Shown here piece by piece: positions 1 through 64,000 of a stretch of 64,000 bases of DNA. The DNA comes from Sipunculus nudus (taxonomy: Eukaryota; Annelida; Sipuncula; Golfingiida; Sipunculidae): assembly GCA_026874595.1 (NCBI GenBank), contig CM049317.1, positions 33,943,901 to 34,007,900 of the forward strand, written 5' to 3'. Numbering within the stretch: the stretch's first letter is position 1; the number at the start of each line of letters is the position of its first letter. The translations under genes and the position numbers were made by a program. The notes beneath the pieces were generated by a model. That model was not told where the DNA came from and did no database searches. It saw nothing but the letters and a program-made list of their open reading frames with translations.

Positions 1-664
1 AGAATTTGATCTAGAACTGTCCTAGAATTTTGGGTAATCCTATTTGGCTCTTTAACTAATGCTGTGAGCTGGACTTCGTCGCAGAGCGCCTTCAATTTGT
101 TACCGTGGAAAGTAGAAAAATCAGCATTAAGATCACCACATATAATTAGGGTTTACGGACCCGAAGCCTTTGCTTCGGAAATGACGTCACTCAAATCTTC
201 CCAAAATGAGGCTAAGGTACTAGGTGGGAGATATATTATACCAATAAGTATTTTTTATTTGCGAGGCGCATTTCAGTCCACAACATTTCCAAATCTGGAA
301 TCTCAAGGTCACTACGCCTCTTGATCGAAAGGTGAGATGCTACTTATAGTACAACTCCACCTCCGATACCAGTTTGCCGATCACGCCTAAGAATGGGATG
401 GTAGCTTGGTAATTTCAAATAATCAGCCTCGTATCCAGGCCTTAAATGTGTCTCACAGAGCATTATTATGTCATATTTATAAGCAAGTGCTATTGATAAA
501 TCAACCATTTTGTCTTCAGATAGGCTTCTTATGTTTACTAAACTCAGTGACACCTGATGTTTAACCTGTGGACCCGGGTTTGGGTGTACATCTCCACATA
601 AATTTACAAGTATATAAGTAATCATTAGTTCGATGCAATACGTACAACTGTAACAAACCGACAA
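1..664 (-). pseudogene. CR1/L2-type LINE ORF2, N-terminal AP-like endonuclease part, broken
   Basis: The minus strand from 664 reads as the start of a non-LTR retrotransposon ORF2, the endonuclease/reverse transcriptase polyprotein that nicks target DNA. After a hydrophobic leader and a 2A-like motif come typical endonuclease/exonuclease/phosphatase-fold segments: 'VNIRSLSEDK', 'IIMLCETHL', 'RRDRQTGIGGGVVL', then 'KRRSDLEIPDLE' and the catalytic-type 'CGDLNADFSTFHGNK', ending near 'RTVLDQI' at the window edge. The copy is dead. There is an in-frame TAA at 344-346, a frameshift in the A-run (T-run on the plus strand) near 245-252, and another stop just before the GDLNAD block. The reverse transcriptase part lies outside the window to the left. 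The family call (CR1/L2 rather than RTE or Jockey) rests on the domain order and the 2A-like leader. Confidence 0.85.
569..595 (-). other. 2A-like (CHYSEL) peptide motif at ORF2 N-terminus
   Basis: Codons 24-32 of the ORF2 reading frame spell GDVHPNPGP, directly after a hydrophobic stretch (ITYILVNLC). Established: 2A peptides end in D-x-E-x-NPGP and cause ribosome skipping between the last G and P, and 2A-like sequences occur at this position in some non-LTR retrotransposons. Here the usual E is H, so activity is uncertain. Confidence 0.7.
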
Positions 665-954
665 TAGAATGTCATCTAAGTATGTTCACATTCATCGGAT
701 CAGAGCATTTTCTTTTTTGTGTTGGCTGCCTAACAAAGAAAAACGAACAGTAGTGCATAATTATACAAACAATAAAAATAAGGACATGAAGCTTGTTAAT
801 GACAGATAAATTGTACTCTACTGTCCGTAAAATAAGGAATTGAAATAGTGTATAAGTTGGAACGACAGCGAATAAGCGAGCTATTTTGGGCTGCACTTAC
901 AGTACATTAAGACAGCTTAACACTGCTGGTGATTTGGAAAATACAGTTTACTTC

Positions 955-1866
955 CTAAGACGGAGTTGAGGATGCAACTGGGGAAATTGATGAAAAACCT
1001 GGTGAACTAATTGAATGTTTACCCAACGATTCTGTGTAGTTTGTAAACAGCTGAAAAGAACTGAATACATAAATGGACCCTTCTCTATCTTTCACACAGA
1101 TTTTACCTTCAGTGGTCCAGGTATTTACAATGAGTCCAACCTTCCTAAGTCGTCGAGCTGTAGCCGCCATCTGGGCCCGGGATTTTGTCAGAACCTCATT
1201 TATGAAGATGTTCTTACTCTCCACTGAATCCTTTAACTTAGTGCGAACCTTGTACACATTTCATCGTACGCTGTACCTTACAAACTTCACTAATATAGGT
1301 CTAGCACGATGTCCTCCCTTTTTGCCAACACGATGAGTACGGTCGATATCTTTTGGTTTGATAACAATGCCCAGACTTTTCTTTGCAAACTCTATGACCT
1401 CACGTTCAGTATCGTCCTCATCAGTCTCAGGAAGGGGGTTACGCAGGGAGTTTCGCCTTGAGTATTGTTGGAGTTCGTCTATTTCATCCTTCATCTTGCT
1501 GGACTCATCAGTCAACATTTGGACTTTTTGTTCTAAGTGTGATATAAGATTTTCGTACTGGCTTACCACTGCATCAATGGTGGACTTGAATGTCGACACC
1601 AGTGATTGTTGGACAATTTCATTTGATAAGGCCTCTTGGAGGTATGACACAAATACATCAGCATTTTTAATGTGCAACTGTTCTGGTTTGTCAGTAATAT
1701 CCTCTCCAGAATTGTTCTGATTATGACGCTTACTGGTACTCTCAGTTTTAAAGGATTCATTTAGTTGGCGCTTTTGCGTGTACCGGTCAATACTCTGTTG
1801 ACCGCCCGTTGCCCCCTGTCAAGTGTTTCGCTTATTGTGCGTGTTAGGTCGCGGTTGAGTAGACAT
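955..1866 (-). pseudogene. LINE ORF1 (coiled-coil, RRM-like RNA-binding protein), two in-frame stops
   Basis: One minus-strand frame runs from an ATG at 1866 to a stop at 955 (303 codons). It is interrupted only by TGA at 1819-1821 and TGA at 1261-1263. The product starts with a basic, polar N-terminus. A coiled-coil-like stretch follows ('LEQKVQMLTDESSKMKDEID'), then 'ELQQYSRRNSLR', 'DIDRTHRVGKKG', 'RPILVKFV' and 'YKVRTKLKD', and it ends in 'VNTWTTEGKICVKD'. These blocks match the ORF1p layout (coiled coil, RRM, C-terminal domain) of LINE RNA chaperones. It lies 290 bp upstream of ORF2 in a different frame, so both belong to one element. Both stops being TGA fits CGA-to-TGA decay, but recoding cannot be excluded from one copy. 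Confidence 0.85.
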
Positions 1867-3296
1867 GCTGAGGCGAAATGTAATTTGAGTTGCCCAGGGC
1901 GGACAAATTGAAAATTTAACTTTTACTACAGTAGAAAATCAGAACACTTTCGACTCACCAAAGTTCGGTCATGTATCACCATACCAGTTAGTAATATCCA
2001 GTAATGTTCTGGTATTATTTGCTCCTTTAGCTGCCATGCAAAATGAAATATTGCTAAGAGCACACACAGACGTGTCTTGTCAATTGCGCGCCATCTACCG
2101 TGTAGAAAAAGGTTTGATAATAGTCATTCTGGATTAAAATGTTTTATTAAGGAACATTTATTTCGTATTATATAATTTTTTACCGTTCGAATTTTAAACA
2201 CAGCAGGCATGAATTTTGAACAGGCTGGTGTGACTATATTCTTATCGTCGTGTCAGTCCGTTTGTTCGTCTGTTATTCTGTTCGTCGATTTTCTCTTTAC
2301 AACATATTAGTAGCTCACGTGTCTCACAGTCTGGTCAGATAAATAAAATTTTAGGAATTAAAACTGACCATCGAAACATACAAACATCATCGGAAAACGG
2401 TTTTCGGTTACCATGGAAACGCTTGTTCAGTGTAAGGTTATTGTGAATCGTATTGTCGCTTTCCAAAAAAAGGTTTCGTACGTGTATCGTTTACTTGAGA
2501 TACTGGTCGCTCATTGCGATGGCAGTTAGATCAGTAGGACACCACTAGGTGTCATACACCGTCAATGGGATTGCTCGATTTGACTACACTTGTTTGGAAA
2601 CGTTACAGTTTAAACCATGAAGAATATACATGTACAGTGGCGAATCCAGAAGGTGGGGGTGGGGGGAGGGGGGAGGCCGCTAATATTCAATTGGAGCTTG
2701 ATTCTTAAAATTTGTTCTTAATTTTTTGTTTTGTTATATATAAAAATGATGTGTGTGTTATCACGTAAAACACTTCCCCCTATGGGAAATATTTAAAAAT
2801 TATAGAGCCGTGTCTTTATTAAATTTTATTGATGTACATGGGGGACCCATTCCCTCATGGGAGAAATTTTTGATATGCAATTTAAAGACGACATTTGAAG
2901 CATCTTTGACAAAGGATTATGAGGATTTTGTTTTCCTCAACTGCTATTTAATTTTTGCATATAGTATAAAAATTTATATTTCTGCAAAATTTCTGTATAA
3001 ATCGTATAATTGTTTCGTATAACTAATGACTTTGACCTTGAACTAAGTTACTTGGCTTTGAGAACTAATTTATCGTACCCTGAATTAATCAATCTTACAC
3101 AGAAACTGTGAGATGTGTCAAAATGATAATATATATATATAGATTTCGAGCAAAAATAGGCTAGCAAATGCTTTGAGGGGCCCTAAAGTGACCGTGACCT
3201 TGACCTTTTGCCTTGATTGTGACCTCAGATGGCCGAAAAAGTATGCTTATCATATCGGCCACGCTCGAAACATACAACTGTCGTTTTCTAATTAGA
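1867..3296. other. No gene recognised; probable LINE 5' region then AT-rich spacer
   Basis: The first few hundred bases probably include the 5' UTR of the LINE, which reads leftward. There is a G-rich tract near 2650-2680. No splice-consistent coding exon or tandem array was seen. Confidence 0.5.
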
Positions 3297-3674
3297 GAGT
3301 CTACGTCCAGCGTACTGGTTGTCAATGTGCCGTTATATCCGTCAGTTAGAATGCAAATATTCCGACATTTTTGACAACGCCTCTTGGCCTACAGGTATGC
3401 AATCACTTGACATAAACCAGAGCAATTGTTAGCCTTTTTTAGTACAGAAGGGCGCTGTTTTTCCGGATACCAAAATTCTAAAAACTCGTTTCCCAAATTT
3501 AAAATCGGCAACGCGAAATTTATTTGAATTTACGAAATATATTTTCAAGCATGTGAATACTTCAAAAGATTTTTTTATATTGCAAGTCACAAAAGACTAC
3601 AGTCAGGTGTTTATAGTCAGGTGTTTAAGCCCAGTGGTGAAATTAATTAATTATATCCGGGTCGATGTTGTGTG
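3297..3674 (+). repeat. Dispersed repeat family X, copy 1
   Basis: About 380 bp shared with 4652-5031. It starts 'gagtctacg', contains 'cataaaccagagcaat' and a 'tttttccggat' block, and ends near 'aagcccagt...ccgggtc.atgttgt'. It has no coding capacity and no clear terminal inverted repeat, so it may be a degraded SINE or MITE. Confidence 0.7.
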
Positions 3675-4651
3675 AAAACTACAGCTAGTCCCGCAATGCT
3701 AAGCTTCCTATACCCTTATACTATACTTGTGTTTTATCAACCATGTCTTATTTGTATTCGAGCAAGCATAGTTCTTCGGTTTCGGTTTGAATGTCAGGCC
3801 TAGCAACTGAGCAGTTTACTCGCATGGACCAAACTTGAGACAAGAACACCCTAGCTTTTGGATATATATCTGCATTTGGATATGTTGCTATATTTTATTC
3901 CATTGCACTGGACATCTCATGTGTGGAAAAAGAGGTATAGCCTGTTCCACAAAAATGTGCCCATTGAAATTTGGCAATACCTTCATAAACTTGCAGATTA
4001 TTTCAGATGGCATGTAGAAATGAAGGAATGGGTGTGGGTCTAATTTGCTATAAGTAAATTATAAACATACCCAGCAAAATGTTAAAGCAATGCAATTAAA
4101 TCAATATATGAGAAAACAGTCTATTTTTTTATAACACCGCAACCCCATTCATGAAGGTCAAGGTTACCGCTCACATGCTCAACTAACTGGACTTGAAATC
4201 TCCTGATTGTAAAATAACTGGTCATAAATATTCTTAAATATATAGTTGTCTGCAACCTATGGCAGACGCCGTGTCACTTGGCCACAAGATTCAGAAGAAC
4301 CAAAGGGTTGCAAAATATAATTATTGGTTTTTTGTTAGTAGGTTTTACATCTCATATAAGCCACTGGTCTCTCATCAGCTTTAAGGTCAGACTGTGTGAT
4401 ACTACTTGAGTTTAAGAGAATAATTGCAAAATTACAATGTGCAACCTTTTGTGGAACAGACTATAGTACGTTTTACAATATTAGTAGCATGCATAGCCTG
4501 TTTTCCTCAGGCATGTCCTTCATCAGTGCAATAACCTCTTTTGTCATTTACCATTCTTCAGATGTGAGAAATGTCATTAGAGTGTCAGAAATAACATTAC
4601 CTGTGTAAAACCGACATAACAATATTTTGAAAAAAAAATTGGGGACTAATA
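3675..4651. other. AT-rich spacer, nothing recognised
   Basis: Only short chance reading frames are present. I see no repeats, RNA genes or exons I can support. Confidence 0.4.
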
Positions 4652-5031
4652 AGAGTCTACGACCAGCGTAATGGATATCAGAGTGCCGTTACATCCTTCA
4701 CTGATGAACGCACATGAGGATATAAATATTTACGTCATTTCTGACAAAGCCTCTTGGTCTACAGGTACGCAAACTCTTGACATAAACCAGAGCAATCGTT
4801 GACTTTTTTTAGTACAATAGACCGCCGTTTTTCCGGATGCCGAAAATCCGAAAATTCGTTTTTCCGAAATATAATATCGGGAATCCAAATTTTTTTTCGA
4901 ATTAACGCAATATATTTTTCAAGCATGTAAATACTTCAAATATTTTTTATTAATTACAAGTCACAAAACACTGCAGTCAGGTGTTTAAGCCCAGTAGTGA
5001 TCTTAAATATTTAGTTCCGGGTCAATGTTGT
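4652..5031 (+). repeat. Dispersed repeat family X, copy 2
   Basis: Aligns by eye along its length with 3297-3674, in the same orientation and about 1.36 kb apart. Shared blocks include 'gcctcttgg.ctacaggta.gcaa' and 'aagcatgt.aatacttcaaa'. The spacing suggests either local duplication or two insertions. Confidence 0.7.
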
Positions 5032-6809
5032 CACCTGTTGTCAACTGTTACATCTGCTTAAACTTGCTGTTATTCTGCTTATTCATCATTTCACTTTAAC
5101 TGTTGTTGTATAGCGCTTGAGTTATATGAACTGGAGAGAGGGTCTTAGTTAAAGGGTCAGAGGCCAGACTGAGCAAGACTGCGGGCACGCTGGGTGTGCG
5201 GGCTATACAAATATGCTGTACGAAGCAGAACTGATAAAAACATATATATTATACATCAAACCTGTGTCAGTCTTTGAATGTACGATCTAACAACTGTCAA
5301 GAATAATATAACTCAAGCATGATCGTTTAGCTGGCACTTGTCAGAGATACGTAGTAAGAAGGGGAAACCGACGGCGGTATGCTTTGATGACAAGCTGACA
5401 TTCCTTGAGGGGTTCGACCGTGGCGACAAGTCTGCCATCATCATTGTGTTAAAAAATTGAGAGAACATTCTCATTAAACGAAGGCAACATTAGCTAGGGT
5501 ATTCAATAGATTATAGCATACAACAGATCTGAAGATTTCAAATTATCCATTTTGATTAGTAGGCTTTACTATCGTTCAAAACCATTTATCCCCTTGCCAT
5601 TCAATCGTTTTGTGCGTGCCGCTTTGGAGGTACCTGTGGTTAGTTAAAGAATCTACACCAAGGGCGATTTCATTCGACCTTTCATTCCTGTGCATTTGTT
5701 GAAAAAGAGCACGTACATATCCTAAAACGGGTAAGACTGATCCCATTAAGGTAAGACTGATCTGTAATTAATCCAAAATGTTTTATATCAATTAAGTAGG
5801 TTAACAAAAAACACTGTTTTATCAGTAAAATGACGTTAAATTAATCACAAACTGTTCTACGAACTTGCCGCTTGAAACCTGACACATTTTCCGAACATTC
5901 GTTTTTCCGAAAGAAAAGCTTGTCCCCCGACTCATCTAGATCATGTAGATCAGGGAGAAGATCAGAACATCTTTATCTTTTGTAATCCATCAATCAGTCA
6001 CTTAAATATTCAGTCATAATAACACCATGATGTCTGTTAACGCCATGCGCTCCCATTTGAAGCCCTATACACTCCAACCCCACTCCAAGATCTTCCAACC
6101 CTCTAACGGCCCTGGTTACCAGAGAGTGACCAGTAATAGAGTAGGCCGGATGTGCTATGTAGCTTGAAAATAAATGTTAAAATTCGGTGTAATATCAATT
6201 GCAAATAAATTATATACATTTCACTATTACTTGGACTGGTGTTTGATAACCAGAGGTGTTGCTGAGAGAGCGCAAAGATTGATAGAACTTAGCAATCATG
6301 GGGAACCGGCTTTAGTCTGCAAGAGCTTAAAAACAAGGTCAAGTAAATCAAGTATTTTTTATGATATCTGGCCCCACCCGAGGAAAGACCATAACAACAG
6401 ATTATTAGATATTCAGCTTTTGCATGTCATAACAGTCTGATCTTAATTATTGTTAAATTCAATACTTGCCGGTCATGTCTATTGGTCTCCACAAAACATC
6501 AGTGACGAATAGGAACAGCTTTTTAACGGACAAAGAACAATCACGTTGTGAACTTGTACATGTTTAATAAATGAGCATTTGACAAGAAAATGTTAGAAGG
6601 TAATCAGGCTTATACTGGGAATACAGTTCACGCAGGTCAATTATAATCTAATAGCCCCTGTAGTAATGCTTCTCTGGTTGGCTTCTCAGCCAAGTATGTC
6701 ATATCCGACTCCCAGCAACAGGGCCCTTTTTATCGCTAGAGCACAGAACAAAAATCGCTAGATCAAAGTGATGAATGTTACATTTTTGTTTAAATCATAT
6801 TTAATCACA
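5032..6809. other. Intergenic; one short exon-like frame at 5347-5460
   Basis: Mostly AT-rich spacer. At 5347-5460 (+) a 37-codon frame ends in TGA and reads like real protein (KKGKPTAVCFDDK, then FLEGFDRGDKSA). It is preceded by a 'cacttgtcag' acceptor-like site. I recognise no family and see no partner exon, so this may be a gene relic or chance. Confidence 0.25.
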
Positions 6810-6814
6810 CTCCG

Positions 6815-7085
6815 TTATACCCAGGGTTTAAAATGAGTCTACGATGAAAAATTATAATTATATATAAACATCTGTAAAGAATGAAGAAAAAACTTCACCA
6901 AAGTCACGTGTAATGGTTTCATTCATTACTGAATGTTCAGAGACAACCCCCATGAAAGTAATTTCTGTAAGTATAGCTAGATATAACATTATGAACATTA
7001 GTATTCCCCTGCTTTAAGAATTGTGCCGTGTCATACCCGAAACCTTTGAAATCAGGCTCGTATATCACTTAAAGCTTTTAGAGCG
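6815..7085 (-). repeat. Partial duplicate of the sulfotransferase 3' end and downstream flank
   Basis: This stretch is a diverged direct copy of about 7200-7505. Both contain 'acccag.gtttaaaat', 'aaacatct.taaagaatgaa' and a 'caaggtc' or 'caaagtc' 'atgtaat' block, and both end in the C-terminal coding tail of the sulfotransferase. Confidence 0.75.
7017..7080 (-). pseudogene. Relic of a second sulfotransferase C-terminus
   Basis: The minus strand reads 'VIYEPDFKGFGYDTAQF', clearly paralogous to the intact gene's 'VMYEPDIVAFGYDPAQF'. A stop codon precedes it where the intact gene has glycine, and the normal stop after the final F is missing. No further upstream coding sequence survives, so this is the leftover of a tandem gene copy or a partial duplication. 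Confidence 0.75.
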
Positions 7086-7365
7086 GTTTACGTGTGAATA
7101 CTGTATTACATGACTGATTAATTATTCCATTTTATAACTGTTTAAGACTGATAAAAACAGGATTAAGGAATAACTGATTATATTAACTGTCCGTCTCTCT
7201 GCTTTTTACCCAGAGTTTAAAATAAGGCTTTGATGAACAATGATACGTAAACATCTATAAAGAATGAAACAAAAACTTCATCAAGGTCTCATGTAATTGT
7301 TTCATATATTTACAACCCAGCAACCCTCTGTGATAACTATTTCTGTGACGCTGGTAAAAATAACA

Positions 7366-7371
7366 TTTATT
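7366..7371 (-). promoter_or_regulatory. Poly(A) signal AATAAA for the sulfotransferase gene
   Basis: A canonical AATAAA on the minus strand lies about 69 nt beyond the stop codon at 7440-7442. The matching position in the downstream duplicate is mutated. Confidence 0.55.
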
Positions 7372-7439
7372 AAGACAAATTGAATATTATATTTTATATT
7401 TCCTCAAATTAAGTCTGTAGACATTTGCATTCATATTGT

Positions 7440-8492
7440 TCAAAACTGAGCGGGATCATAGCCGAAAGCTACGATATCAGGCTCGTACATCACTCCAAGC
7501 TTTTCTATGAGATCCCTCGGAAGATTACTGAAGGCTTCATTTCGCGCCCTAGCTTTTCGGGCGTCAACAATTTTTGCTCTCTCATTTTCTGGATAACGAC
7601 CAAGAAGCCTATTAATCTCCTTTCCACAAAGCAGGCTTATGTTGGACTGTGCGGACAACCAATCTTCTATCTTAGGAAGAAGAGACTCTTTGTCCACCAC
7701 GGGATCAACTAGCCCATTCGTCGCTAAATTGTTAAAATTGACGAGTACAACTTCATGTTTCGTGTGACAATTTATCTTATTTACCAATCGGCACCCGGCG
7801 TCAACCTTTGCCTTTAACCTTGAATCAACGTGGGCCCAGCTGTCATGAATCTCTTTACTGATCCCAAGCTTATGAATCATCACTTTCACGTCCTCGTCAA
7901 AGCTCTCCATTTTTCCTATGAAGTCGTAGGGCATCATACACGGAGAGCAAATATCATGGTACCTAATCCAGTGATAATTAAGCTTATTCTTTTGTCGATG
8001 CATCTCAATTATGTATGTAATAAATTCCTTGAAGGTAACACTAGGAAAACATTTCCGATCAGTGTTTGTTAAATTATTAGTCGTCACTCTTATAATACTG
8101 TGTGCAATGCTTCGAAAGGCACTCATTTTCAATAAAAACTTAGAAGTATAAGCCGACCACAGACGATGATAGGGGTGTCGTACAAACAAGACTTTGAAGT
8201 AGGATTTAATTCTTTTTCTCTTTTCTTCTTCGCTATACTTGCTCAATATTGGCCTGTCTTTAGTTAACAGAAAATCGTTATAGCGGTGGTCTGGGCTTGC
8301 GAGTCTATTCATGTAAACTGAACCTACCTTTGGAATCACACAAGCAATGAGATTTAGGTCATCATTGGTAAATAACCAATGATAAAACGCCTTTGGTCTT
8401 CGTGCAGCTTTTTCTGCAGATGGCTTTTCTTTACAGTAATTTACCAAAACCTCACTTCGTTTTTCCACGGCTTTAATAATTTCATGAAATTT
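7440..8492 (-). CDS. Carbohydrate sulfotransferase (HNK-1ST/CHST family), exon 3, catalytic domain
   Basis: This exon carries the whole Golgi-lumen catalytic domain, which transfers sulfate from PAPS to a sugar on a glycan. The 5'-phosphosulfate binding loop is 'IPKVGSVYMNRL' (residues 137-148 of my model). The 3'-phosphate binding motif is 'FVRHPYHRLWSAYTSKF' (about 187-203). Other family-like blocks are 'FYHWLFTNDDLNLIACVI' and 'CMMPYDFIGKMES'. The exon begins after acceptor 'cattacag' at 8492 in phase 0 and ends at TGA 7440-7442. A GTG at 8468 is an internal valine codon, not a start. With exons 1 and 2 the protein is 434 aa, normal for the family. The acceptor glycan cannot be predicted. 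The usual 'GCT' after PK-V is 'GSV' here. Confidence 0.92.
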   Translation of the reverse strand, partial: KFHEIIKAVEKRSEVLVNYCKEKPSAEKAARRPKAFYHWLFTNDDLNLIACVIPKVGSVYMNRLASPDHRYNDFLLTKDRPILSKYSEEEKRKRIKSYFKVLFVRHPYHRLWSAYTSKFLLKMSAFRSIAHSIIRVTTNNLTNTDRKCFPSVTFKEFITYIIEMHRQKNKLNYHWIRYHDICSPCMMPYDFIGKMESFDEDVKVMIHKLGISKEIHDSWAHVDSRLKAKVDAGCRLVNKINCHTKHEVVLVNFNNLATNGLVDPVVDKESLLPKIEDWLSAQSNISLLCGKEINRLLGRYPENERAKIVDARKARARNEAFSNLPRDLIEKLGVMYEPDIVAFGYDPAQF

Positions 8493-8724
8493 CTGTAATG
8501 ATAAAAACGGTGATGACCGTTAATAAATGGGCACCTATCACTATATATTTCAGATAAATAAGTTTTGTTATGATATTGAAGTATGTAAAACATTTAGAAA
8601 ATACGATGCCAGTAAGTGATCTTTCTAAATCAAATATTTATCCTCGAAGCTTACAGTGGCTATTTGATTAAACCGTCAGAAGAAGATGAAAAGTTCTGCG
8701 TAATAAAAAATTAAGGCTTCCTAC

Positions 8725-8891
8725 CTGTTTTGATGTCTCATAATGTACGATCACATTCTGTCCCAAAACAGTGTTCTCCTGATGTGCGGGGGCCACTGCT
8801 GTCGTTGCTTTCCGGTTTACCTGACTTGTATTTTCTTGGCCTAAGTCGGAAATAAAGCCGATTAAGATACTACTATGGCTAGAAGTATTGC
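8725..8891 (-). CDS. Carbohydrate sulfotransferase, exon 2, stem region
   Basis: The 167-nt exon lies between an 'aaacagag' acceptor and an 'AAACAG/GTAGGA' donor. It enters in phase 1 and leaves in phase 0, exactly fitting exons 1 and 3. It encodes a polar, Ser/Thr/Asn/Gln-rich stretch (GNTSSHSSIL to VIVHYETSKQ, residues 29-84). This is the expected flexible stem between membrane anchor and catalytic domain in a type II Golgi enzyme. It contains possible N-glycosylation sites such as N-T-S. It was identified by phase and context, since stems are not conserved. Confidence 0.8.
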
Positions 8892-9100
8892 CTCTGTTTG
8901 AAAATACTAGAAGACCTAGTTAATTATTGCATCACAGATTACCTGATATATGTCTTGATATTGGCTCCTTATGGTTATGCGACGGCAGTGAAATCCAAAA
9001 AATTACATGTAGTATTTTTTAAAAGGTTATGGCCAAAGGATATCCGGTACCATGTGTTATTCTCATTATAATAGGGAGGCGAAAATAGCTTTTTGAGAAA

Positions 9101-9102
<2 letters not shown>

Positions 9103-9155
<53 letters not shown>
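9103..9155. repeat. (TA)n microsatellite in sulfotransferase intron 1
   Basis: About 26 uninterrupted TA repeats just inside the donor of intron 1. Confidence 0.95.
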
Positions 9156-9158
<3 letters not shown>

Positions 9159-9186
9159 TGAGGGAACCACATGTAACGCCACTTAC

Positions 9187-9271
9187 CATAGATTCCATAA
9201 GAAAATATCAAGGTTGTAAGAGTCGCAGAAACGGCAGCCAATATCCAGAAGCATCTTTTGGTCGACTCCAT
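9187..9271 (-). CDS. Carbohydrate sulfotransferase, exon 1, start and signal anchor
   Basis: ATG at 9271 opens MESTKRCFWILAAVSATLTT, continuing LIFSYGIY. This is a short basic cytoplasmic tail followed by one hydrophobic helix, the type II signal anchor expected for a Golgi sulfotransferase. The donor is ATG/GTAAGT at 9187/9186 in phase 1, matching exon 2. Intron 1 contains a (TA)n tract. An upstream TTG-initiated extension is not needed. Confidence 0.85.
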
Positions 9272-11016
9272 TTGAAATATGCTACCTCGTGATAAACAAA
9301 CACTTTGTGATTTTTTTTGTAAACAGATAATCACCAATTATACATAGTTTCTTTAGCCTGTATGAGCCCTATGAAGGGATTCATTTATTCAGGTAAAGCT
9401 CATTCTTGACATTAATTCAAAACGATTTTGTAAAGGCGTTTTCATTTCGTTTGTTACAGACTCGACTGCATTTAGATTTCTTATATATTAGACCTTTTTG
9501 AGAATAAGTGGTATCGACGTCTATTTTGATCTGTTAGTTCATAGCCAAATCAGTTTATTTATTAAGTATATTCTGCCCTTTTTTGTTACTGGCGCCTATA
9601 TTACAATCACTATATTAGATGTTATCATCCCCAGCTACATAACTACGCATCTGCGATTTAACCCTTTAAAAGAGCCTATTTTGATATCAGACGTCTATCA
9701 ACTGAAATAATCTCCTTAGTCTTTCAAAAAATATGCACAACGAATTCACTCCAACCGCACACAATCTGTTCATTTTGTTTACTCCTACGTGTTTATAAAG
9801 TGTGGGGGACGCTGATTGATTTTTTGGTGGCAAGCAGACGAAACAGAGTTTTGCAAAGGGCGTTTAACAATGAGTAATCTTTAAGCTTCGGCAAATATGC
9901 AAACAACCACCTTAGGTTACATGGTTTTCTGTTTGTTAAGATTACTGTGTATGATGACAACTGGTAGATACAAAAATCCTTACATCTGTCACAGATGCGT
10001 TATAAGAAGTTTTCTTTAAAGGAAGTATCTAGGTTATATAGATATATTTACAGAGTAAGCCATAATCAAATACTTTCTATAGACAAGGTAGGTGAATAGA
10101 TGGCTTTAAACACAAAGACAAATAAGGTTAAAACAGACATTACATGGTCTTGCATATAATACATTACCCGTGTCAATTCTACAAAGAGTACTTTTGTAAT
10201 TTTAAATGTAGAAACATAAAACCCCCGATAATCTCATTCATCGCACATTAACTAGTTAATGAAGGAAGAAAAAGACTGTACATTAAAGATGTTATTTTCT
10301 AAAATAAGAGTTGGTTTGACTTGTCATAGTGTTTAGGTTGCAGATTTTGATTGCGCCACACTCAAACATATGTAGTCTATGAGCAAATTAATTTATTGCA
10401 ACTTCAGTACAGAATTGCAGTCCGAACGAAGTTAACACCTCATCCCATTGAACTCCCATGATAAAAACGACGTTTGATATAGGAATATATATATATTTAT
10501 ATATATATATATTATTATTATTATTATTATTATTACAAAATGATATTAAAACTAGGCCCTCTTAAAGATTTCCAGTTAACAAATCTTTTATTCCTATAAC
10601 ACCCAAAAACATGCTCATCTTCTGCAGACAGACTGCATAGTTTGATAATATGATAGGTGTTAAACTTCATTTGTGGCTCATGTTGTGCTCGTGGTCTGTT
10701 TTGTAAGGATCAAATAAACCAACATCAGGGGTTCTGGTACGCTGAATCATACCATAAACTTGTATTAAAACTATTGTTAAATTGATCTGCTTGTATTAGA
10801 AAATGTGATATGTTTTGTCAATGTACCAGAAGATTAAATGTCTGTGGCTGGCGATAGGTGTCGCTAAATCGAAAGGACGAATAAATGGAAGAACCAACAT
10901 ATTTCTTGTACACTGCAATGGCTATTGTGCTGTCTTGGTACAATCTGATTTGTTGCATTTACATGTAAAAGAAGGACGGGAGAGATACAAGATGTGTTGA
11001 TACTTCATTTCAAATC
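9272..11016. other. Upstream flank of the sulfotransferase gene; no further gene seen
   Basis: The promoter of the minus-strand gene should start here, but I see no convincing TATA box close to the ATG. A mixed (TA)/(ATT) microsatellite occupies about 10484-10535. The remaining frames are short and lack splice logic. Confidence 0.45.
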
Positions 11017-11052
11017 TCTCTCTTTCTCTCTCTTTCTCTCTCTCTCTCTCTG
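11017..11052. repeat. (CT)n tract
   Basis: Pyrimidine-only CT repeat with a few TTT interruptions. Confidence 0.9.
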
Positions 11053-11369
11053 TGCAGGAACGCTATAATTTCTAGCATACCACGTCATCAATGTAATACA
11101 TATGCATTCTTCCATGGTTTCGTCATTGAAACAACCTTTCTGACATTTGACAAAATTTGACTTAGGCTTCCGGTGCAATATGGCGGGCTAGACGGACCTG
11201 CTCCTCGAAACCTCTCAAATAAATTCGAATTATTGTGTAACAGAGCATTCGTACTGGTGGACATATCTTGTGTTGGTCAAAGGAATGGAACTTAGATGAA
11301 AAAAAAAACAAAGTAATAAATACAAGGAATAGAAAAAAGATTTGAAGAAAAGGCAGTACCATTTGACGG

Positions 11370-12235
11370 GTGGACAGTGAGTCAAGTGTAAAGGAGGGAA
11401 TGGCAAGTCAAACTTTCCCTAAGGCCGATAGTGAAGGTAAGCAAACAAAGGTTTTCAAGGAATACATTGACAATGAATTTGAGAACTTGAAGAAATTATT
11501 TACTGGGGCCAAAAATACCAAAAATCGCCACATCAAGAAATTGACAAAAAATTGAATAATATCAGAACAAAACAGATAAGACCATTAATCTTATTGATGA
11601 GTTGAAAGAAAGCCTTTAATTCACACAAAAAGTAATTGCAGACTGTAGAAGTAAACTGGAAAATACCGTCGAAGAAAACATTAAAGACAAAACTGAGAGA
11701 AAATCAAGTAATATATGAGAAACACAAGGAACAAATTATCCAGCAAATTATGGGTAAACGTAACAGCCAGAAAAGATACTCTTTATAATTCAACATCCGT
11801 ACAACAGATAGAAAAGAACAAAACATTGAGGACTAGGTGAAATAAGTAGCAGAAATTATATCAACAAATGACCTACTTATGCCCAAATCCGTGGATGAAA
11901 TTAAAACTTTTGTAGAAAATGCACACCGTGTGGGGAAAAGAAAGTCAACAGGTCAACGACAAAAACTAGCAAGGCTGACAAGCCTAAAAGAGCGCAAAAG
12001 AATACTTCAATCGGCCAAGATAAAACATAAACAGAGATGAAAGCGCGCGAATCAGAGTTTTCGAGGACCTGACCAAGGCGGACTATCAACTGATGAAAAC
12101 AGCCTTACCACATATGGCGACAGGATAAAGGCAACACGGATAAAAGACCAGGTTCTACCACGGCAAAACTAATCATTGACGGTCATGTGGTCAAAATCAA
12201 CCACCAGAACAACGAGAATGCAGAAACATCTCCGT
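11370..12235 (+). pseudogene. L1-type LINE ORF1 remnant
   Basis: Plus-strand fragments in shifting frames resemble an ORF1p RNA-binding protein. The order is an acidic and lysine-rich N-terminus (EYIDNEFENLKKLF), then 'MPKSVDEIKTFVENAHRVGK', 'SLKERKRILQSAK', 'VFEDLTKADYQLMKTALPHM' and 'KLIIDGHVVKI'. The 'AHRVGK', 'RKRIL' and 'EDLT..DYQLMK' blocks follow the order of the RRM and C-terminal domains of L1 ORF1 proteins. Several stops and frameshifts make it nonfunctional. It has the same strand as the reverse transcriptase remnant 3 kb downstream and may be the same decayed element. Confidence 0.7.
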
Positions 12236-12432
12236 AGAGACAGTAAACAACACCTGTAACACATAATAAAGACCCCCTGGTTAAGGCATATAGTGGCAAT
12301 TGTTTTAATATTTGCCAACAGAGGGCGCTCATAACGTTGTCTTATTATAGTTCATATATGTGGTATTTATCTCAAATTTATTAGTTTTCACAGGTTTTAC
12401 AAACCAGTGATAAACTTTTGGTGCGGACTATA

Positions 12433-12433
<1 letters not shown>

Positions 12434-12493
<60 letters not shown>
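12434..12493. repeat. (TA)n microsatellite
   Basis: Long TA run within the decayed LINE region. Confidence 0.95.
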
Positions 12494-12500
<7 letters not shown>

Positions 12501-12784
12501 CAAAGCATAGGTCATTTTGAGAGACAGACTGTGTTGAATTGGCACCTCTTTGTGTATTCGTGTATTAGAAGCCACTCTGTTCAACGTTAAAGGTACTTTA
12601 CCATATGTGCCTTGAATGCATAGTTTCGTCCATTTCTTGTCACTTGATTGATGGTTTGATAAAATTACACCCAAAATCAAGATTCAATTCGCAACCTTGG
12701 AAGGTATGGAATATGTTTATTTGGGAGCTGGTAATGCAGTTAAGGTCACGAATACATTAACGATTGTTGTTTGACCAGCAGGAT

Positions 12785-13232
12785 GCCGGCAGTTTAGTCC
12801 ACAGGCTAAATAGCCAGCAGGGAAAATAGACATTGCCGGCGGTCTACCCCACAGGATAAACTGACGGTAAATAAATGCATGATCTATTTCAAAATTTCAG
12901 TGTGATATTCAATAAGTTCTATTATTATTTTGACCATAACAAATTAGATATTTTGCTGGTCTATATGTAACAATTACCATTTGGTATGGATATTTCTAGC
13001 ATCACCTCCCAACCCGATAGGCTCAACAGCTTGAACTGGGTGTGGTGTAAGATTGTTTGATTATCTTTGACCAAGTAATATACTGATCCTTGGACCATTT
13101 ATTTGACATATCCTGAGTTATTTGTTTTCAAACATTAATTATTGTTCAAATACCTTTGATCAAGTAATAATCTGGCCTTGGACTATTTAATTGAAATATC
13201 CTGAGTTGTTTGTTTTCAAACACTAATTATCG
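12785..13232. repeat. Two small local tandem duplications
   Basis: A block of about 55 bp is repeated at 12785-12870 (shared 'gccggc.gt.ta..ccacagg.taaa'). A block of about 82 bp is repeated at 13068-13232 (shared 'aagtaata..ctg.ccttgga' and 'tatcctgagtt.tttgttttc'). Neither has coding content. Confidence 0.7.
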
Positions 13233-13669
13233 CAATAGTGTATAAACAGTCGTTAATCTTCACACTTGATTAACTTTAATCAAAGAATCTACATATACAT
13301 TAAAATGACATCTTATGACTTGTTTTTGCTTTCCTACATTACCCATTGTCTTTACATAAGAATTTACCTTAAGTGAAGATTATTAGATACCCTTATAAGG
13401 TCATTAGACCCTGAGGCCAAAATTATTCATTGAATAACAGAGGGCCCCCTTGCTCAAAAGTCGGGGCTTATATATATACCCGTACCGTCTCCCCATGTAT
13501 TAACGCCCCTGTACTCCATGAAGGGTACATAAGGTCCACCAAAGAGTAAAACATACAAATGTACTTTGTTTTGAAATTTGAAGAAAAAAATTGCAAGAAG
13601 TGATGTTATTTGACAGCTTTAAGTTGTCCTCTTCCCTCAGACATTCAATATGCTTCCTCTAAACTATAG

Positions 13670-14275
13670 TCATTGTATCTTGGGTGACAGAGGCATATTT
13701 TCAGAGTAACGACGCTTATCTATGACCATGGTATACGGGGGTCACAGAGGCATCCTCTCGGAGTAGAGACTCTTATCAAAAGGTATGGTATCCGGGGTCA
13801 CAGGGGCATAATCTCACAGGAGAGGCTCTAATCTATGGTCATGGTATCCGGGGTCACAGAGGCAAACTATCACAGCAGATGCTCTAATCTATGGTCCTGG
13901 TACCGGGGGGTCCCAGAGGTATACTATCACAGCAGAGGCTGTAATATATGGTCAGTGTACCCTGGGGTTACTGAGGCATACTATTAAAGCAAGGGCTCTT
14001 ATCTATGGCCATGGTACCCGGGGGTCCCAGAGGTATACTATCATAGCAGATGCTCTGATATATGGCCATGGTACTCGGGGGTCCCGAGGGATATTATCAC
14101 AGCAGAGGCTGTAATATATGGTCAGTGTACCCTGGGGTTACTGAGGCATACTATTAAAGCAAGGGCTCTTATCTATGGCCATGGTACCCGGGGGTCACAG
14201 AGGCATACTATCACATCAGATGCTCTTATCTTTGGCCATGGTACCCGGGGATCACACAGGCAAATGGCTGTTACG
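13670..14275 (+). repeat. Minisatellite, about 58-bp units, about 10-11 copies
   Basis: Units share 'atggtacc.gggggtcacaga' and 'ggcatactatcac...agatgctc.tatctatgg'. The phrase 'gtcacagagg' or its variants recurs near 13741, 13797, 13854, 13912, 13972, 14031, 14144, 14202 and 14259, a spacing of 56-60 bp. Many units contain the palindromes CCATGG and GGTACC side by side. One two-unit block (near 13935 and 14109) is repeated almost exactly, showing recent local amplification. Confidence 0.9.
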
Positions 14276-15324
14276 TCTTATGTGCGGCACCCTCTTCATA
14301 TAATATGATTTTAATACTTTGGAAATTAAAGAAAAGCGGGGAAAATACGATGTGTCACCTCACAAGTCAATAGATCGTAAGTGAATATCATTTTAATCAT
14401 GGTGGCCTTACTTAAAAATAAAACAAAAACGCTCAAAATGTCGGCGGAAAATCTTTCTGATCTTAAAATGTAGACAATGAAATTGATCTCGCAGGGCACG
14501 TCATTTATCAACTTCTGATCGACGTTTCTGCAGTAATCGCATGGGCAGGCTTTATGAAATTGTCAACAATCTGAATGCAAGAAAAAATAGTAGCGGGCCT
14601 ATGTGTGTCAAGTTCGACGGGGGGGAGGGGGGGCAGAAATTACTTGATCTTTATATTTTAAATTTACATACGCGTATTTAATTCACGGAATATACTGGAT
14701 GCAAGGGGGAAAAAGCTTGTCTATTTTGAGCACCGGCCTCTTAGAACATACTTGGTAAAGTTATAGTTTCCTGCTAATTTGCTCTTTACGCATCAGCAAA
14801 GTCTCGCGGAGTTCATTGACCGGCATTAGCGATTTGGGAAAGATGGTTTCACATATAAAAGTGCGTTGATTCTGGGGATATTTAAATGATAATTATAAGA
14901 AAATAGGACGGCTTGTTTAGATTTTGGCGTACTTTTCTGGGATTTTCAATCCTGTGATAAGCAGCAGATGGCATCAGCTTCGAAAATGGGTCGGCTTATT
15001 TATGTTTACAGTAGGTGTATATAACATTCAAATACCGTTCTTGAATAGCATTAAGATGATAAGGCGTTGAGATGATGAATGCACAGATTATATCGTTTGG
15101 GTTAGTTATCATTTAATTCATACTTTTACATTTTCATCATTTGGGCACTTTTTCTTCTCAGGATCGTCACGAACGTGCTGTCAAAAGAAAGTGTCAATAT
15201 CAGGGGATCGTAAGACGTGACACAACTAGAACGGAGTAGGTCCAAGGGGGGGGGGGGGGGCTTTAAAGGCTACAAAACCTTTTAGTAAAAATGGTAAATT
15301 TCAATTTAAGAGTACGGTAATTGG
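14276..15324. other. No gene recognised; G-homopolymer near 15246
   Basis: AT-rich spacer with short G-runs at about 14620-14633 and 15246-15260. Only chance reading frames are present. Confidence 0.4.
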
Positions 15325-15740
15325 TTTATTTCTGATAATAGATTTTGAGAAAGCATATGATAAACTAGAAAGAGGATCCTTATCACAGGCTTTGAAATAT
15401 TTTAAATTTGGATCTTTAATAGAAAAGTGGTGTAACATACTTTACAAAATTACCAGTAGTTGTATTAATTATAATGGTTGGATTTCTGACTATCGTGAAA
15501 TTCCAAAAAGGAGTGAGGCAAGGCTGCCCGTTATCCCCATATCTTTTTATCTTGTGTGTAGAAACCATGGCAATAAACATCAGATCAAATAAAAACATTA
15601 TGAGATATTTTGGAATCAAAATATAACAATGTGCAGATGACACTACACTTACTTTAAAAGGAGCAAACTCATTAAAAGAAGCTCTTGAAATATTTAATAT
15701 CTTTTGCAGATATTCCGGTTTAAAACATTTTGGATGGAAT
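15325..15740 (+). pseudogene. L1/Tx1-like reverse transcriptase fragment
   Basis: Plus-strand frames give RT motifs in order. 'LIIDFEKAYDKLERGSL' carries the first catalytic Asp. It is followed by '[16 protein letters not shown]', '[12 protein letters not shown]', then, after a frameshift, '[21 protein letters not shown]' split across frames. 'CADDTTLTLKG' at about 15630-15660 is the YADD box with C in place of Y or F. The fragment ends in 'EIFNIFCRYSGLK'. The [13 protein letters not shown] and ADDT blocks place it in the L1 group. A frameshift near 15500 and a stop before the ADD box make it nonfunctional. Confidence 0.85.
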
Positions 15741-17221
15741 CTGTGTATAAACATATAAAACTATGTAGGTGCGTATGTGTGGGCATATGTATGTATAAAT
15801 ATATATATGTGTGTGTGTGTGTGTCTGTGTATGCATATGTGGGTTTAAGGGTATAGAGGAAAATATGCAAATACACAATAATTAGAAATAATGATTTTTT
15901 TCTCTAATTTATATCTATTTTAGTATAGGTATTTGGATTTATTGGATATATATTGTTTTAATGTTGTTGTTTACGTATTATTTTATGAAGGAAGTGGAAA
16001 TTAAGTATTTTTGGGTACTTTATGTATATGTGTTTGTGAAATAAAAACAATAAAAATAAGTTTGAAAGTCCTATTTTCAGAAACAAGATACAACTTAATC
16101 TGGAAATTTTGTTTTATTGATCTGTTTCAGACCTTTCAATGTTCTCCATGCAAGTCCAAATAGCGGCCTATAAACTAGGTGCCCTGTATTCTTCAATCAA
16201 CGTTCCAAATATGAACCGCGTCTATTAAAGTCTGCAGGGGAAAAAAATTCCCTTGCTATTTTTATGAATCGGTATAAAGGAAATGGATAAAGATACGAAA
16301 TATAACCCTAAAAGACTCTTGTTTGAGGTCTTTGTTTAACAACCAATGCTCAGTTAACCCACTTCAAAACAGTATTATGCTATTCATATTTAAGTATGTG
16401 TCCTAAGCAAGTAAGTTGATTCTCGTTTTCCGAATATTTGTGTCTCAATGCCAACAGTTGTTGGGAGGGGGAGGGGTGTAAGAGCATAATTTATCCAAAC
16501 AAAGAGTGCCAATTACTGTTCTTTCATGCAAGGTGGTTTGATGTTCGCGGTGGTAAACAATATTAAGAGTCGATTAAAATTTTCGTATCTTTACATTTGC
16601 AAACAGTACTTGAATGACCTGAATGCATTTAAGACCCGTATTCTGTTTAACGCTTGTTATTCTATTGACTAACCTGTCGTCAGATTCCTCTCGAATTGCA
16701 GATGTTATAACCAGTTCAATATTACTTCTTTAAAGGAAAGGTTACACAATGTCGTTGCTATTACTTGATAATGAAAATGGCCACATCAATGAACCAGTAA
16801 GGCTGTTTTATTGATAGGAAGTCGTATATACATGAAATATTGATTGAACACGTACAGGCAATGTATTGAATCAGATACGAAAACTGATAATATCTGTGAC
16901 GTTGAAATAATTTTCATCACTGTACATCGTAAACACGTGCTTGGCACTGCCATGTTTTATGGAAGACAAATATAGAACCCGATACTCACTTACTTGAACA
17001 GTAACACACGAGTATGTTTACACATGTAATATTGATATTTATTTATATAAATAACGCATACTACAAGGCCCAGAATAAAACTGTCGTACTCCTATATTAC
17101 ATTCTATACTGTTTAACACATTTTAAGAGAAAGCCTCGTATTTGTGGATGAAGCAGCCACGCAAATGTCCATTTACACCTTGACAATAAAGATATTAACA
17201 GCTTTCCTGGCCAATGCTACT
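15741..17221. other. AT-rich spacer with a short (GT)n tract
   Basis: A GT-rich tract lies at about 15790-15840. No exon, RNA gene or element end was found up to the hAT target duplication at 17222. Confidence 0.4.
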
Positions 17222-18073
17222 GTGGAAATTAGGGCTGAGTATCGGTCAGCTCGTTCAGGCACAATAAGTATTGAGATACACTTAAAGCGATAATTTAAAA
17301 ATAAGTTGGCCTACTCGAGCGAGGAAAATTTGTTTCTTTTCTTACATGGCTTAAATTATGTAATAATTTTAAACATAATATCTTCTTTTTCTTTAACCTC
17401 ATATGCTTAATAAGGTATTAATGTTGGAATTTAATTTTCAATCTTCCCTGCTCTCCCTCCTTCCCTAGAGTGATTTTCCCCAAAGTAAGAACACCAGTTT
17501 AACCTTTTTCTCGACATGTATTTCAAACTATGGAAATATAAATGGACCTCGAAAAATTGCTTGGCTTATATTAAAACAAATGAGAGATATAATAATGGAT
17601 TATACGTTGAAATACATGTCCTACTGAGGACCAAAAATGGAAAAACATGCACTACATATTTGTATGGTAGAAATATATAAAATAAACATCGATTTCAACT
17701 GAAACGGGGACCGTTCGCAACGTCCATCCACCCTCGCATACACACGCCGGCTTGTCATGAAAGCACCGACAAGTGTATACAGTGAAACCGCGCTAACGCG
17801 ACCATCTGCGGGACCAGGCAAAGTGGTCGGGTTAGCGATGTGGTCGTGTTAGCGGGATGCTTCTGCATTAGTCTGCCAATATTAACAATATTTCAAGTAA
17901 ATGTTAAGTTGCTGTACCTGTTTTATTTAAAATTTAAAATATAAAGAAAAATAAATAACAAACATGAACATGATTCAAAAGTTTTATTCACATTGAAATA
18001 AAACACACAAATGAAACAAATAGATTGACTAAGCCATAATACAAGTAAATCGGAATTGTATGAAATGTACAAT

Positions 18074-18236
18074 CTACACTCGTCCAAAATATGCATCCAG
18101 AGTTGACTGTGTCTTCAACATGACAGTAACTTTCAGTGCTTCAGGTTGCAGCTTTTCCTCAAGCGGTCTTGATGACTTCTATCTTCTCCTTGAGGATGAG
18201 CTCTTTAGGTATTTTACGAGCTGGCGTTGAAGTCAT
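18074..18236 (-). pseudogene. Fused ends of a Tigger transposase (N-terminal helix and C-terminal PIP-box tail)
   Basis: From ATG 18236 the minus strand reads MTSTPARKIPKELILKEKIE then VIKTA, like the start of the CENP-B-type DNA-binding helix-turn-helix of Tigger proteins. One base out of frame it continues 'LEEKLQPEALKVTVMLKTQS' then 'TLDAYFGRV' and a stop. The QSTLDAYF tail fits the PCNA-interacting (PIP) box Q-x-x-L-x-x-Y-F. PCNA binding by pogo transposase is established. The DDE core is deleted. Confidence 0.7.
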
Positions 18237-18564
18237 TCTTAAAAAATGAAAATGAAAATGGTCAGATGTCGAACACGTAGTGAGAACAGAATGAACACAT
18301 CACATTCTTAGTGTTATTTATATGGTTCCTGCTTGATCATTGAAATGTGATTTGTCACATTTTAACTTTACTCACCTTAGCGTATGCGTGTGGTGTCAGT
18401 TATGTTTGCCAAACTCCTTTTTGATCAGTATGTTAAAAAACAAATCAAATAGCCGTACTCAACAAACAATGTAACGGACCACGGAGTCCAATATCTCTTG
18501 ATGCATATATTGGAGGCATTATAAACAAGCCTAACTATGGCTGGGCAGATAAAAGCGGGCGTTC

Positions 18565-18780
18565 CAACGTGCCAGGGCTAATTAATCACGAGCTGTTATC
18601 TATGTCCAAGCTGGGCGATGAGCTTGTCACCTGCTCATCGGGCCGCGGTTGCCACGGGCAAATCGCCGTATTCCGGCTAATTAATTACGGGCTATTATCT
18701 AAGTCCAAGCTGGGCCATGAGCGTGTCATCCGCTCAACAGGCCGCGGTCGCCTCGGGCCCGTGGTCGTAATACCGGAGCA
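18565..18780 (+). repeat. About 101-bp tandem duplication inside the Tigger element
   Basis: Two consecutive blocks share 'ggctaattaat.acg.gct.t', 'tccaagctgggc.atgagc' and 'ggccgcggt.gcc'. It is GC-rich compared with its surroundings. Confidence 0.8.
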
Positions 18781-19216
18781 CATCTGAAGGTCGGGACCAG
18801 AAAAGGTGGCCGTTGGTCGTGATAGCGGGGTGGTCGTTTTTACCTAAGTTTTTTTATATGATAATTTATATTAGACAATTTTGGAACCAAGAAAACCAAG
18901 AAGGTCGTGTTAGCGGGTTTGTCTTGTTTGCGGAGTTGTCGTCATTCGGTAGTTCACTGTATACACATCCGCCATCTGGTCGATCATAAGACAATACCTG
19001 TGATGTTATTTAAGTCTTATGAAGCCAAAATAAGAAACAAAATTATCTTAAGCTGAATAAATAGTTCCTATTATAGATTAGGTTAGGGTGGTATCTACAT
19101 TTATTAGCAATACTTGTGTTTGATCGATACGACGATACAGCAAGCAAAGTGTATCGGTAACCGTATCGATGTGGCGTATCGATATATCCGTATATTGATA
19201 CAGCCCTAGTGGAAAT

Positions 19217-22200
19217 GATATACAGTTTCATTTGACAGATTTGAAATATACAGAAAATTTAATTCAAAATGTGTGTCCAATAAAAAAAGTTTCGCATCAG
19301 GGACCCATATTTGAGGGAAATACAAAAATCAGATTAATTGAGGGAGGACGGAAAACGTCATATGTCAAATTAAGTTCACGTCATTAATTTCAGATAATGC
19401 GCATGCACGGAATATCGTTGTCTTTTGTTACGGTATCTGTCAATGACGTGCACTGATCTGATGGTATAGCTGGGGGGTCAAGGCAAGCAAATGTTTACAC
19501 GCTCCGCTTTCCATCATGAACCGATTGATGTTATGTGAAATGAATGCAATAGATGCATTATCTCAAATAATGCGTACTTAATATGTTTGACATATGTATT
19601 ACTGAATATAGCATGGTACCTAGAAGGAAAGTTTTACAATATAACAACATGTTGCAATATAATGATCACCTATGAAGCCTATAAACTCAGAATTCCAATA
19701 TGGTGGCCGCTTGTATATCAACTAATAACTTTACAAATGATAGAAGTAACCATGCAGAAGTAAAGAGATATAAGTCGTGGATAAAACGTTTTATCTTCTC
19801 ATTAAACATAAAGCATATCTCCGTTTGTACATCTGCAGAGAGTCCATTTAGGTTTGGGACTACTAGACAGGGGACTCGCTTCCTATCATTTTTTTCATTT
19901 TGAATCCTGGTGTCACACCGGGACGGTGTTTTCCGCACCTGCGGGTCCCTGGGCGTGTAATCATCCCCATTGCTGGGCCATAACACCGAGGAATTCCCCA
20001 AAGACGCACTTGTATGTGAGTGATACACGGCTGTGGGGCAGAGGCTTCCCATCAAGCCTGCAGAGCGCTCAATACGCAGTTTTGAGCGTGGTTACTGTCC
20101 TTTTCCCTGGATGCTGGCTGTTTGACAGAAAACGGAAGTAAAGTCATAATTATATACTATTAACCGGCCTGTACCGTATTGGCATACGTAGAACATAATG
20201 AAATAGAAATCACGATTCGTGTGACGCCACTGTACACCGTGAGTCATCGTCCCGAAATCAAATCGGAATACATCATTGGGCATGTGACGATCCGGCTGCT
20301 GGAGGCCAATATACGAAGGCAGTTTCCAACATGCCGGTTCATACTATTGCAAGGCCAGATCCAGGATACAGGAAAAGGCAGGGTCCAATCGAGGAGGTCT
20401 AACGAAATTCGCTTCGGTTTTGTTAGTAGGCGGACATTCATATTATCAAAACAACCAATCGTGTGCAGTCACAAGTGCTCACCAAGTGCTCACGTAAAAC
20501 ATTCGTAACCATCATACATTCAGGATCTCTCTTTGTTGTCAATTTCATTCCGCTATGATGAGTCACTATTTACAGTGACGTCGCAGGAATAGTTATCCTT
20601 GTCGATTTCATTTTGGGCATTGCGTCATTGAGTACACTAAAGGCCTGGCTAAAAATAAGCCCAGAGTATTATATAGAGTTGGGTATCGTCTACAATTTCC
20701 GTATTGCAATATATTGCAATATATCGAGATATTTGCATTGTATAAATTTAAAAGAAATGTGCATTTTCTGAGATCTGCAAGATATATATATATATATATA
20801 TATATTAGAGTTTGGTCGAAAGGTGTTCGTACTCATAGTACTCCTACTCATGAGTACTTTCTTTTTAGTACTCAGCACTCGTTTTCTATTATTTTATAAA
20901 AATCTGAAAAGTACTCGTAATATGTACTCGAGTATCTTGAAAGTATTCGGTATCATGAGTAATTTTATGAGTACTTAGGTTACTTCATATTTCATTAAAT
21001 TTCCAAATGAAACTTTAATCTTAATTTATAATATTAGTAATAGTTTATTATAGTATGTAATAGTAAGATATTATATAAAATATATGTATAATATCATATA
21101 TTATAGTACTGATAGTAGCAGGTTTTATATAAGGAATACCTGCATTGATCAATATTTGCCACAATTTAATACAATAAAATATTATCAGAACATGTTCAAC
21201 TCAGCAGAGCTCCTGGGCCTGGGCTAATCAAGCTTAAATAGATTTATATATGTAACTAAATGTGATTGTAGGTTTGGCAGATTTTCAGTAAGAATTTTAG
21301 TCTGTGAAGAGCTCTATTCAGTCTGTGGCTAACTGATTAACGCATGAAAAGCTGCGATAAACAGACCATACATCCCGCATCTACTGTAAGATCTGCAGCA
21401 TTACATTCTACTTTCAGTTGACAATACCTTGCCCAACATAATGTGTACGCTTACAAAGGACCCCAAGGTTTAATGACCAAGCCCACTTAATGAATCAACA
21501 AAGTGATCCATGTTTTAACCTCAATCCAAAGCCTCCTGTCCATAATATAATATAATGATTCAGTGGAGAGGACATCTGCATGGTTCAGGTAGATATTGAC
21601 GTGTCTTACTATATTTTTGCCTTGAGTGCTTAAAGCGACTGAAGCAATGTACGTGTCTTATTGGTATGTCATATATGTTTTGTAATTTAGATTGACATCT
21701 GAGGAAATTTTCAATCAAATTGTTGGCCTACTTGTTGTCTTATGCAAGAGTCGTTTTTATAGTGCAAAATACGGACTTATACATACAATAAAACAACTAT
21801 TAGGTACATGCGATACTGCAAGAAATATACAGTTACATGACATTATTACATTTATTAATATCGTGGCCCCATGGCCTTACTGGGCATTATTGCTAATAGC
21901 GTGGCGCTATGGCCGAACTGGGCAATTAAACATAATTGACGTTCCAAGGAAATGAAAACTAATTCCCATATATATAGAACTAGCTGATAAAGTCGGTATA
22001 TCGGACCTTCTCCCGGGGTTGGGGAGATATTTTATCTGGGATGTGGGATATTGGCTCATTGTTTATTCTACAAGTTATATAGGTTTGATAAAAGTATAGG
22101 TTTTCAATGGAATACTGTCTAAATAAGATATGTATAAATATATTTTTACATTTATCTTGCAGAGTTGTGCACGTGGCAAGAAATTCATACCCCGGTATGT

Positions 22201-23400
22201 TTACCTTGAAGACCTGGTCAGTGATGATGTTTACATTGCCAACCGGAATGAGACGCGGGGCATTCAGGTTTTCATTAATATTTGACTGGATTCTATCGTT
22301 GGACGTATAAAGATTAAGTTGGTGTGAAGAACACACGAAATATTAATTAAATGTACGTTGCAAGGAAACTGTTCCTGAAGAAAGAAACATAAATATGCAT
22401 ACCTTGTAGTAGCAGAAGCGGACCCAACGGAACTCCATGCAGAGGGTCCGTATCCCATTTTTAATCGCCGAAATCGTTTTTGTTTATCAGACAAATATTG
22501 AGGCCTGAAACCCCCGCCACCCCTCCAACCCATCCCACCGCTGTTTCTGAAATTGGGACCTTGAATTAGGTTTTGTCATTAATCCTCCTGGGTTGAAGCC
22601 TCCATTTTATAAAGCAAGAAACATGTGTTTTTTCACTTTTACTGGCCGCGCACGTAGGTGAGAGCCTTGATCAAATGTAAGGCCAGACATGCTCAATTCC
22701 CTCACTGAAAGCAAGCTTTATTCATATGAACAATAGTCCTTAATCGTGTGGTTGAGTGACTACGATGCACGCATTCTGGTCATTGCCAAAGGCAGTTTGG
22801 CTGTGCTCGGTCTAACCTCCGTGCAAGTCATTAAAAACGGAAAAATGACTCAAAATTATATGTACATTAAACAATATTTATTCACACATCGCCTATGTCA
22901 CTGCGGGGATATTAACCTTTAAAATGAGGTATTGCAGAGTGTCACACGCAATGCGGTTTCTGAGAACATTGAGGACAAAGGTGGAGCAAATTTCTTTTAT
23001 AAGTATTAGATTATTCACACAAAATTACTATTCTTTTTAATAATAGACAAAGTATGAACAAATAACACGCTCACCCGAAAGTAGCATACAGGAGCAAAAC
23101 TGAGGCACGTGTTGTCCTCAAAGTTCTAATGCCAGAGTGGCGTCACCTGACATTCTAAAGCTTATATACCCGCCTATAGGTAGCGCTGTAACAACTTAAA
23201 GAAAAAATAACCAATAAAAAGAAGTCACAGTTAAAAAAACAGTTGGACCTCATGAACCAGATGAATTAAGAGATACAAGAATATCAAGGATTCCTGATTA
23301 GAAAACGGAACTAAATAACGGACTACGAACTGAAGATTGAAAAGGTACTACAATGATACTTGACCGAACTGAAGCAGATAATGGTATAGGCTCCCGTTAC
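19217..23400. other. Intergenic; weak reading frames only
   Basis: Candidate frames at 19687-20055 (-), 21692-21955 (+) and 21980-22336 (-) have no family I recognise. The last contains a protein-like stretch (INENLNAPRLIPVGNVNII) with a GTAAAC donor-like site after it and may be an orphan exon. Around 20820-20980 the word GAGTACT or AGTACTC recurs many times on both strands, a palindrome-rich patch next to a (TA)n tract. A short local duplication (gtggc.c.atggcc...ctgggca) lies at 21861-21925. Confidence 0.35.
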
Positions 23401-24776
<1,376 letters not shown>

Positions 24777-24984
24777 TCAAGTTCTTCCGTGCTGGAGTCT
24801 CGTGTAATGTTGGGGAATCTCGTAAAATGTGGATTCATTCTGGTTCTCTGGTTGTCTCTGAAGGCTTTCGTAATATTGATCACCACGAGGTGGCGCCACG
24901 TCAACAGCTGTGGGTTGCATGGGTGCTTCATGATGAGCCGTGCTTTCCACAGTTTGGCCTGAACTTTGACCCCCTGGATAACAC
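24777..24984 (-). CDS. C-type lectin/WSC receptor, exon 9: cytoplasmic tail and stop
   Basis: The acceptor is 'cattgacag' at 24985-24986. The exon enters in phase 2, completes an Arg codon with the membrane exon, and ends at TGA 24777-24779. It encodes residues 427-495. A Cys at 428 sits next to the membrane (possible lipid attachment). A Pro/Gln-rich stretch follows, then three tyrosine motifs: 'DQYYESL' (Y464/Y465), 'STFYEIP' (Y481) and 'QHYTRL' (Y487). Two are YxxL and one is YxxP, the kind phosphorylated by Src-family kinases and read by SH2 domains. The YxxL pair is 18 residues apart, wider than a classical ITAM. The tail argues for a signalling receptor rather than a secreted lectin. 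Confidence 0.85.
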
Positions 24985-26288
24985 CTGTCAATGTCAAAAT
25001 GTTGAATTTATATATATATATATATTTATTTATTTATTTATTTATATCCTAATTTAATTCTCAGTTCTCAGTTTACACTGTAAGCAGTTTTAAGGGGTGT
25101 GGGGGGGGGGGGGGTAACGAACGGGAACTTCGTTACGGACCCTGCCCTCCCCCCCGCCGGTTGAAAATTGGGACCATGTTTGCAAAAACAAATGTGGAAG
25201 GCCGTCCTATTTGAATCACGATCATGCTGTTATATTCATCGCTTAATTTACTCTAGGAACATAATAAACCAGTATATACTCTTTCCATCAACTCTTTTTT
25301 TTCAAATGAAAAGGTTTATTTCTACTGTTTACACTTGTCGTCTAGTCTTAAATACATTGGCAATTATAAACGGGTATTAAAGGGGACTTTTTCGATATTT
25401 GGCGTCTATAACCTAAAGAAATTCCCGTGAACCTTGATTGTCAACTTTGTCGCATGAACCTTTTTTCTTAAATCTTGTAGATTAACAAAGTCATACATCT
25501 ATCAAAGAGGTGTTATAAGAAAAAGTTTAAAGATTTAGCAAGTGAATGGCTGGCTTATAATAAGATCAATAGCTTATCCAGGGGAGGGATGCAAGGGTCC
25601 GGACCCTCCTCCTCTTTCAGCCACCGCAACCTTTTTTTAAGGATTTCAGAAAATTGTTTGTCGCCTGTACCTCCTCCACCCCACCCCACCCCCCTCTAGA
25701 TATGATGACCTGTTTTTAAGTGTTGTCAACCACCTTGGTTGGACCCCTCCTTTTCCTAACCTTTCCTAAATCCTGGATCCGCCCCTGAATATACATAGTT
25801 AGATATAATGTTCTCCATGGAAAGGGTTATAGGGGTTTCCATTATATACAAGTACATAAATTACAAGTTTTAGTATTATCTGGAATGTGATAAATCATTT
25901 CTTTTCTTTTCATGCATGTTTTGTTGACCAAGTTGACTTCCAGGCCACCGCCCCTTATTTTGAGTTGTCAAATACCTTGTAACAGCAGAATGTACACTTC
26001 GCATAAATAGCATTGTACCTAGTTTCAGACACAAGAAAAAGAACTCTCATTTAAATTTTTAATGGTATCATGTACTAGTGGAATGGAACACCTTATTCAT
26101 TAAATGTTATTTATTTCTGAACCTATATGTTAGATTGTCAGGGGAAAAGGCCACGCGTAGTATATACGCTAAGAAATATGATAGAAAAGGACAACATGAG
26201 CTTACTGTGATTGTATAAAATAGCTTTGCCTTAAATGATTCGTGAAACATTTGTTATAGGAAAGACATGATACTATAATTTAACCTAC
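24985..26288 (-). other. Intron 8 of the lectin receptor gene
   Basis: AT-rich intron with (TTTA)n at about 25024-25043, a G-homopolymer at 25100-25114 and a C-rich tract near 25150. No extra exon with matching phase (2-2) was found. Confidence 0.6.
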
Positions 26289-26403
26289 CTTAAAACACAC
26301 AAGGTAACTATGACCACTGAGAGAAGACAAATGATGGACCCGAGCACGGATCCGATAATGACAGTGATATATATATGGTCAGTAGGTGGCGCTGTTGTTG
26401 TTT
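26289..26403 (-). CDS. C-type lectin/WSC receptor, exon 8: transmembrane segment
   Basis: The 115-nt exon has a 'ttttttttcag'-type acceptor and a 'TTTTAAG/GTAGGT' donor. It enters in phase 1 and leaves in phase 2. It encodes a short Thr/Pro linker (ETTTAPPTDH) and a single hydrophobic helix of about 28 residues (398-426), 'IYITVIIGSVLGSIICLLSV' continuing 'VIVTLCVL'. The GSVLG inside the helix is a GxxxG helix-packing motif. With an N-terminal signal peptide this makes a type I membrane protein with lectin domains outside. Confidence 0.88.
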
Positions 26404-28126
26404 CTGAAAAAAAGATTACTGGATTCGTGTATTATGATTTTAAATATTGAAGTAATATATAGGGCAAAAAAACTGCTAGCAGTAACAATACACTAGTTTC
26501 CAGAACAATGCTACCACACGTTCATTCTTCTCTGAAATTATGTCACAACGTACTCATACCATTCACTCATTACATATAAAATAGCTTTCCGTTGATAAAT
26601 GTCAAAACTCGCACAAAAAAGGATAAACCGTTTAAGCAGCGACTCTTTTTGGTGCTTACTACACTTAAAATAACCTGCCATTGCTGAATATTTATTATAA
26701 GTAACATACATGTATGTAAACCAGTTAATTACTTTAAGAAATATTCATGTTTATGGTGTGTGAGTCAATTATTGTTCGGGATGTAGCTTGCGTTGAAAGT
26801 ATATCTATCAGTCAATTTGGTTTCCATGGTGGTTTCTTCATTTAAATAAATTTACATACTCAGCTTTTTGATATTTTAATATTTACCATATGAAATAAGT
26901 ACATGGTAATGGAAAGGTAAATGTTGAATATCCGAAGTGTAATAATTCAATCCCAGATATTTAAGAAAGAGATGGTGTTTACAAAACGGACGAATTATAA
27001 TCATTGAATCTCATTTGAAGTTTAAATTATTCAGGAAACGCACTAACATAGATAATATCTGTCACATTTGTGAAGGCTTAACATTAACCAGTGGCACCCG
27101 AGTTAAACTTTTTAGTGGAGAAACTGTTGTGAGACAGTGGGGATTCAAATTATTAAAAAAAAATAATTTAAAACAAAGTCATACATTTAACCGAATGGCC
27201 TATTTATACAAGAAATAAGTTCACAGGAGGAGGTGTTCAATATAGTGTGTAAACCTATGGTAAGATGGGCGAGGTTTAGGGTACTTCGGAATTCAGGTAA
27301 CACTTGCACATAGCTAAATAATATTTAGCATAAAATGTTCATTAAAGTTTACATATAGATCAGATTCGAATATAGGCAAAACATTACAGAAATTCGTCAA
27401 CTGACTAATTTTACAACTTAAGTCACCGGGTCTATCAAATTTTATTTTTGTACAACAGAGCACTTATAATTAATTTTCCTACAATTTTACATATGAATGG
27501 AATCTTAAATATATCGCAATCAGTAATAGTAAATAATGCCCATCTAGTAGTCATTCGTTGACACTTTTAGTCACATATTTATTAGGATGTCTCAATGAAA
27601 ACATATAATTTAACTAAATAGATTCGTTTGAAGCATTGACGCAAGATGTCGCTGATAAACAATTATGAATTCCCGCAAATGATGATTCAAGGTACAGCAC
27701 TGAGGATTTAAAAAAAAATACAATAAATAATTTAATTTAAACGGTTAGGTAAACAAAAATAAATAATTGAGGTTTTCATGAGCATGTTACCGGCAGCAGG
27801 CATGGTGTGTTCAGGGGTAGAAGCCCGGTCTTCCAGTTCGGTGACCTTCGCACCTGGCGCGGGGTTTACTATTATAATAGAAATATACAATACGTGACGC
27901 AAAATGATGGATTCAAATATTACGAGTTCTTTAGGAAGGATTGTTGAACTTTTGGTTATATTCTTGGTAATAGGTAATCATCTGAACGGCAGGATGTTAT
28001 CACATAAAAAGAAATTTGAAGCAGCCATCTACAAACTATTCCGTTAAATATACTTATGACGTTTAAACAGAATGTGTCACTTACATGTCAAAGGATTGCA
28101 TATATGTGCAATAGTAATGATCATAC
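26404..28126 (-). other. Intron 7 of the lectin receptor gene
   Basis: AT-rich, with no exon of phase 1-1 seen. It includes a tRNA-Gly-like stretch at about 27790-27860, listed separately. Confidence 0.6.
27790..27860 (+). other. tRNA-Gly-like relic or SINE head
   Basis: 'GGCATGGTGTGTTCAGGGGT' followed by 'AGAAGCCCGGTCTTCCAG' resembles the D-arm and anticodon arm (TCC) of a tRNA-Gly. The T-arm (CCTTCGCACCTGG) is degenerate. This is probably a tRNA pseudogene or SINE fragment and not a functional tRNA. Confidence 0.3.
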
Positions 28127-28276
28127 CTTTTTCGCAAATGAATGGGACCTTATAAGTCTCGCAGTCACGTGATATCCAGTTCCCAGACTTATGAATAGCA
28201 GTACATTTGTTTGGTTGTGGAAAGTGAGGCAACCTGACATTCCAACGATGCTGTGTAATGTCAACCTGATTCTTGC
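28127..28276 (-). CDS. C-type lectin/WSC receptor, exon 7: second half of lectin domain 2
   Basis: The acceptor follows a long A/T tract ('tttttttgcag') and the donor is 'GAAAAAG/GTATGA'. Phases are 1 in and 1 out. It encodes residues 339-388 and ends in 'NKCTAIHKSGNWISRDC' and 'VPFICEK'. These are the last three conserved cysteines and the F-I-C-E ending of a C-type lectin-like fold. Where a sugar-binding EPN/QPD motif would lie the sequence is 'RLPHFPQPNK', and WND is replaced by 'NWISRD'. Classical Ca2+-dependent sugar binding is therefore doubtful. Confidence 0.92.
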
Positions 28277-28463
28277 CTGCAAAAAAAATTGATTTATTAT
28301 AAATTTTGAAGTTATAGCTGAATTCAGTGTTCCATTAGGCAGAACAGATGAAATACATATTCACCCTACTCTCAATGAAAACAAAATTCCGTCTTAATAT
28401 TCTAGTGCTTATGAAACATTTGTTGGACTATTCAGACGTGGTAAAAAACACACATCTATATAC

Positions 28464-28706
28464 CTTGGTGCCATGCCCATACGAAGCTGCTTCCTCCTGT
28501 CCAAAAGTCCACTCCATTTGCCAGCGTCTGTTGCAGATCTTCATGAATAGCATCCTTATGTACATTAAGAATGTTAGATTCTCTAGATTTATCGTAGTTT
28601 TGACAGACGAGGACGGCGGTCGCCCAATTTATTGGCTGTGTCATGATCTTGTAACATCTAGCATTACCATGTAAACCTCTGGCTTCTCCAGAGTGGCATG
28701 GTGGTT
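28464..28706 (-). CDS. C-type lectin/WSC receptor, exon 6: first half of lectin domain 2
   Basis: The acceptor is 'ccatttcag' at 28707 and the donor is 'CACCAAG/GTATAT'. Phases are 1 in and 1 out. It encodes residues 258-338: an N-terminal Cys pair of a long-form lectin fold ('EPPCHSG', 'ARCYKIM'), 'NWATAVLVCQNYD' with the first invariant Cys, and 'FWTGGSSFVWAWHQ' at the end, the W-x-G and W-x-W core of the fold. Joining to exon 7 gives one uninterrupted domain. Confidence 0.92.
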
Positions 28707-29296
28707 CTGAAATGGCAAGAAGGCATTTTATTGTATTTAAAATGCTTTATCATGCTATATCTTAAATATACACTTAATTATCATGTTATATCTTAAATGT
28801 ACACTAAATATGCTCATTGTAATGCGTTTTTGAAAGTTGGGGGGGGGGGGGGGGATACTGCAAGTTTATCGGCCCATTCGACGTGGCTGTAGGGGCTGAT
28901 TTCTTCTTCGCAAGGAGTGGAAATTTAAAGGTGAACATAAAAAATTATGCATTTTCAAAGTAGTATCTTGACCCTTAACCCACTGTTAATCACATGCCGC
29001 ACCACATAGATACTTATCTAAATCCTTAATTAACAGAATCATGCGTGCAAAATTTATAATATTTACACCTATAAATATACCGGCATGTAATGCTACTAAT
29101 TTTAAAGTACAAAACGTGTGGCGCATCACGAAACTGTGGTCGAATCTTAACTTCGTAATTTGGAATTGTTTAAAGTTCAAGGAACCCTTTAAACCAAGTG
29201 TTCCTCAGCATAAATGAACTCATTTTAAAAAAGAAATTCCTTTTATCATTTTATATATAGTTTCCGCTTTCCCAGATTACACTACTCGGATAATAC
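28707..29296 (-). other. Intron 5 of the lectin receptor gene
   Basis: About 590 bp, AT-rich, with a G-homopolymer at about 28840-28854. Nothing else was recognised. Confidence 0.6.
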
Positions 29297-29458
29297 CTGT
29301 GACACATATTGGTAAGAACTTCCTTTCACAGCTTGCGGAGTTGACAGTTACGTGCAGCAGGTTTTGCCGACGTCTTGATTGACCTTGTATACACAGACCT
29401 TGACCCCGGGGCGTGGACGGACTCACCGGGCTCCCTCCAGACCACATCACATCCGCTC
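29297..29458 (-). CDS. C-type lectin/WSC receptor, exon 5: second half of lectin domain 1
   Basis: The acceptor is 'tttcttcag' and the donor is 'GTCACAG/GTATTA'. Phases are 1 in and 1 out. It encodes residues 204-257, with 'ADVMWSGGSPVSPS', 'GQGLCIQGQS', 'NSASCERKFLPICVT'. The three cysteines and the final P-I-C-V are the C-terminal half of a lectin fold. The matching first half is not the preceding exon but lies beyond the two WSC exons (exon 2). No EPN or WND motif is present. Confidence 0.88.
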
Positions 29459-30565
29459 CTGAAGAAATGTAAAAATAAATAAATATCCCGTCTTTCATCT
29501 AACCGTGGAGTAGTTGTTGATATTGTTGACAATTTAATTTAATCAAATTTTAAAAAATCCTAAAATCGTCTGTTGGCATTTTAAAAATATGTCCTGCCTG
29601 TCTGTCATAGCTTTTCTGCATCTGATGCTACTAAACAAAAGCGATACCAACCAGGGGGCGCGTGGGGGGGGGATAAGTTGTTCAGGAGACCCCCTCCCCT
29701 CCCATTTTTACAGCTGCCTGGACCCCCCCCCCCCCGTTCCCGGGGCTGTGGATCTTTTCTATGATCCTAATTCGTTGACCCATCCCTGCATTAGTCACAT
29801 AACGCAAAGGTAAACATGCAGTTATATTTATCAGATAAAAATGTTAGTTCATTTATTGAAATATGAAAATCTGTAAAACGCTTGTACAAGACGTGATAGC
29901 ATTACGTCTAATTATTTGATTGGTTTGAACCCGCAGAGCTAAATATTAGGGGTATAATTGACCAATGAATCTCCGAGAGGATAATGATAAACCTTCAACA
30001 TCGCTTGTTCACTTTGTGTGACAGGAACGCTCTATATTATTGAACAATTTTCAAAACAGACCGAGCCTAAGTAGGACCGCAGTCGTTTCAGATCACACAC
30101 AGGTCTTTCAACGTGCGATTTCCTTCTGAAAGGCAGGGAAATACCTTGCAACCCCACATATAAATTTCCGTGAGACATTCAGGAAGGAGAGGCCACGTTC
30201 TATTTGAAACTACACAGATAACGCAGGTCATATTTGATGCTAAAGGAATCATTACTAGTCACACCTGTAAGAAGGCTCTTTGCTAAGGTAGAATAAAGTT
30301 ACAGATAAGTATAACCATAAATACACATTATATCAAGATGAACTGATTTTGCGTTTGTTCCTTTGTTCGTTGATCATACTTTTCTGTGATCAAGTATGGC
30401 TAAAAGTATCCTTATTTTTCATTTTTATGTTGACCTGGCTCCTGGTATTTAGGCAAAACATCAAGGCCACGACTTCAGACATGGCAAACTCCGGAGACTG
30501 TTGATTTAAACTATTTTGTGAAGGGAAGTGGCGTAAACTGAGAAATTCAAACATGTTAAACCTAC
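29459..30565 (-). other. Intron 4 of the lectin receptor gene
   Basis: I searched it for another first-half lectin exon and found none. It contains G- and C-homopolymers near 29665 and 29725. Confidence 0.55.
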
Positions 30566-30704
30566 CCTCGTTCACAGAATATACGGCTCTTGAATTATTT
30601 GTCCCACAGTTGTGGAAACCTAAGCAATCCTTTTTACAAGCTGTAGATAAACCAAGTCGTCCAAAAGAATTACCGCAGTAACACTTGAAGGAACCTCGGA
30701 TATC
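30566..30704 (-). CDS. C-type lectin/WSC receptor, exon 4: second half of WSC domain
   Basis: The acceptor is 'tttctttccaag' and the donor is 'AACGAGG/GTAGGT'. Phases are 0 in and 1 out. It encodes residues 158-203: 'GSFKCYCGNSFGRLG', 'STACKKDCLGFHNCGTNN' and 'SRAVYSVNE'. The C-Y-C-G, C-x3-C and C-G-x-n-S-x-x-Y pattern is the second half of a WSC domain, a putative carbohydrate-binding module with eight conserved cysteines. Confidence 0.88.
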
Positions 30705-31185
30705 CTTGGAAAGAAATATTCATAATTCATCGTAAAGTATCTAAAAAATTAAACGGTTTATGCAGGTTGTTTAAGAACAAATACGTTAAGACATATATTT
30801 TATGCTTAAAATATGTTTTTACGATCATTGAACTTACAATTAAATGCCACGAATTCGAAATAAACTATTTAGCCGATCAGATTTATTGAAAGTCACAGAA
30901 TTATTTCAAACATATAGATAAAACAAACGGTATAAACATCAACTATACCATACGCTACTAATGATTCCTTACTGTGCGTCGCCCATTAATAAATGAAAAT
31001 CGGAAACAAAGTATGGTTTTGCCACTTTTACGTGATTTTGCTTTGTTATGAGAAAGTATGAGAGAGGCCGCGTTAAAGAAGAACCTCATTAAATAAATCT
31101 AATTTATGATGGAAAAAAATCAACATATTCTTTTTGGACGACTGAACTTAGCATTTTAAAACACACCATAGATTGAACAGCTTAC
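30705..31185 (-). other. Intron 3, within the WSC domain
   Basis: A phase 0 intron of about 480 bp. Nothing else was recognised. Confidence 0.6.
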
Positions 31186-31349
31186 CTTTAAGGTGTAAAA
31201 TTTGAACTTCTTTTCTAAACAGTCCTGACGACATGAAGCCGCTCCATTTATCCCAATTAATCCAAAGTCAAAGTTCATCTCGGCGTCATTCTCCGGCGAA
31301 GGAGACCGGTAACAGCCTTGGTAGTACAAGGGCACTGATAGTCCATACC
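31186..31349 (-). CDS. C-type lectin/WSC receptor, exon 3: first half of WSC domain
   Basis: The acceptor is 'gtatccctcag' and the donor is 'ACCTTAAAG/GTAAGC'. Phases are 1 in and 0 out. It encodes residues 103-157: 'PLYYQGCYRSPSPEND', a loop, then 'AASCRQDCLEKKFKFYTLK'. Y-x-G-C-Y and the later C-x3-C are the opening of a WSC domain. Together with exon 4 it has all eight cysteines. WSC modules occur in yeast stress sensors, polycystin-1 and many mollusc receptors. Confidence 0.88.
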
Positions 31350-31360
31350 CTGAGGGATAC

Positions 31361-31365
31361 AATAT

Positions 31366-31421
<56 letters not shown>
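31361..31421. repeat. (TA)n microsatellite beside the exon 3 acceptor
   Basis: It begins about 10 bp upstream of the acceptor, so the polypyrimidine region of this splice site is replaced by TATA sequence. This could weaken exon 3 recognition. Confidence 0.9.
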
Positions 31422-31427
<6 letters not shown>

Positions 31428-31634
31428 CTTAAAATACCTGTCTATAGTTTACACCAAATTTTATTCACAGCGTGGCGATCTGTACTTGGATATTGATATT
31501 GTATTGTAATTTTAACCGACAAACAACCCGTTTGTCTTGATGTATATTATTATCCCATGGACAAGCAGATCTTGTTATATATTTTATTTATTTAATTTTA
31601 ATTCTTTCCTTGACACACAATAAAAAATATTCAT

Positions 31635-31684
<50 letters not shown>

Positions 31685-31688
<4 letters not shown>

Positions 31689-32076
31689 ACGGGGTGACAA
31701 AAAAAGGATCGAACTGTCACGCTAGCTGAAGCTTGCTATGCTAGCGAAGCGGTTGGTAGGCCGGACTTGCGCGCTACCGACCCGGGTTCGATTCCCGGAT
31801 CGGTTCAAGAATTTTTCCCCTCAACAATTTGCCTTCGTAACAAAATGGGGGCTCGTATAACGTGACAGTTAACTTTGTCGCTCAGGGAATAAGCTCACCA
31901 AGGTGTGACTCCTTGGATAATTAGTTTTGTTCTGATAGCAGAGCGCTTTTAAGAGGGGGTGTTACGGGGTGACATAAAAACGGACCGAAGCGGTTGGTAC
32001 GCCGGACTTGTGCGCCACCAACATGGTTCGAAACCGGGATCGACCCAATGTTTTCCCCTGAACAACTTGTCTTCGT

Positions 32077-32080
<4 letters not shown>
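31685..32080. mobile_element. Miniature LTR element (TRIM-like) with tRNA-like LTRs, copy A
   Basis: Two direct terminal repeats, 31685-31842 and 31960-32080, begin TGTTACGGGGTGAC and end CGTAACA, with TG...CA ends. Right after the first is TGGGGGCTCGT (31846-31856), the start of the well-known tRNA-Pro primer binding site. Right before the second is AAGAGGGGG (31951-31959), a polypurine tract. The interior is only 117 bp and non-coding. The LTR contains a pol III A box (TAGCGAAGCGG, 31742-31752) and B box (GGTTCGATTCC, 31785-31795) at tRNA spacing, with a perfect T-arm. LTR2 has lost about 35 bp including part of the A box. The element sits inside a (TA)n tract in intron 2 of the lectin gene. 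Confidence 0.85.

Positions 32081-32133
<53 letters not shown>
32081..32133. repeat. (TA)n microsatellite, right flank of TRIM copy A
   Basis: It continues the TA tract at 31640-31684 that the element interrupts. Confidence 0.9.
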
Positions 32134-32135
<2 letters not shown>

Positions 32136-32246
32136 CATACATGGGGAGATTAATTGATGTATATGGCGATTACGATTACTTTAAAAGTAAATGATAACAT
32201 GAGTAAATGAGTATATATATGGTATAGCATGCAGTATTTCCTATAC

Positions 32247-32450
32247 TTGTGCCCCAGTTCCAGTAACGAGGTCCGGTTCTCCCGGACGTCCAGGCCTCGC
32301 CAACTCGCCCCTGTTGGAGGAGCTCCATGACGTTTTCGAAAGGCCCAGTACTATTATCGGCCACCAGATGGCCTCCATTTCCCTCACAATAATGTTTTGC
32401 CTCGTTCCATGTCTTCTCTTCATTACACAGATAGAAGCACTTCTTTACAC
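32247..32450 (-). CDS. C-type lectin/WSC receptor, exon 2: first half of lectin domain 1
   Basis: The acceptor is 'ttttttttgcacag' and the donor is 'GGCACAA/GTATAG'. Phases are 1 in and 1 out. It encodes residues 35-102: 'VKKCFYLCNEEKTWNEAKHY' and 'CEGNGGHLVADNS' with the opening cysteine of the fold, then 'AWTSGRTGPRYWNWGT', which stops at exactly the same point as exon 6 (W-x-W plus 1-2 residues). The next exon downstream is WSC exon 3. The second half of this lectin domain is exon 5. Splicing exon 2 directly to exon 5 also keeps the frame. Confidence 0.9.
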
Positions 32451-32819
32451 CTGTGCAAAAAAAAAAATAAATTTCAGTTACGTAAGTGGACTCTAAGTTC
32501 TTTTTTTATAATCTTTTTAGCTCACATAATTGGAATACAACAGATATATGCATGTACATGCACACTGGCATATAAATATATATAATACATGCTTTTATAA
32601 AGAAAAACAAGGCCTAATAAGGTACAATGCTTCCATGATAACATGCTTGACCATAAGTCGAAAAGTATTTGATCACTTTTCAAGTACATGTGTGACACAT
32701 GCATGTACACAACATAGGTGGGGAACTGTCGGTTTTCGGTAGCGGCCTGTAGTTAAGCTTATGGGACTTTTCGATTTTTCGCAGGCAGCTTCTCATTAGT
32801 GCCGGGGGGGGGGGGGGGG

Positions 32820-35800
32820 TTGCTGGAAGCTTTGGCAGCCTGTAGTACCCTACAAAAAATTGGGAGGGGATAAAATTTATAGAAGCATCGCATTAATGTT
32901 AAGGTTGCCGGCAGGGGGAGTGAAATGAGAGCGGCCAGCCACTGGGGCCCCATGAATCGCACACGCAAATAGCAGCTATTTGCGACCCAAAAAATTTAGG
33001 AGGGGGTAAAATTTCTGGTAGCATCGCATTGAGAGTTAAGATTGCCGCCAGGGGGAGTGGACATGAGTGCGGGCAGACAGAGGGGCCCCCATGAATCGCA
33101 CGCGCAAATAGCAGCTATTTGCTTCCCTAAAAAATTGAGGAGGGGGTAAAATTTCTGGTAGCATCGCATTGAGAGTTAAGATTGCCACCAGAGGGAGTGG
33201 ACAAGAGACAGGACTGCCACAGAGGCCCTATGAATAGCACGCGCAAATAGCAGCTATTTGCTACCCTAAAAATTAGGAGGAAGTAAAATAATAGTAGCAG
33301 CGCATGGAGTGTTAAGACTGCCACCAGGGGGAGTGGAGATCTCAAAGCCTGCCACAGCGGCCCAATGAATTGCATGCGCAAATAGCAGCTATTTGCTACC
33401 ATAAAAGTTGTGAAGACTGCCGCCAGGGGGAGAGGAGATCTCAGCGGCCTGGCAGAGGGGTCCCCACGAGTCGCAAGCGCAAATAGCAGCTATTTGCTAC
33501 CACAAAATATGTCAAGACTGCCACCAGGGGGTGTGGACATGAGAGTGTGACAGACAGAGGGGCCCCCATGAGTCGCACGCGCAAATAGCAGCTATTTGCT
33601 ACCCTAAAATATTAGGAGGGGGTAAAATTTATAGTAGCATTGCATTGAGCGTTTTGACTGCCGCCAGGGGGAGTGGACATGAGTGCGGGCAGGCAGAGGG
33701 GCCCCCATGAATCGCACGCGCAAATAGCTGCTATTTGCTACCATAAAAAATTTAGGAGGGGTTCAATATATAGTAGCATCGCATTGAGTGTTAAGACTGC
33801 CGCCAGGGGGAGTGTACATGAGAGCGGGCAGACAGAGGGGCCCCAAGAATCGCAAGCGCAAATAGCAGCTATTTGCGACCCTAAAAAAATTAGGAGGGGT
33901 AAATTTCTGGTAGCATCGCATTGAGAGTTAAGATTGCCGCCAGGGGGAGTGGACTAGAGACAGGACTACCACAGGGGCCCCATGAATCGCACGCGCAAAT
34001 AGCAGCTATTTGCTACCCTAAAAAATTTAGGAGGGGTTAAATATATAGTAGCATCGCATTGAGTGTTAAGACTGCCGCCAGGGGGAGTGTACATGAGATC
34101 GGGCAGACAGAGGGGCCCCATGAATCGCAAGCGCAAATAGCAGCTATTTGCGACCCTAAAAAATTTAGGAGGGTGTGAATTCTGGGAGCATCGCATTAAG
34201 AGTTAAGGTTGCCGCCAGGGGGAGTGGACCTCAGTGCCGCCAGGGGGAGTGGACTTGAGACAGGACTACCACAGGGGCCCCATGAATCGCACGCGCAAAT
34301 AGCAGCTATTTGCTACCTTAAAAAAATTAGGAGGGGTTAAATATGTAGTAGCATCGCATTGAGTGTTAAGACTGCCGCCAGGGGGAGTGTACATGAAAGC
34401 GGGCAGACAGAAGGGCCCCATAAATCGCACGCGCAAATAGCAGCTATTTGCTACCCTAAAAAATTTAGGAGGGGGTAAAATTTCTGGTAGCATCGCATTG
34501 AGAGTTAAGATTGCCGCCAGAGGGAGTGGACAAGAGACAGGACTGCCACAGGGGCCCTATGAATCGCACGCGCAAAAAGCAGCTATTTGCTACCCTAAAA
34601 ATTTAGGAGGGGGTAAAATTTCTGGTAGCATCGCATTGAGAGTTAAGATTGCCACCAGGAGGAGTGGAGATCTCAAAGCCTGCCACAGGGGCCCAAATGA
34701 ATCGCACGCGCAAATAGCAGCTATTTGCTACCATAAAAGTTGTTAAGACAGCCGCCAGGGAGAGAGGAGATCTCAGCGGCCTGGCAGAGGGGTCACCACG
34801 AGTCGCAAGCGCAAATAGCAGTTATTTGCTACCATAAAATATGTCAAGACTGCCACCAGGGGGAGTGGACATGAGAGTGGACAGACAGAGGGGCCCCCAT
34901 GAGTCGCACGCGCAAATAGCAGCTATTTGCTACCCTAAAAAATTAGAAGGGGGTAAAATTTATAGTAGCATTGCATTGAGCGTTATGACTGCCGCCAGGG
35001 GGAGTGGACATGAGACAGGACTGCCACAGGGGCCCCATGAATCGCACGCGCAAATAGCTGCTATTTGCTACCCTAAAAAAATTAGGAGGGGTTAAATATA
35101 TAGTAACATCGCATTGAGTGTTAAGACTGCCGCCAGGGGGAGTGTACATGAGAGCAGGCAGACAGAGGCGCCCCCATGAATCGCACGCGCAAATAGCAGC
35201 TATTTGCTACCCTAAAAAATTTAAGACTGGGTAAAATTTCTGGTAGCATCGCATTGAGAGTTAAGATTGCCGCCAGAGGGAGTGGACAAGAGACAGGACT
35301 GCCACAGGGGCCCTATGAATCGCACGCGCAAATAGCAGCTATTTGCTACCCTAAAAATTTAGGAGGGGGTAAAATTTTTGGTAGCATCGCATTGAGAGTT
35401 AAGATTGCCACCAGGGGGAGTGGAGATCTCAAAGCCTGCCACAGGGGCCAAAATGAATCGCACGCGCAAAAAGCAGCTATTTGCTACCATAAAAGTTGTG
35501 AAGACTGCCGCCAGGGGGAGAGGAGATCTCAGCGGCCTGGCAGAGGGGTCACCACGAGTCGCAAGCGCAAATAGCAGTTATTTGCTACCATAAAATATGT
35601 CAAGACTGCCACCAGGGGGAGTGGACATAAGAGTGGACAGACAGAGGGGCCCCCATGAGTCGCACGCGCAAATAGCAGCTATTTGCTACCCTAAAAAATT
35701 AGGAGGGGGTAAAATTTATAGTAGCATTGCATTGAGCGTTATGACTGCCGCCAGGGGGAGTGGACATGAGACAGGACTGCCACAGGGGCCCCATGAATCG

Positions 35801-38190
35801 CAAGCGCAAATAGCAGCTATTTGCTACCTCAAAAGTTGCCAAGACTGCCGCCAGGGGGAGTGGATATGACAGCGGCCAGACAGAGAGGCCCCCATGAGTC
35901 GCAAGCGCAAATAGCAGCTATTTGCTACCTTAAAAGTTGTCAAGACTGCCGCCAGGGGGAGTGGACACAGAGCGGGTTGCCAGAGGGGGCCCAACGAATC
36001 GCACGCGCAAATAGCAGCTATTTGCTACCTTAACAGTTGCCAAGACTGCCGCCAGGGAGAGTGGACAGAGAGCGGCCAGACAGAGAGGCCCCCATGAGTC
36101 GCAAGCGCAAATAGCAGCTATTTGCTACCTTAAAAGTTGTCAAGACTGCTGCCAGGGGGAGTGGACACAAAGCCGGCTGCCAGAGGGGCCCCCATGAATC
36201 GCACGCGCAAATAGCAGCTATTTGCTACCTTAAAAGTTGCCAAGACTGCCGCCAGGGGGAGTTGATATGAGAGCGGCCAGCGAAGAGGCCCCCATGAATC
36301 GCAAGCGCAAATAGCAGCTATTTGCTACCTTAAAAGTTGCCAAGACTGCCGCCAGGGGGAGTGGATATGACAGCGGCCAGAGGGGGCCCCGTGAATCGCA
36401 CGCGCAAATAGCAGCTATTTTCTACCTTAACAGTTGCCAAGACTGCCGCCAGGGGGAGTGGAAATGAGAACAGCCTGACAGAGAGGCCCCCATGAGTCGC
36501 AAGCGCAAATAGCAGCTATTTGCTACCATAAAAAGTGTCAAGACTGCCACCAGGAGGAGTGGACACAGAGCGGGCGGCCAGAGTAGGCCCCATGAATCGC
36601 AAGCGCAAATAGCAGCTATTTGCTACCTTAAAAGGTGCCAAGACTGCCGCCAGGGGGAGTGGATATGAGAGCGGCCAGACAGAGAGGCCCCCATGAGTCG
36701 CAAGCGCAAATAGCAGCTATTTGCTACTTTAAAAGTTGTCAAGACTGCCGCCAGGGGGAGTGGACAAAGAGCGTGCTGCCAGAGGGGCCCCCATGAATCG
36801 CAAGCGCAAATAGCAGCTATTTGCTACCTTAAAAGTTGCCAAGACTGCCGCCAGGGGGAGTTGATATGAGAGCGGCCAGCGAAGAGGCCCCCATGAATCG
36901 CAAGCGCAAATAGCAGCTATTTGCTACCTTAAAAGTTGCCAAGACTGCCGCCAGGGGGAGTGGATATGACAGCGGCCAGAGGGGGCCCCGTGAATCGCAC
37001 GCGCAAATAGCAGCTATTTGCTACCTTAACAGTTGCCAAGACTGCCGCCAGGGGGAGTGGAAATGAGAACAGCCTGACAGGGAGGCCCCCATGAGTCGCC
37101 AGCGCAAATAGCAGCTATTTGCTACCATAAAAAGTGTCAAGACTGCCGCCAGGAGGAGTGGACACAGAGCGGGCGGCCAGAGTAGGCCCCATGAATCGCA
37201 AGCGCAAATAGCAGCTATTTGCTACCTTAAAAGGTGCCAAGACTGCTGCCAGGGGGAGTGGATATGAGAGCGGCCAGACAGAGAGGCCCCATGAGTCGCA
37301 AGCGCAAATAGCAGCTATTTGCTACTTTAAAAGTTGTCAAGACTGCCGCCAGGTGGAGTGGACACAGAGCCGGCTGCCAGAGGGGCCCCCATGAATCGCA
37401 AGCGCAAATAGCAGCTATTTGCTACCTTAAAAGTTGCCAAGACTGCCGCCAGGGGGAGTTGATATGAGAGCGGCCAGCGAAGAGGCCCCCATGAATCGCA
37501 AGCGCAAATAGCAGCTTTTTGCTACCTTAAAAGTTGCCAAGACTGCCGCCAGGGGGAGTGGATATGACAGCGGCCAGACAGAGAGGCCCCCATGAGTCGC
37601 AAGCGCAAATAGCAGCTATTTGCTACCTTAAAAGTTGTCAAGACTGCAGCCAGGTGGAGTGGACACAGAGGGGGTTGCCAGAGGGGTCCCCATGAATCGC
37701 ACGCGCAAATAGCAGCTATTTGCTACCTTAAAAGCTGCCAAGACTGCCGCCAGGGGGAGTTGATATGAGAGCGGCCAGCGAAGAGGCCCCCATGAATCGC
37801 AAGCGCAAATAGCAGCTATTTGCTACCTTAAAAGTTGCCAAGACTGCCGCCAGGTGGAGTGGATATGACATCGGCTAGAGGGGGCCCCATGAATCGCACG
37901 CGCAAATAGCAGCTATTTGCTACCTTAACAGTTGCCAAGACTGCCGCCAGGGGGAGTGGAAATGAGAACAGCCTGACAGAGAGGCCCCCATGAGTCGCCA
38001 GCGCAAATAGCAGCTATTTGCTACCATAAAAAGTGTCAAGACTGCCGCCAGGAGGAGTGGACACAGAGCGGGCGGCCAGAGGAGGCCCCATGAATCGCAA
38101 GCGCAAATAGCAGCTATTTGCTACCTTAAAAGTTGCCAAGACTGCCGCCAGGGGGAGTAGATATGACAGCGGCCAGACAGAGAACTCCTT
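32820..38190. repeat. Satellite array A, about 45 units of about 137 bp and about 100 bp
   Basis: Every unit carries CAAATAGCAGCTATTTG, an 8-bp inverted repeat around one base, followed by 'ctacc'. Every unit also has 'ctgccgccagggggagtgga' or a close variant. Units in the first part (to about 35.8 kb) are mostly about 137 bp and contain 'taggagggggtaaaatt' and 'gtagcatcgcattgag'. The later part has about 100-bp units joined by 'ttaaaagttgccaaga'. Higher-order periods are visible: a block at about 34.5 kb recurs 756 bp later, and 'gttgatatgagagcggccag' recurs at 597, 596 and 304 bp. Reading frames through it are chance. If exon 1 of the lectin gene is right, the array is intronic. Confidence 0.95.
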
Positions 38191-40640
38191 GACAGGTGTC
38201 ATTGGCTGAGCTGATGAGTCATTTCGGGTACAGTCGTGATCCTTTGTCCTTCAAATGTGCAACTGCCCGTCCATCAAACAGGCACATTTTAAACCGTTGG
38301 ACCTTCAAATCTGAAATTAGGTATACAGTTAGATTTTCCCAAAATCTACTAGCATACCATAATTCGGTTACTCTGACTTTCTTCCTTTTAGATATTAAGG
38401 AAACCCCTCCGTTTTCGATTGAAAACCCATTGTTACGCCTCAAGACTGCCTAAAATCAGAACCACTGTTGAGAGGTTGATCGTAGATAAATGGATATTGC
38501 TTCATACATTTCCTATGAACACACAAAAACAGGGTCAGTATTGCGTATAATTTGAAGATATGGGCTGAAGAAATGCACCTTAAATAAATCCAAAAGTATA
38601 TTTTCCCACTGAACCATAAAATTGCTGAGGGTAGAGACTGTTGTAATCAGGGATAAACTACAATAAATCAAGATTGAATTGTAAATGAGGTATGAATATT
38701 TAAAATAATAAATTATTCATATAAATATAAAATTATATTTAAACCACAAATTATGCCCAAATGTGGTCATGGCCCGTTTTTCGCTGTAAGCACAGTAAAT
38801 TTAATAGCATATCATGCACACGTAAGGTTGTCAGCTACTACTTTGTAAAAAAGGAAAGGAATTCACCATAAATTGTAGCTTTTATTACAGTTGTAATGAG
38901 ACCTTGTCACACCAAGGCTATACTGAAGGCAATGTGTATATCCCCTTATGGACCTTTCAGGCCAATTATGCTTGCTTGAAGCATGGCCTCAATACAGCCA
39001 GGCAGCTCTCGTGTGGTTCCAGCTGGACCTATCTGTCCACCCCCTGCAGTAGTAGTAATTGTGGCCAGAAATATCGAATTAAACAAATGATTAAAAATAA
39101 TTGTTTTAAAATAAAGAGTCTAAGAAATATGAATGGAAAGAAATTTTAATTTAATAAATATCCAGGTCTGAACCGGGTGTTTAATTTGTTGATTAATATT
39201 TATTACAAAATTTAAAAAAAATATAAAAATATGTGCAAAATATAAAATTTTACTCCGACAAGTGCAAATTGAAGATGCGAATATGTTTGACCAATGGAAT
39301 TAAGCCTCCTGTCTGTAGCAGATGGTACATGATACTGGCTACAAAATCAGAATGTATATTACTGGTTCCTTAACGTTGACTTCAATTAATAAAATTAAAC
39401 AATGCCAACTCGAGTTTCCTCCTTGTATAATTGCTCCCTGTTTTGATCATTAGGTTATTTTTAACACCTGTATTAGTTACATAGCTGGATTACTTTTTTG
39501 GCCTGATACGTGTTAAAAAATGGAAAGTTATGCAAATAACATAAAATAAAGAAAGCAGATGTGTTCTCATTATAATGTGTATAATGTTAAAAATTGTCAT
39601 AAGTGTCGTGCTATGTTTAGATTATGGACAGTGGTGTGACAGTATTCGTAAGTGAACACAGATTTTTTTTAATGACAGCCTTAAAACAGGGTACTTATGA
39701 TCATTAATAAAAATAGTGAAATTGGTATAGCCGAAAAGATCCACAATATCGTAGGACTGAAACTGAAGAAAAAAAAAGCAATTAGTAAAGACTGTATAAT
39801 TGTATTTGATTATGAATAAAAAAAAACAATATTTCAAGTATGAAAATAAATACAAACACAAATACAAGGAAAAAGATATGACTGTGGAAGTGGTTAATTT
39901 GCCGTATCTGTAGTATCGCGCATTTGTCATTTCATGGCATTGGCGCATTTAGGATTTTCGCGCAAATCCGTAAGGTAATAAATGGTGTTTCAAAAATTAA
40001 GATATTAATAACAGGTAGGTTTATGAAGTAACCTACATCCCACCTAACAAATTATCTACAATAATACTAACCAGAAGCAGCCAAGTATATGTCAGGACAA
40101 CAAACAGAACTGACAACAGTCGCTGGTCTTTCTCAGCTCAGCCGTACTTCAAAGCTATATGGGAAGGCTATGGGTGTCTTAAAAAGCTCCTTATTGTTTC
40201 AAAATTGTTTCTACGAATCACTATAAAGGAAAGAGGTCTTTCTCGAGAAATCACTTGCTAGGAAGTCTTACGACAATATGACTTCTTTAACAATCTGGTT
40301 AAAGAAACCTCAACTAAAGCGAACTCGATGGCGGGATTACTAGGCCCACATGACTGTGTATCAGGCAAGAACGGTGTAATTTGCCGAACCATCGCATGGA
40401 ATTTACGCGTGTTCTGATTTTAGCGCAAATGTACCTGCCGCTAAAAAGGCGAAAATTAAAACCCCGCTAACAAAACCACTTCCAAAGTATGTAAATGCGA
40501 GTGCAAATACTTTGAAATTGTATTCCTGAATGCTGTCGTGAATAAATTTAATAATAGAATTTTAAAAATCAGTTATTTCATGTATATTATAAACCGAAAT
40601 ATTTTCGGATGTTATTGTTAAAATTAAACATTTATAAAAT
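38191..40640. other. Spacer between arrays A and B
   Basis: AT-rich spacer. The segment 38196-38460 is open on both strands but matches nothing I know. A Cys-containing frame at 38904-39060 (+) has no splice context. A candidate TIR element occupies 39885-40484. Confidence 0.4.
39885..40484. mobile_element. Candidate TIR element (MITE)
   Basis: The ends are TGGAAGTGGTT on the left and AACCACTTCCA on the right (inverted). Both subterminal regions are rich in 'tttgcgc' and 'ttttcgc' words. A clear target duplication was not seen, so the boundaries are tentative. Confidence 0.45.
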
Positions 40641-42717
40641 CAAGTAAGTGTTTGTCAGTTTTAATATATGCTATATCCGGTATACGGGTTACCCTTACCC
40701 TTCGGGCATGACATACTCCAGTAAGTGTTTGTGACTATTAATATATGCTATATCCGGGATACGGGTTACCCTAACCCTTCAGGCTTGAAATGCTCCAGTA
40801 AGTGTTTGTCATTATTGATACGTGCTATACCCGGGATACGGGTTTTATGCTATATCGGGGATACGGGTTACCCTGTAAGTGTTTGTCACTATCAATATAT
40901 GCTATATCCGGGATAGGGGTAACCCTAACCCTTCGGGCATGAAATACTCCAGTAAGTCTTTGTCACTATTGATATATGCTATTTGCCGGGTTACGGGTTA
41001 CCCAAACCCTTTGGGAATAAAATACTCTTGTAAGTGTTTGTCACTATTGATATATGCTATATCCGGGATACGGGTTACCCAAACCCTTCGGGAATAATAT
41101 ACTCCTGTAAGTGTTTGTTCTATTAATATATGCCATATCCGGGATACGGGTTACCTTAACCCTCCGGGCATGAAATACTCAAGTAAATGTTTGTCATTAT
41201 TAATACGTGCTATATCCGGGATACGGGTCACCCTAACCCTTCGGGCATGAAATACTCCAGTAATTGTTTGTCATTATTGATACGTGCTATACCCGGGATA
41301 CGGGTTACGCCAACCCTTCGGGCATGAAATACTCCAGTAAGTGTTTGTCACTATTATGTATGCTATATCAGGGATACGGGTAACCCTGACCATTCGGGCA
41401 TGAAATCCTCCTGTAAGTATTTGTCACTATTAATATAAGCTATATCCAGGATACGGGTTAACGTAACCCATCGGGTATGAAATGCTCCAGTAAGTGTTTG
41501 TGACTATTCATATATGCTATATGCAGTAAACGAGTCCACGTTACCCAGCGGGTATGTAATACTCCAGTTAGTGTTTGTGACTATTCATATATGCTATATC
41601 CGTGACACAGGTTACCGTAACCCACGCGGCGTGAAAAGCTCGAATGTTTGTCGCTATTAATATATGCTGTATCCGGGATACGGGTTACACTAAATCTCGG
41701 GCAAGAAATACTCCTGTAAGTGTTTGTCACTATTAATATATGCTATATCCGGGATACGGGTTACACTAAATCTCGGGCAAGAAATACTCCTGTAAGTGTT
41801 TGTCACTATTAATATATGCTAAATCCAGGATACGGGTTACCCTAACCTTCGGGCATGAAATACTCCTGTAAGTGTTTGTCATTATCAATATATGCTATAT
41901 CCGGGATAGGGGTTACCCTAACCCTTCGGGCATGAAATACTCCAGTAAGTGTTTGTCACTATTGATATATGCTATATCCGGGTTACGGGTTACCCAAACC
42001 CTTTGGGAATAAAATACTCTTGTAAGTGTTTGTCATTATTAATATATGCTATATCCGGGTTACGGGTTACCCAAACCCTTCGGGCATGAAATACTCCAGT
42101 AATTGTTTGTCATTATTGATACATGCTATACCCGGGATACGGGTTTTATGCTATATCGGGGATACGGGTTACCCTAACGCTTCGGGCAGGAATTACCCCA
42201 GTAGATGTTTGCCATTATTAATATATGCTATATCCGGGATACGGGTTACCCTAACCCTTCGGGCATGAAATAATCCAGTCAGTGCTCCTCACTTGTGATA
42301 TATGCTATATCCGGGATATAGGTTACTCAAACCCTTCTGCCATTAAATACCCCAGTAAGTGTTGTTCACTATTAAAATGTGCTGAATCTAGGATATGGGT
42401 TACCTGAACCCTTTATGCATGAATACTGGAGCGTTTGTCACTATTAATATATGCTAAATGCAAGATACGGGTTAACCTCCGCCTTCAAACTTGAATTACT
42501 CGAATAAGTCTTTTTAACTAATAATAAATGGTATATCTGGGATACGGTTTACCCTAACCCTTCAAATTTTAAATCACCAATCAGACTATACTCCAGAAAG
42601 TATTAATATAAGGTATATCTGGGATACGGGTTACACTAACCCTTCAGGTGTGAATACTCCAGTAAGTCTTTGTCACTATTAATATATGCTACATCCAGGC
42701 TACAGGATACCTTAATA

Positions 42718-42866
42718 TTTTACTATAACATGTAGAGACATAGATGGAACGGACAACAGCAATGCAATGAAGTAAGAGAAGTGAACAGCAAATGCATCAC
42801 ACATGAATCAGTGACTTTATATTATAAATATAAACATATAGAATTTCTGCGAGATATAAATTAATG
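42718..42866. repeat. Non-satellite insert in array B, copy 1
   Basis: About 148 bp ('tttactataacatgtagaga' to 'gcgagatataaattaa') unlike the 76-bp unit. It was duplicated together with its neighbours at 44698-44849. Confidence 0.85.
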
Positions 42867-44697
42867 TCACTATTAATATATGCTATATCCAGGATACGGG
42901 TTACCCTAAACCCTTCGAGCATGAAATACTCCCGTAAGTGTTTGTCACTATCAATATATGCTATATCCGGGATAGGGGTTACCCTAACCCTTCGGGCATG
43001 AAATACTACACTAAGTGTTTGTCACTATTGATATATGCTATATCCGGGATACGGGTTACCCAAACCCTTCGGGAATAATATACTCCTGTAAGTGTTTGTT
43101 CTATTAATATATGCTATATCCGGGATACGGGTTACCTTAACCCTTCGGGCATGAAATACTCAAGTAAGTGTTTGTCAGTTTTAATATAGGCTATATCCGG
43201 TATACGGGTTACCCTAACCCTTCGGACATGAAATACTCCAGTAAGTGTTTGTCACTATTATGTATGCTATATCAGGGATACGGGTAACCCTGACCCTTCG
43301 GGCATGAAATCCTCCTGTAAGTATTTGTCACTATTAATATAAGCTATATCCAGGATACGGGTTAACGTAACCCATCGGGTATGAAATGCTCCAGTAAGTG
43401 TTTGTGACTATTCATATATGCTATATGCAGTAAACGAGTCTACGTTACCCAGCGGGTATGTAATACTCCAGTTAGTGTTTGTGACTATTCATATATGCTA
43501 TATCCGTGACACAGGTCACCGTAACCCACGCGGCGTGAAAAGCTCGAATGTTTGTCGCTATTAATATATGCTGTATCCGGGATACGGGTTACACTAAATC
43601 TCGGGCAAGAAATACTCCTGTAAGTGTTTGTCACTATTAATATATGCTATATCCGGGATACGGGTTACACTAAATCTCGGGCAAGAAATACTCCTGTAAG
43701 TGTTTGTCACTATTAATATATGCTATATCCAGTATACGGGTTACCCTAACCCTTCGGGCATGAAATACTCCTGTAAGTGTTTGTCATTATCAATATATGC
43801 TATATCCGGGATAGGGGTTACCCAAACCCTTCGGGCATGAAATACTCCAGGAAGTGTTTGTCACTATTGATATATGCTATATCCGGGTTACGGGTTACCC
43901 AAACCCTTTGGGAATAAAATACTCTTGTAAGTGTTTGTCATTATTAATATATGCTATATCCGGGTTACGGGTTACCCAAACCCTTCGGGCATGGAATACT
44001 CCAGTAATTGTTTGTCATTATTGATACGCGCTATACCCGGGATACGGGTTTTATGCTATATCGGGGATACGGGTTACCCTAACGCTTCGGGCATGAATTA
44101 CCCCAGTAGATGTTTGCCATTATTAATATGTGCTATATCCGGGATACGGGTTACCCTAACCCTTCGGGCATGAAATAATCCAGTAAGTTGTTGTCCCTAT
44201 TGATATTTGCTATATCCGGGATACGGGTTACCCTAACCCTACGGGCATGAAATAATCCAGTCAGTGCTCCTCACTTGTGATATATGCTATATCCGGGATA
44301 TAGGTTACTCAAACCCTTCTGCCATTAAATACCCCAGTAAGTGTTGTTCACTATTAAAATGTGCTGAATCTAGGATATGGGTTACCTGAACCCTTTATGC
44401 ATGAATACTGGAGCGTTTGTCACTATTAATATATGCTAAATGCAAGATACGGGTTAACCTCCGCCTTCAAACTTGAATTACTCGAATAAGTCTTTTTAAC
44501 TAATAATAAATGGTATATCTGGGATACGGTTTACCCTAACCCTTCAAATTTTAAATCACCAATCAGACTATACTCCAGAAAGTATTAATATAAGGTATAT
44601 CTGGGATACGGGTTACACTAACCCTTCAGGTGTGAATACTCCAGTAAGTCTTTGTCACTATTAATATATGCTACATCCAGGCTACAGGATACCTTAA

Positions 44698-44849
44698 TAT
44701 TTTACTATAACATGTAGAGACATAGATGGAACGGACAACAGCAATGCAATGAAGTAAGAGAAGTGAACAGCAAATGCATCACACATGAATCAGTGACTTT
44801 ATATTATAAATATAAACATATAGAATTTCTGCGAGATATAAATTAATGT
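44698..44849. repeat. Non-satellite insert in array B, copy 2
   Basis: Almost identical to 42718-42866 and about 1.98 kb away. The offset is one unit larger than in the preceding part of the block because the second block gained one 76-bp unit near 44165-44240. Confidence 0.85.
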
Positions 44850-47800
44850 CACTATTAATATATGCTATATCCAGGATACGGGTTACCCTAAACCCTTCGA
44901 GCATGAAATACTCCCGTAAGTGTTTGTCACTATCAATATATGCTATATCAGGGATAGGGGTTACCCTAACCCTTCGGGCATGAAATACTACACTAAGTGT
45001 TTGTCACTATTGATATATGCTATATCCGGGATACGGGTTACCCAAACCCTTCGGGAATAATATACTCCTGTAAGTGTTTGTTCTATTAATATATGCTATA
45101 TCCGGGATACGGGTTACCTTAACCCTCCGGGCATGAAATACTCAAGTAAATGTTTGTCATTATTAATACGTGCTATATCCGGGATACGGGTCACCGTAAC
45201 CCTTCGGGCAAGAAATACTCCAGTAATTGTTTGTCATTATTGATACGTGCTATACCCGGGATACGGGTTACCCTAACCCTTCGGGCATGAAATAATCAAG
45301 TAATTTTTTGTCCCTATTGATTTATACTATATCGGGGATACGGGTTACCCTAACGCTTCGGGCATGAAATACCCCAGTATCGATGTTTGCCATTATTAAT
45401 ATGTGCTATATCCGGGATACGGGTTACCCTAACCCTTCGGGCATGAAATAATCCACTAGGTTGTTGTCCATATTGATATGTGCTATATCCGGGATACTTG
45501 TTACCCTAACCCTTCGGGCATGAAATACTCCTGTGTGTGTCACTATTAATATATGCTATATCCAGGATACGGGTTACCCTAACCCTTCAGGCATGAAATA
45601 CTCCCGTAAGGTTTTGTCACTATCAATATATGTTATATCCGGGATAGGGTTTACCCTAACCCTTCGGGCATGAAATACTCCAGTAAGTGTTTGTCACTAT
45701 AGATATATGCTATATCCGGTATACGGGTTACCCCAACCCTTCGGGAATAAAATACTCCAGCAAGTGTTTGTAAATATTCATATATGCTTTATCCGGGATA
45801 CGGGTTTCCTTAACCCTTCGGGCATGATATACTCCAATAGATGTTTGTCATTATTAATATGTGCTATATCCGGGTTACGGGTTACCTGAACCCTTTGGGA
45901 ATAAAATACTCTTGTAAGAGTTTGTCATTATTAATATATGCTGTATCCGGGATGCGGGTTACCCTAACCCTTCGGGCATGAAATACTCCAGTAAGTGTGT
46001 GTCATTATTAATATATGCTATATCCAGGATACGGGTTACCCTAACCCTTCGGGCATGAAATACTCCAGTAATTGTTTGTCATTATTGATACGTGCTATAC
46101 ACGGGATACGGGTTTTATGCTATATCGGGGATACGGGTTACCCTAACGCTTCGGGCATGAATTACCCCAGTAGATGTTTGCCATTATTAATATGTGCTAT
46201 ATCCGGGATACGGGTTACCCTAACCCTTCGGGCATGAAATAATCAAGAAATTTTTTGTCCCTATTGATTTATACTATATCGGGGATACGGGTTACCCTAA
46301 CGCTTCGGGCAAGAAATACCCCAGTATCGATGTTTGCCATTATTAATATGTGCTATATCCGGGATACGGGTTACCCTAACCCTTCGGGCATAAAATAATC
46401 CACTAGGTTGTTGTCCATATTGATATGTGCTATATCCGGGATACGGGTTACCCTAACCCTTCGGCATGAAATAATCCAGTAAGTTGTTGTCCCTATTGAT
46501 ATATGCTGTATACGTGATGCGAGTTACCCTAACCCTTCGGGCATGAAATACTCCTGTGTGTGTCACTATTAATATATACTATATCCAGGATACGGGTTAC
46601 CCTAACCCTTCAGGCATGAAATACTCCGTAAGGTTTTGTCACTATCAATATATGTTATATCCGGGATAGGGGTTACCCTAACCCTTCCTGCATGAAATAC
46701 TCCAGTAAGTGTTTGTCACTATAGATATATGCTATATCCGGTATACGGGGTACCCTAACGCTCCGGGCATTAGATACCCCAGTAGATGTTTGTCATTATT
46801 AATATGTGCTATAACCGGGATACGGGTAACCCTAACCCTTCGGGCATGAAATACTCCAGTAAGTGTTTGTGACTATTCATATATGCAATATCCGGGATGC
46901 GGGTTACCCTAACCCTTCGGGCATGAAAAACTCCTGTAAGTGTGTGTCACTGTTAATATATATCCTATATCCAGGATAGGGGTTAGCCTAACCTTTCGGG
47001 CATGAAATACTCCCGTAAGTGTTTGTCACTATCAATATATGCTATATCCGGGAAATGTTTGTCATTATTAATATATGCTATATCATGGGTACGGGTTACC
47101 TGAACCCTTCGGGCATGAAATACTCCTGTAAATGTTTGTCACTATCAAAATATAATATATCCGGGATACGGGTTACCCTAACCCTTCGGGCATGAAATAC
47201 TCCAGTAAGTGTTTGTCACTATTGATATATGCTATATCCGGGATACGGGTTACCCTAACCCTTCGGGCAAGAGATAGTCAAGTAATTTTTTGTCCCTATT
47301 GATATATGCTATATCGGGGATACGGGGTACCCTAACGCTCCGGACATTAGATACCCCAGTAGATGTTTGTCATTATTAATATGTGCTATATCCGGGATCC
47401 GGGTAACCCTAACCATTCGGGCATGAAGTACCCCAGTAATTGTTTGCCATTATTAATATGTGCTATACCCTAACCCTTCGAGCATGAAATACTCCAGTAA
47501 GTGTTTGTGACTATTCATATATGCTATATCTGGGATACGGGTTACCCTAACCCTTCGGGCATGAAATACTCCAGTAAGTGTTTGTGACTATTCATATATG
47601 CTATATCCGGGATACGGGCTACCCTAACCCTCGGGCATGAAATAATCCAGTACATTGTTGTCCCTATTGATATAAGCTGTATCCGGGATGCGGGTTACCC
47701 TAACCCTTCGGGCATGAAAAACTCCTGTAAGTGTGTGTCACTGTTAATATATACTATATCCAGGATAGGGGTTAGCCTAACCTTTCGGGCATGAAATACT

Positions 47801-50337
47801 CCCGTAAGTGTTTGTCACTATCGATATATGCTATATCCGGGAAATGTTTGTCATTATTAATATATGCTATATCATGGGTACGGGTTACCTGAACCCTTCG
47901 GGCATGAAATGCTCCAGTAAGTGTTTGTCACTATTAATATATGCTATGTCCAGGATACGGGTTACCCTAACCCTTCGGGCATGAAGTACTCCAGTAATTG
48001 TTAGTCATTATTAAAATGTGCTATATCCGGGAAACGGGTTACCCTAACCCTTCGGCATGAAATGATCCAGTAAGTTGTTGTCCCTATTGATATATGCTGT
48101 ATACGTGATGCGGGTTACCCTAACCCTTCGGGCATGAAATACTCCTGTGTGTGTCACTATTAATATATGCTATATCCAGGATACGGGTTACCCTAACCCT
48201 TCAGGCATGAAATACTCCCGTAAGGTTTTGTCACTATCAATATATGTTATATCCGGGATAGGGGTTACCCTAACCCTTCCTGCGTGAAATACTCCAGTAA
48301 GTGTTTGTCACTATAGATATATGCTATATCCGGTATACGGGGTACCCTAACGCTCCGGGCATTAGATACCCCAGTAGATGTTTGTCATTATTAATATGTG
48401 CTATATCCGGGATACGGGTAACCCTAACCCTTCGGGCATGAAGTACCCCAGTAATTGTTTGCCATTATTAATATGAGCTATACCCTAACCCTTCGAGCAT
48501 GAAAGACTCCAGTAAGTGTTTGTGACTATTCATATATGCTATATCCGGGATACGGGTTATCCTAACCCTTCGGGCATGAAATACTCCAGTAAGTGTTTGT
48601 GACTATTCATATATGCAATATCCGGGATGCGGGTTACCCTAACCCTTCGGGCATGAAAAACTCCTGTAAGTGTGTGTCACTGTTAATATATACTATATCC
48701 AGGATAGGGGTTAGCCTAACCTTTCGGGCATGAAATACTCCCGTAAGTGTTTGTCACTATCAATATATGCTATATCCGGGAAATGTTTGTCATTATTAAT
48801 ATATGCTATATCATGGGTACGGGTTACCTGAACCCTTCGGGCATGAAATACTCCTGTAAGTGTTTGTCACTATCAAAATATAATATATCCGGGATACGGG
48901 TTACCCTAACCCTTCGGGCATGAAATACTCCAGTATGTGTTTGTCACTATTGATATATGCTATATCCGGGATACGGGTTACCCTAACCCTTCGGGCAAGA
49001 GATAGTCAAGTAATTTTTTGTCCCTATTGATATATGCTATATCGGGGATACGGGGTACCCTAACGCTCCGGACATTAGATACCCCAGTAGATGTTTGTCA
49101 TTATTAATATGTGCTATATCCGGGATACGGGTAACCCTAACCGTTCGGGCATGAAGTACCCCAGTAATTGTTTGCCATTATTAATATGTGCTATACCCTA
49201 ACCCTTCGAGCATGAAATACTCCAGTAAGTGTTTGTGACTATTCATATATGCTATATCTGGGATACGGGTTACCCTAACCCTTCGGGCATGAAATACTCC
49301 AGTAAGTGTTTGTGACTATTCATATATGCTATATCCGGGATACGGGCTACCCTAACCCTCGGGCATGAAATAATCCAGTAAATTGTTGTCCCTATTGATA
49401 TAAGCTGTATCCGGGATGCGGGTAACCCTAACCCTTCGGGCATGAAAAACTCCTGTAAGTGTGTGTCACTGTTAATATATACTATATCCAGGATAGGGGT
49501 TAGCCTAACCTTTCGGGCATGAAATACTCCCGTAAGTGTTTGTCACTATCGATATATGCTATATCCGGGAAATGTTTGTCATTATTAATATATGCTATAT
49601 CATGGGTACGGGTTACCTGAACCCTTCGGGCATGAAATACTCCAGTAAGTGTTTGTCACTATTAATATATGCTATGTCCAGGATACGAGTTACCCTAACC
49701 CTTCGGGCATGAAGTACTCCAGTAATTGTTAGTCATTATTAAAATGTGCTATATCCGGGATACGGGTTACACTAAACCTTCGGGCATGAAATACTCCAGT
49801 AAGTGTTAGTGACTATTCATATATATTATATCCGGGATACGGGTTACCCTAACCCTTCGGGCATGAAGTACTCCAGTAATTGTTAGTCATTATTAAAATG
49901 TGCTATATCCGGGATACGGGTTACACTAAACCTTCGGGCATGAAATACTCCAGTAAGTGTTAGTGACTATTCATATATATTATATCCGGGATACGGGTTA
50001 CCCTAACCCTTTGGGCATGAATTACTCCACTAAGTGTTTGTCACTGTTCGGGGGTACAAGTCCCTAACCCTTCTGGCATGAAACACCCCAGTAAGTCTGT
50101 GTCACTAATAATATGTGCTTTATCCGGGATACGGGGCATTATAAACAGTCATAATATTACGACTCGTTGACATTACATAGCTTAATATATGGTGTGTACT
50201 CAGTATATTATTATGCAATCCTTTCAACTTAAATAAATTTCCTACACACATGCTTCTATACAATGTTTGAGCGGGCATCTTGTTAAATGAAGAATAAATT
50301 ACGCCATATACATATGAACGGTTAGTAGAGTTTTTCG

Positions 50338-51640
50338 GTGAAATGCGCACTGCGATCGCAGCTTAATATGACCAAAGGCATTTGCTACCGCGCATATCTG
50401 TTTGCTACTTTGCGACTGTTAATTGCTACCGCGCATATTGCTTTGAGTGTTCCTGTCCGAGCGACCTCTGGCAGCAAAGACTTGCACTACGTCAACAGTA
50501 GCAGATTTTGCGATCGCAAATTCTTAGTCCCCATTGCGGTCGCAGTGGACAGTAACTTGCGACCGCGCAGGTCTTTTTGCTACCGCGCACATTGCGCATT
50601 GCGATCGCAGCTTAATATGACCAAAGGCATTTGCTACCGCGCATATCTGTTTGCTACTTTGCGACTGTTAATTGCTACCGCGCATATTGCTTTGAGTGTT
50701 CCTGTCCGAGCGACCTCTGGCAGCAAAGACTTGCACTACGTTTTGCTATCGCGCACATTGCGCATTGCGCTCGCAGCTTAATATGACCAAAGGCATTTGC
50801 TACCGCGCATATCTGTTTGCTACTTTGCGACTATTAATTGCTACCGCGCATATTGCTTTGAGTGTTCCTGTCCGAGCGACCTCTGGCAGCAAAGACTTGC
50901 ACTACGTTTTGCTATCGCGCACATTGCGCATTGCGCTCGCAGCTTAATATGACCAAAGGCATTTGCTACCGCGCATATCTGTTTGCTACTTTGCGACTAT
51001 TAATTGCTACCGCGCATATTGCTTTGAGTGTTCCTGTCCGAGCGACATCTGCCAGCAAAGACTTGCACTACGTCAACAGTAGCAGATTTTGCGATCGCAA
51101 ATTCATAGTCCCCCTGGATAGCAAGGGACAGTAACTTGCGACCGCGCAGGTCTTTTTGCTACCGCGCACATTGCGCATTGCGATCGCAGCTTAATATGAC
51201 AAAAGGCATTTGCTACCGGGCATATCTGTTTGCTACTTTGCGACTGTTAATTGCTACCGTGCATATTGCTTTGAGTGTTCCTGTCCGAACGACCTCTGGC
51301 AGCAAAGACTTGCACTACGTCAACAGTCGCAGATTTTGCGATCGCAAATTCATAGTTCCCATTGGTAGCAATGACAGCCACTTGCTACCGCGCAGGTCTG
51401 ATTTGCTACCGCGCACTTTGCGCTACGAGCCGGTCTGTGCCTGATGGTAGCAAGTCCGGTGGCTGTTCAGTGCGCGATGTGGCAAGCTATGCACAAGAGT
51501 AGCAAATGCTACCGTGCGACTGCCATTTGCTACCGCGCACTTTGCGCTGAATAGCCGCTGAGAGCAGAATGGTAGCAAATTGAGTGGAAGCTGAGTGCGC
51601 GTTGTGCCGGGCTATGCGCAATGGTAGCAAAGAATCCCAG
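50338..51640. repeat. Satellite array C, units of 166 bp and about 249 bp
   Basis: The marker 'gcttaatatgac' recurs at 50361, 50610, 50776, 50942 and 51189, giving spacings 249, 166, 166 and 247. The long form has an extra 83-bp segment, so lengths are two and three times 83. It is rich in GCGATCGC, 'accgcgca' and 'tttgctacc'. After 51400 the units decay and 'ggtagcaaa' appears on the opposite strand. Open frames here are by-products of the repeat. Confidence 0.92.
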
Positions 51641-51744
51641 GGATAAGTCTGGAAAACCGACAGTTCCCCGCATATATGCAAACCGCTCTTGGGCTATGTG
51701 CACAGATGCCTAAAACCCAAAAGCAACTGTAGGTGGTGCAGCTG

Positions 51745-52040
51745 TAGGTGGTGCCACAACGAAACTATCCAAGATGTATGGCTATGCACAATAGCTGATA
51801 TGTCAAATCACTCCTGGGAAATAGGCACGGACATAGACTTTGCAAAATTATTGTGGATGGCGCCACTATTCTTATGTAGACAAAGCTAACCGAGATGTAT
51901 AGATATGCACTGTTTCAGGCAGATATATGAAATCCCTCCAGAGAAATAAACAGGGACATTCGTTGTTCAGAAGTCATTGTAGGTGGCGCCACCAGTCTTG
52001 CATACAAAAAAAGCCATCAAAGATGCTTTTACAGGTCAAT
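51745..52040. repeat. Degenerate tandem repeat, about 125-bp units
   Basis: Three starts share 'gtaggtggtgccac' or 'gt.g.tggcgccac', followed by 'agatgtat.g.tatgcac' and 'gaaata..cagg.acat' blocks. Confidence 0.6.
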
Positions 52041-54750
52041 ATTTTGGGCTGATACACCAAACTTCTCTTAGGTCCGGTGCACAATTGAGGGAGGCAGTTG
52101 CCCCAGTGAACCGAAACTAAACCTGCTTTAAATCTGCCATAATCATGCCGATTTTTATATAAAAAAATCGTTTCAGAGCGTAGTAATGGGTAGTAAGGCG
52201 TGGGCATCTTAGCAGATCGTGTTAGGAGCGTACAAGAACATGGAGAAACATCGAAGAATGCAATGGAGCGTAACGGGCCAATCGTATTCCATGTTTCCTC
52301 TGTGGAGTGACTGGACAAGCTGACAATCGTGTTTAATCACCCTACTATATCTTAACAGAAAGCAACAAAGAGTAACAGATTTATGAACGTAAGGGAATGC
52401 AAGCGAGTGTAGGAAATCTTGATTATCGTAAAAGATCGCAAGGGATAATCAAAGAATCGTAACCGCTCTCATAGAATGGTAAGAATCTGTTATTTAATCA
52501 TGATAGATCTCGTCCAGGACCCTATAAAACGTATCGTATCATAACTAAGCGTATAAAACCGTAAAAGACGCCAACAATCAGGAAAAAATTAACATAATTT
52601 CACGTCCATGAAGATCTAATTGATCTAGATCGGATCTGATCGGCATAACCGTGGCCTTATGTAAACCGAGCTTTACCACTTTCATTTACGGCTCATCACG
52701 TTCAGCAAGATCGTAGGAGGAAATGGTAGCCTTGACCGTAGGACAACGCAGGGGGGGCTTGAATGAACATGGATGGTCGTGTGGGTCCACTTTCTCTTTG
52801 AATTTCTCAAAAAGAACGGAACAGAACGTCTCCCCGGATATAGCACGTGCACCTTGGGGCACCCTAGATGGAACTGATTTGGCCTGTCAAACCCTAGATA
52901 TGGCCCAAGGTAAATGTTCTTGTCTTCCAAGAATGTGTCCAGTGCCTTAGAATACCGTAGGAAAACGCGGATGCATATGATTACCGTGACGCTACCGCGA
53001 CACTTCCGTAGGTGAATGTAGGTAACAGTAGTGGTACCCTATCGAGAACGTGGCGAGATCTATGAAGAACGGGGCATATCGACCTTCTACTAAGGCAGGC
53101 CACGTTTACCTGTAGGAGAACGTGGTAATAACCGTCGCAATGCCGTAGCAGCACCGTAAATGGACGTTAAACCGTTGAGAGTACTGCGAACGTAACGAGA
53201 ACGCCTTGTCCAGTTTCACCACGTGCCTTCCCGACACTACCACGTTCTGGTTAGCCTTGGTTGAAGAGCAAGACACCGTAGTGGTAGCGTCATATCGACC
53301 CTCTGGCATTACGACCAGATCACTAGCACCAGAGTGTCATGACATCTATGTCTGAGGAACGAATTAATGAAGATGCAAATATTTTTGTCATTTCTGACAA
53401 CGCTTCATGGCCAACAGGTACACTGTTAATCAATATAAACCAGACCAATCGTTAGCATTTTTTGTGTACTTTCTAATAATACCAAACATAAGCGAGAAAA
53501 GTTCCGCTTTAACCCAGCACATTGGTTAACCCTTTGGCGTGTTTGTTGAATTTATGACCGCATGAACACAAGCATGGCTCGCACGGGTTACAGGACGCAG
53601 GCAGCTTGCAGGCAATACACCTTGGAGACGGTGTTTCAGTTTGGGTTGTGAGCTCACATGTATACTATTGAGTAAATTCATTATTTTTAGCATAATATTG
53701 AGATTATGGGCCGTTTACCACGATACGAATGCAACCTGATGCAAGACCACTGCGATACATTCTTAGATATAACTTATATCACGACTCGAGTAGACTTACC
53801 AGCCCAATTATCCGATTGCCTACTGAGTCGGGTTGTCACGGCTACCGTAGTGGCAGATGAGACCTGGGCTTTAGATAGGCAAATTGATACCACACATTAT
53901 TGGCCAGCTTCGGGAGTAGGTATTAGTGCGTAGCTATCAGCTAGAAGGAAATCCAATACAAATGTTTAGCTGGGGACTAAAATATTTTCAATAATAAGGG
54001 GTTTTTTTTATAAAGCCATTAGCAGTGTGAAGCGCTGGGGAAACCTCCATGTTTGTGTTAGTTTAGCAGGGGTAATCACTCGGGAGTAACTACTAGCTAC
54101 AAGGAAGCCCTACACAAATGTATTTGCTGAGCAGGGATGGCCCTCAAGCCTTGCTGAACCTTTACTGACCAATATTCCATCGCATCGGCTTATATTGTGG
54201 TCATCCTTTGCAATCAAGTCATTTTGTGTAGTGATTGAATATACGTTTCAGTTCTGTTTTAATGACTGAACATTCTAGGCATTTTTGTAATTATTGGTGG
54301 TGACAGGAATTACGCAAAATGACTTCACCAAATGATTGATTTTACAGATTGACTCTAAAATGTTTACTCTAGTAGCTTTACAAGGCTGCCAAAATATCAT
54401 ATTTTATAAGCCTGCCAAATATCTGAGTAAACGCCGCGTGATTTGTATCACGAACACAATGACAAAATGCAGCTTTTTACTACTTTAAAAAGTCCCACGG
54501 AAAATACTTGGTCTGAAGATGAATGCAAAGACTATAACGCAATATATATTGGTTTATACTAGTATATGTTTCAATTTCGAAAATATTGAGATGGCCCATC
54601 TGTTTTATTTATTTGTACGCGTATTTTCTTAATTTAGTTTGGGACTCATACATACGAATTGTATTGCCTTGCAGTAATTTCGAGATTACAGATGATTGTT
54701 TTTTTAAGCGTTCCTACAAACATGATTTGACCCCTTTGATCTCCATCTAA
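52041..54750. other. Spacer with oligonucleotide-biased patch; no gene
   Basis: The segment 52160-53320 is unusually rich in 'cgtaa', 'gaacgt' and 'accgta' words and lacks the usual AT richness. It looks like a very old tandem repeat. A copy of dispersed repeat X lies at 53341-53475. Degenerate duplicates ('cgggagta...ctagc...aggaa') lie near 53910 and 54080. Confidence 0.4.
53341..53475 (+). repeat. Dispersed repeat family X, copy 3 (partial)
   Basis: Shares 'gatgcaaatatt', 'catttctgacaac', 'ccaacaggtac' and 'taaaccagaccaatcgttag' with the copies at 3.3 and 4.65 kb. Confidence 0.6.
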
Positions 54751-54776
54751 ACACCCTTCTATATATATATAGAAGG
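54751..54776. repeat. Perfect palindrome upstream of the Penelope fragment
   Basis: CCTTCTATATATATAGAAGG-type inverted repeat without spacer, about 100 bp before the Penelope frame. Confidence 0.8.
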
Positions 54777-54879
54777 TAGTGTTACCCTCCGATGTAAAGT
54801 GCTCTATGGCCTACAGACTAGGCCAGAGCGGTATAACTCTGAAGAAAATCCACAATCCATACCCCCCCCCCCCCCCCCC

Positions 54880-55669
54880 CAGCTATTATTAGGCAGATAC
54901 CTATGATGATCAGCAAACGTGTATCTAACAACTCCTGCAATGAAGAGCTATTTATGAAAGCCAAACCCATGTATGACAAAGCTTTAGCGAAAAGCGGGTT
55001 CTCAGAAAGCTTAAAATATGTTGAACCTACAGTGAAAAGCAAAAGAAACAGTAAAAGGAAAATAACATGGTTCAATCCCCCCTACAGCCGTCATGAAAAA
55101 ACCAACATTGGCAGACAATTCATGAAACTAGTTGACAAACACTTCCCTAAACATAACAGGTACCACAGGTTATTCAACAGGAACAATTTGAAAATCAGCT
55201 ATAGCTGTCTACCCAACATGTCTAACCTGATCAGCAAACATGATATGAAGGTTTTAAATACTGACAATGCTGTGAATGTACCTCAAAAACAATGTAACTG
55301 CCGTAAAAAAGACGAATGTCCTACGAATGGTCAGTGTCAGCTGAGATGCATTGTCTATAAGGCAACAGTTAGAACATACAATGACAAGAAACACTACATA
55401 GGATGTACTGAAGGTAATTTCAACACAAGATACAATAACCACAAGCAATCCTTTCTTAACAGATCCCACTCTAAAAAACTGAATTGTCTAAACACATTTG
55501 GTCACTAAAAGACAACATTATCAATTACAAGCTCTCCTGGGAAATATCTGCCAAGGCAGCACCTTACTCCTGTGGGACCAGGAAGTGTGATCTCAGCTTG
55601 TCTGAAAAGCTACTTATAGCAACGCCCCCCCCCCCCCCCTCCTGGATCATTGTGGAACTCAAGAGCTGA
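54880..55669 (+). pseudogene. Penelope-like element, C-terminal part with GIY-YIG endonuclease
   Basis: The frame starts at the end of a C-homopolymer ('AIIRQIP', then 'MMISKRVSNNSCNEELF'). It runs through 'ITWFNPPYSRHEKTNIGRQF', 'LVDKHFPKHNRYHRLFNRN' and 'ISYSCLPNMSNLI', a Cys-rich 'CNCRKKDECPTNGQCQLRC' and the GIY-YIG block 'VYKATV...HYIGCTEGNFNTRYNNHKQSF'. A frameshift in an A-run near 55478 moves the rest ('TELSKHIWSLKDNIINYKLSW', 'CDLSLSEKLLIA') to another frame. This is the linker plus endonuclease of a Penelope retroelement. The reverse transcriptase half is absent. Confidence 0.88.
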
Positions 55670-56387
55670 AATTCTCTCTAAGTGCCGCCACTTAAACAAA
55701 TTCACTCTGAAATGTTTTAAAATCTAACATTCATACTAATTTCTACGCCCCCCCCCCCCACCAACCACGATGATCCGCTGGGCAGACTCATCTGTTCAGG
55801 TGGTTGCTCTCTCACTGCTGGCTCGTGGAGTCCATTGGATGACAGGAAAGTTAAACTTTTTCCTGGTCTAATGGGCTTTACGACCTTCAGCTGGGAGACC
55901 TGCACCACTTGGTATGAGTATAGTACATTTGCCTTTTATATTCCTTTTACATTGTATATTTGCCTTTTGAATTGTATTTTTTCATAGTATATGTGTATTG
56001 TGTATTTATATCATATGTGTATACTAGCGAAATGTTACTGTACCCAGGACCCTATTAAATATCAGCTTACTTGCTAATGGGCTTCCTGGAAAAATATATT
56101 TGTAGTAATGATAATCATTAAAACCACAATAAACCTCTGTGCCCTGTTATGTTCCAGTATCGCACTGGTACCCCCGCCCAATCCTATTGAGCCCCCGAGA
56201 ACAATAGGATCAGTGTCAGTCATTAAATGTTCCCCACAATACACACAAAGCATAATCTCGTAATCTCGTAAAGTCTCGGCTTTTCAAACCACGCCGTTAG
56301 CTTCATTCTAACAACATTCACCTGATGATCGGGTCGCATTCCGTAAAACAGACTGTTGTGAATTTACAGTGTTGTTTTTCTTCAGAG

Positions 56388-56450
<63 letters not shown>

Positions 56451-57318
56451 TATGTTAATGAAGAGATATGTTTCTTATAAGCGGATTAAAGCCTAACAAC
56501 CAGTAGCTTCCACTCCCATCCAACATTGGTGCTGCGCCCAACACTGTTACACACGAACTCCCACGGGAGAGAGAAATTACAGTTTGAGACACAAACTACC
56601 TAGAGGGAGCATTATCCATTTTTTTACAGAGAAATTTTGAGAGAGACAATCCAAGAGTGTAGTTACAGAAGCCCCCCCCCCCCCCCCCCCGAAATAACGA
56701 CCCTCGGTCAAACCATTTCTTTTTCATTTTCACCATTCTAGTTTGGATAAGATTATTTTGATCTCAAAAACCAAATTCACAAACATTCCGCAATTTACTT
56801 TTATGTAGGCTAATACTTATGACTTATGGTTAGGCAATAGATGCATACTTAATAATATATTTGTCAAAATGAGATAAGTAGGAAAGGTTATTGAGGAGAA
56901 ATATAAACAAAATAAAAAATCTAAAAGACAGAAATCTAGAAATCGTTAAATTAATAGGGCACTCTCCATTGCTCAGACGCTGACATTCAGTTTCATGTAT
57001 GGTTGTAGGAAACCAGAGGATCAAAACCACTGACCTTGGTCACTACAGCCCACTCTCATTGTCACGCCGGGAAAAGAATTCTGGTCTCCAGCAAAGAGAG
57101 AGATGAGCGTTTCATCACTCAACCATTCAGCCTCTGCTACACTTATATTGGAATTATGTATTAAATGTTGTACTAACCATCACGTCCAATCAACTTGAAA
57201 AAAAAATATGATCATATTTCTGTTAGAAAGAAAAGTCTTTAATTGACAGAAGGAGGTAGCATTAATACTTTACAGCTAGGATATCCGACATCATTTTCTG
57301 GCGTGGAGGAAAACAAAT
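55670..57318. other. Penelope 3' region and spacer
   Basis: C-homopolymers at 55747-55760 and 56672-56690. An 8-bp-stem hairpin (tcctattg...caataggat) lies at 56181-56213. A hammerhead-like motif lies at 56310-56378 and (TA)n at 56391-56448. No further coding sequence was recognised. Confidence 0.5.
56310..56378 (+). ncRNA. Hammerhead-ribozyme-like motif, core mutated
   Basis: In order: ATTCAC (stem I), CTGATGA (conserved core), CGG...CCG (stem II), TAAA where GAAA is expected, CAG-A-CTG (very short stem III), TT, then GTGAAT (stem I return). Further AACAAC/GTTGTT pairing extends stem I. Hammerheads with tiny stem III are known in Penelope-like retroelements. The changed G of GAAA, a catalytic base, suggests an inactive copy. 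Confidence 0.45.
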
Positions 57319-57659
57319 GGTTCATGTATGACTCGTTATGTTGGCATGCTAAATGCCATATTTACTTATCAATAAACATATATTACGTTTTTATAGGAGA
57401 ATATATATTTTGGAATCGAACAAAATGGTTAAAATAGTTATATAATCATAACATAGTGTGCGATTTGTGATATTATTTGAATATATACGTGAATATATAA
57501 CGATAAATGTAATAAGTAGGAAAAGGAATCAATTAGTGTGTATTAGAAATAAAATTCATATATCATAATTTCGTCTAGCCACGTTAAATTGTCATTACAT
57601 CAAATGCAATTCGTGTGGAAAACGTTCTCTAAACTTCACTGCCATTTTACTATAAACAG

Positions 57660-58345
57660 TATTGGGATGAAGGCGTTCCACTATTGTTATTTGCGGTCAG
57701 AGAGATTCCGTACATTAATCGCTTGGGTTCACTTTGTTTGAACTTGTGTTTGTTAACACAATAAGGGGTCCTTTAAAAGTGATCAAATATCAATGGGTCA
57801 ATGAACAGAGTATAAAGTGGAACGTTTTGGATTATGTGGTCATATTCAATGAAAGGTTAAACGATGCATGTGACCTAGCTAGACAAATCTTGGCAAAAGC
57901 ACAGACTAAACTGAAAACATGGTATGACAAAAAGGCTAGGGATCAAGAATTCAGGGTGGGAGATAAAGTATTGGCATTGTTACCAGGTAGAGACGGTCCA
58001 TTGCAAGCACGGTATCATGGACCCTATGACATTCACAGAAAAATCAGTAATGTTAATTATGTAATCAAAACTACAGACAGGCGTAAAGAAACTCAGTTGT
58101 GTCATGTAAACATGTCCAAACCATATTTCGATAGAGATGACACACAAGTGAATCCAGCTTGTTAAGTATCTTTTGTTGATGAAACAAACGAAACTGACAA
58201 TATGTTTAGAGATTTTGATACAAGTTAATTCACGAATGAAATGCCAAAATTGGGTAATTCAGAGATTCTGGCAAATCTGGATGTAAAATTAAGGTATCTT
58301 TCGTCTAAAGAATCACGAGAGTTATCAGAAGTGATAAGGAAATAT
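57660..58345 (+). pseudogene. Ty3-type LTR retrotransposon pol fragment: integrase C-terminus, copy 1
   Basis: The frame gives 'YWDEGVPLLLFAVREIPY' (end of the integrase catalytic core). After a frameshift it continues 'FELVFVNTIRGPLKVIKYQW', 'QTKLKTWYDKKARDQEFRVG' and 'DKVLALLPGRDG', then the GPY/F module 'LQARYHGPYDIHRK' and 'QLCHVNMSKPYF'. GPY/F marks Ty3/gypsy-type integrases. A TAA at about 58163 stops it where copy 2 reads on. Downstream 'ILANLDVKLRYLSSKESREL' looks like the linker before a reverse transcriptase, so integrase may precede RT as in Gmr1-type elements. The miniature LTR element at 58346 cuts it off. Confidence 0.82.
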
Positions 58346-58776
58346 TGTTACGGGGTGCACATAAAAGCGGACCGAACTGTCTCGCTAGTGAAGCTTGCTT
58401 TCTAGCGAAGCGGTTGGTTCGTCGGACTTGTACGCCACCGACATGGGTTCGAAACCGGGATCGGCCCAGGATTTTTCCCCTAAACAATTTGTCCTCGTAA
58501 CAAAGTCGGGGCTCGTCTAACGTGACGATTAACTTTGTGGGCCAAGGTATAAGCTCACCAAAGAGTAACTCCTGGGATAATTAGTATTGTTCTGATAGCA
58601 GAACGCTCTTAAGAGGGGTGTGTTACGGGGTGACATAAAAGCAAACCGAACTGTCTCGCTAGTGAAGTTTGCTTTTCTAGCGAAGCGGCTGGTACTCCGG
58701 ACTTGTGCGCCACCGACATGGGTTCGACTACCAGATCGGCACAGTATTTTCCCCTGAGCAATTTGTCTTCGTAACA
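58346..58776. mobile_element. Miniature LTR element (TRIM-like) with tRNA-like LTRs, copy B
   Basis: The direct repeats are 58346-58502 and 58621-58776 with TGTTACGGGG...CGTAACA ends. The 118-bp interior starts with a mutated primer site (TCGGGGCTCGTC) and ends with 'aagagggg'. Both LTRs keep the tRNA-like block: A box TAGCGAAGCGG and, in LTR1, B box GGTTCGAAACC, which fits the consensus fully. It interrupts the Ty3 fragment. No clear target duplication is visible (flanks 'gaaatat' and 'aagaaaa'), so one flank may have been rearranged. Confidence 0.85.
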
Positions 58777-59134
58777 AAGAAAAAAATCAGCCGGGTCAGT
58801 GATTTGTACGATCTATCTCCAGTGAATTAACAAATGGTTTGCCAGTGTCTAATTATATACAAATCGCACTTAAAGAGGCATTAAGCTGCTAATTTCATTA
58901 CGTTTGTTCACATTAGAACTACCAGAAAGGCATTTAAAGTGAGTTGAATACACGAGACGGAATGAACACCTGAAACAGAATAAAAACCAGTTATGAGGAC
59001 TACATACTCTTGACGTTGCTAGAAAGAAGTTGGCCAAGATTAACATTCTTGATAATATGTAGAAATGAATAACTTTATCATATAAAAAACAAAGGACGGA
59101 GTGGAGCAAATACTAATGTACACGATTACCTTAC

Positions 59135-59237
59135 CGTTTGAGTAAGTTGTACAATGTTCCGATTCGCTGGACAAGTCACAGGACAGGGTTTGAGCTGCCA
59201 GGAGTATGGACCCAAAGAGCTTCAAGTACTGTCTCAT
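59135..59237 (-). CDS. C-type lectin/WSC receptor, exon 1: signal peptide and domain 1 start
   Basis: ATG at 59237 opens MRQYLKLFGSILLAAQTLSC, a classic signal peptide, followed by DLSSESEHCTTYSN. The donor is 'TCAAACG/GTAAGG' in phase 1. Joining it to exon 2 (phase 1) gives 'HCTTYSNG/VKKCFYL', the normal C-x-n-K-C-F-Y beginning of a long-form lectin domain. No other minus-strand exon between here and 32450 was seen. Assignment to the 24.8-32.4 kb gene is therefore inference from phase, strand and content. It implies an intron of about 26.7 kb. It could also start a different lectin gene whose other exons I missed. Confidence 0.65.
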
Positions 59238-60817
59238 TGCCGTTTGACCTTGGAACCAATCAGTTTTAACAAGGACACATTTTCAGGTGGCCATTAATGG
59301 CTTATATCTAAAACACCAGCCCGTATTATGTTGTGATCCAATTATGGTAAGTAGACGAAAGTCACGGTAAACTTAACACAGGCTCTATGTATCCGTGTTA
59401 AAAGAAATGTTAATGAATAGCTTTGTATAAGCACAGCGAGTAACATAAACCACAACATAATTCAGGTATTAAAGGCAAAAAAAGTGTATATGCTTTAAAA
59501 CTATTTATCATGGTCACCAGTTTACACAAGTGCAACGTCGTGGACGAGGGAACCGATGATTTGTCTGCAGGCATCCGTGTAAATTAGGGACGGAATGACC
59601 AAAAACAAATTTTATTTTGTGTACCTAATACACACAAAAGGGTCAAATACACAACTATGAATAAATCTTAACTAATACAACTGAAAAAGAAATATATTTA
59701 TGATTTCGATTTCAAAAATTCCAAACACTGCAGTATTGTCACTATGAATCCAAAGTAATTAGGTGTATTCATTACACTGTATCAATACTGAATATGGCTA
59801 TATCTTATGTCCTCATCCGCCCTATATATCATTTTGCATGAGGCATGCTAGAAATCAGTCTGCTGCATTTACACTAAGAGCTGTCTCGAACTGAGTGTCA
59901 AAGTTCAGGTCACATGCAGGTTAAAGACACAGTACTTTGCATATACGGTATGTTTTCTTGTGAAAAGCCATTACGAAATCTGGGAAATATTAAACTCCTA
60001 ATAATAAAAAAAATATATTCATATGAATATCTAAGAGGAGATGTAATGTCGCGAGTAATAATAATAGTTGTTTATATAAACCGATGAGCCATGACTCAAA
60101 TTCCGACCACAGACTGTCACGAATAGACTCACGACTGAAAAATACCTAATACTCCGCACTATAGATATTTATTATGGCGTAACTTCCCGCCTTGGCCTGC
60201 CTTTGGTGAGCCCTGTCCTCACTAGTTCACACCTAGATAAGGAGTGGCAACCCAATCAGAAGACAAATCCGGGTTAGCATGCCGGGAACACAGAAGATTT
60301 GGCTTGCTGATATTATAAAGGGGCCATCTTCTGTATATCCAAGAATGCAACACTGATATCAGCCTTCCGTGTGTCTTTACTTTTGTGCTTCACTACACAT
60401 ATTTTTATCCCTATATACTTCTTGCGGTTCTTTGAATTACCCAGGCATATTAAAACATGAAATAATGTCCACAGAACTATAATCAACAACAAGGTTATGA
60501 TTTTATGAGATGCGGCGACGTAATAAGTATGCTATCAAAGACTCTGTACTGACTGTATAAGTGCATATGTTACTTAAGATTTTGTGTGGTGATTCATATA
60601 ATTATGGTGTGTATTTATGAGTACCATGAGGGAGCTGCATTCCAGTAAGACTCCGTAACAAGAACACGGTACGCTCTGATTATCCGTCTGTAAACAAGAC
60701 GTGCATCACTGGGACGATGTTTGAATAACAAATGAGGACATGCTTCCCGGCTCAATTATGACATGAATCACGTAAAGTAAAACTTTCATGCGCTTATAAG
60801 TCATATATGTATATATT

Positions 60818-60898
<81 letters not shown>
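59238..60898. other. Upstream flank of the lectin gene; LTR-like stretch; (TA)n
   Basis: Exon 1's promoter should lie here. At 60115-60460 there is an LTR-like plus-strand stretch: 'tgtcacgaatag' start, CCAATCAG at about 60253, TATAAAGGGG at about 60314. No partner LTR or target duplication was found. (TA)n with GTATA interruptions fills 60807-60898. Confidence 0.35.
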
Positions 60899-60899
<1 letters not shown>

Positions 60900-61906
60900 C
60901 TGTGGTTGCCTTCATATCGGCGGGGCTGAATTTTCGCGGTTTTTGTATTTTTAAAAGTTACGCGGCTTCCATTTTCGCGCTCTCATTAGTTTAGTAGTAT
61001 ATTTTAATACCAAATATGAAACTATGAACTGTAATGACCAAATTATTTCATAAACCGCGGATTTCACTATTTTCTAGGTCTACTAATTCTCTGTCCTAAA
61101 CTCCGGATATCGCATGTTCGAACAGTCACGGACGGCTGAGCCGACACGTGCGGAGAGCATTGACCCAGCTGGATGTAATTAGTTCAGGGCCAAGGCTCAT
61201 TCTAAACAACTCTTTTTCCACTGTTCTAGGGCAATTTGGCCCTATAATGAACTGTGACCTTTCAAATATATTCAATATTCACGTCATCACTAGCCAATCA
61301 AACTTCGTTTTGCGCGTCATGATTTTGGTAGTGACAGAATTAGTCCTTTATACAGTTACAAGGTGGCGCTTCCCTAGCGACTACGTTAACTACTTTAGTG
61401 GCAATTTTATTCATTAACAATAACTAAATACGGCACAATGTGAAAGAGTACCCTTTACTCAATATTCTTTTAAGCGGCACTGGATGTCATCTGGCTTGGC
61501 ACACATACACGTAATTTTTAGATTTTACTGCCCGGCGGACATTGACACTTTCCAAGCTCCAGTCATGTGCCGGGGGGGGGGGGCAGAAAAAAACTACCAG
61601 GCGCGGCCAACCGGTCAGCACATCCCTACAAAAGGTCACGGTTTTTGCATCTAAGCCAACCGATATTATTTTAAGTGGACCCTGTTTTTCTCCCTGTATC
61701 ACGTTATTTATATGCACCAGGCTAGATAAACATCACTTCGTAACTGAAGATTAATTTCAACTGTCACCAACTATCGGCAGCTTCTTAAATTAACGATAAC
61801 TGCCTGTTGTATATGTATTCAAAACTGCGTGGTTTCAATTTCGCGGGCAGAGAGCGACCGTGAATATCGCGAATTTGAAACCATCGCAAATCAGAAGACA
61901 ACGACA

Positions 61907-61908
<2 letters not shown>
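60899..61908. mobile_element. TIR element of about 1.0 kb inserted in (TA)n
   Basis: The left end is ACTGTGGTTGCCTTC. The right end on the other strand is ACTGTCGTTGTCTTC. Both are flanked by TATATA tracts. Both subterminal regions carry 'ttttcgcgg' or 'tttcgcggg' and 'atcgcgaat' words. An internal frame at 61148-61417 is of unknown origin. No transposase was recognised. Confidence 0.6.
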
Positions 61909-61989
<81 letters not shown>

Positions 61990-62149
61990 GTCTTCAAATC
62001 TTTGAAATAGCTCAATAAGCCCATCTTTACATATCTTAATAGACGATGTTATGTAAAGACGATTTTTATCTGAATATTATTCTATTACATAAATTACCAT
62101 TATCATGTTTGGTTTATATAAACAAAGTAGATTTGACTTTCAGGAAGAT
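61909..62149. repeat. (TA)n microsatellite and AT-rich flank
   Basis: About 38 TA repeats to 61986, then plain sequence. Confidence 0.85.
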
Positions 62150-62240
62150 GTTATCAGGGTCGAACACCGAAGACGAGGATGAAGGCTTTATTGAAAAAAA
62201 AATGACTCAACTCATGAAACCATATGGATTAACTAGTTAA
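62150..62240 (+). other. Exon-like terminal frame, acidic C-terminus
   Basis: After an acceptor-like 'gatttgactttcag' the frame reads 'KMLSGSNTEDEDEGFIEKKM' then 'TQLMKPYGLTS' and stop TAA. It could be the last exon of a plus-strand gene, but I found no other exon. A weakly similar frame lies near 23353. Family unknown. Confidence 0.3.
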
Positions 62241-63369
62241 GGTTATTTAATGTTATTTTAAGTTAACTGAAACCGAACTGAATACCACTTGACATGATTG
62301 TATAATTCCATAAATTAATATGAGAAGGCTGTTAATAAGTCAGGATGTTTTAAAAGATATTCCGAAAGTAATCCTTGATTCAGGGCATTTTAGGCAATCA
62401 CGGAAAGAAAGTATTTAGAGGCATCACATTACATTTGTCGAACACCAAATATGTCTTGTCTTAACGATTAACGTTTCAACGAGAAAACTAGGTAGGTACA
62501 TTAATGAATGATATATCATATCTCATTTTAATCTCCTATGACATAAAATTCTCTAGGTGTTATATATGCATGTTAAGATACCGTGTGCAAGTATTCCTTT
62601 AGTTTCTTCATGTAAAGGTTGTTTGCTCTTGGATACATTAAACTGCATAACTGACATCGAGAATGGTACGACTTTGTCCCAATTATGTTTACAAACAATG
62701 ATAGGTCATTCGAAACAAAAGTGATAAAACTGAAGAAATACTTACTTTTTAATAAATTCATTATTTATTATATATAAAGTTCATGTATGACTCGTTATGT
62801 TGGCATGCTAAATGCCATATATACTTATCAATAAACATATATTACGTTTTTTATAGCAGAATATATATATTGGAATCGAACAAAATGGTTAAAATTGTTA
62901 TATAATCATAACACAGTACATCGGGCAGTTTGCATTTTGCTCATATTATTCTCTCAAAACTAACGAATCGTCACCTGCCTGATTCTTTTTCCCCATTTTT
63001 TGCATAGTGACACGCATGGGTTTATTATTAACTGGTAAATCTTAATATATCCGATCAATCTGTCAATAATACTTACACACAACCGCAGTTCTCGGAGTAA
63101 CCGTTTTCAGATGAAGCTGAGCTTGTCTTTGTTCAAGTCTGGGATCTGTGATGTTATTTGAATACATTCGTAAATATATAACGATACATGTTATTAGTAG
63201 GAAAAGGAATCAAGTAGTGTGCATTAGAAATAAAATTAATATATCATAATTTCGTCTTGCCAGGTTCAATTGTTAATTTTGAAAAAAAAATGATGCACGC
63301 TATCATTACATCAAATGCAATTCGTGTGGAAAAAAATGCCTAAACTTCACTACCACTTTGATATCAACA
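62241..63369. other. Duplicated AT-rich segment and empty MITE site
   Basis: 62276-62345 matches the flanks of the MITE at 23588 without the insert. 62779-62915 duplicates 57319-57460 almost exactly. About 62916-63145 is an extra segment not present in the other copy. Confidence 0.6.
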
Positions 63370-64000
63370 ATTTTGGGACGAAGGCGTTCCACTATTGTTA
63401 TTTGCGGTCAGAGATTCCGTACATTAATCGCTTGGGTTCAGTTTGTTTGAACTTGTGTTTGTTAACACAATAAGGGGTCCTTTAAAAGTGATCAAATATC
63501 AATGGGTCAATGAACAGAGTATAAAGTGGAACGTTTTGGATTATGTGGTCATATTCAATGAAAGGTTAAACGATGCATGTGACCTAGCTAGACAAATCTT
63601 GGCAAAAGCACAGACTAAACTGAAAACATGGTATGACAAAAAGGCTAGGGATCAAGAATTCAGGGTTGGAGATAAAGTATTGGCATTGTTACCAGGTAGA
63701 GACGGTCCATTGCAAGCACGGTATCATGGACCCTATGACATTCACAGAAAAATCAGTAATGTTATTAATGTAATCAAAACTACAGACAGGCGTAAAGAAA
63801 CTCAGTTGTGTGATGTAAACATGTCCAAACCATATTTCGATAGAAATGACACACAAGTGAATCCAGCTTGTTTAGTATCTTTTGTTGATGAAACAAAAGA
63901 AACTGACAATATGAGATTTTGATACAAGTAAAGGCATGAATGAAATACCAAAATTGGGTAATTCAGAGATTCTGGCAAATCTGGATGTAAAATTAAGACA
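63370..64000 (+). pseudogene. Ty3-type pol fragment: integrase C-terminus, copy 2 (runs off the window)
   Basis: Nearly identical to 57660-58320, with the same GPY/F module. It reads past the stop of copy 1 ('NPACLVSFVDETKE') but has its own 5-bp deletion and stop near 63922. It continues 'NSEILANLDVKL' to the window end. The duplication includes at least 0.3 kb of upstream sequence. Confidence 0.82.

Follow-up and report, generated by a model that had tools for sequence, protein, structure and literature searches.

Gene structure

The window, i.e. the whole stretch of 64,000 nucleotides analysed here (contig C12, 33.94-34.01 Mb), carries on its minus strand a gene whose product appears to be a membrane receptor with two C-type lectin domains (CTLDs), probably a surface recognition receptor, and of type I if the first exon considered below is right. 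The first half of CTLD 1 lies at 32247..32450 (phase 1-1), as judged from a match to positions 2-46 of the Pfam Lectin_C profile and from the splice borders. Next come two WSC exons, at 31186..31349 (phase 1-0, cysteines 1-3) and 30566..30704 (phase 0-1, cysteines 4-8), which are assigned on the basis of their phases and of a Pfam WSC match that runs across both. The exon at 29297..29458 (phase 1-1, three cysteines) is the second half of CTLD 1, and completes the Lectin_C profile once it is joined to the first half. CTLD 2 is encoded by the exons 28464..28706 and 28127..28276, both of phase 1-1, which match Lectin_C jointly. An exon at 26289..26403 (phase 1-2), recognized by its splice borders and the hydrophobic stretch IYITVIIGSVLGSIICLLSVVIVTLCVL, provides the transmembrane segment, and its end phase fits the phase 2 entry of the last exon, 24777..24984, which encodes the cytoplasmic tail, with tyrosines in YYESL, YEIP and YTRL, and the stop codon. 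An intron also contains, at 27528-27485, a copy of a second-half exon that has decayed.

All four exons of the nested unit, from 32450 down to 29297, have GT-AG borders and open frames. The first-pass annotation had placed the four junctions of this unit at 32247, 31349, 30566 and 29458, and each of them is exact, with ag before and gt after the exon. Its phases of 1/1-0/0-1/1 across lectin half, WSC and lectin half were likewise reproduced, and the frame reads through. From exon 32450-32247 to the tail, the phases are 1-1, 1-0, 0-1, 1-1, 1-1, 1-1, 1-2 and 2-stop.

The start of the gene is less certain. No candidate for exon 1 passed a strict screen, and a looser screen gave eight candidates at five start codons among 225 ATG frames. 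One of the eight, a putative signal peptide exon at 59135..59237 (minus strand), lies 26.7 kb upstream, with satellites in between. Together with the tail exon 24984-24777 it reproduces the previously given protein lengths of 495 aa with the WSC exons and 394 aa without them, so these lengths stand to the extent that this uncertain exon does. Scans of the window for tRNA genes and Rfam families gave no match.

The WSC domain

The two WSC exons indeed hold the complete set of eight cysteines that had been ascribed to them, with a spacing of 26-3-18-1-12-3-5, and the C-x3-C, C-x-C, C-x3-C pattern of the WSC domain (PF01822) is present. The corresponding spacings, computed from the printed cysteine numbers, are 24-3-15-1-16-3-7 for Kremen1 (PMC5014086) and 21-3-15-1-14-3-7 for yeast Wsc1 (PMC9024836). 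The tight spacings are alike in the three proteins, whereas the last spacing of all is 5 in the window gene and 7 in the other two. With the exons joined, the Pfam WSC profile is matched over positions 1-81 of 82 with 26.4 bits (E 8.1e-6), which lies slightly below the curated cut-off of 27.8. A PDB sequence search with the WSC part returned only two porin chains (E 0.26-0.27). The term carbohydrate-binding, as applied to this domain, should be taken as a family label.

The two halves of the lectin domain

We now turn to the question of whether the two lectin halves make up one CTLD. On its own, the first-half exon gives 22.0 bits with Pfam Lectin_C (cut-off 22.6), and the second-half exon 29458-29297 has no Pfam match. 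When the halves are joined without the WSC, the score is 29.0-29.7 bits, above the cut-off of 22.6, and the match to Lectin_C (PF00059) extends over profile positions 2-106 of 107. As a control, the first half was joined to shuffled versions of the second half; these gave 21.5-24.3 bits, and the match halted at profile position 59-71 in nine cases out of nine. For comparison, the halves of CTLD 2 (28706-28464 and 28276-28127) give 32.1 bits over positions 2-107 of 107. Among the four possible pairings the best score, 47.2 bits, is that of the first half 32450-32247 with the second half of CTLD 2, 28276-28127.

The cysteines, too, fit a single domain. In CTLDs the disulfide pairing is C1-C4 and C2-C3. 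Here C1 is on the first half and C2, C3 and C4 are on the second, with C3-x7-C4, and the C1-C2 distance over the join is 68 residues, compared to 70 in the intact CTLD 2. The first-half exon ends, as had been noted before, at the same position of the domain as the CTLD 2 exon 28706-28464 (WNWGT and WAWHQ, respectively).

It is important to note that the second half of CTLD 1 is much diverged, and that exon 29458-29297 has no motif of the Q-P-N or W-N-D type. The calcium and sugar motifs of CTLDs are E/Q-P-D/N and W-N-D, and one group of venom CTLDs is described as lacking them (cited parts of PMC6468738), so that the motif does not define the fold. With no such motif in this exon, CTLD 1 of the window gene has probably lost calcium-type sugar binding.

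Relatives in the same genome

Relatives were sought first with the Pfam WSC profile, which gave at least 17 places, then with the nested unit of one of these (L021) as query, and then with the unit at C12:24.86 Mb. The L021 search gave at least 137 matches (the best 150 of 797 candidates were scored) and the 24.86 Mb search at least 60 (the best 150 of 181). Within 10 kb around the 17 WSC places, there is one nested arrangement (L021) and there are four in which a lectin first half comes after the WSC (L014, L017, L018 and L020); the other 12 have no lectin half at E <0.1 within this distance.

In total, contig C12 has at least eight nested loci, including the window. The order of first half, WSC exon 1 and WSC exon 2 on a common strand is found in all eight, partly by match coordinates, and the second half comes next after WSC exon 2 in seven, the window included; at 34.08 Mb none was seen. 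All exons of the unit were read in the window gene (33.97 Mb, minus strand) and in L021 (59.30 Mb), and at 24.86 Mb (L057-L060) the four exons were read, with phases as in the window. At 37.58 Mb (L035), the reading covers the two WSC exons, the second half and the first half that comes after it, while the locus's own first half is placed by coordinates (E 1.1e-6). The two WSC exons and the second half were also read at 37.61 Mb (L031) and at 77.02 Mb (L061-L063), the first halves being given by coordinates, 12 kb upstream at 37.62 Mb (E 0.276) and with E 0.29, respectively. At 77.05 Mb (L032), WSC exon 2 and the second half were read, and WSC exon 1 and the first half (E 4.8e-4) are known by coordinates.

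The eighth locus (L064, 34.08 Mb) is ca 0.1 Mb from the window gene, on the same strand. Its first half was read except for the start, and its WSC exons 1 and 2 are known by coordinates. This first half gives 44.3 bits and has FYYCPCEKTW where the window has FYLCNEEKTW; its match in the upstream search had E 0.41. The 0.7 kb from there down to the WSC exon hold no convincing lectin second half. Of the five first halves found upstream (37.58, 37.62, 77.02, 77.05 and 34.08 Mb), only that at 34.08 Mb was thus read; four are placed by coordinates, and three of the five have weak E-values (0.276, 0.29 and 0.41).

In L021 the first half is at 2174-2398, the WSC exons are at 4875-5035 and 7044-7182, and the second half is at 8489-8629. 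The first half of the next CTLD follows at 9079-9315, and its second half was found by profile at 573-701 of L026 (32.3 bits). L021/L026 hence has the same six-exon order as the window (half, WSC, WSC, half, half, half), and its first five phases equal those of the window, with an identity of 21% over the nested unit and the next half. This conserved order bears on the possibility that the actual mRNAs omit lectin halves or pair them differently, e.g. 32450-32247 with 28276-28127. Such a re-pairing is in frame and has the top Lectin_C score, as given above, but with the order of all six exons kept we consider it extremely unlikely.

All 21 exons that we tabulated are open and have the expected end phase, and three further exons were found to read likewise. 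With the WSC removed, Lectin_C scores 53.2 bits in L021 (2-106 of 107) and 51.2 bits at 24.86 Mb (3-107 of 107), and the WSC domains of these two give 50 bits each; the four relatives in which both WSC exons could be joined have Pfam WSC scores of 50-56 bits. In the three complete genes, the C1-C2 distance across the cut is 68, 66 and 67 residues, the C3-C4 distance is 7 in each, and every lectin half has three cysteines. The WSC exons have 3 + 5 cysteines wherever they were read. The Q-P-N/D motif is present in five of the seven second halves (L021, L035, L031, L032 and 77.02 Mb), the one at 24.86 Mb having Q-P-S instead. Using Pfam Lectin_C at E 0.01, the pieces made up of the WSC and the second half are matched in L032, and not in L035 and L031. 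The second halves of the latter two score 16.5 and 10.4 bits with a half-domain profile, and their cysteines, Q-P-N/D motif and phases also fit.

These cysteines and distances can be compared with what would be expected if the arrangement were a remnant, i.e. if an ancestral CTLD - WSC - CTLD gene had lost its inner halves, leaving the outer ones as mere linkers, unfolded or vestigial, on either side of a WSC that still works. Genes in which a CTLD comes after a WSC do exist in this genome (L014, L017, L018 and L020), and the decayed second-half copy at 27528-27485 indicates that half-exons come and go. However, the three cysteines per half are kept in the three complete genes, C1-C2 is constant at 66-68 residues, and the Q-P-N/D motif is retained in most second halves, which makes vestigial halves unlikely. 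The remnant scenario as a whole is therefore, in our judgement, very unlikely, although deletion may possibly have been the route to an arrangement that has a joint fold today.

We have also built a tree of the WSC domains, with 13 rows from six of the eight nested loci and seven of the 17 Pfam WSC places. The six nested rows fall on one side of a branch with a support of 36/54 and very long branches, and none of 500 label shuffles was as clustered. The tree is too short and long-branched, and it does not firmly support a single origin.

Search for missing half-exons

The nested arrangement would be only apparent if the introns around the WSC exons contained further lectin halves, and a first-half exon overlooked between 30566 and 29458 had been named before as a finding that would overturn it. 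None was found, either in a screen for exons or with half-domain profiles. The screen accepted phase 1-1 exons that were open, 100-330 nt long and bordered by [CT]AG and GT[AG]. It gave none in the intron 32246-31350 (897 bp), more than half of which is taken up by AT microsatellite and by a repeat with another copy at 58342-58777, and three in the intron 30565-29459, all without lectin features.

The half-domain profiles, trained on the window and L021, see nothing lectin-like in either intron beside the window WSC, and only noise in the two introns beside that of L021. They do recover halves on which they were not trained, namely those of L014, L017, L018, L020, L026, L035, L031, L032 and L064; the second halves at these loci are in some cases poorly matched (E 0.011-0.028), and one that is diverged could therefore escape. 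Known pairs of halves are not clear at the DNA level, which makes a comparison of exon and intron DNA blind to diverged halves, and the half-domain profiles were relied on for this reason. In the introns at 24.86 Mb, there is no further lectin half among the matches listed in the L021-unit or 24.86 Mb-unit searches. At 77.02 Mb, the matches of WSC exon 2 and the second half are ca 274 bp apart, which is too little for an extra first-half exon with its introns.

Splicing of the WSC exons

Another scenario considered is cassette splicing, in which the two WSC exons are included or left out together, such that the gene makes a nested receptor of 495 aa and a plain two-CTLD receptor of 394 aa. The first-pass annotation stated that the frame is kept in both forms, and this is borne out. 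The single WSC exons (164 and 139 nt) could not be skipped in frame, while the pair (303 nt) could. The donor of the first-half exon, upstream of the pair, is weak (65th percentile of GTs), and no lectin or WSC acceptor is weaker than that of WSC exon 2. However, the frame is kept in 32 of the 64 subsets of the six exons between 32450 and 28127, because all of these but the two WSC exons taken singly are of phase 1-1, and frame retention is thus no special sign. Other skips look equally good: the first half gives 47.2 bits with 28276-28127 and 29.7 with its own second half. Moreover, all relatives that were read have intact WSC exons, as would be the case for constitutive exons, although alternative exons can also be conserved. 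We consider regulated skipping of the pair unlikely.

A related and broader idea is that the phase-1 intron of the CTLD acts as a socket, with a WSC plugged into the ligand-binding loop, the family then multiplied, and splicing still able to leave the plug in or out. To us this seems rather doubtful.

The proposed nested domain

Considering the results together, we favor the reading in which CTLD 1 runs as lectin half, WSC and lectin half, in one fold around the WSC, and belongs to a family of at least eight loci that arose by insertion at a phase 1 position; we would put its probability at roughly 75%. Exon order, phases, open frames, the complementary halves and the recurrence in diverged loci are direct observations. 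What we infer from them is a joint fold of the two halves, a ligand-binding face of the long loop that is enlarged or replaced by the WSC, and a single origin. The proposal that the WSC sits inside the lectin domain, originally made for a single gene, is strongly supported, since exon order and phases recur at other loci in the genome. With exon order and strand recurring at seven further loci on C12, and the phases in every exon that was read there, the nested arrangement is, as far as sequence can tell, a gene-family design of a kind of CTLD receptor, apparently an old one, which is a larger phenomenon than one gene. Order, phase, cysteine sets and joint lectin length are common to diverged loci, which suggests that the nested protein has been kept by selection.

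The most likely origin is as follows. A WSC module with phase-1 introns on both sides would have entered the intron, likewise of phase 1, that splits the lectin domain of a CTLD gene, and the nested unit would then have spread by duplication on one chromosome. CTLD genes of fish are known to have an intron downstream of WIGL (cited part of PMC514892). At the mRNA level the WSC would be spliced in after the strand that bears the WIGL-type motif and before the long loop of CTLD 1, and the two lectin halves would close into one fold around it.

The position is a plausible one for such an insertion. The site is where the long loop between beta2 and beta3 begins, and this loop is described in the cited section of PMC6468738 as the part of the CTLD fold that varies. 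In the WSC domain, the order of the strands in the sheet is given as beta1-beta5-beta3-beta4-beta2 (structural descriptions in PMC5014086 and PMC9024836), so the first and last strands adjoin and the ends of the domain should be close together. Inserted in a variable loop and with neighboring end strands, the WSC could hang there without tearing the lectin.

Comparison with known proteins

A search of a protein collection gave no homologue at E 1e-3 (1435 candidates) and none at E 10 (234), in a collection that apparently has few animal proteins, and NCBIfam gave no match. No CTLD with an inserted WSC was found in a search of open-access literature. The best PDB sequence matches are MRC2 and PLA2R. 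Members of the mannose receptor family are membrane receptors with CTLDs in series, and the window gene is like them in this respect. Members of the mannose receptor family are not known to have a domain inside a CTLD, which sets the window gene apart from them.

Proteins with both domain types, or with a WSC in a receptor, do exist. A WSC domain occurs in SpREJ6, 7 and 10 of the sea urchin and in human PKD1, the last of which contains a C-type lectin domain as well; the consulted part of PMC1934368 lists the domains of polycystin-1 and the SpREJ proteins separately and does not mention nesting, whereas in the window the WSC is inside the CTLD. L014, L017, L018 and L020 also have both types, with the WSC and then the lectin first half, i.e. 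as domains in succession. Kremen1 has, like the window gene, a WSC module in the ectodomain of an animal type I receptor, but there it stands in a Kringle-WSC-CUB row without a CTLD (as laid out in PMC5014086). The closest parallels for the site itself are the snake venom CTLD heterodimers and the selectins, which vary in the same beta2-beta3 long loop. In the examples given in the cited section of PMC6468738, the loop is extended, swapped or supplied with two additional strands, and is not filled by another domain, unlike in the window.

Implications

The CTLD, one of the most common recognition folds in animals, is regarded as a unit to be strung together with others. If the nested reading is true, a second recognition domain has been built into the loop that normally binds ligand. 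This would show that functional nested receptors can be produced by exon shuffling into an intron within a domain, and one genome would offer at least eight diverged natural examples of how two recognition surfaces may be combined in one fold. If the idea of a socket were also true, one gene would provide both a plain lectin and one to which a second recognition module is added.

The nested module, a WSC domain of two exons in the intron that splits the first C-type lectin domain (CTLD 1), has a possible source elsewhere in the same genome. In four 10-kb stretches around Pfam WSC matches (L014, L017, L018 and L020; contig C8), a lectin first half comes after the WSC exons, and these WSC-then-CTLD genes may have supplied the module.

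Between the first-half exon and the WSC exons lies one copy of a repeat pair (31681-32081 and 58342-58777, 78% alike). One stretch of this repeat seems to belong to a tRNA-derived short element; tRNA and Rfam scans of the window gave no match to it. The supposed first intron, which follows an uncertain candidate exon 1, holds large tandem arrays at 32854-38183, 40643-50045 and 50575-51631, with units near 100-140, 77 and 125-250 bp.

A retroelement that carries an integrase C-terminal domain occurs twice in the window (57320-58293 and 62779-63997), and the two copies are 91-96% alike in their aligned parts. The window also contains a minus-strand open frame of 359 aa (8519-7443) that matches Sulfotransfer_2 with an E-value of 6.9e-36 and is perhaps a carbohydrate sulfotransferase gene.

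At the 3' end of the nested gene, the cytoplasmic tail exon (24984-24777, minus strand) carries the tyrosine motifs YESL, YEIP and YTRL, which we take to be ITAM-like, but with a spacing that exceeds the ITAM consensus. A candidate alternative last exon, 26018-25955 on the minus strand, is located after the membrane exon and has a weak acceptor (77th percentile); its use could leave the receptor with a short tail that lacks the tyrosine motifs.

In the intron upstream of the membrane exon, the end of the CTLD 2 exon 28276-28127 is present as a decayed copy (27528-27485, minus strand), whose score was matched by none of 500 Markov shuffles. To us this copy suggests that the nested gene has gained and lost half-exons.
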